A DNA stretch of 25,943 bases from a virus. Positions 1-25,943 of the stretch are shown one piece after another. Position numbers and translations under genes: made by a program. Under the pieces are notes generated by a model, which was given only the letters and a program-made list of their open reading frames with translations, ran no database searches and was not told the origin of the DNA. The DNA is taken from positions 1 to 25,943 of IMG/VR virus record IMGVR_UViG_3300027793_000260, one strand, 5' to 3'. Within the stretch, counting starts at the first letter, position 1. Each line of letters opens with the position of its first letter.

Positions 1-1
1 T

Positions 2-268
2 ACTGAAGGTTATGTTGATAATGCTGTAGTTGGTCTAGCGTCTGAAGGTTATGTTGATAATGCTGTAGTTGGATTTATAACTTCTGGTTCTTTAGTTGGT
101 TACGCTACTGAAGGTTATGTTGATAATGCTGTAGTTGGTCTAGCGTCTGAAGGTTATGTTGATAATCTAGTTGCTATTTCTACATTCTCTGGAAATTATA
201 ACGACTTATCAAATAAACCTCTTATTCCTTCTATAGTTGGTCTAGCGTCTGAAGGTTATGTTGATAAT
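2..268 (+). repeat. Direct repeats coding for EGYVDNAVVG units
   Basis: Five copies of a unit starting with codons for S/T-E-G-Y-V-D-N begin at 2, 41, 107, 146 and 248. The 39-nt units at 2-40 and 107-145 are identical at the base level, giving a higher-order period of 105 nt. The identity extends into the following copies at 41 and 146. They lie in frame in the fibre-like gene, and the array probably continues upstream of the window. Confidence 0.9.
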
Positions 269-2209
269 GCAATTTTTGGAATATCTACTGAAAAATATTG
301 GGAATCAACAGCAGCAGGAATTCATACACTTTCAAATGTTGGTATAGGAACCACAAATCCAACATCAAAACTGACAGTTGATGGAAATGTTAGAGTTACA
401 GGAGTTGTTACGGCAACAACTTTTGTAGGAAACTTCTCAGGTTCAATTACTAATGCAACAAATCTTACTGGTGGAACTGCAAATGCTTCTTCTCTAAATG
501 TAAGTGGAGTCACTACTATTTCTCAAGGTAGAATTCAAGCAGATGCTGTTGCAAACCTCAGATTTGGCAATTTACCTGCAGGATCTGGAAGTGGTAGAAA
601 TATTGCGATTGGTGATCAGGTTCTTGTATCATTAAGTGGTGGTTCAGGAAGAAATATTGGTATCGGAGAACTCTCATACTACGATACAACCACTGGCCAA
701 TACAACATCGGTGTTGGTGGCAGAGCGGGTCAAAAAGTTTCTACAGGATCTTACAATGTAATCCTTGGTGCTTATGATGGAAACTCTGGAAACCTTGACA
801 TCAGAACTTCATCAAATAATGTAGTGATTGCTGATGGTGAAGGAAATATCAGACAATACATAAACTCCAGTGGTAATGTTGGCATTAAGACCACAGTAGT
901 TACAGAAGCACTTACAGTTGTTGGTGTTGTATCTGCCACAAGTTTTTATGGAACATTAAATGCAGATCAACTTACTGGTGTATTGCCTGCAATTGATGGT
1001 TCTGCATTGTTTGGAGTTGTTTCTATTGGTGCTGGAGTTGAAATTAGAGAAGATGGAACTATTGTTGGAACTGCAGCAACAATTAACTTTGGTTCAAATA
1101 TAAATGTTTCCTTTGGTTCTGGTATTGCTACTGTTTCTGGCGCAAGTTCAGTATCTGAAGCATCAACTGCTTATGGACTTGCGGGAACTCCAAATGTATC
1201 TCTTGGCAATGTTACTGCAGGAATAGCAACTTTTAATAATGTTCAAATAGGATTATCTACATCATTAATTGTATCATCTGGAAATATACAACTTGGGACA
1301 AATGCATCTGGATTATTAATCAAGCAAAATGAAATTAACTTAACTGGACCAAGTGCAACTGATTTAAATTCAACTTATTTTTCTAATATAAAATTAAACA
1401 AAGTTGGAGGTGGGTTTAAATATGATTTAGAATTCCATAGTAATGGATATAGTTCTGGTGATATTGGAGATTTTATTTTCTACAGAAGACAATCTGGTTT
1501 TTCTAGACAAGAAAGATTTAGAATTAGTGGTGAAACTGGAAGTATTTCTGCAACAGGTAATGCTAATATTTCTGGAATCATCACTGCATCATCATTCTCT
1601 GGTTCTGCATCAGGTCTCACAAATATTCCTGCAGGACAACTTACTGGGAATCTTCCTGCAATTGATGGATCTGCACTTCTTAATGTCAATGCAACAGGAT
1701 CTGGTATTGTTGTTTTAGATGATAATGTGAATGTTGGTTCTGCTAGAACGATTAACTTTGGAACTGGACTTGATGTTAGTTATTCTACTTCTGGCATTGC
1801 AACAATCACGGCATCTGGTGGTTCATTACAATCGAGAACTACTGTTTCAGGAACAACCGCATCATTAGCAAATAATGGAATTGGTAATACTAACATTACT
1901 GGATTTAAATCTTATGCTCTGATGAAGGTCGGTCTATCTACTGCAGGTTGGTTACGCATATATACTGATAGTGCATCTCGTGTTGCCGATGCTTCTAGAA
2001 GTATTGGAATTGATCCATTACCTGGAAGTGGAGTAATTGCTGAAGTAGTTACTACCGGAATTTCAACAACTCAAATAATTTCTCCCTTTGTGATGGGTGG
2101 AAACCTCGATGATCCTGCTGATACTACAATTTATGCAGCAATCACAAATCTTTCTGGTTCAACTCAATCAATTACCGCAAACCTAACCATTCTTCAACTG
2201 GAGGCATAA
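2..2209 (+). CDS. Tail-fibre-like virion structural protein, 5' end outside the window
   Basis: The frame is open from base 2 to a TAA at 2207-2209 (735 residues) with no stop, so this is the C-terminal part of a larger protein. A GTG at 824 is internal and not the start. The N-terminal part holds repeats of the form (S/T)EGYVDNAVVG. These are followed by Gly/Ser/Thr/Asn-rich beta-structured sequence with motifs such as NVGIGTTNP, LTVDGN and VTATTF, typical of cyanophage fibre and neck proteins. A module LTGxLPAIDGSAL followed by INFG and SGIAT occurs twice (about 970-1137 and 1635-1815). There are almost no Cys residues. It sits directly upstream of two other structural genes with a 3-nt gap. 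The role is inferred to be host-surface contact or a fibre shaft; the exact fibre is not identifiable from sequence alone. Confidence 0.85.
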   Translation, partial: TEGYVDNAVVGLASEGYVDNAVVGFITSGSLVGYATEGYVDNAVVGLASEGYVDNLVAISTFSGNYNDLSNKPLIPSIVGLASEGYVDNAIFGISTEKYWESTAAGIHTLSNVGIGTTNPTSKLTVDGNVRVTGVVTATTFVGNFSGSITNATNLTGGTANASSLNVSGVTTISQGRIQADAVANLRFGNLPAGSGSGRNIAIGDQVLVSLSGGSGRNIGIGELSYYDTTTGQYNIGVGGRAGQKVSTGSYNVILGAYDGNSGNLDIRTSSNNVVIADGEGNIRQYINSSGNVGIKTTVVTEALTVVGVVSATSFYGTLNADQLTGVLPAIDGSALFGVVSIGAGVEIREDGTIVGTAATINFGSNINVSFGSGIATVSGASSVSEASTAYGLAGTPNVSLGNVTAGIATFNNVQIGLSTSLIVSSGNIQLGTNASGLLIKQNEINLTGPSATDLNSTYFSNIKLNKVGGGFKYDLEFHSNGYSSGDIGDFIFYRRQSGFSRQERFRISGETGSISATGNANISGIITASSFSGSASGLTNIPAGQLTGNLPAIDGSALLNVNATGSGIVVLDDNVNVGSARTINFGTGLDVSYSTSGIATITASGGSLQSRTTVSGTTASLANNGIGNTNITGFKSYALMKVGLSTAGWLRIYTDSASRVADASRSIGIDPLPGSGVIAEVVTTGISTTQIISPFVMGGNLDDPADTTIYAAITNLSGSTQSITANLTILQLEA

Positions 2210-2212
2210 TAA

Positions 2213-3688
2213 ATGGCAATTACAACTACAACTATTTCTAAGGCAGCAGGATGGGCTAGAACTGATGCAATTTATCAGTTGGAAAGTGCATTTACTTGGT
2301 TAGGCTGGCATGGTGAAACACAAACTGGTATTGTAACTGGTATTAGTGCTTATAGTGGTGGTGGAACTGTAGGATCATCGGGAACATCTTATTATGATGT
2401 GTTTACTGCAACTTCAACAGGAATTGGAACTGGAGCAAGTTTTTATGTTTCAAGAAACAATGGAACAGTAAATTCAATTTATGTCAATCGTCCTGGTGTT
2501 GGATATACAAATGGAGAGTATGTAACATTATCACCAGCAGATACTGGAGGTGCTGGAAATGGTGCTGTTGCAATTGGCATTACTGTTTTAGTTGAGGGAG
2601 GTGCATCTCCAGTTAGTTATGGATCCACAACTACTTTTTATGATAAAGATGTAACCACTGGGGGGACATACCCTTGGGGAGTATTGAGACACACAATTCA
2701 ATCAAATAAGAAATTTGGAGATACCTATAGGGGATTCCAAATGGTAAGTAATACTAATTTGGCATTTCATGTTGGGTCTGCATTTCACCCTTCAAATGTT
2801 TCATCTCCATATGTTAATAGGGCAAGTGGATATCCAAATAGATTTGCTGGTAATTCTAGTTTTGATATTCCAGTTATACCAGTTGTAAGTAATATTGCTT
2901 TTGATATATCATCTAATAATTGGGGTTATATTACCCAAACTACTACTGCTGGTGAAACAATTGCAAATTCTACATCTTATCAATTAGATTTAAACATTTA
3001 TAAGTCAGGAGTAGATCCAAAATTTGCAGTCTTATCTTATAAACATCCAACACTATCTTCTACAAAATTAAGAGATAATACATATCTAACTTTCATATCT
3101 CATAATTATACATCTACACTATGGGATTATGACAATGTATTTTTGAGTGGATTAACTTTAATTATTCCATACGGAGATGATTCTACTCCTTATTTAGAAT
3201 TTAGAACATATATTGCTGGTGAATACAATAATTATAGTAGTACCATCCCATCAAAACGTGCTGCTGAATTTGGATATGTTCCTCTTCCTAATGGGAATTA
3301 TATGTCTCCATTTAAAAGTACATATTATCGTTCAACATCTTGCCCACAAGGTTCAAACGTATATGACGCAAGCATTTATCTAAGAAATAATGCCACAACA
3401 TCAAATCGTGGTAATGGTGGAGAGAATAATATAGATTATTTACCATCATCAGCAAACTTTAATGCTGTAATTAAAGGTATTCCAATCAGCACACACTTAA
3501 TTCCTTGCCCATACTATATTCCCGATGACTTTGTATTGATTGATTTTGATTATGCAACACCATCTTCGAATATTCAACAAGGTGATACTATTACTATCAG
3601 TGGTTCTGAAGTTTATACTGTAATTACTGGTTCTTATAATCAAACTACGAGAACTCGTGGTATTCTCTTCTGTGCGAGGACTGTCTGA
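2213..3688 (+). CDS. Virion structural protein, probably tail fibre or tip
   Basis: 491 residues, starting 3 nt after the fibre-like gene with GGAGG about 12 nt upstream of its ATG. The N-terminus contains AAGWARTDAIYQLESAFTWLGWHG. It is followed by a Gly/Ser/Thr-rich region (about 45-130) and a mixed beta, Tyr/Asn-rich body of roughly 350 residues. The C-terminus ends in GILFCARTV. I recall this N-terminal Trp-rich pattern from conserved structural proteins of T4-like cyanophages, but no precise virion position can be given. The gene overlaps the next start by 1 nt (TGATG), which suggests translational coupling. No signal peptide or membrane span is visible. An adhesin or fibre-tip role is inferred from composition and from its place after the fibre-like gene. 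Confidence 0.75.
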   Translation: MAITTTTISKAAGWARTDAIYQLESAFTWLGWHGETQTGIVTGISAYSGGGTVGSSGTSYYDVFTATSTGIGTGASFYVSRNNGTVNSIYVNRPGVGYTNGEYVTLSPADTGGAGNGAVAIGITVLVEGGASPVSYGSTTTFYDKDVTTGGTYPWGVLRHTIQSNKKFGDTYRGFQMVSNTNLAFHVGSAFHPSNVSSPYVNRASGYPNRFAGNSSFDIPVIPVVSNIAFDISSNNWGYITQTTTAGETIANSTSYQLDLNIYKSGVDPKFAVLSYKHPTLSSTKLRDNTYLTFISHNYTSTLWDYDNVFLSGLTLIIPYGDDSTPYLEFRTYIAGEYNNYSSTIPSKRAAEFGYVPLPNGNYMSPFKSTYYRSTSCPQGSNVYDASIYLRNNATTSNRGNGGENNIDYLPSSANFNAVIKGIPISTHLIPCPYYIPDDFVLIDFDYATPSSNIQQGDTITISGSEVYTVITGSYNQTTRTRGILFCARTV

Positions 3689-3924
3689 TGGCAGATTTTA
3701 CTTTTCCAACTTTAACAACAGCAGTTGTTGGTTTTGTATCAACTACAGCATTTCAAGTTCAATCTACAAGTTCTTATATAATTGAACCTTCTAATGGAAC
3801 TGTGAGACTTGGGAATATAACTGGTTCTAACTTTAGTATTTTAACAGATACTAGACCTGGATACTTAACGGGAAGAAGACCAGTATCCGGTCAAGTATTC
3901 CCTCGTGGGGTTTATAATAAGTAG
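3688..3924 (+). CDS. Small fibre-associated conserved cyanophage protein
   Basis: 78 residues, with its start overlapping the preceding stop (TGATG at 3686-3690). The sequence is beta-rich, Thr/Ser/Val-heavy, and ends in GRRPVSGQVFPRGVYNK. I recall this C-terminal pattern as recurrent in small structural proteins and fibre C-termini of T4-like cyanophages. It is the last gene of the tail operon, followed immediately by a GC-rich hairpin. It may be a virion component or a fibre assembly partner. No catalytic motif is visible. Confidence 0.7.
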   Translation: MADFTFPTLTTAVVGFVSTTAFQVQSTSSYIIEPSNGTVRLGNITGSNFSILTDTRPGYLTGRRPVSGQVFPRGVYNK

Positions 3925-3932
3925 TTTAATTT

Positions 3933-3969
3933 CAAGAGGGGCACTCCCCCTTGACAGAGGTGTTTTTTT
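3933..3969 (+). terminator. Probable terminator of the tail operon, fused to the psbA promoter
   Basis: An imperfect hairpin pairs 3933-3941 with 3945-3953 (stem CAAGAGGGG / TCCCCCTTG, one mismatch, one G-T pair, loop CAC). A seven-T run follows at 3963-3969. The T run is separated from the stem by 9 nt, so termination may be inefficient. The right arm contains the start of the psbA -35 box. Confidence 0.5.
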
Positions 3970-3984
3970 GTGTTATGATAAATA
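3951..3984 (+). promoter_or_regulatory. psbA promoter: sigma-70 type with overlapping late-type box
   Basis: TTGACA (3951-3956), a 17-nt spacer and TATGAT (3974-3979) form a near-consensus bacterial promoter. The sequence ATAAATA (3978-3984), matching the T4/cyanophage late-promoter core, overlaps the -10 box. The predicted transcript start near 3986 gives psbA a leader of about 165 nt. Confidence 0.75.
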
Positions 3985-4103
3985 CATCAACAAGTTAAGA
4001 AATGTAACAAGTTCTTAATGTTGCTCCTCTTCCTAACCGAGACCTATGGGGAGGTTAAACACAGTCTCTCATATCCACACTGGAGGGTGGTGTGGAGTAT
4101 ACT

Positions 4104-4133
4104 GATACTAGTTCGTCCCCCCGAACTCATATC
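4104..4133 (+). promoter_or_regulatory. Hairpin in the psbA 5' leader
   Basis: GATA-CT-AGTTCG (4104-4115) pairs with CGAACT-CA-TATC (4122-4133) around the loop TCCCCC, giving 10 bp with a 2x2 internal loop. It ends 16 nt before the psbA ATG, where no Shine-Dalgarno sequence is visible. Another hairpin lies upstream: TTAAGAA/TTCTTAA around 3994-4017. A translational or RNA-stability role is inferred. Confidence 0.45.
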
Positions 4134-4149
4134 TAACACTCTTAAACAA

Positions 4150-5229
4150 ATGACTGCTACAATTTCACAACAACGACAATCAAATACTTGGGAACAGTTC
4201 TGCAACTGGGTCACTTCAACCGATAACCGACTTTATGTGGGGTGGTTCGGAGTTCTTATGATCCCAACGCTGCTTGCTGCTGCTACTTGCTTTATCATCG
4301 CATTCATCGGTGCTCCCCCAGTGGACATTGATGGTATTCGTGAACCAGTTGCTGGTTCACTCATGTACGGAAACAACATCATCTCTGGTGCTGTGATTCC
4401 TTCGTCCAATGCTATTGGACTTCACTTTTATCCTATCTGGGAAGCTGCTTCCCTAGATGAGTGGCTTTACAACGGTGGCCCTTTCCAATTGGTAGTCTTC
4501 CACTTCCTCATTGGCATCTACTGCTACATGGGTCGTGAATGGGAACTTTCTTACCGTCTAGGTATGCGTCCCTGGATCATGGTTGCTTACTCTGCACCTG
4601 TTGCTGCCGCAAGCGCAGTATTCCTTGTCTATCCTTTCGGCCAAGGTTCTTTCTCTGATGCAATGCCTCTAGGTATCAGTGGTACTTTTAACTACATGCT
4701 TGTGTTCCAGGCAGAACATAACATCCTTATGCACCCATTCCACATGCTTGGAGTTGCCGGTGTCTTCGGTGGTTCACTGTTCTCTGCGATGCACGGTTCT
4801 CTGGTTACTTCTTCACTGGTTCGTGAAACCACTGAGCAAGAGTCGCAGAACTACGGTTACAAGTTCGGTCAAGAGGAGGAAACATATAATATAATTGCTG
4901 CTCATGGTTATTTCGGACGCCTTATTTTCCAATATGCTTCCTTTAATAACTCACGCTCACTTCACTTCTTCCTTGCTGCTTGGCCTGTTGTAGGCATCTG
5001 GTTCACCGCTCTTGGTGTGAGCACTATGGCCTTCAATCTGAACGGCCTAAATTTCAATCAGAGTATCCTGGATCATCAAGGTCATGTAGTTCCTACTTGG
5101 GCTGATATCCTTAATCGTGCCAACCTCGGATTTGAAGTGGTCCACGAAAGAAATGCCCATAACTATCCTTTGGATCTTGCCGTAGCATCTACTACTGAAG
5201 TTGCTTTGACTGCTCCAAGTATTGGATAG
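4150..5229 (+). CDS. psbA: Photosystem II reaction-centre protein D1
   Basis: 359 residues starting [10 protein letters not shown], the normal D1 start; the frame is open further upstream but that part is leader. D1 binds P680, pheophytin, QB and part of the Mn4CaO5 cluster in the thylakoid membrane. Canonical residues fall at canonical numbers: Tyr161, Asp170, Glu189, His190, His198, His215, His252, Ser264, His272, His332, Glu333, His337, Asp342 and Ala344. Five membrane helices are expected. Residue 130 is Glu, as in high-light D1 forms. The C-terminal extension after Ala344 ([15 protein letters not shown]) is the part normally cleaved by CtpA. The gene is uninterrupted, with no group I intron. 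It looks more GC-rich than its neighbours, consistent with host origin. In phage infection D1 replaces photodamaged host protein to keep energy supply going. Confidence 0.99.
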
Positions 5230-5632
5230 CATTTGTAAAGTATTGGATATCTTCATTAAGGTATCCAATACCCATATTACATCTACAACATAATAATCCT
5301 CTAACAGAACCATCTTCATGTGAATGGTCTACTTGGAAAACATTATATCTCCCACCAGGAGTTGATGTTTTACAAATAGCACACTGATGGTTCTGTTTTT
5401 TTGATAGTTCTTCATATTCTGATATAGATATTCCGTATTTGTTTTTGAGATGTTTTTCTCTTTTTAACACCATACTTTCTGGTCTAGCATCCCAATCATT
5501 CTTTCTTTTTTTATCACAAACTTTACATACAGTTCTGTGAATTTTTCTTTCTTTACCGTATCTTTTATCAATCGCTTCATAAAATTCTGATAATGGTTTT
5601 TCAGTTCTACATTTGTTGCAAAGTTTCTTCAT
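5192..5632 (-). CDS. Endonuclease VII-like HNH/zinc nuclease, antisense to the psbA 3' end
   Basis: 146 residues. Zinc-type pairs C5-x2-C8 and C36-x2-C39 lie in the N-terminal half. The C-terminal half has the phage recombination endonuclease VII pattern: C84-x2-C87, VDHSH at 101-105, then [10 protein letters not shown] at 110-119 followed by GIG and an acidic residue. Members of this family cut branched DNA or act as free-standing homing endonucleases. The last 38 nt (5192-5229) overlap the end of psbA on the opposite strand, so the two genes are convergent. A free-standing endonuclease beside psbA is known in Synechococcus phage S-PM2, where it is linked to psbA intron sites. By analogy this could be a homing gene. 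It starts 17 nt from a divergent late-type box. Whether it cleaves psbA is inference. Confidence 0.9.
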
Positions 5633-5648
5633 AAAAGTGGAAACTAAC

Positions 5649-5662
5649 TATAAATATTTATA
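5649..5662. promoter_or_regulatory. Palindromic divergent late-type promoter box
   Basis: TATAAATATTTATA is a perfect 14-bp palindrome that presents TATAAATA on both strands. It lies between the endonuclease start (5632, minus) and the 40-aa membrane protein start (5689, plus). Position and sequence suit a bidirectional late promoter. Confidence 0.55.
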
Positions 5663-5688
5663 AGTTTCTTCTATTATACTACAAATTT

Positions 5689-5811
5689 ATGTCTCATAAT
5701 AATCAACATCATCCTATGGAACCCTGGATTATCTGGGCAGGAGTAGGTATGATGGGTTTCACAATCATTGTGTTTGTCGCCTTCACTCTTTCGGTAATTT
5801 ATTGGGGATGA
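5689..5811 (+). CDS. 40-residue single-span membrane protein next to psbA
   Basis: The frame codes for a hydrophilic His/Asn-rich start (MSHNNQHHPMEP), then one strongly hydrophobic span of about 25 residues from WIIWAGVGMMG to the end, closing IYWG. Length and topology resemble low-molecular-weight subunits of photosystems or the cytochrome b6f complex, but I cannot match it to a named subunit. It lacks the ExxN and NGR motifs of high-light-inducible proteins. It is transcribed away from the endonuclease, with a late-type box 32 nt upstream and a terminator 66 nt downstream. A weak Shine-Dalgarno sequence makes expression level uncertain. Confidence 0.65.
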   Translation: MSHNNQHHPMEPWIIWAGVGMMGFTIIVFVAFTLSVIYWG

Positions 5812-5876
5812 GTAAAAACACTCATTGACCTTTTTTGTGAAGTAATGCACTCTGAAAAAACAAATATAAAACTCTG

Positions 5877-5902
5877 AGATCCCTTGCATGGGATCTTTTT
5901 TT
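5877..5902 (+). terminator. Rho-independent terminator after the 40-aa gene
   Basis: AGATCCC (5877-5883) pairs perfectly with GGGATCT (5890-5896) around the loop TTGCAT, followed by T7 (5896-5902). The loop coincides with the -35 position of the next promoter. Confidence 0.85.
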
Positions 5903-5912
5903 GTGCTATAAT
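5884..5912 (+). promoter_or_regulatory. Promoter for the 5935 gene, overlapping the terminator
   Basis: A perfect TATAAT (5907-5912) is preceded by TGC, giving an extended -10. The hexamer 17 nt upstream is TTGCAT (5884-5889), which matches consensus only at TTG. Expected transcript start is near 5919, 16 nt before the ATG. Confidence 0.7.
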
Positions 5913-5934
5913 AGGTTTTTAGAATCTTATTAAA

Positions 5935-6678
5935 ATGAAAATGCCAAAAAAGCCCAAGATGCCTAAGATTCCAAAACTGCCAGATCCAATTGACATTATT
6001 GATGATGTTGTTGATGTAGTAGTAGACCCAATTACCGATGTTGTTAATGATACTGTAAATTTTGCTGAAAGTCTGGTAAAAGATACCAGTAAAGCAGTAG
6101 CACACACCACACAAATATGTGCATCACAGGCAGTAGAATATTCCAATCAAGGTTTTGATGTAGCATCAGACACTTGGAAACAAGGCACAGAAGCTACTAT
6201 TGCTGCCGTAAGCAATGGTGTTGAGATTGTGGAATACGCTTCTATGGAAGCATATAAGTGGTTAGATGCTAATGCTTGTTATCTTGGATTGAATTTTGCT
6301 CTTACGACAGGATGTGTGGCATACTTCACACCAAAACCAAGTCCAGCAGATCCTGGAACTGTTACTTCTGCAGCAATTAGTACTACCTATTTGAGTTATA
6401 TTGCCGTACAGGGATCAAATCTTGCAATGTCTATTGCAATTGCTAAGATCATTACTGAAGGTATTATTTTGATTCCTGGAGTGAAAGGTAATGTTGATGA
6501 GAAAATGTTATATAATGTTATCTGCAACACAATTGCTACTTGCAATCCAGTTGTGTTAAGTTTGAGTCTAGCTACTCCAGCAGGTGTCGGTATTTTTATT
6601 GGATCTGTAATTTCTCCTATTGTTGCTCAATTAGTATGTGAAAAGATTGCTCCTAAGGGATTTAAAGAAGCACTCTAA
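5935..6678 (+). CDS. Hydrophobic helical protein of unknown function
   Basis: 247 residues, not recognised. The N-terminus is a Lys/Pro/Met repeat (KPKMPKIPKLPDP, residues 6-18). An acidic/Val segment (DIIDDVVDVVVDP) and an amphipathic helical stretch follow, to about 100. The C-terminal half (about 120-240) is hydrophobic and small-residue-rich, with likely membrane-interacting segments near 165-180 and 205-230. Cysteines at roughly 62, 113, 125, 193, 199 and 235 are unusual for a soluble phage protein in the cyanobacterial cytosol. It is monocistronic: its own promoter lies just upstream and a strong terminator just downstream. A membrane-associated role is inferred; no family assignment is made. 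Confidence 0.8.
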   Translation: MKMPKKPKMPKIPKLPDPIDIIDDVVDVVVDPITDVVNDTVNFAESLVKDTSKAVAHTTQICASQAVEYSNQGFDVASDTWKQGTEATIAAVSNGVEIVEYASMEAYKWLDANACYLGLNFALTTGCVAYFTPKPSPADPGTVTSAAISTTYLSYIAVQGSNLAMSIAIAKIITEGIILIPGVKGNVDEKMLYNVICNTIATCNPVVLSLSLATPAGVGIFIGSVISPIVAQLVCEKIAPKGFKEAL

Positions 6679-6688
6679 AATAAATAAG

Positions 6689-6713
6689 AGGAGTTCCCAA
6701 AACTCCTTTTTTT
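6689..6713 (+). terminator. Rho-independent terminator after the 5935 gene
   Basis: AGGAGTT (6689-6695) pairs with AACTCCT (6701-6707) around loop CCCAA, followed by T7 (6707-6713). An ATAAATA sequence at 6680-6686 lies just upstream and may be coincidental. Confidence 0.85.
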
Positions 6714-6811
6714 ATGCTTCTTATTCTCATACTATTCCAACTCTTTGGAATCTTTATGTTTCTAATCTCACTCACAGACCACTACCACTACTAAAACTGG
6801 CACAAGATCTC

Positions 6812-6840
6812 AAGACATAAGACCAATCATCCATTATAAT
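6812..6840 (+). promoter_or_regulatory. Promoter for the exported protein gene
   Basis: TATAAT (6835-6840) with AAGACA (6812-6817, 4 of 6 consensus) and an exact 17-nt spacer. The predicted start near 6847 leaves a leader of about 15 nt before the ATG at 6862. Confidence 0.65.
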
Positions 6841-6861
6841 ACCTACATCATCATCTTGATT

Positions 6862-7272
6862 ATGAAAAAAGCACTCATCGCACTGACACTGATTCTCTCT
6901 CCTCTTACTGCGAACGCACAACAGAAGACCTACAAGTACATTGAAATGTGTTGGTATCTTGGTCAACGCAATCATCCATATATTGACCAAGCAACCTGCA
7001 CAATCACAGATATTCGTAATAAAGAAGGGTTTCTTGATAAGCGAATGATTGAAGCAAAAGTAAAAAACTCCAACATCACTTATGTTGTTAAGTCTTGGTT
7101 TGGTAGTCAAGGATTTATGACTTGGGATAGTGACCGACAATCGGCATATAAGAATCAATATAAAGTTGCTTCTCCTACTGCTGGAGTGATTCGCCAAGCA
7201 AATCTTCCCGCAGGTTATGGCATTACAGAAGTAACTAAAGACCTCTGGGTTCGTCAAATTTCTTGGGATTGA
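6862..7272 (+). CDS. Small exported protein with Sec-type signal peptide
   Basis: 136 residues from the ATG at 6862; a TTG two codons upstream is a less likely start. The N-terminus MKKALIALTLILSPLTANA is a textbook Sec signal peptide with an A-x-A cleavage site before QQKTY. The mature part (about 117 residues) has Cys at about 31 and 46, and many aromatic and Gln residues: MCWYLGQRNH, YVVKSWFGSQGF, DLWVRQISWD. The family is not recognised. A cyanophage protein sent to the periplasm or lumen during infection could act in envelope modification, lysis timing or superinfection exclusion, but nothing in the sequence chooses among these. It has its own promoter. Confidence 0.85.
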   Translation: MKKALIALTLILSPLTANAQQKTYKYIEMCWYLGQRNHPYIDQATCTITDIRNKEGFLDKRMIEAKVKNSNITYVVKSWFGSQGFMTWDSDRQSAYKNQYKVASPTAGVIRQANLPAGYGITEVTKDLWVRQISWD

Positions 7273-7311
7273 ATCATAACCAATCCTACATAAAACAGTT
7301 ACTTCTTACTA

Positions 7312-7473
7312 ATGAAAGACTTATCACTTTCCGAAGATCAAATTAAACTTCTTGCGGATGCATTATGGATGAGACAAAGATGTTTCATTGCTGGAGACAG
7401 AAGATTTAAAGAATACGGAGCAATGTTAGATACACTTTTAGAAGGAATGGAATATACTCCAAAAAGACTTTGA
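7312..7473 (+). CDS. 53-residue conserved-looking small protein
   Basis: ATG at 7312 to TGA at 7471-7473. The translation begins MKDLSLSEDQIKLLADALWM and ends GMEYTPKRL. It is helical and charged, with one Cys (residue 24) and no membrane span. It follows the exported protein by 39 nt without a promoter of its own, so it is probably co-transcribed with it. It precedes the hairpin upstream of talC. Function is unknown; ribosome-site evidence is weak. Confidence 0.6.
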   Translation: MKDLSLSEDQIKLLADALWMRQRCFIAGDRRFKEYGAMLDTLLEGMEYTPKRL

Positions 7474-7496
7474 TTATCTTCAATTCATAACAAAAT

Positions 7497-7525
7497 CTAA
7501 CACCTTAATAAGAACTCATTATAAT
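7497..7525 (+). promoter_or_regulatory. talC promoter
   Basis: TATAAT (7520-7525) with CTAACA (7497-7502, 4 of 6 consensus) and a 17-nt spacer. The transcript should start near 7532, which makes the ATG at 7531 unusable and supports the start at 7549. Confidence 0.65.
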
Positions 7526-7543
7526 TAGAGATGAGTTCTTATT
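7507..7543 (+). terminator. Perfect 13-bp hairpin upstream of talC, probable terminator
   Basis: AATAAGAACTCAT (7507-7519) is exactly complementary to 7531-7543, around an 11-nt loop, with a T-rich tail ending near 7547. It would end the transcript of the exported-protein pair. The loop contains TATAAT, the -10 box of the talC promoter. Confidence 0.65.
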
Positions 7544-7548
7544 TTTAT

Positions 7549-8208
7549 ATGAAGATCTTTTTAGATACCGCAGATGTTTCATTAATTAAACCAGCACATG
7601 AGACTGGATTATTGGATGGAGTCACTACAAACCCATCTTTAATTTTCAAAAGTGGAAGACAACTTCAAGAAGTTATTGAAGAAATTTCCACCACATTTTC
7701 AAATTTGGAAAGCATTTCTGCTGAAGTTGTTGCAGATACTGCCGAAGAAATGCTTTCACAGGCACAACAATATTATTCAATTTCACCTGCTATTACAATT
7801 AAAGTTCCCTGTACTGTAGAAGGACTTAAGGTATGTAAAACACTTTCCGATAAAGGAATTAAAGTTAATGTAACTTTGGTGTTCTCAGTTGCTCAGGCAA
7901 TTCTTGCATCTAAAGCAGGGGCAACATTCATCTCACCATTCGTTGGTCGTTGGATGGACAATTCAATTGATGGCATTGAATTGATCAAGAACATTCGCAA
8001 GGCATTTGATTATTCGGGAACATCTACACAAATCCTTGCCGCATCTCTTCGTGATGTAAGACAGGTAGAACAATCTTTCCTCAATGGTGCAGATGTGGTT
8101 ACAATCCCACCTATCGTATTTTGGGCAATGTATAAGAATATTATGACTGATAAAGGATTAGAATTGTTCCAAAAAGATTGGGAAAAAGTGATTAATGATG
8201 CAAAATGA
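7549..8208 (+). CDS. talC: Transaldolase, short phage/bacterial TalC type
   Basis: 219 residues from MKIFLDTADVS, the usual start of the TalC/fructose-6-phosphate aldolase-like subfamily. Motifs are DGVTTNPSLI (about 23-32), the Schiff-base lysine in TIKVPCT (about 83-89), NVTLVFS and SPFVGRWMD. It transfers dihydroxyacetone units between sugar phosphates in the non-oxidative pentose phosphate pathway. Cyanophages carry this short form rather than the longer host TalB. It overlaps the next gene by 4 nt (ATGA), and gnd follows, so all three are likely one operon. The expected effect with gnd is to route carbon toward ribose-5-phosphate and NADPH for phage DNA synthesis. An ATG six codons upstream (7531) was rejected because it lies at the promoter's predicted start point. 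Confidence 0.97.
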   Translation: MKIFLDTADVSLIKPAHETGLLDGVTTNPSLIFKSGRQLQEVIEEISTTFSNLESISAEVVADTAEEMLSQAQQYYSISPAITIKVPCTVEGLKVCKTLSDKGIKVNVTLVFSVAQAILASKAGATFISPFVGRWMDNSIDGIELIKNIRKAFDYSGTSTQILAASLRDVRQVEQSFLNGADVVTIPPIVFWAMYKNIMTDKGLELFQKDWEKVINDAK

Positions 8209-8411
8209 AACAAGAGCACCAGTGCTGGTATTTTGTAATGTCTTCTTTTGCAAGAATATATGGCGTCAATAAAGCAAAAAGCGATGAAAAAATACATGCA
8301 TTTGCATTAGAATGGTGCGATGATCACAATTATACTTGTGACATTCATCTTGATGATTTAAAAAAAGTTGATGTTTATTTTAGACAACAGTACGAATCTT
8401 GGGAGTATTAA
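8205..8411 (+). CDS. 68-residue unknown protein between talC and gnd
   Basis: Starts within the talC stop (ATGA at 8205-8208) and ends immediately before the gnd ATG, so it is translationally sandwiched in the carbon-metabolism operon. It is aromatic and acidic, with a CDDHNYTCDIH segment (Cys at about 38 and 45). It does not show the paired-cysteine arrangement of CP12, the other carbon-metabolism regulator common in these phages. No domain recognised. Because it sits between two pentose phosphate enzymes a role with them is possible, but only from context. Confidence 0.75.
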   Translation: MKQEHQCWYFVMSSFARIYGVNKAKSDEKIHAFALEWCDDHNYTCDIHLDDLKKVDVYFRQQYESWEY

Positions 8412-9446
8412 ATGAAAGTAGGATTAATTGGTCTTGGGAGAATGGGCGAAGGTATGTCTCGCCGTATGATGAAAGCTGGTATTGAAGTGTGGGGTTATCG
8501 TAGGAATTACGATAAAGCACAAGAAGCATACGAAAGTGGGTATGTTAGTGGCGTTACAACTACTATTGAAAATCTTGTTAAAGTAGTTAAACAAAATAAA
8601 AATGGTGGAACGCAACCAGGAATCTTTCAAATGGTTGTGCCTGCAGAAACTGTAGAGGAGACAATCAATGAGTTACTACGATATTGTGGTGAAGGAGATA
8701 TTATTATTGATCATGGCAATAGCAATTTTAAAGACAGTCGGAAGAGAGCAGAGCGTCTGGCAAAAGTTGGCATCCAATATATTGATTGCGGCACTAGCGG
8801 TGGTGTTTATGGTCTGGATCGTGGATACTGTCTTATGGTTGGAGGTGGAGATACTGCGGTCGCCACTTGTTCAAAGATATTCTCCGCCCTCTCCCCAGAT
8901 ATTCACTCCTGCCATAGAACGGATCCAACATCTGATGTGACTTCTGCTGAATATGGTTGGTTGCATTGTGGTGGTCCTGGAGCAGGACACTTTGTGAAGA
9001 TGGTGCATAATGGCATTGAGTATGGTATTATGCAGGCATATGCTGAAGGATTCAATATTATTAAAAATGCAAATGCAGGTGCTCAATATGTCCGAGAAGG
9101 AGACGCAGAGGTTGCCCCAATGGCAGACCCAGAATCTTATTGCTATGATATTGATGTTGCTGAGGTGGCTGAGTTATGGCGTCGCGGTAGTGTGGTTGGC
9201 AGTTGGTTACTCGATCTTACTGCTGATGTGCTACGCAGGGATGGTAGCCTTAAACAGTTCTCTGGAGGCGTATCCGACAGCGGTGAGGGTCGTTGGACTG
9301 TTTCTGCCGCTGTGGACTTGGGGGTTCCCGCTCCTGTTATTACTACAGCATTATTTGAAAGATTTAACTCACGCAATCTCGGATCATTCGGAGCAAAGAT
9401 CCTAAACGGAATGCGTTATATGTTTGGCGGACATCGTGTTAGATGA
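8412..9446 (+). CDS. gnd: 6-phosphogluconate dehydrogenase, short decarboxylating type
   Basis: 344 residues. The Rossmann nucleotide-binding motif GLIGLGRMG is at residues 4-12. The substrate-binding GTSGG (127-131) and the family signature GPGAGHFVKMVHNGIEYG (188-205), with catalytic Lys196, are intact. It oxidatively decarboxylates 6-phosphogluconate to ribulose-5-phosphate with reduction of NAD(P). The length fits the roughly 300-340-residue subgroup rather than the 470-residue canonical enzyme, so cofactor preference cannot be stated. It is the last gene of the talC operon; no clear terminator follows, but a new promoter begins 57 nt downstream. Part of the phage strategy to raise pentose phosphate flux. 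Confidence 0.97.
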   Translation: MKVGLIGLGRMGEGMSRRMMKAGIEVWGYRRNYDKAQEAYESGYVSGVTTTIENLVKVVKQNKNGGTQPGIFQMVVPAETVEETINELLRYCGEGDIIIDHGNSNFKDSRKRAERLAKVGIQYIDCGTSGGVYGLDRGYCLMVGGGDTAVATCSKIFSALSPDIHSCHRTDPTSDVTSAEYGWLHCGGPGAGHFVKMVHNGIEYGIMQAYAEGFNIIKNANAGAQYVREGDAEVAPMADPESYCYDIDVAEVAELWRRGSVVGSWLLDLTADVLRRDGSLKQFSGGVSDSGEGRWTVSAAVDLGVPAPVITTALFERFNSRNLGSFGAKILNGMRYMFGGHRVR

Positions 9447-9503
9447 TTAGTTCGGAAACGCCTTATAAACTGGCTGAGATCATTCGTGATACTTGGCCTG
9501 GAC

Positions 9504-9532
9504 TTTACACAATATCAAAATTGAGCTATAAT
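9504..9532 (+). promoter_or_regulatory. Promoter of the small-gene cluster
   Basis: TTTACA (9504-9509, 5 of 6), 17-nt spacer, TATAAT (9527-9532). It rules out the ATG at 9531 as a start, because that lies inside the -10 box, and points to the ATG at 9552. Confidence 0.8.
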
Positions 9533-9551
9533 GAAAAAAATACTTCAGACA

Positions 9552-9824
9552 ATGAACGAATACTGGATAGTGAAAGATCGTAGGAACGGTAATGTCATAT
9601 GCCATTGTGCCGATGTTAATGATGCGATAATGATGGTAAATTTTAATCCTCATCATCGCTCTTATAGTCGTCATCGTTTTATTATGGATCAGGTAATTGA
9701 TATTACTCCAACAACTGACAAACAACTTCCAGGGCAGATTGGACTTCCTTCTAGACAAATTCCCTTATTAAATTCACATAAGAAAAAGCTCCCAGAAGGA
9801 CAACAAAAACCAGTGATTATATGA
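9552..9824 (+). CDS. 90-residue hypothetical protein
   Basis: The start is set at MNEYWIVKDRRNG (9552), because an in-frame ATG at 9531 overlaps the promoter -10 box. The first half has a compact alpha/beta look: WIVKDRRNGNVICHCADVNDAIMMV. Cys at about 18 and 20 is followed by His-rich sequence (HHRSYSRHR). The C-terminal part is Lys/Pro/Gln-rich and probably disordered. The start resembles small domains that read a stretch of sequence and then an 'in-between' helix, but no family is claimed. It overlaps the next gene by 4 nt. Confidence 0.7.
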   Translation: MNEYWIVKDRRNGNVICHCADVNDAIMMVNFNPHHRSYSRHRFIMDQVIDITPTTDKQLPGQIGLPSRQIPLLNSHKKKLPEGQQKPVII

Positions 9825-10024
9825 ATCACAGAAAAAGAAAACAAGCAGAAAATCAAAAAAAGAAAGTGTACACCCCAGAAGGATACATTTCAGACCCACT
9901 AGATGCTGTTTGTCCTCATTGTGGAGAAAAACAAAAATCTTGTTCTTATGTAAATAGTTTAAGTCGTGCTTGGGCAAGGAGTGCTTGTGCTAAAAAACAT
10001 TCTACAAAGTCTTCAGAGAGATAA
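9821..10024 (+). CDS. 67-residue basic protein with one CPHC knuckle
   Basis: ATGA overlap with the previous gene. The N-terminus is very basic (NHRKRKQAENQKKK), then a zinc-knuckle-like CPHCGEKQKSC at about residues 31-41, then Cys at about 56. A single CxxC plus nearby Cys could bind one zinc ion. Nucleic-acid binding is a reasonable inference from charge and the knuckle. Only 83 nt separate it from the HNH nuclease gene. Confidence 0.65.
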   Translation: MNHRKRKQAENQKKKVYTPEGYISDPLDAVCPHCGEKQKSCSYVNSLSRAWARSACAKKHSTKSSER

Positions 10025-10107
10025 AGACATTTCTTATCATATAGAATTCATCTACATCTATATTACGATAAAAGAATTACTAGATATTACAAGTTCTCAT
10101 TTAAAGA

Positions 10108-10476
10108 ATGCAACTTTACAATTCATCAGAAGATTACCTTTACAATTTAGAAACATCATCTCCACAAGAAGCAAGAAGATTGTGGAGAAAATCAATCCGA
10201 GAAAAGTGGGAACATAAATGCGCTTATTGCGGAAGTGAAGAAAATTTAACATTAGATCATGTGATCCCACAAGCAGAAGGAGGTACCGATCACATCACTA
10301 ATGTCATATGTGCATGTGAATCTTGCAATAGGTCAAAGGCACATACCGCTTTTTATGAATGGTACCCAAAGCAACAATTTTATACTGAGGAAAGATTTAA
10401 TCAAATTGAAGAGTGGAGAACTCAAATGGTAAAACAAGAATTGAAAGTTTATAGACCACGAAAAAATATAACATGA
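10108..10476 (+). CDS. HNH endonuclease
   Basis: 122 residues with a full HNH/zinc fold: C38-x2-C41, TLDHVIP with D50-H51, GGTDHITN with N65, C70-x2-C73-N74 and a following Lys. The N-terminus (RRLWRKSIREKWEHKC) is typical of phage and bacterial HNH proteins that recognise the cut site through a basic helix. T4-like phages often carry such genes as free-standing homing endonucleases. It overlaps the next gene by 4 nt, so it is embedded in the operon rather than appended. Target unknown. Confidence 0.92.
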   Translation: MQLYNSSEDYLYNLETSSPQEARRLWRKSIREKWEHKCAYCGSEENLTLDHVIPQAEGGTDHITNVICACESCNRSKAHTAFYEWYPKQQFYTEERFNQIEEWRTQMVKQELKVYRPRKNIT

Positions 10477-10700
10477 AAAAAGGATTTATCACGCAAGATC
10501 ATTATGCTGCAATTCCTTATGGGAAAAAGCAGCTAATGGTCATTTTTAATAATCAGCAATTAGAAATCGTAAATACGGAACTACAGGCAAAAAAGTTCAT
10601 TGAAAATCACAGAGCCACTCCTGGAATTGGCACAATATTTGTTGAATCCGAATCTTCTCGTGTTAAAGTAAAACACACTAGAAAAAAATCCATCGAATAA
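10473..10700 (+). CDS. 75-residue hypothetical protein
   Basis: Start overlaps the HNH gene stop (ATGA). Mixed alpha/beta sequence beginning MKKGFITQDHYAAIPYGKKQ, with TPGIGTIFVESES in the middle and a strongly basic tail (KVKHTRKKS). The pattern 'NTELQAKKFIENH' suggests a short helix between strands. No motif recognised. Its stop overlaps a late-type box. Confidence 0.65.
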   Translation: MKKGFITQDHYAAIPYGKKQLMVIFNNQQLEIVNTELQAKKFIENHRATPGIGTIFVESESSRVKVKHTRKKSIE

Positions 10701-10703
10701 ATA
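10697..10703 (+). promoter_or_regulatory. Late-type promoter box ATAAATA
   Basis: ATAAATA ends 20 nt before the ATG at 10724, with CGGAG (10713-10717) as ribosome site between. The same arrangement recurs at 15221 and 19209. Confidence 0.55.
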
Positions 10704-10723
10704 TTTTTTAATCGGAGAATATT

Positions 10724-11035
10724 ATGCTCTCAACTCAAATTAGACTTAAATTGGAAAATATTGCAAGAAAAATTGAGAGAGGAGAAGAAGTCAGTCTAGA
10801 AGATATGATATTTGCTGAAAAATGGTCAAAGGCAAATCGATCAGCTGCTGAAATTATAAGAAAAGCAAGGAGAATTGCCGTACAGGGTAGGGGAAAAGAA
10901 GGAAGCCTAGACGAATTTATGCAGATTATGGACATAGGTAATCCAGATCCATCCACCCATTTAGATTCTTCTATGTCGGTTGATGACCTTTATAATTTCT
11001 TCAGAAATGATGACGATTCAATGCGAAGAGATTAA
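10724..11035 (+). CDS. 103-residue conserved-looking hypothetical protein
   Basis: Preceded by a late-type box and a good ribosome site. It is helical and basic in the first 65 residues (IRLKLENIARKIERGEEVSLEDM, then AEIIRKARRIAVQGRG), followed by an acidic Ser/Asp-rich C-terminus. The first segment resembles small helical linker or regulatory proteins seen across T4-like cyanophages, without a known role. No catalytic motif, membrane span or Cys. Confidence 0.75.
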   Translation: MLSTQIRLKLENIARKIERGEEVSLEDMIFAEKWSKANRSAAEIIRKARRIAVQGRGKEGSLDEFMQIMDIGNPDPSTHLDSSMSVDDLYNFFRNDDDSMRRD

Positions 11036-11059
11036 ATAGAAATAGAATTAGGAAAAAAC

Positions 11060-11227
11060 ATGGTTGTGTTGTTATCGGCAACCATAATAAGTTGCCCTCA
11101 GGTACTACAAATTATTGACAGGCTACAAAAAATAGTTGGACTCACACCAATACAAAAAAGTGAAATCTTAGTAGAAATCAAAAAAGTCATTCCAAGTTGC
11201 CCAGTTATAGTCAAAACAAAAAAATGA
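11060..11227 (+). CDS. 55-residue hypothetical protein with hydrophobic N-terminus
   Basis: Frame from ATG 11060 (GGA upstream) to TGA 11225-11227. It begins MVVLLSATIISCPQVLQII, either a short membrane anchor or a lipoprotein-like signal, and ends basic (VIVKTKK). Two SCP motifs (about residues 11-13 and 46-48) could form a disulfide. The stop overlaps the next start (ATGA at 11224), which supports both genes. Confidence 0.6.
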   Translation: MVVLLSATIISCPQVLQIIDRLQKIVGLTPIQKSEILVEIKKVIPSCPVIVKTKK

Positions 11228-11412
11228 AAACACAAAGTAAACAACTCGAAGCAATTGATCTTTTTATTGAAGACATTCAAACTCCTCACAGTGAAATCCG
11301 AATGCGGGCAAAAAAACTTCAATGTGATCAAGAGCTCACAGTTTGGCAAGATTTTGTGTTGGAATATCTCCAAAATATCAGACACACATTAGACGGCAAT
11401 TCGAAACTTTAA
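11224..11412 (+). CDS. 62-residue hypothetical protein
   Basis: The start at 11224 is chosen by its ATGA overlap with the upstream stop; an in-frame ATG at 11197 is less likely. Soluble, charged and helical (MKTQSKQLEAIDLFIEDIQ), with one Cys near residue 33. No family recognised. The next gene starts 3 nt after its stop. Confidence 0.65.
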   Translation: MKTQSKQLEAIDLFIEDIQTPHSEIRMRAKKLQCDQELTVWQDFVLEYLQNIRHTLDGNSKL

Positions 11413-11415
11413 CAA

Positions 11416-11691
11416 ATGCAAATTTATTATTCTACTCTTTTAGTTTTCTTTGGAATAATTGTTTATATGATGATAGTAGACAAAAATGTTTCTGATGCTA
11501 TCAATCTGATCTTCAAATTATTTTTAATTAGAATTGAAAGACTATATTGGATGGTTCGTTTTCATCCAAAAAATCCAATTACAAACTTAATTATGAAGTG
11601 GAAATATGATAGGTTGGCGTTGGAGCTCCATAAGGAGTTGACAGATCGGACAATCCATGTTAATGTAGAATCTGAAAATAAAGACCAATGA
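11416..11691 (+). CDS. 91-residue membrane-anchored hypothetical protein
   Basis: One N-terminal membrane span (about residues 4-21, LLVFFGIIVYMMIV) is followed by an amphipathic aromatic/basic segment (IERLYWMVRFHP) and a hydrophilic charged C-terminus. Topology suggests an inner-membrane anchor with a cytoplasmic or periplasmic tail. Overlaps the next gene by 4 nt (ATGA at 11688). Function unknown. Confidence 0.65.
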   Translation: MQIYYSTLLVFFGIIVYMMIVDKNVSDAINLIFKLFLIRIERLYWMVRFHPKNPITNLIMKWKYDRLALELHKELTDRTIHVNVESENKDQ

Positions 11692-12293
11692 GCACTGAGT
11701 CCAATTCAATTGACCTAAAATCTCTTCAATCTCGTATCAACGAGATCAAAAAGGAAGGAGAAGAAATTACTGATTTTACTTATGATTTTATTCAATGTCT
11801 CATGCATCGTCATGATCTCAAAGAATGTATTCCACCTGATTTTGAATTAGAAGAAATTCCAGAGTACATTTTCGATTCTTTGCGGAATGGAATTGTTCCA
11901 ACTAAAGACCAATTAATCGTGATTTCTCCAGATGATCAAAATTTTATGTGTTTTGAATTGATTTGGGTTTGTGGTATGGGAGCTATTGCTTCTTATGGTG
12001 CGGATGAAGATGGAGATGAAGAACAGGGAATTCCCAGTACATTTGATGCAATTCTTGCAATGCGAGATGTGAGCCCAGCACACAATATCGCATCGTATTT
12101 AATTGCTGTGCTTTCTCTTCTTATGTCACAACTTCCCAGTGAAGAGATGATTGAAAATATTACAAATAATTTTGATGAAAGTCAAGAGCAACTTCAAAAT
12201 AATATGGATAATTTTGTCGAATTTGCTTCTGCTATTATTACTCGTTACCGTGAGGACATGATGTATTATGGAACAACAAAAGAATTGGATTGA
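11688..12293 (+). CDS. 201-residue acidic hypothetical protein
   Basis: Largest protein of this cluster half. Strongly acidic and mostly helical, with a central region containing CFELIWVCGMGAIASYG and the acidic loop DEDGDEEQG (about 105-113). A hydrophobic segment near 130-145 (IASYLIAVLSLLM) may pack in a core rather than cross a membrane. No known motif. It starts by ATGA overlap and overlaps the next gene by 26 nt, which shows how compressed the cluster is. Confidence 0.75.
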   Translation: MSTESNSIDLKSLQSRINEIKKEGEEITDFTYDFIQCLMHRHDLKECIPPDFELEEIPEYIFDSLRNGIVPTKDQLIVISPDDQNFMCFELIWVCGMGAIASYGADEDGDEEQGIPSTFDAILAMRDVSPAHNIASYLIAVLSLLMSQLPSEEMIENITNNFDESQEQLQNNMDNFVEFASAIITRYREDMMYYGTTKELD

Positions 12294-12483
12294 TGATCGT
12301 GCCTTTTACATCGAAAAGGCACGATGGGGAACATGGAAAAGTTATGACAAAGAAGGAAAAGGATTAATTACAAGCCTCACCGAAGAAAATTGTATTCATG
12401 CAACTCGATTTTACCTAAAAGGACTGCAGGAAGGTTGGGAAGAAATGTCTACTTATGGTGGAGAAATAGATTATAAATTATGA
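12268..12483 (+). CDS. 71-residue hypothetical protein
   Basis: Starts inside the previous gene (26-nt overlap, different frame) and ends by ATGA overlap with the next. Tryptophan- and acid-rich: NWIDDRAFYIEKARWGTWKSYDKEGKG, then LKGLQEGWEEMS. It looks like a small folded domain with a possible beta-hairpin. No Cys. No family recognised. Confidence 0.65.
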   Translation: MEQQKNWIDDRAFYIEKARWGTWKSYDKEGKGLITSLTEENCIHATRFYLKGLQEGWEEMSTYGGEIDYKL

Positions 12484-12632
12484 ATGATACGGATCCCACC
12501 TCACCTTGGTTTGAATTTGTTTCTTATATTAGATGTTGTGAATCATTAGGAGTGGTTCCTAGTATGAATCGTTTTCTTGCTTACAATCGTTATTATCAAT
12601 CCGTTTTAAATGAAAAACAAAAAACCAGTTAA
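12480..12632 (+). CDS. 50-residue hypothetical protein
   Basis: Supported by the ATGA overlap with the gene before. Translation begins MNDTDPTSPWFEFVSYIRCC and ends NEKQKTS; aromatic-rich with an adjacent Cys pair at 19-20. It overlaps the following gene by 23 nt in another frame. Function unknown. Confidence 0.55.
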   Translation: MNDTDPTSPWFEFVSYIRCCESLGVVPSMNRFLAYNRYYQSVLNEKQKTS

Positions 12633-12870
12633 AGTAAAACCTCAAAGTAAAAGAGAAAAACCAAAAGAAGAAATAGTTTTGGACACTTTGCCTTTTCATG
12701 AAACCTTTCCTTTGACACTTGTACATAAAGATAGAAAAGAAGAAAAAACTTGCTTTTTTGTTTGCCAAGAACATTTGGACAAATATATTTCTAGGTATAT
12801 GTTAAATAAAAAAGATTGTAGAATATCGAAAACAGAACCAAGGGTAAAAGGAGATAATACTAATGTATGA
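12610..12870 (+). CDS. 86-residue basic hypothetical protein
   Basis: Highly basic N-terminus (KNKKPVKVKPQSKREKPKEE), then a compact part with TCFFVCQEHLDKYISRYM (Cys about 48 and 52) and a basic tail. Nucleic-acid or ribosome contact is possible from charge alone. Overlaps both neighbours; its last bases contain the ribosome site of the next gene. Confidence 0.6.
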   Translation: MKNKKPVKVKPQSKREKPKEEIVLDTLPFHETFPLTLVHKDRKEEKTCFFVCQEHLDKYISRYMLNKKDCRISKTEPRVKGDNTNV

Positions 12871-13030
12871 TGATTTTGATGATTGGTTTTACGAAATAGA
12901 AAGTTTTTCTAGTAGATCCGAAAGATTTTTTGGTGATATCCAATGTCCAGATCCGTTTATGAAACAAAAAATTATGATTGATTGGTTGAAAACTGCTTGG
13001 GAATTAGGTAAAAATTCTAATAAAAAATGA
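12863..13030 (+). CDS. 55-residue acidic hypothetical protein
   Basis: ATG 12863 with AAGGAG at 12848-12853, stop overlapping the next start (ATGA at 13027). Begins MYDDFDDWFYEIESF, then a helix PFMKQKIMIDWLKTAWELG. Small acidic aromatic proteins of this sort can be inhibitors or DNA mimics, but there is no direct evidence here. Confidence 0.6.
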   Translation: MYDDFDDWFYEIESFSSRSERFFGDIQCPDPFMKQKIMIDWLKTAWELGKNSNKK

Positions 13031-13236
13031 AAAAACCAAAAACTATTTTTAGGTGGTGGGCAAAGTCTCTTGGAGAAAAGTCATCAAAATGTGATCGAGA
13101 GTCTGATATTATCGCAGTAATACGAACTGTAATTTTTTTGACTTACTTGATTACAAATTGTTTCATTGTTGCTGGAGTGATTCGTCATTGGAATGATGTA
13201 GAGTATACTAGACCAGGTATCATTCAATCTCAATGA
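13027..13236 (+). CDS. 69-residue membrane protein
   Basis: ATGA overlaps at both ends. A basic N-terminus (KKPKTIFRWWAKS) precedes one membrane span at about 29-50 (AVIRTVIFLTYLITNCFIVAGV). The positive-inside rule predicts the N-terminus in the cytoplasm. Family unknown. Confidence 0.65.
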   Translation: MKKPKTIFRWWAKSLGEKSSKCDRESDIIAVIRTVIFLTYLITNCFIVAGVIRHWNDVEYTRPGIIQSQ

Positions 13237-13442
13237 AATATCGAATAGTAGAAAAATCAGATTTAAGTGGGGAAATTTGTTTTTTCCCACAATATAAAAA
13301 ACTGTTTTTTTGGTTTAATTTTATGGAGATGGAATTATTCCCAAAGGTAATTAAATTTTATTCATTAGAATCTGCGACCAAATTCATTAAAAAACAACTC
13401 AACAACCCTGAGAAAAAAATTTATTATGTTGGAAATGATTGA
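13233..13442 (+). CDS. 69-residue hypothetical protein
   Basis: Starts by ATGA overlap. Aromatic and basic, MKYRIVEKSDLSGEICFF, with a WFNFMEMELFP patch and a SLESATKFIKKQL helix. The layout 'strand, strand, strand, helix' resembles small alpha/beta host-takeover proteins of T4-like phages, but no match is claimed. Its 3' end overlaps the next gene. Confidence 0.6.
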   Translation: MKYRIVEKSDLSGEICFFPQYKKLFFWFNFMEMELFPKVIKFYSLESATKFIKKQLNNPEKKIYYVGND

Positions 13443-13713
13443 TTTTTTAGTAGAAAATCCTACTGAAAACAATAAAAATAGTTTCTTGTTTTCTCTCATG
13501 CAGTTAGAATATTCTACGCTCGAAGAGGCAGAAACATATCCAAAAAAATCCAAAGAATACTTCCAAACCAGAACAGAAGCATTTTCAATTCGCTCAGAAT
13601 ATGCTAGGATGTTATTGAGTAAATGGATATCAAAGTACGGTTCAACTGAAGGTTGTCCACTAAAATACGAAGATACTCTTAACATTCCATTTCGTCAAAT
13701 TAAAAAGCCATGA
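13426..13713 (+). CDS. 95-residue hypothetical protein
   Basis: Start uncertain: ATG 13426 or, three codons on, ATG 13435, both overlapping the previous gene. Mostly helical and polar, with SLMQLEYSTLEEAETYPKKS in the middle and CPLKYEDTLNIPF near the end. Overlaps the next gene by 4 nt. No known domain. Confidence 0.65.
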   Translation: MLEMIDFLVENPTENNKNSFLFSLMQLEYSTLEEAETYPKKSKEYFQTRTEAFSIRSEYARMLLSKWISKYGSTEGCPLKYEDTLNIPFRQIKKP

Positions 13714-13934
13714 ATTTTCTGAAAGATTATGGAAACATATATGCAAAAATTACAGATGAAGTTACTGGTGTGGAGTACTCTTTGATGGATACGATCGTTA
13801 ATCTCATAAAAAGAATTGAAGTTTTAGAGAAAGAATCAGTGGAAACTTCCAATGTTATCTATGAACTCCAAAATAAAATTGATTTGTTACAAGAACAAAA
13901 CACTACAATGATTAATTTTGAATTGGATACTTGA
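13710..13934 (+). CDS. 74-residue coiled-coil protein
   Basis: ATGA overlap at the start. An N-terminal beta-like part (YGNIYAKITDEVTGVEYS) is followed by a heptad-pattern helix from about 26 to 68 (IVNLIKRIEVLEKE, then YELQNKIDLLQEQN). It probably dimerises. Function unknown; the next gene begins 2 nt after the stop. Confidence 0.65.
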   Translation: MNFLKDYGNIYAKITDEVTGVEYSLMDTIVNLIKRIEVLEKESVETSNVIYELQNKIDLLQEQNTTMINFELDT

Positions 13935-13936
13935 TC

Positions 13937-14458
13937 ATGAAAACTACCACCGAAGTCTTTTACAATAATTTTGGGGACATATTCCTTGATGCACTTGATA
14001 GTGATGTGCCCCCAGAAGAAATATACAAACAAATTAAAAAAGTAGTAGAAGAAAATTATTATTATCATAAACATCTTTGTAGTAGGGCATATGAGTTCCT
14101 TGCTCTATTAAATGATAATGATAAAATAGATGCTGCACTTCAAGAAAGAGAGCATCATGACGGACCTAATAACGATTGGAATGATTTTTTTGGGGAAAAT
14201 TATTATCCAGAAGAAAATAAAAAAACATATGACGAAATTGCTGCTGATGGGTGGACTATGACTGCAGATGGATTTTGGATTAAGGAAGACAAACAAAGCA
14301 CGAATAAGTGGATTCTTCCAGTGGAGCTCGATGGCCTCACAGGAGATTGTTTTATTAATCTTCCAGATGACCTTTTAGATAAAGCTGGTTGGAAAGAAAA
14401 TGATCAGTTAGAATGGATTGATCGCGGTGATGGTTCGTTTGAACTTCGAAAGGTTTAG
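13937..14458 (+). CDS. Protein with C-terminal AbrB/MazE-like domain
   Basis: 173 residues from ATG 13937; a TTG two codons upstream is possible. The N-terminal two-thirds is acidic with many His/Asn (EREHHDGPNNDWNDFFGENYY) and DEIAADGWTMTADGFW. The last 45 residues have the swapped-hairpin beta pattern of AbrB/MazE-type DNA-binding domains: LPVELDGLTGDCFINLPDDLLDKAGW, then DQLEWIDRGDGSFEL. These domains occur in antitoxins and transition-state regulators. No toxin-like partner is adjacent, so a free regulator or anti-toxin-defence role is possible. It ends at a terminator-like hairpin. Confidence 0.7.
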   Translation: MKTTTEVFYNNFGDIFLDALDSDVPPEEIYKQIKKVVEENYYYHKHLCSRAYEFLALLNDNDKIDAALQEREHHDGPNNDWNDFFGENYYPEENKKTYDEIAADGWTMTADGFWIKEDKQSTNKWILPVELDGLTGDCFINLPDDLLDKAGWKENDQLEWIDRGDGSFELRKV

Positions 14459-14476
14459 TGCGGAAATCCGCACTTT
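14457..14476 (+). terminator. Hairpin closing the 9.5-14.5 kb small-gene run
   Basis: AGTGCGG (14457-14463) pairs with CCGCACT (14468-14474) around AAAT. The tail is T-rich but interrupted (TTTACTTATTTT), so termination strength is uncertain. Confidence 0.6.
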
Positions 14477-14501
14477 ACTTATTTTCATAATGCGATAAAA
14501 T
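14474..14501 (+). promoter_or_regulatory. Weak promoter candidate after the hairpin
   Basis: TTTACT (14474-14479) and TAAAAT (14496-14501) with a 16-nt spacer. Weaker than the other promoters, but again fused to a terminator-like hairpin, and followed by AAGGAG before a GTG start. Confidence 0.4.
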
Positions 14502-14526
14502 AGTAATGTAGTTAAGGAGAATTTTT

Positions 14527-14766
14527 GTGGCACTATCAAAAAATGTGAAAGAAAATCTAGAAGAAGCACAGAGTTATCTTCGTGCTGCTCTGGCAAATGC
14601 AGCACGATCAGAAAAGTCTACTATTAGTCATAGCATTTCCGAACTTTTAGTTGGAATTGATCGTATTGTAAAAATGGAAGAATTCTCTGATAAAATGGAA
14701 GAAATTACAGATAGAATCAAAAAAGAAGGTGGTGGAGGCTCCTCTTTTTTTGGAGGACTATTTTGA
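14527..14766 (+). CDS. 79-residue helical hypothetical protein, GTG start
   Basis: GTG start with AAGGAG (14514-14519) at good spacing. Ala/Glu/Lys-rich helices dominate: NVKENLEEAQSYLRAALANAA, then ISELLVGIDRIVKMEE, and a Gly-rich, Phe-containing tail GGGGSSFFGGLF. The flexible glycine tail ending in aromatics suggests a docking peptide. I recall similar small helical proteins in T4-like cyanophages, without a known role. Confidence 0.75.
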   Translation: MALSKNVKENLEEAQSYLRAALANAARSEKSTISHSISELLVGIDRIVKMEEFSDKMEEITDRIKKEGGGGSSFFGGLF

Positions 14767-14984
14767 CTCCAAAAAATTTTGATGGAAAAATAGTAATGAA
14801 TCCAGGCAACAAGCCATGTGATGTCTGGTTTTTTCGTAGAGAGACAGAAAAATATACATTGGAAGAATTTTTAGATCACATTAAACCAGAAGATATTGCC
14901 TGGGACAAACCAACTAATCAACTTTATTACAAAGATTGTGATGGACAAATTTTCAAATTGAATTTTCAAAATTTAAAATCTTAA
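14763..14984 (+). CDS. 73-residue hypothetical protein, TTG start
   Basis: No ATG is available at the upstream junction; TTG at 14763 overlaps the preceding stop (TTGA) and has GGAGGA 7 nt upstream, which decides the start. Internal ATG at 14796 is the alternative. Sequence is alpha/beta with CDVWFFRRETEKYTLEEFL and CDGQIFKLNF. No family recognised. Confidence 0.65.
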   Translation: MTPKNFDGKIVMNPGNKPCDVWFFRRETEKYTLEEFLDHIKPEDIAWDKPTNQLYYKDCDGQIFKLNFQNLKS

Positions 14985-15011
14985 GATATGGTTAAGAACC
15001 TCATACATAAT

Positions 15012-15029
15012 ATGACTGTGTGCTATAAT
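15012..15029 (+). promoter_or_regulatory. Extended -10 promoter
   Basis: TGTGTGCTATAAT with TATAAT at 15024-15029. No good -35 hexamer at 16-18 nt, so recognition would rely on the TGn extension or a phage factor. Confidence 0.5.
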
Positions 15030-15053
15030 GTAATGGATGACATAAAGGAAATC

Positions 15054-15221
15054 ATGCTTTCCCAGGAAGAATGGAACGAACTAAACACTCTCAAAAATGC
15101 AATTAACCAACATCCAGCATCGGTTCACCCAGTTAAAATGGAAAGGTTCACTGAACTTTTTGTTAAAACCTTAGAAGGAAAAGGTGATTTGATAAATCGA
15201 GAGGAGCCAACAAATTATTGA
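15054..15221 (+). CDS. 55-residue hypothetical protein
   Basis: Start chosen at ATG 15054 (MLSQEEWNELNTLKN), with AAGGA (15046-15050) upstream. Earlier in-frame ATGs at 14988 and 15033 precede or coincide with the transcript start set by the TATAAT box. Two helices joined by HPASVHPVKM; soluble and charged. Its stop precedes the late box of the glutaredoxin gene. Confidence 0.65.
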   Translation: MLSQEEWNELNTLKNAINQHPASVHPVKMERFTELFVKTLEGKGDLINREEPTNY

Positions 15222-15227
15222 TAAATA
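15221..15227 (+). promoter_or_regulatory. Late-type promoter box of the glutaredoxin gene
   Basis: ATAAATA followed by a T run, 22 nt before the ATG at 15250, the same geometry as at 10697 and 19209. Confidence 0.55.
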
Positions 15228-15249
15228 TTTTTTAAAAACACACACAAAT

Positions 15250-15486
15250 ATGAAATTCACTGTTTATTCCAAAGATGGCTGTCCATATTGCGACAAAATC
15301 AAACAAGTTCTCAAGCTTTCAAATTTAGATCATGTGGTTTATAATTTGGGAGAACATTTTTCTAGAGAGGAATTTTATGCTGAATTTGGCACTGGGTCTA
15401 CATTTCCTCAAGTCATTATGAATGATCACCATTTAGGTGGTTGTACGGATACTGTAAAATACTTAAAGGAAAACGGAATTGTATAA
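15250..15486 (+). CDS. Glutaredoxin
   Basis: 78 residues with all hallmarks: YSKDGCPYC with the CPYC active site at 11-14, cis-proline in TFPQV (Pro53), and GGCTD (63-67) for glutathione binding. A cytoplasmic thiol-disulfide reductant. In T4-like phages glutaredoxin (NrdC type) regenerates phage ribonucleotide reductase, which is not in this window. Tightly followed (0 nt) by the next gene. Family certain, electron partner inferred. Confidence 0.95.
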   Translation: MKFTVYSKDGCPYCDKIKQVLKLSNLDHVVYNLGEHFSREEFYAEFGTGSTFPQVIMNDHHLGGCTDTVKYLKENGIV

Positions 15487-15840
15487 ATGCAAGAGTATTG
15501 TTTTGATGTAGAAAGGGCCATAGACTATGCTTTTTCTGAGCAAAAATTTGTTATGGATTTTTATCAGTACTTAAAGGGAAAAGAGGCAAAGCGTGTTGAG
15601 GCTAAACAGTTTTTGGAAAGCTCCACGGCCATTAATTTAAAATTTTTAGTTGAAGAATTGGATGTATATCTTGAGGGCGGTCAAGATGAAATACATAAAC
15701 AACTAAGAGAAGCATATGGTTATTTGTCTAAACCATTTGCTCGAAAAATTCGTAACTATCTTGATTCTATTTTGACTGATACTGAAAAATACTTGTATGA
15801 CAAAAGACCGGGAAGAAGGAAGAAGGTTACGAATAAATAG
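15487..15840 (+). CDS. 117-residue hypothetical protein
   Basis: Starts directly after the glutaredoxin stop. Helical: FDVERAIDYAFSEQKFVMDF, KRVEAKQFLES, INLKFLVEELDVYLEGGQDE, and a basic C-terminus (KRPGRRKKVTNK). One Cys at residue 5. Predominantly amphipathic helices suggest a helical bundle. The basic tail may bind nucleic acid. No known family, although this position after a glutaredoxin is common in cyanophage small-gene runs. Confidence 0.75.
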   Translation: MQEYCFDVERAIDYAFSEQKFVMDFYQYLKGKEAKRVEAKQFLESSTAINLKFLVEELDVYLEGGQDEIHKQLREAYGYLSKPFARKIRNYLDSILTDTEKYLYDKRPGRRKKVTNK

Positions 15841-15844
15841 AGGT

Positions 15845-15985
15845 ATGGAGCTGATGCTCCGAAACTATAAGATAAAAAAGGAGGAACCTAGTTTTTTCAG
15901 TTTTGTTTATGCGAAAATGGTTTCTCTTTTTAAAAAAGAATTTCATTTTCGCGTAGAATTACACATAAAGAAAAAAAATTCTTAG
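15845..15985 (+). CDS. 46-residue basic hypothetical protein
   Basis: ATG 15845 (GAGGT directly upstream) or ATG 15854. The sequence is NYKIKKEEPSFFSFVYAKMV followed by a basic FHFRVELHIKKKNS end. Too short for a confident call, but its stop lies 11 nt before the next well-supported gene and its frame stays open over a gene-sized gap. An ATAAATA at 15833-15839 is close upstream. Confidence 0.5.
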   Translation: MELMLRNYKIKKEEPSFFSFVYAKMVSLFKKEFHFRVELHIKKKNS

Positions 15986-15996
15986 GAGAAAGAACA

Positions 15997-16236
15997 ATGG
16001 TCGCAGTAGCTATAACATTAAGCATCCTGGTTACAATTTTGTTCTTCCTTGTTGGTGGGCTTATAGTTTGGGTGGTGAGCCAACATATTTCTGACAATAA
16101 ATTGCCATACATGCACCCAGAATTTTTTGACAAAAATGGAAATTTGATTCCAGACGAAATACTTGCTTTACGCTTTGAAGGAGATTTTAATGACTATCAC
16201 GAAGACGAAGAAGACAACGACGAAGACAACGACTGA
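15997..16236 (+). CDS. Membrane protein with acidic tail
   Basis: 79 residues, AGGAG at good spacing. One N-terminal membrane span (about 5-27, ITLSILVTILFFLVGGLIVWVV), then a soluble segment with MHPEFFDKNGNLIPDEILALRFEGD, then a tail of 12 acidic, His or Asn residues. The 'HPEFFDKNGNLIPDEILALRFE' pattern is familiar from T4-like cyanophages. The acidic tail is encoded by the same DNA that encodes the Thr/Lys start of the next protein in another frame. Confidence 0.8.
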   Translation: MVAVAITLSILVTILFFLVGGLIVWVVSQHISDNKLPYMHPEFFDKNGNLIPDEILALRFEGDFNDYHEDEEDNDEDND

Positions 16237-16759
16237 AACTGTACAATTACAGCCGAATCCATTTCAGCATGAGATTCTTGAACTAGTTTCTAAACAAAGA
16301 ACAAATCAAAAGAAAATAGAAATACTTCAAGAGTATCGTAATGATGCTCTTGTTTCTATTTTAATTTGGAATTTTGATGAAAGTGTAATTTCTATTTTAC
16401 CAGAGGGTCCTGTTCCATATTCTAGTTCCCAAGAACAAACTTCTGGTAACGACACTTTATCTGGTAGCATCGAAAAACAATTGGATAATCCAAGTAAATT
16501 GGATTCTCATATGGCAACTCAGAGGACATCTTTGAGGAAGGAAGTTAGTATTTTTTATAATTTTATCAAAGGTGGAAACGACTCTATATCAAAAATTCGT
16601 AGAGAAACTATGTTTATCAATCTACTTGAGGGATTACATCCACTCGAAGCTGAAATTTTAATTCTCACAAAAGACAAACAGTTGGCGTCTAAATATAAAA
16701 TAAGCCATCAAGTTATTATGGATGCGTATCCTGATATTCAATGGGGTGGAAGGTCTTGA
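16190..16759 (+). CDS. DUF6433-like conserved cyanophage protein
   Basis: 189 residues from ATG 16190, with GAAGGAG (16177-16183) as ribosome site. The first 17 residues are almost only Thr and Lys. The core has QKKIEILQEYRNDALVSIL, then IWNFDESVISILPEGPVPY, RTSLRKEVSIFYNFIKGG, RRETMFINLLEGLHPLEAE and KDKQLASKYKI. I recognise this as the DUF6433 pattern widespread in T4-like cyanophages; function is not known to me. It overlaps the upstream gene by 47 nt. A Ser/Thr/Gln-rich loop at about 85-120 looks disordered. Confidence 0.8.
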   Translation: MTITKTKKTTTKTTTETVQLQPNPFQHEILELVSKQRTNQKKIEILQEYRNDALVSILIWNFDESVISILPEGPVPYSSSQEQTSGNDTLSGSIEKQLDNPSKLDSHMATQRTSLRKEVSIFYNFIKGGNDSISKIRRETMFINLLEGLHPLEAEILILTKDKQLASKYKISHQVIMDAYPDIQWGGRS

Positions 16760-16782
16760 AAACTGTTTTGAAAGAAAAGAAA

Positions 16783-17091
16783 ATGACAGAATGGACAAAA
16801 GAAGAAAAAGAAAAAATAAATTCTGTTTATGGATGTGAATTAATTTATGAACATGCCACTATAGATCAAATAAAGGACACTTCTGTTCCCAATGACGCAT
16901 ATCTAATCTACTATGAAGTAGAAAGTAATTCATATGTGGATGTGTGTAGAGGAAGAAAAAAAGTAGATATTTTTGATTTATATTATGATAAGTTTGGTCC
17001 AGGATCGATCAAAAAAATAGATTTTGGATATGGAAGAACTAACCCTAGACTTTGGGGCGATAAAAATAAAGATATTAAGAAAAAGAAATGA
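16783..17091 (+). CDS. Conserved cyanophage hypothetical protein
   Basis: 102 residues from MTEWTKEEKEKINSVYGCEL. An in-frame ATG at 16741 would overlap the upstream gene by 19 nt and adds a basic stretch, so it is less likely. Motifs: YGCELIYEHATIDQI, PNDAYLIYYEVE, CRGRKKVDIFDLYYDKFG, and FGYGRTNPRLWG. I recall this set from T4-like cyanophages as a hypothetical protein. The two Cys are far apart; no enzyme motif seen. Overlaps the next gene by 4 nt. Confidence 0.8.
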   Translation: MTEWTKEEKEKINSVYGCELIYEHATIDQIKDTSVPNDAYLIYYEVESNSYVDVCRGRKKVDIFDLYYDKFGPGSIKKIDFGYGRTNPRLWGDKNKDIKKKK

Positions 17092-17276
17092 GCACAGGAT
17101 TTGACAATAAAGAAAATGTAATCATCTATAAAGATGAGGTAAAAAATTTAATTAAGAAATACAAGAAAATAAAAAAGTATATGAAATCTCCTTTATTCCA
17201 AATTAAAACGATGGATGGTACGGAAAGTTTAGTTTCGGACCTTATAAAAGAATATGAGGAAGATCCAGTAGACTGA
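17088..17276 (+). CDS. 62-residue hypothetical protein
   Basis: ATGA overlap upstream and TGATG overlap with speD downstream. Very Lys/Tyr-rich helix (EVKNLIKKYKKIKKYMKS) then an acidic end. Coupled to speD but with no recognisable link to polyamine metabolism. Confidence 0.65.
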   Translation: MSTGFDNKENVIIYKDEVKNLIKKYKKIKKYMKSPLFQIKTMDGTESLVSDLIKEYEEDPVD

Positions 17277-17602
17277 TGGGAAAGCACTATTTGTTAAATC
17301 TCTATGGTTGTACTTATGCACATCTAAATGATGTGCATTTTCTTGTTGATTTGTTGGAAAATGCTGCTATAATAAGTGGTGCAACAGTATGTCAGACTAT
17401 TTTTAAGCAGTTTGATCCACAAGGAGTTACTATTTTATGTCTACTTTCTGAAAGTCATATCTCCATTCATACATGGCCAGAAAGGGGAGATGCTGCCGTA
17501 GATATTTTTACATGTGGAGACTGCAATCCAAAAATCGGTTGCGATGTTATAGTCGAACAATTGAATCCAGAAAGATATAAACTAGAGTTTGTTAAAAGGT
17601 AA
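17276..17602 (+). CDS. speD: S-adenosylmethionine decarboxylase, prokaryotic pyruvoyl type
   Basis: 108 residues. The self-cleavage site is in LSESHISIHTWPE, with cleavage expected between Glu59 and Ser60, so Ser60 becomes the pyruvoyl group. His65 and Cys80 (FTCGDCNP) match the catalytic residues of class 1b enzymes. The product, decarboxylated SAM, donates aminopropyl groups for spermidine synthesis. Cyanophages commonly carry speD; polyamines may help DNA packing or stabilise photosystem II. Start by TGATG overlap. It is the last gene of its run; a hairpin follows. Confidence 0.97.
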   Translation: MGKHYLLNLYGCTYAHLNDVHFLVDLLENAAIISGATVCQTIFKQFDPQGVTILCLLSESHISIHTWPERGDAAVDIFTCGDCNPKIGCDVIVEQLNPERYKLEFVKR

Positions 17603-17623
17603 ATTGTTTGTAAATCTTAACAT

Positions 17624-17650
17624 CATTTTGTATATTCCTGATACAAAATG
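17624..17650 (+). terminator. 10-bp perfect hairpin after speD
   Basis: CATTTTGTAT (17624-17633) and ATACAAAATG (17641-17650) are exact complements around a 7-nt loop. No T run follows, so it may protect the 3' end of mRNA rather than terminate. The gap 17603-17783 otherwise holds the next promoter and leader. Confidence 0.5.
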
Positions 17651-17656
17651 GTATCA

Positions 17657-17697
17657 ATAAATACACTCTTGACATACATAAAAATTAGGAGTATACT
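17657..17697 (+). promoter_or_regulatory. Strong sigma-70 promoter with adjacent late-type box
   Basis: TTGACA (17669-17674), 17-nt spacer, TATACT (17692-17697). ATAAATA at 17657-17663 lies just upstream of the -35. The transcript has a leader of about 80 nt before the ATG at 17784. Confidence 0.8.
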
Positions 17698-17783
17698 ACT
17701 TCTATCGTTGACTGGGATGTCCAGCGGAAGTATCCTTTAAGGAGAAGCAACGCAAATTTACATACAGTAAAGGAGCTAAGCTA

Positions 17784-17918
17784 ATGTCTAAGGTTGTTTA
17801 TAGAGGTGTCGAGTATGACACCGAAATGCGTCGTCAAGCGCAACAGCAACAACAGCAACAGCCTCAACAATACGATGAAGCATATCGTGGCGTTAAATTC
17901 GTAAAGGAGTCTAAGTAA
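17784..17918 (+). CDS. DUF4278-like small protein with polyglutamine stretch
   Basis: 44 residues, with AAAGGAG (17769-17775) upstream. The sequence opens MSKVVYRGVEYD and closes with YRGVKFVKESK, so the YRGV-aromatic signature of the cyanobacterial DUF4278 family occurs at both ends. Between them is QAQQQQQQQPQQ. The family is mainly found in cyanobacteria and their phages and has no known function. Strong promoter and ribosome site predict high expression. Confidence 0.75.
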   Translation: MSKVVYRGVEYDTEMRRQAQQQQQQQPQQYDEAYRGVKFVKESK

Positions 17919-17919
17919 A

Positions 17920-18021
17920 ATGAATACTTACTTTGTTCGTTATCTTAAGAAAAAAGCAAAGAAAGAAAAACTTCTATTAGCCGCACAATTGAATATGGCA
18001 AAACGGCCACAAATTGCATAA
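17920..18021 (+). CDS. 33-residue very basic peptide
   Basis: Begins 1 nt after the DUF4278-like gene and probably shares its transcript. MNTYFVRYLKKKAKKEKLLL is followed by AAQLNMAKRPQIA; a basic helix with 10 Lys/Arg in 33 residues. Ends 6 nt before a terminator. The tight fit between the upstream stop and the terminator supports it being a gene. Confidence 0.55.
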   Translation: MNTYFVRYLKKKAKKEKLLLAAQLNMAKRPQIA

Positions 18022-18027
18022 GACTCT

Positions 18028-18053
18028 GGAGGATTGACAGTCCTCCTTTTTTT
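18028..18053 (+). terminator. Rho-independent terminator with -35 box in its loop
   Basis: GGAGGA (18028-18033) pairs with TCCTCC (18041-18046) around TTGACAG, followed by T7 (18047-18053). Ends the DUF4278-like transcript. Confidence 0.85.
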
Positions 18054-18062
18054 GTGTATAAT
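18034..18062 (+). promoter_or_regulatory. Consensus sigma-70 promoter embedded in the terminator
   Basis: TTGACA (18034-18039), exact 17-nt spacer and TATAAT (18057-18062). Both hexamers are perfect. The terminator's right arm and T tract form the spacer. Confidence 0.9.
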
Positions 18063-18083
18063 AGATGGGCACGAAACGAGTTC

Positions 18084-18272
18084 ATGAATCCAGAAAAAAT
18101 AAACCTAATCATCAAGAACATGGAGCTTTTAATTGAGTCACTTAAGCTCGAAATTAAAGAAGAAAAAGAAGAAGAAAATAAGTATACTATAAAATTGGAA
18201 GAGCTTTTTTCGGCAGAAAAAAAAGAAGATCTTATAGATACTTATGAACCTGATTATTATGAGGAACGATAA
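18084..18272 (+). CDS. 62-residue acidic coiled-coil-like protein
   Basis: Start at MNPEKINLIIKNMELL; an in-frame ATG at 18054 lies inside the promoter and is excluded. Nearly all helix, Glu/Lys-rich (ESLKLEIKEEKEEEN), with an acidic Tyr-containing end DTYEPDYYEER. Followed by TAATG overlap with the next gene. Function unknown; leads the thyX transcript. Confidence 0.65.
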   Translation: MNPEKINLIIKNMELLIESLKLEIKEEKEEENKYTIKLEELFSAEKKEDLIDTYEPDYYEER

Positions 18273-18460
18273 TGTACGAAGAATTGACTGCATTTGAAAG
18301 AGCACTTGCAAGATTTGGAGATAAAGTTCAATATGTCGTTGGTTTGGAGATTAGTGATAAAATTTCTCCGGAAACTGCATATCAAGAAATTAAAGAAATG
18401 ATAAAGGAATTAAAAAAACTTCGTAAAATTGAAAAGGACACCTGGGAGAATAATGAATGA
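18272..18460 (+). CDS. 62-residue helical hypothetical protein
   Basis: TAATG start and ATGA overlap with thyX. MYEELTAFERALARFGDKVQ, then ETAYQEIKEMIKELKKLRK. The pair of helices around GLEISDKISPE looks like a small helical hairpin. I recall similar short proteins beside cyanophage thyX, without known function. Confidence 0.7.
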   Translation: MYEELTAFERALARFGDKVQYVVGLEISDKISPETAYQEIKEMIKELKKLRKIEKDTWENNE

Positions 18461-19209
18461 AACCCATTAAAGCAAAAGATTTACTTGAACTCGATAAGAA
18501 CCTACAAGTAGTAGTTCTTCAATGTTATCCTGAACCAGAAAAAGTCATTTATCAAGCAGGTAAAGCCGACTATTCGGAAACTCCAATTCACTCCCAACAA
18601 ATTCCATCTTCACATGAGTGTGGTGTATGGGTTGTGGATCGTCTCTTGAGTAATGAGAAAGGTCACTGGGGACCACTAGAACACCCTGCAATCACCTTCT
18701 CAGTGTCTGGATATGTCCACAATGTTGCGATGCAAGCAAGGACCCATAGAGTGGGCGTAAGCTTTGATGTTCAATCCCAACGATATACTGGAAAGAGAGT
18801 CATTAAAGTTGCAAGTGGGGAACTCAAACCAGAAGATGTATTCTTTGTTCGTCCTCCTGGTTTCTATACCAATCGTTATGGTAAGAAGTATGATTGGACT
18901 CAAGAAGATTACCAAGACGAACTTGATTGGATTCTAGAAGGCTGTAAGCGTTATGCCGCAAAATATGAAAAAGGAATGTGTGAAGAACACATTAGGGATT
19001 ATCTTGCACAAGCAATTCGTCAGAACTTTGTGGTTTCTTTTAACCTACGCTCTGTTCTTCATATTATGGATCTGCGTGCAAAGATGGACGCCCAACTAGA
19101 AATACAGGCACTATGTGAACAGTTTGTTCCACATCTTCAAGAATGGGCACCAAATGTTTGGCAATATTATGAAGAAAAGCGTCTACATCGTGCTCGGTTG
19201 AGTCCATAA
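18457..19209 (+). CDS. thyX: FAD-dependent thymidylate synthase
   Basis: 250 residues. The ThyX signature is present as RTHRVGVSFDVQSQRYTG (95-112), the variant with one extra residue before the Ser that I recall from cyanobacteria and their phages. The C-terminal LRSVLHIMDLR and DAQLEIQAL segments match the second half of the family fold. It methylates dUMP using methylene-tetrahydrofolate, FAD and NADPH, supplying dTMP for phage DNA synthesis. It is third in a coupled operon. The late-type box at 19209 overlaps its stop region and separates it from the next gene. Confidence 0.97.
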   Translation: MKPIKAKDLLELDKNLQVVVLQCYPEPEKVIYQAGKADYSETPIHSQQIPSSHECGVWVVDRLLSNEKGHWGPLEHPAITFSVSGYVHNVAMQARTHRVGVSFDVQSQRYTGKRVIKVASGELKPEDVFFVRPPGFYTNRYGKKYDWTQEDYQDELDWILEGCKRYAAKYEKGMCEEHIRDYLAQAIRQNFVVSFNLRSVLHIMDLRAKMDAQLEIQALCEQFVPHLQEWAPNVWQYYEEKRLHRARLSP

Positions 19210-19215
19210 TAAATA
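19209..19215 (+). promoter_or_regulatory. Late-type promoter box before the 19239 gene
   Basis: ATAAATA, 23 nt before the ATG at 19239. Same spacing class as the boxes at 10697 and 15221. Confidence 0.55.
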
Positions 19216-19238
19216 ATATATCTTGAAATTTATAATTC

Positions 19239-19484
19239 ATGGCAATATATCCGATTGTTAATAAAGAAACGGGCGAGAAAAAAGTTGTTGAAATGAGTGT
19301 CCATGACATCACTCAATGGTACAAAGACAATCCAGAATGGCAAAGAGATTGGTCAGAGGGATGTGCAAGTCCAGGAGAAGTGGGGGAATGGAAAGATCGC
19401 CTTGTGAATAAAAATCCAGGGTGGGGAGAAATCCTAAAAAAAGCCAATAAAGCTGGCGGAAGTAAATCACAAATGCAAATCTGA
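19239..19484 (+). CDS. Small conserved cyanophage protein beside phoH
   Basis: 81 residues: MAIYPIVNKETGEKKVVEMS, then ITQWYKDNPEWQRDWSEGCA and GEVGEWKDRLVNKNPGWGEIL. The opening strand-turn-strand and the 'NPEWQRDWSEG / NPGWGEIL' pattern resemble FmdB-like small regulators annotated in T4-like cyanophages, but the zinc ribbon cysteines of FmdB are absent (one Cys only). Followed 3 nt later by phoH. Function not known. Confidence 0.8.
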   Translation: MAIYPIVNKETGEKKVVEMSVHDITQWYKDNPEWQRDWSEGCASPGEVGEWKDRLVNKNPGWGEILKKANKAGGSKSQMQI

Positions 19485-19487
19485 TAT

Positions 19488-20249
19488 ATGGCAAGAAGGA
19501 AAAAGACTACAAATGACTATCAGCCTATTGGAGTTGGTATGACATCCAAGCAAATGAAAAGAAGGAAACCAATTAATTCCGAACTTCTTTTAGATATTGA
19601 ACCTTTGACAGAAAATCAAAAAAGATTATTTGATTTTTATGATGAAGGTAAGCATCTAGTTGCATATGGAGCTGCTGGAACTGGAAAAACATTTGTTCTT
19701 TTGTATAAAGCACTCCAAGAAGTGTTAAATGAAAAAAGTGCTTATGAAAAAATTTATATTATTCGTTCTTTAGTTCAAACTCGTGAGATTGGATTTCTTC
19801 CTGGAGGACACGAAGATAAAAGTGCCTTATTTGAAATTCCATATAAGAACATGGTAAAATATATGTTCCAACTTCCTTCTGATGATGATTTTGAGATGTT
19901 ATATGGAAATCTTAAAGCACAAGAAACAATAAAGTTTTGGTCATCTAGTTTTCTAAGAGGAACTACTTTTGATAATTGTATTATCATAGTAGATGAATTC
20001 CAAAACATGAACGGACACGAACACGATTCTATTATCACTAGGGTCGGAGAAAATTGCAAAATCATGTTTAGTGGTGATGCATCCCAAAGTGATTTAATTC
20101 GCCAGAATGAAAAGAATGGAATACATGATTTCATGAGAGTTTTAAGTATCATGCCTTCTTTTGAAACAGTCGAATTTGGCATAGATGATGTCGTTAGATC
20201 TGGTTTAGTAAAAGAATACTTAATAGCCAAGCACTCACTTGGTCTTTGA
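19488..20249 (+). CDS. phoH: PhoH-like P-loop ATPase
   Basis: 253 residues. Walker A GAAGTGKT (61-68), Walker B IIIVDE (165-170) followed by FQN, and the SGDASQSD motif (195-202) place it in the PhoH/SF1 helicase-like family. A basic N-terminal extension of about 35 residues is present. Phage phoH is often treated as a phosphate-stress gene, but its molecular role is unsettled; RNA or DNA unwinding is suspected for the family. Its 3' end contains the -35 box of the next promoter. Confidence 0.96.
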   Translation: MARRKKTTNDYQPIGVGMTSKQMKRRKPINSELLLDIEPLTENQKRLFDFYDEGKHLVAYGAAGTGKTFVLLYKALQEVLNEKSAYEKIYIIRSLVQTREIGFLPGGHEDKSALFEIPYKNMVKYMFQLPSDDDFEMLYGNLKAQETIKFWSSSFLRGTTFDNCIIIVDEFQNMNGHEHDSIITRVGENCKIMFSGDASQSDLIRQNEKNGIHDFMRVLSIMPSFETVEFGIDDVVRSGLVKEYLIAKHSLGL

Positions 20250-20274
20250 CAACGCCATAAGAACCTGCTATAAT
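20246..20274 (+). promoter_or_regulatory. Consensus promoter of the nuclease-gp33-gp59 operon
   Basis: TTGACA (20246-20251, overlapping the phoH stop), 17-nt spacer and TGCTATAAT (TATAAT 20269-20274). A full consensus promoter with extended -10. Confidence 0.9.
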
Positions 20275-20297
20275 GGATGAAAGTTTTCTAAAAATGA

Positions 20298-21026
20298 ATG
20301 AGTAATCCTTTAATTGATAAGTGGAATTCGATCAATCGAAAAAAATTTAATCATATTGACATTAATCTTCCAGCACTAGAAAGGGAAACGATTGACGGAA
20401 TTCGTTATTATAAGATTCCGAGCGAAAACGAGTTAAAAAAATTTGTTTCCGTTACTTCTGTAACATCACATTATAACAAAGAAAAATTTGCCAGTTGGCG
20501 GAAAAGGGTAGGGGAAGAAAAAGCAAATCAGATTACAAAAGCAGCAACAACTCGTGGTACTGCGATGCACTCTTTAATTGAGAGTTACATTTTAAATGAA
20601 GATTTACCATCCGCCGATCCTCTACCGAAGTTTCTTTTCGATATCGCAAAATCTGAATTAGACAAAATTGACAATATCATTGCAATTGAGCGTTCACTTT
20701 ATAGTGACTATTTTAAAATTGCAGGCACAGTAGATACTATCGCCGATTATGATGGTAAACTGAGTATTATCGATTACAAATCATCTGAAAAACCAAAACC
20801 TAGAGAGTGGATTGAAAACTACTTTGTTCAGGCCGCAGCATATTGTTTTATGCTCAAAGAATTAACAGGAAAAGAAGTAGAACAACTTGTGATTATCATG
20901 TCATGTGAAAATGGAGAAGTCGTCACTTACATTGAAACTGACATCGAAAAATATATTAAACTTCTTGTAAAATATGTAAAAAAATTCACCTACGATAAAT
21001 TAAAAGAATATGAATCAATCAGATGA
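20298..21026 (+). CDS. PD-(D/E)XK exonuclease, RecB/MGME1-like
   Basis: 242 residues. Motifs of the RecB-like nuclease core are in order: RGTAMHSLIE (86-95, His91), Glu131 in AIERSLYS, GTVDTI with Asp146, IIDYKSS with Asp159 and Lys161, and QAAAYCFML with Gln178 and Tyr182. This is a complete metal-dependent active site. T4-like cyanophages carry such an exonuclease near the replication genes; host DNA degradation or recombination is likely. The start is set by the promoter 24 nt upstream. It overlaps gp33 by 17 nt. Confidence 0.93.
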   Translation: MSNPLIDKWNSINRKKFNHIDINLPALERETIDGIRYYKIPSENELKKFVSVTSVTSHYNKEKFASWRKRVGEEKANQITKAATTRGTAMHSLIESYILNEDLPSADPLPKFLFDIAKSELDKIDNIIAIERSLYSDYFKIAGTVDTIADYDGKLSIIDYKSSEKPKPREWIENYFVQAAAYCFMLKELTGKEVEQLVIIMSCENGEVVTYIETDIEKYIKLLVKYVKKFTYDKLKEYESIR

Positions 21027-21273
21027 GTTAAAAAAAGAGTTCCAAAAAAAGTTTCTGTGCCAAGATAAATTTGCCCAAGAAATAGAATCTTTGGTAAAAG
21101 AAAATCCTGAGTATAATTATATCACTGCAATTGTCCAATATTGTGAAGCTAACAGTATTGATGTCGAATCGATTTCGAAACTAATTTCTAAGCCATTAAA
21201 AGAAAAACTTAAATGTGATGCAATCGAATTGAATTTTCTCAAGAAAACATCTAAAGCTAAACTTCCTTTATGA
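21010..21273 (+). CDS. 33: Late transcription co-activator gp33
   Basis: 87 residues. EYNYITAIVQYCEANSIDVE followed by SISKLISKPLKEKLKCDAIE and a basic C-terminus KKTSKAKLPL is the gp33 pattern of T4-like phages. In T4, gp33 binds the RNA polymerase beta flap and links it to the gp45 sliding clamp, needed for late promoters. The neighbours gp59 and gp32 keep the T4-like gene order. Its presence fits the ATAAATA boxes seen in this window. Confidence 0.85.
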   Translation: MNQSDELKKEFQKKFLCQDKFAQEIESLVKENPEYNYITAIVQYCEANSIDVESISKLISKPLKEKLKCDAIELNFLKKTSKAKLPL

Positions 21274-21869
21274 CCAAAGTGACTCCTCACGAAACTTACA
21301 AACAGTATCTTGCTTTAAAACATCATTTTACTAGTGACACTTATGATTATTTTAAATACTGTGGAAAAATAAAGGCATCTATAGAGTCATTTAATAAAAG
21401 AAAAGATCGGTTGTTCTTTGAAAAATTATCAAGACAGAAAAAAGATGAAGAAATTGTAGACTTTTTTGTTTCTAATTTTGTTTCTTCCACTGATCCCACA
21501 TCTCTTTGGATTGGCGATATCATTAAAAATGGAAACGATACTTATACTGAATGGAAGAAAAAAAGGCAATCTTTGGCATATGTATTTGAAGACGACTTGA
21601 AGAATACATTTCAAGAAGGCCATCTTTTGGAATATCTAGAAATTAAGAATAACAAGCATCCAAAAATTTTAAAGGCATATTTGTCCGGAAATTTATCGTT
21701 AGAGACAATGGTAGTGCTAGATCAAATGTTAAATTACAGGAAAAAATTTGATGACGGCCTTCTTGATCCGGTTTGGGAATTGATTTCTAAAAAAATCAAA
21801 AATTATTCGCCTTTTCTTTCCATTGATTTGGATAAATACAAGAACATTTTAAGAAAAGTATTGCTGTGA
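21270..21869 (+). CDS. 59: Helicase loader gp59
   Basis: 199 residues, overlapping gp33 by 4 nt (ATGA). Helical, basic-acidic mix: PHETYKQYLALKHHF, then YDYFKYCGKIKASIESFNKRKDR and FVSNFVSSTDPTSLWIGDI. Length is close to T4 gp59 (217). In T4 it binds fork DNA and gp32 and loads the gp41 helicase. The gene lies two genes before gp32, as expected. Overlaps the next gene by 4 nt (GTGA). Confidence 0.88.
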   Translation: MTKVTPHETYKQYLALKHHFTSDTYDYFKYCGKIKASIESFNKRKDRLFFEKLSRQKKDEEIVDFFVSNFVSSTDPTSLWIGDIIKNGNDTYTEWKKKRQSLAYVFEDDLKNTFQEGHLLEYLEIKNNKHPKILKAYLSGNLSLETMVVLDQMLNYRKKFDDGLLDPVWELISKKIKNYSPFLSIDLDKYKNILRKVLL

Positions 21870-22198
21870 CATTTTTTAGTTCAGATATAGTAAGAACCGA
21901 ATTAAAAGAAATTGGATTTTTACAAGAAAGAATATCATCTAGTATTCTTTCTTTTCAAGAAATGAATAAAGAAGAGAAGATAAATCACATAAAAATGTTG
22001 GAAGAGTTGCTTGAAAAGCAAAGAATATTGTATACTAGATTGAGTTTATCGGACGATCCAAATGCCATTGATATGAAACGCAAACTTGACGATTCAATGA
22101 AGATATTTGGATTTTCTTCGGAGATGAAAATCAATGATGTATTTAAGAACATGATTGGTTTAATAGAGGAAGCCAAAAGCCAGTTGCAGGACGAGTGA
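21866..22198 (+). CDS. DUF1825-like protein (cyanobacterial family) between gp59 and gp32
   Basis: 110 residues, GTG start overlapping the gp59 stop (GTGA). MTFFSSDIVRTELKEIGFLQ, KINHIKMLEELLEKQRILYTRL, and SDDPNAIDMKRKL match, from memory, the cyanobacterial DUF1825 pattern (FFDSEIV near the start, EALMERYKIF in the middle). It is a helical protein with one short acidic end. Its cellular role is unknown. Co-transcribed with gp33 and gp59, so it is probably active in replication or late transcription. Its 3' end contains the gp32 promoter. Confidence 0.75.
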   Translation: MTFFSSDIVRTELKEIGFLQERISSSILSFQEMNKEEKINHIKMLEELLEKQRILYTRLSLSDDPNAIDMKRKLDDSMKIFGFSSEMKINDVFKNMIGLIEEAKSQLQDE

Positions 22199-22212
22199 CC
22201 CTGTGCTATAAT
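22184..22212 (+). promoter_or_regulatory. gp32 promoter
   Basis: TTGCAG (22184-22189, inside the upstream gene), 17-nt spacer and TGCTATAAT (TATAAT 22207-22212). Transcript start expected near 22219, so the in-frame ATGs at or near 22195-22219 are not starts. Confidence 0.8.
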
Positions 22213-22219
22213 ATGGCCA

Positions 22220-22246
22220 TGGGCTTGGGAACCCCAAAGTCGCCCA
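22220..22246 (+). promoter_or_regulatory. 5'-terminal hairpin of gp32 mRNA, candidate autoregulatory operator
   Basis: TGGGC (22220-22224) pairs with GCCCA (22242-22246), and directly stacked TTGGG (22225-22229) pairs with CCCAA (22233-22237), with a 3-nt loop and a 4-nt bulge. It lies at the predicted mRNA 5' end, followed by 23 unstructured bases and the ATG at 22270. In T4, gp32 represses its own translation by binding the leader next to a folded 5' element. Confidence 0.5.
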
Positions 22247-22269
22247 GTATCCATCGTATCAACCGCAAC

Positions 22270-23190
22270 ATGAATTTTAAAGATCTTAAGAAGCAATCTT
22301 CACTTGGTAGTCTAACCGAAAAGCTTCTCAAAGAAGCAGAAAAAATGGGATCCAACAATACTGGAGACAATCCCAACCTTTTCAAACTAGAAACGGATAA
22401 GGCAGGTAATGGTCGCGCAGTAATTCGTTTTCTTCCTGCTCCTCCCAATGAAGACCTTCCGTTCGTAAAACTATATAACCATGGTTTCCAAGTCAATGGA
22501 CGCTGGTTTATCGACAACTGTCCAACCACTCTTGGCGAAGAATGCTGTGTATGTCGTTCTAATGGAGAGCTATGGAACTCTGGTCTAGATTCTGACAAAG
22601 AAGTAGCACGAGCACGAAAGCGTAAACTTAGTTATTATGCCAATGTTTACATCGTAAGCAATCCAGCAGATCCTTCACTTGAAGGCCAAGTTAAAATCTT
22701 CCGCTTTGGCGCAAAAGTATTTGATAAAATCAAAGCCTCAATGAAGCCAGAATTCGAAGATGATCCAGCAATCGATCCCTTTGACCTTTGGGCTGGTGCT
22801 AACTTCCGTCTTCGTGTAAAGCAAGTGGCTGGTTATCCAAATTATGACGATAGCGTATTTGAATCTCCATCATCACTTCTCAATGGAGACGACGAAAGGC
22901 TAGAAGAACTTTGGAAGAATGAGCACTCTCTCCAAGAACTCATTTCTAGGGAAAAGTTCAAAGCTCCAGAAGAGCTACAGAAGCGTCTTGATTATGTACT
23001 AGGAACTAATTCAGCTTCATCTAAATCTATTCGTGAGCAAGAAGATGAACTAGAATCTTTGGTACAGTCGGCAGAAACCGATATCATGAAAGAACTAGAA
23101 GAATCTTACTCTCGCAGTAAGTCGTCTCCTATCACAGAAGACGAAGATGAAGACGATGCACTATCATACTTCAGTAAACTAGCAGAATGA
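22270..23190 (+). CDS. 32: Single-stranded DNA-binding protein gp32
   Basis: 306 residues from MNFKDLKKQSSLGSLTEKLL, the typical N-terminal B domain. The frame is open to 22195, but that part overlaps the promoter. The DNA-binding core contains NGRAVIRFLPAP, VKLYNHGF and a zinc site formed by His71, Cys84, Cys92 and Cys95. Spacing of His71 to Cys84 equals that in T4 (His64 to Cys77). The C-terminus is acidic (EDEDEDDALSYF), the region that in T4 contacts gp59 and polymerase. It coats ssDNA in replication, repair and recombination. No strong Shine-Dalgarno sequence precedes the ATG. A strong terminator follows. Confidence 0.97.
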   Translation: MNFKDLKKQSSLGSLTEKLLKEAEKMGSNNTGDNPNLFKLETDKAGNGRAVIRFLPAPPNEDLPFVKLYNHGFQVNGRWFIDNCPTTLGEECCVCRSNGELWNSGLDSDKEVARARKRKLSYYANVYIVSNPADPSLEGQVKIFRFGAKVFDKIKASMKPEFEDDPAIDPFDLWAGANFRLRVKQVAGYPNYDDSVFESPSSLLNGDDERLEELWKNEHSLQELISREKFKAPEELQKRLDYVLGTNSASSKSIREQEDELESLVQSAETDIMKELEESYSRSKSSPITEDEDEDDALSYFSKLAE

Positions 23191-23193
23191 ACT

Positions 23194-23218
23194 AAAGGAG
23201 CCCAATGGCTCCTTTTTT
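23194..23218 (+). terminator. Rho-independent terminator of gp32
   Basis: AAAGGAGCC (23194-23202) pairs perfectly with GGCTCCTTT (23207-23215) around CAAT, and the T run extends to 23218. It separates the plus-strand replication block from the convergent baseplate genes and may act for both strands, since A runs on its left give T's for minus-strand RNA. Confidence 0.9.
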
Positions 23219-23219
23219 A

Positions 23220-24215
23220 TTACATTAATCTTATATTTTCTCCACGCTTCAATCTTTCATTGATGTATTGTTGTCCACCTTCTTTATAAGGATAATTTAC
23301 TTCTACATCATTCAATATCACATTCAGATAATTCTGTTTTAGTACGAATATATTTCTTTTATCTTCTTCTATTTTAATTTCATACTCATAATTAGTGACT
23401 GGACTTAATATCTGCGATACTGGAATATTTACTGTCGTTTTTGTGTCGGAGTCATAATACTGATAATAGTAAAGACTTCCTTGAGGAACTTCCTTGTATG
23501 GAATGTATCCAACTTTTTCGTTTCCAGATAAGTCTGGTTGATTTTGAGTCTTTGTAGTAGAATTTCTGCATCTAAATGAATTCACTTGTCCATCTATATT
23601 TTCTATCAATTCTATGATTTCATACTCTCCATTGAAACTAGAATTTCCAACATTATAGATTTCTATTTCATCTCCAATTCTCAAATTGACTATTGGTTCG
23701 TTTACTATAACATAAGTCAAATCTTCATCAAAGTAATGGAAAATGTAGTTGATTTTAATTTCAACTCCTGTTATAAAGTTTCCATTATTGCTCCAGGAGT
23801 CGTCAAGTATCAATCCTTCTCTTAACAGAATTGCGCCTGAAGATGTTCTCAATTCTTTGGTTTCATAATGATGTATGCCATTGTAAAGATTATCATAAGA
23901 TCCATACCTTTCTAAAAGAATTTTATCAAATGTAGACTGTGCTAATGGCCATTCTGTTTGAATGTTTAAAATATTATTTGAAAGTAATATAACCCAGTCT
24001 AAAGTTTCATCGCCATATAGTTTATATGCAACATTATCTGGTCTCTCGTCACCAATGATTTTGTACTTCGTGAAGTACTGGAGACTCCCAAAGATATCCT
24101 CACGAAGTTTCCCACGCTTAAAAAGATTTTTTACTGGAATATAATCTGATATTTTTGCGTCTGGTAAACGACTTACATAATCGAAATCTGGTATTCCGCG
24201 AAAGTATGATGCCAT
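23220..24215 (-). CDS. 53: Baseplate wedge protein gp53
   Basis: 331 residues. The N-terminal region FKRGKLREDIFGSLQYF, ERPDNVAYKLYGDETLDWV and LLSNNILNIQTEWPL is the gp53 signature. In T4, gp53 (about 196 residues) joins adjacent wedges of the baseplate. Here extra beta-rich sequence (about residues 120-230) precedes a C-terminal part with YPYKEGGQQYINERLKRGENIRLM. Separated from gp48 by 1 nt on the same strand, so they form one operon. The terminator beyond 23220 is shared with gp32. Confidence 0.88.
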   Translation of the reverse strand: MASYFRGIPDFDYVSRLPDAKISDYIPVKNLFKRGKLREDIFGSLQYFTKYKIIGDERPDNVAYKLYGDETLDWVILLSNNILNIQTEWPLAQSTFDKILLERYGSYDNLYNGIHHYETKELRTSSGAILLREGLILDDSWSNNGNFITGVEIKINYIFHYFDEDLTYVIVNEPIVNLRIGDEIEIYNVGNSSFNGEYEIIELIENIDGQVNSFRCRNSTTKTQNQPDLSGNEKVGYIPYKEVPQGSLYYYQYYDSDTKTTVNIPVSQILSPVTNYEYEIKIEEDKRNIFVLKQNYLNVILNDVEVNYPYKEGGQQYINERLKRGENIRLM

Positions 24216-24216
24216 T

Positions 24217-25689
24217 TTAGTAACCTATTTGATCGACTGGTATTTTATATCCATCTTTGTCAGAATAATAATCATCAGAATATACTGGTTCCAATTCAGT
24301 GAATGACATGGTTAAATCATAAGAACTCATTGTTCCAGCTTTATCATTATATGTCGCATATGATCCAGCAGGAGTGTAATTCACACTAAAATTTTTAAGG
24401 GCACATGTTTTAATTCTATTTAATGCTGGATGATCCAAATCTTTTTCTTTATTGAATCTATCTACTCCTCTGATGTACCTTATCTTAAATATGCATGGAG
24501 CTTCTAAAAATAAGTTGCCAGCACTTCTTTGTACTGCCATATATTGTTTAAAAACTCTTATTATTTTTCTTACTTCTGTTCCTTCACTTTGTGTTCTTGG
24601 TGTCAATTTAAAATTAAAATTGAAGTTTCTCAATTCAGGTGAATTGAATAGTAGAGTTAAATTTGGATTTGTTACTGCTCCAGTCAACCTAGAAAGTAAA
24701 TTGTTGTTTGAACTTACTGCCATTTTGGCTAGATATGTTTGGACTGCACTGACTATTTTGGGATCTATTTTGTTTTCTGAACTTGTGACGGTCTCTGCAA
24801 ATTTTTTAGCCAATTCGGTTGCAGAATCTCCAGTCATTGCTCCCAAAGAAAGATTAGCACCTATCATTTCTAAAATTCCAAATTTATCCTCGCCCCAACT
24901 TACTGAATTTGTATCCATGATAGTTGGTTGTATTGGTAAAAATATTCTTCCTAGTCCCTTTTCTTTTCCACTAAATGTATTTTTTTCATTATATGTTAAA
25001 TTACTTTCTGATCGTTCTTGTGGCAAATATTCAAATACAGTAAATTGAATGTAGTCTTGTCCATTTGTATCTGATCCTATTGGGTATCTCAATTCTCCAA
25101 ATTCTTTTGCTTCTACATCATTTATTCTTCCAAGATTTTCTGTTGCTTCTGAGAGATTTGCTTGTATTTCCTCATTATCTCTTCTTCTTTGTTCTGCTGC
25201 TGCTGTTTCTTGTTGTCGAACTGTATTTTGTTGCTTTGCTGATACTACTTGAGCAAGACCAGGTTGAGTTTTTGCTGCTGTATTAATAATTGCATTTTGG
25301 ACTCCAGTATAAAATATACCACCAGGTGAGCTTAATGATTGTTGTGCAGTGGCACCTAAGATTGGATTTCCAACTTCTTGACCTAAAGGTATTTTTCCTG
25401 CATCTTTATCTTCTTGCGAATAATTATAATATTCATATGTTGCTCCTTTGTCTTTTGTTTTTGCTGCTAAACTCCATGCATTTTGATTGAAACCATATGA
25501 ATCTTCGGTCCCCTGCTGCCACCGAGCATTTCCTATTCCAGTATAATATACATATGTCTCTGCACTTCCTTCAACTGCTTTACCATTTCCATCTACTTCA
25601 TAGCTAGTTACTGTTCTAAGATAATAATCTTGATTACTTCCAGGAAGTTTACTTATTATTGGACTACTATACATATATTTACGATTCAT
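24217..25689 (-). CDS. 48: Baseplate tail-tube cap protein gp48
   Basis: 490 residues, longer than T4 gp48 (about 364). The conserved core is in the C-terminal half: GRIFLPIQPTIMDTNSVSW, TGAVTNPNLTLLFNSPEL, then RNFNFNFKLTPRTQSEG, VRKIIRVFKQYMA and TMSSYDLTMSFTELEPVY. The N-terminal 130 residues are Tyr/Asn-rich and are followed by a Gln/Glu/Arg coiled-coil-like segment (VRQQETAAAEQRRRDNEEIQ). In T4 gp48 caps the baseplate hub and starts tail-tube polymerisation. Start by TAATG overlap with a 20-residue ORF. Confidence 0.8.
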   Translation of the reverse strand: MNRKYMYSSPIISKLPGSNQDYYLRTVTSYEVDGNGKAVEGSAETYVYYTGIGNARWQQGTEDSYGFNQNAWSLAAKTKDKGATYEYYNYSQEDKDAGKIPLGQEVGNPILGATAQQSLSSPGGIFYTGVQNAIINTAAKTQPGLAQVVSAKQQNTVRQQETAAAEQRRRDNEEIQANLSEATENLGRINDVEAKEFGELRYPIGSDTNGQDYIQFTVFEYLPQERSESNLTYNEKNTFSGKEKGLGRIFLPIQPTIMDTNSVSWGEDKFGILEMIGANLSLGAMTGDSATELAKKFAETVTSSENKIDPKIVSAVQTYLAKMAVSSNNNLLSRLTGAVTNPNLTLLFNSPELRNFNFNFKLTPRTQSEGTEVRKIIRVFKQYMAVQRSAGNLFLEAPCIFKIRYIRGVDRFNKEKDLDHPALNRIKTCALKNFSVNYTPAGSYATYNDKAGTMSSYDLTMSFTELEPVYSDDYYSDKDGYKIPVDQIGY

Positions 25690-25751
25690 TAGAAGCCCTC
25701 CCCAACTACAAGAGGATTATTCATCTCAATTTTTCGTAGAGTATGAGACAT
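25689..25751 (-). CDS. 20-residue leader ORF upstream of gp48
   Basis: Reads MSHTLRKIEMNNPLVVGEGF, ending with TAATG overlap onto the gp48 ATG. It follows a tandem late-type box at a suitable distance. A GGGGAGGG stretch inside it can serve as the gp48 ribosome site. Could be a real peptide or only a leader. Confidence 0.35.
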   Translation of the reverse strand: MSHTLRKIEMNNPLVVGEGF

Positions 25752-25765
25752 TTATATTAGTTTTA

Positions 25766-25776
25766 TATTTATTTAT
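25766..25776 (-). promoter_or_regulatory. Tandem late-type boxes for the gp48-gp53 operon
   Basis: Read on the minus strand, ATAAATA occurs at 25776-25770 and at 25772-25766, overlapping the stop codon of the upstream gene. The first start codon downstream is at 25751. Confidence 0.5.
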
Positions 25777-25943
25777 CTCTTTGAAATAAACACAGGATAA
25801 AAAGAAGGAACTCTCAGCACATACTCCAATTCTTGTGGTTTAATTCTATAAAACATCGACTGGATTCTGGCATAATTATAAGTTCTGATAGGACTTTCAA
25901 TATATTCTGGTCTTCTTTCCCAATGATAATTCACACCTTGATA
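25773..25943 (-). CDS. C-terminus of an upstream gene, probably structural
   Basis: 56 codons plus stop (TAA at 25775-25773) run from the window edge. The sequence starts YQGVNYHWERRPEYIESPIR and ends PSFYPVFISKR. Tyr/Arg-rich, no known motif. Position upstream of gp48 and gp53 in the same direction suggests another baseplate or tail protein. Confidence 0.75.
   Translation of the reverse strand, partial: YQGVNYHWERRPEYIESPIRTYNYARIQSMFYRIKPQELEYVLRVPSFYPVFISKR

Follow-up and report, generated by a model that had tools for sequence, protein, structure and literature searches.

The psbA gene in the viral DNA analysed here (a stretch of 25,943 nucleotides, referred to as the window) is probably preceded by a hybrid early/late promoter of a T4-like cyanophage, in which a host-type sigma70 promoter and a phage late promoter core overlap. 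The features on which the argument rests are the following.

3933-3953, plus strand: hairpin CAAG.GGGG / CACT / CCCCCTTG, covering bases 1-3 of the -35 box (folding)
3951-3956, plus strand: -35 hexamer TTGACA, host sigma70 type, early promoter (direct reading and promoter scan)
3963-3969, plus strand: run of seven T inside the promoter spacer (direct reading; relatives L006, L010 and L035)
3974-3979, plus strand: -10 hexamer TATGAT with TG one base upstream, extended -10 (reading and scan)
3978-3984, plus strand: ATAAATA, predicted T4-type late promoter core, gp55 site (reading and motif scan)
3988-4023, plus strand: predicted 5'-proximal RNA hairpin of the psbA transcript (folding and helix counts)
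4016-4110, plus strand: PhotoRC-II cis-regulatory RNA, RF01717 (covariance model, 72.5 bits against a gathering score of 39)
4150-5229, plus strand: psbA, photosystem II D1 protein, 359 aa (phrog_182, E 1.1e-196)
21010-21273, plus strand: gp33-type late promoter transcriptional regulator (phrog_254, E 5.5e-29)

The preliminary description had placed TTGACA and TATGAT, 17 nt apart, upstream of psbA, with ATAAATA overlapping the -10, and both claims were borne out by direct reading and by the scans. The sigma70 part has a TTGACA-like and a TATAAT-like hexamer at a spacing within 16-18 nt and, with 11 of 12 matches, is scored as strong; it shares with ATAAATA only two bases, the AT at 3978-3979. 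The late core, GATAAATA at 3977-3984, agrees with the T4-type core NATAAATA, a consensus taken from PMC2984593 and PMC1524935 (here and below, statements from papers cited by PMC number refer to those parts of their text that were available). In T4 the late promoter is TATAAATA at -13 to -6 (PMC1524935), and the same position of NATAAATA relative to the start is assumed for the window. Neither class of motif is enriched singly: ATAAATA was found 12 times in the window against 12.09 expected, and its count alone was therefore rejected as a signal, while sigma70-like sites in positions 1-20000 numbered 76 against 78.1 expected. The evidence thus resides in the phased combination and in its conservation. 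The pattern TTGACN{17,19}TANNATAAATA, which was composed after the site had been seen, occurs once in the window, the mean over 100 shuffles being 0.01.

Conservation was studied in 80 psbA loci from IMG/VR and 19 from named phages (13 cyanomyoviruses and 6 podoviruses, hand-picked from a list of 60 out of 512 psbA-matching records, plus S-RSM4). A locus was counted as hybrid if it had ATAAATA in register and at least four of six matches in each hexamer. By this definition the hybrid is found in 48 of 76 IMG/VR loci, four of the 80 (L007, L049, L053 and L061, with less than 200 nt upstream) having been left out of these counts and of the Rfam scans, and in 8 of the 13 named cyanomyoviruses. 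It was found in none of the 6 podovirus psbA genes and, in degenerate form (4/6 and 4/6), in one of 77 cyanobacterial psbA genes; dinucleotide shuffles gave a rate of about 0.4-0.5%. Inheritance of the hybrid from host psbA was rejected on the basis of this single degenerate case. It says little about the true hosts, because the 77 genes (the top database hits, less 3 of 80 that had under 200 nt upstream) come mostly from organisms other than marine picocyanobacteria. The 28 IMG/VR loci that lack the hybrid comprise six with PhotoRC-II and 22 with neither element, the latter resembling, by eye, podovirus or host arrangements.

A set that was not picked by promoter was obtained by taking every psbA-proximal PhotoRC-II match, 62 loci that reduced to 60 distinct ones, window included, when the duplicates L014 and L039 were removed. 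A sigma70 box with at least 9 of 12 matches is present in 59 of these 60 leaders (L011 has no convincing box, and the -35 of L017, CTCACA, is poor). Lack of conservation of the ATAAATA core in other psbA-bearing phages, which had been named beforehand as an outcome that would speak against a dual promoter, did not occur: the core is exact and in register in 49 of the 60 leaders. It has one mismatch in another four, two of which carry CTAAATA, reported as the late core of phage Aeh1 (PMC1524935), and the remaining seven keep 3 to 5 of its 7 letters. TTGAC at 16-18 spacing occurs in nearly all leaders, including those that have lost the late core. Judged from these comparisons, the early/late overlap at psbA is not due to chance; by the counts, the sigma70 part hardly varies, and the late part is common without being indispensable. 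The latter shows also in the five of 13 named cyanomyoviruses (P-SSM7, S-SSM7, S-ShM2, S-TIM54 and S-SSM6b) in which an exact late core in register is missing and the -35 has at least five of six matches in every case; there sigma70 may suffice.

The combination is also rare away from psbA. In the 13 cyanomyovirus genomes (T4-like, 2.49 Mb) TTGACN{17,19}TANNATAAATA has 12 matches spread over 8 genomes, the reversed pattern used as control has none, and the pattern is absent from three podovirus genomes. Eight of the 12 belong to psbA, one per genome, with Syn9 and P-HM2 among these genomes. The others lie ahead of a small-ORF block in P-HM2, ahead of DUF680-DUF680-pstS in P-SSM2 and S-SM2, and ahead of a block with petE and PTOX in S-SSM5. 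Among 201 sigma70-like boxes with at least 10 of 12 matches in Syn9, S-SSM5, P-HM2, S-RSM4 and the window, the late core is in register at seven, four of which are at psbA; as this leaves only 3 of 197 boxes elsewhere, the hybrid was rejected as a generic feature of early promoters. A pattern scan of IMG/VR placed 23 of 131 sites before psbA among the matches listed, which is not a rate. By eye, and again among the matches listed, hybrid sites precede gene starts resembling secreted or outer-membrane proteins in L165, L185, L194 and L199, an hsp20-like gene in L116 and a gp32-like gene in L125; many other sites listed are in contigs that are probably not cyanophage.

In the window the promoter is followed by the 5' hairpin, PhotoRC-II and the psbA ATG at 4150, in this order. 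The support for the hairpin consists of helix counts and folding z-scores: in 51 distinct hybrid leaders the mean z of the first 36 nt is -1.95, as compared with -0.04 to -0.70 at five other offsets, and a perfect 8-bp helix is present in 26 of the 51, in the form of 24 different helices, against 4% in shuffles. Judging from its position, the hairpin could shield the RNA at its 5' end. It is retained by leaders without a PhotoRC-II match such as L012 and L072, which belong to the six hybrid psbA leaders with no match at gathering level (the others being L023, L054, L071 and L073). Window positions 4016-4110 match the whole PhotoRC-II model (RF01717, PMC2864571); the psbA promoter and the 5' hairpin lie upstream of what the Rfam model covers. 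PhotoRC-II is present in all 13 named cyanomyoviruses versus none of the 6 podoviruses. L063 has a second copy (1006-1098), 1.4 kb upstream of psbA and ahead of a 388-aa tail-fibre-like ORF, and its contig carries a second exact hybrid before a tail-fibre-like ORF (L148 4249, among the matches listed). A second copy upstream of psbA is found in L018, too (1026-1119), with an ORF that by eye looks HNH-like (1666-2163) between the copies. Another RNA element, the Glutamine-II riboswitch, has matches in the vicinity of psbA, in most cases shortly downstream of it, in 3 of the 6 podoviruses and in some IMG/VR contigs (L033, L034, L216, L219, L220 and others); the Rfam scan found it at none of the 13 cyanomyovirus loci.

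The preliminary description had also seen a terminator, a hairpin with seven T, at the promoter. Both elements are there, and it is their interpretation that did not hold. In the most favourable fold, which has a z-score of only -1.56, 3946-3953 pairs with 3933-3936 and 3938-3941, and the T run starts 9 nt past the end of the hairpin. The hairpin is missing from the 24 terminator-like sites (stem with adjacent T run) found by scanning the window; on account of this absence and the 9-nt gap, a canonical intrinsic terminator before psbA was rejected. In the relatives L006, L010 and L035 an 8-bp stem without mismatch encloses a loop containing TTGAC and is followed by a T run and then by the -10, an arrangement that qualifies as a terminator. 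The window retains the T run and part of both arms, and the intact loop terminators of these relatives would explain its hairpin and distant T run as a decayed terminator whose loop held the -35 box. A terminator-like site overlaps or lies at most 80 nt upstream of 9 of 57 hybrid psbA promoters, over the -35 in three of the nine; in single-base shuffles the count was 18 of 570. The decayed terminator would probably provide weak insulation at most from the upstream neighbours of psbA, which by eye look like tail-fibre genes and have no family match. Elsewhere in the window, at 18028-18062, a terminator (GGAGGA/TTGACAG/TCCTCC followed by seven T) is fused to a perfect sigma70 promoter, TTGACA-17-TATAAT, with the -35 in the hairpin; similar fusions were seen by eye, among the matches listed, in P-HM2 (L341:753) and S-SSM5 (L331:16355).

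From the sequence, its conservation and register, the controls and the leader RNA we infer the use of each site, the start points, the timing and the hand-over between polymerases in this phage as follows. Early in infection, transcription by the host sigma70-type RNA polymerase would begin immediately past TATGAT, at about 3985-3987. With gp55, gp33 and the sliding clamp available later on, ATAAATA would serve the late polymerase, whose start would lie a few bases further along, at about 3990. At T4 late promoters, where gp33 replaces sigma domain 4, no -35 is required (PMC2988020); an overlapping site would therefore let both polymerases start within a few bases and would give one leader for both phases. 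Early and late transcripts would have nearly the same 5' end, each bearing the 5' hairpin and PhotoRC-II before psbA, and expression would begin before the early-to-late switch, continue past it and appear as 'middle' timing. The gp33-type protein, a predicted part of the late machinery, is encoded in the same genome as the psbA hybrid, the window being a 25.9-kb fragment. Continuous replacement of D1 would be a rationale for expressing psbA both early and late. Published timing in a related phage fits expression that is on before and through the switch: P-HM2 psbA carries the hybrid promoter, and the metabolic genes of P-HM2, psbA included, are exclusively in the middle cluster (PMC5082946). 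One result that counts against the explanation is that Q-PCR gave no middle profile for a few S-PM2 genes whose T4 counterparts are middle genes (PMC2984593).

The hybrid promoter has to be weighed against three other explanations. The site may be a plain early sigma70 promoter in which ATAAATA is an A/T-rich stretch that aids melting and is never used by gp55. The greater constancy of the box than of the late core (59 versus 49 of 60), the missing exact core in 5 of 13 named phages and the listing of Syn9 psbA, in a review table, as co-expressed in early infection (PMC6359870) are in favour of this explanation, which we regard as unlikely, though worth keeping in mind, since of 197 sigma70-like boxes elsewhere only three are followed by the AAATA extension, and podovirus and host psbA lack it. 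It is much less probable that the site is a genuine late promoter whose -35 is a relic or an accident and that psbA is expressed only with the late genes. The tail-fibre-like appearance of the upstream neighbours (by eye, without family match) and the dispensability of a -35 in T4 late promoters (PMC2988020) would agree with this; the persistence of suitably spaced TTGAC even in leaders without a late core, and P-HM2 timing published as middle, not late (PMC5082946), speak against it.

The third explanation is that psbA is cargo of a recombination module. PeSL (promoter-early stem-loop) cassettes, reportedly described by Arbiol 2010 and Comeau 2014, are fusions in which a strong early promoter is combined with an effective stem-loop terminator. 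Against this definition, the window psbA has the promoter and a decayed terminator. The likeness to PeSL (mentioned in PMC4503421) is the combination of a stem-loop with an early promoter, and the differences are the added late core and the decay of the terminator. The loop terminators of L006, L010 and L035, the perfect fusion at 18028-18062, and the duplicated PhotoRC-II and hybrid (L148) on the contig of L063 suit such a module, but of 57 hybrid psbA promoters no more than three carry the fused terminator and nine any terminator-like site upstream, and that of the window itself is decayed; we consider this the least probable of the three, with very little in prospect for it.

The hybrid early/late promoter preferred here is not new as such. 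Puxty et al. 2018 (PMC5931967) described, upstream of cyanomyoviral psbA, sigma70 -35 and -10 motifs of which the -10 contains a gp55 late site, read them as early-and-late expression, and reported a 5'-UTR hairpin in S-PM2d, which may be the one seen here. The window is a further case of this kind of promoter. It differs from S-PM2d in that its psbA has no group I intron and is an intact 359-aa frame, and from the published motifs in that PhotoRC-II is present and the -35 is overlapped by a decayed terminator. Middle genes of RB49 and S-PM2 are likewise believed to be driven by early and late promoters that overlap, which were invoked for middle expression without MotA (PMC2984593); the genes there are homologues of T4 middle genes, whereas that in the window is a host-derived photosynthesis gene. 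Our additions are the conservation counts, the controls, the few hybrids outside psbA (pstS block, petE/PTOX block) and the conserved 5' hairpin before PhotoRC-II. A literature search, with most subscription papers (including those on the Syn9 transcriptome and PeSL) outside its reach, found no count of the conservation of the hybrid in relatives or of its occurrence outside psbA.

Several other signals in the window deserve mention. A divergent pair of late cores, ATAAATATTTAT, is located at 5650-5661; its plus-strand core precedes a small ORF near 5690, and its minus-strand core is followed 22 nt later by an endonuclease VII-like ORF (5192-5632, minus strand), which converges with psbA, overlaps its last 38 nt and is reminiscent of the CfrI antisense RNA of S-PM2. 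Further metabolic genes begin 2.3 kb past psbA: talC (7531-8208) and a 6-phosphogluconate-dehydrogenase-like gene (8412-9446). In the region 17657-17756 a Glutamine riboswitch (RF01739, 17704-17756), before a 44-aa ORF at 17784, is preceded by ATAAATA (17657) and TTGACA-17-TATACT (17669) in tandem, without overlap.

The presumed role of psbA in cyanophages is to maintain photosystem II activity in the ocean cyanobacteria that they infect. Cyanophages have no homologues of MotA and AsiA, and the origin of their 'middle' expression has been described as unclear (PMC2984593). It is conceivable, and we propose it only tentatively, that the phased sigma70/gp55 hybrid is a dedicated cyanomyovirus promoter type mainly for metabolic genes (mostly psbA, DUF680-pstS in P-SSM2 and S-SM2, petE/PTOX in S-SSM5), that this promoter, the 5' hairpin and PhotoRC-II together make up a portable module, observed on one occasion before a tail-fibre-like gene, and that it is the MotA-free basis of 'middle' metabolic expression. 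A conserved two-polymerase promoter that is rare outside psbA would be a simple and testable answer for 'middle' expression, and the phages without the late half offer a natural comparison.
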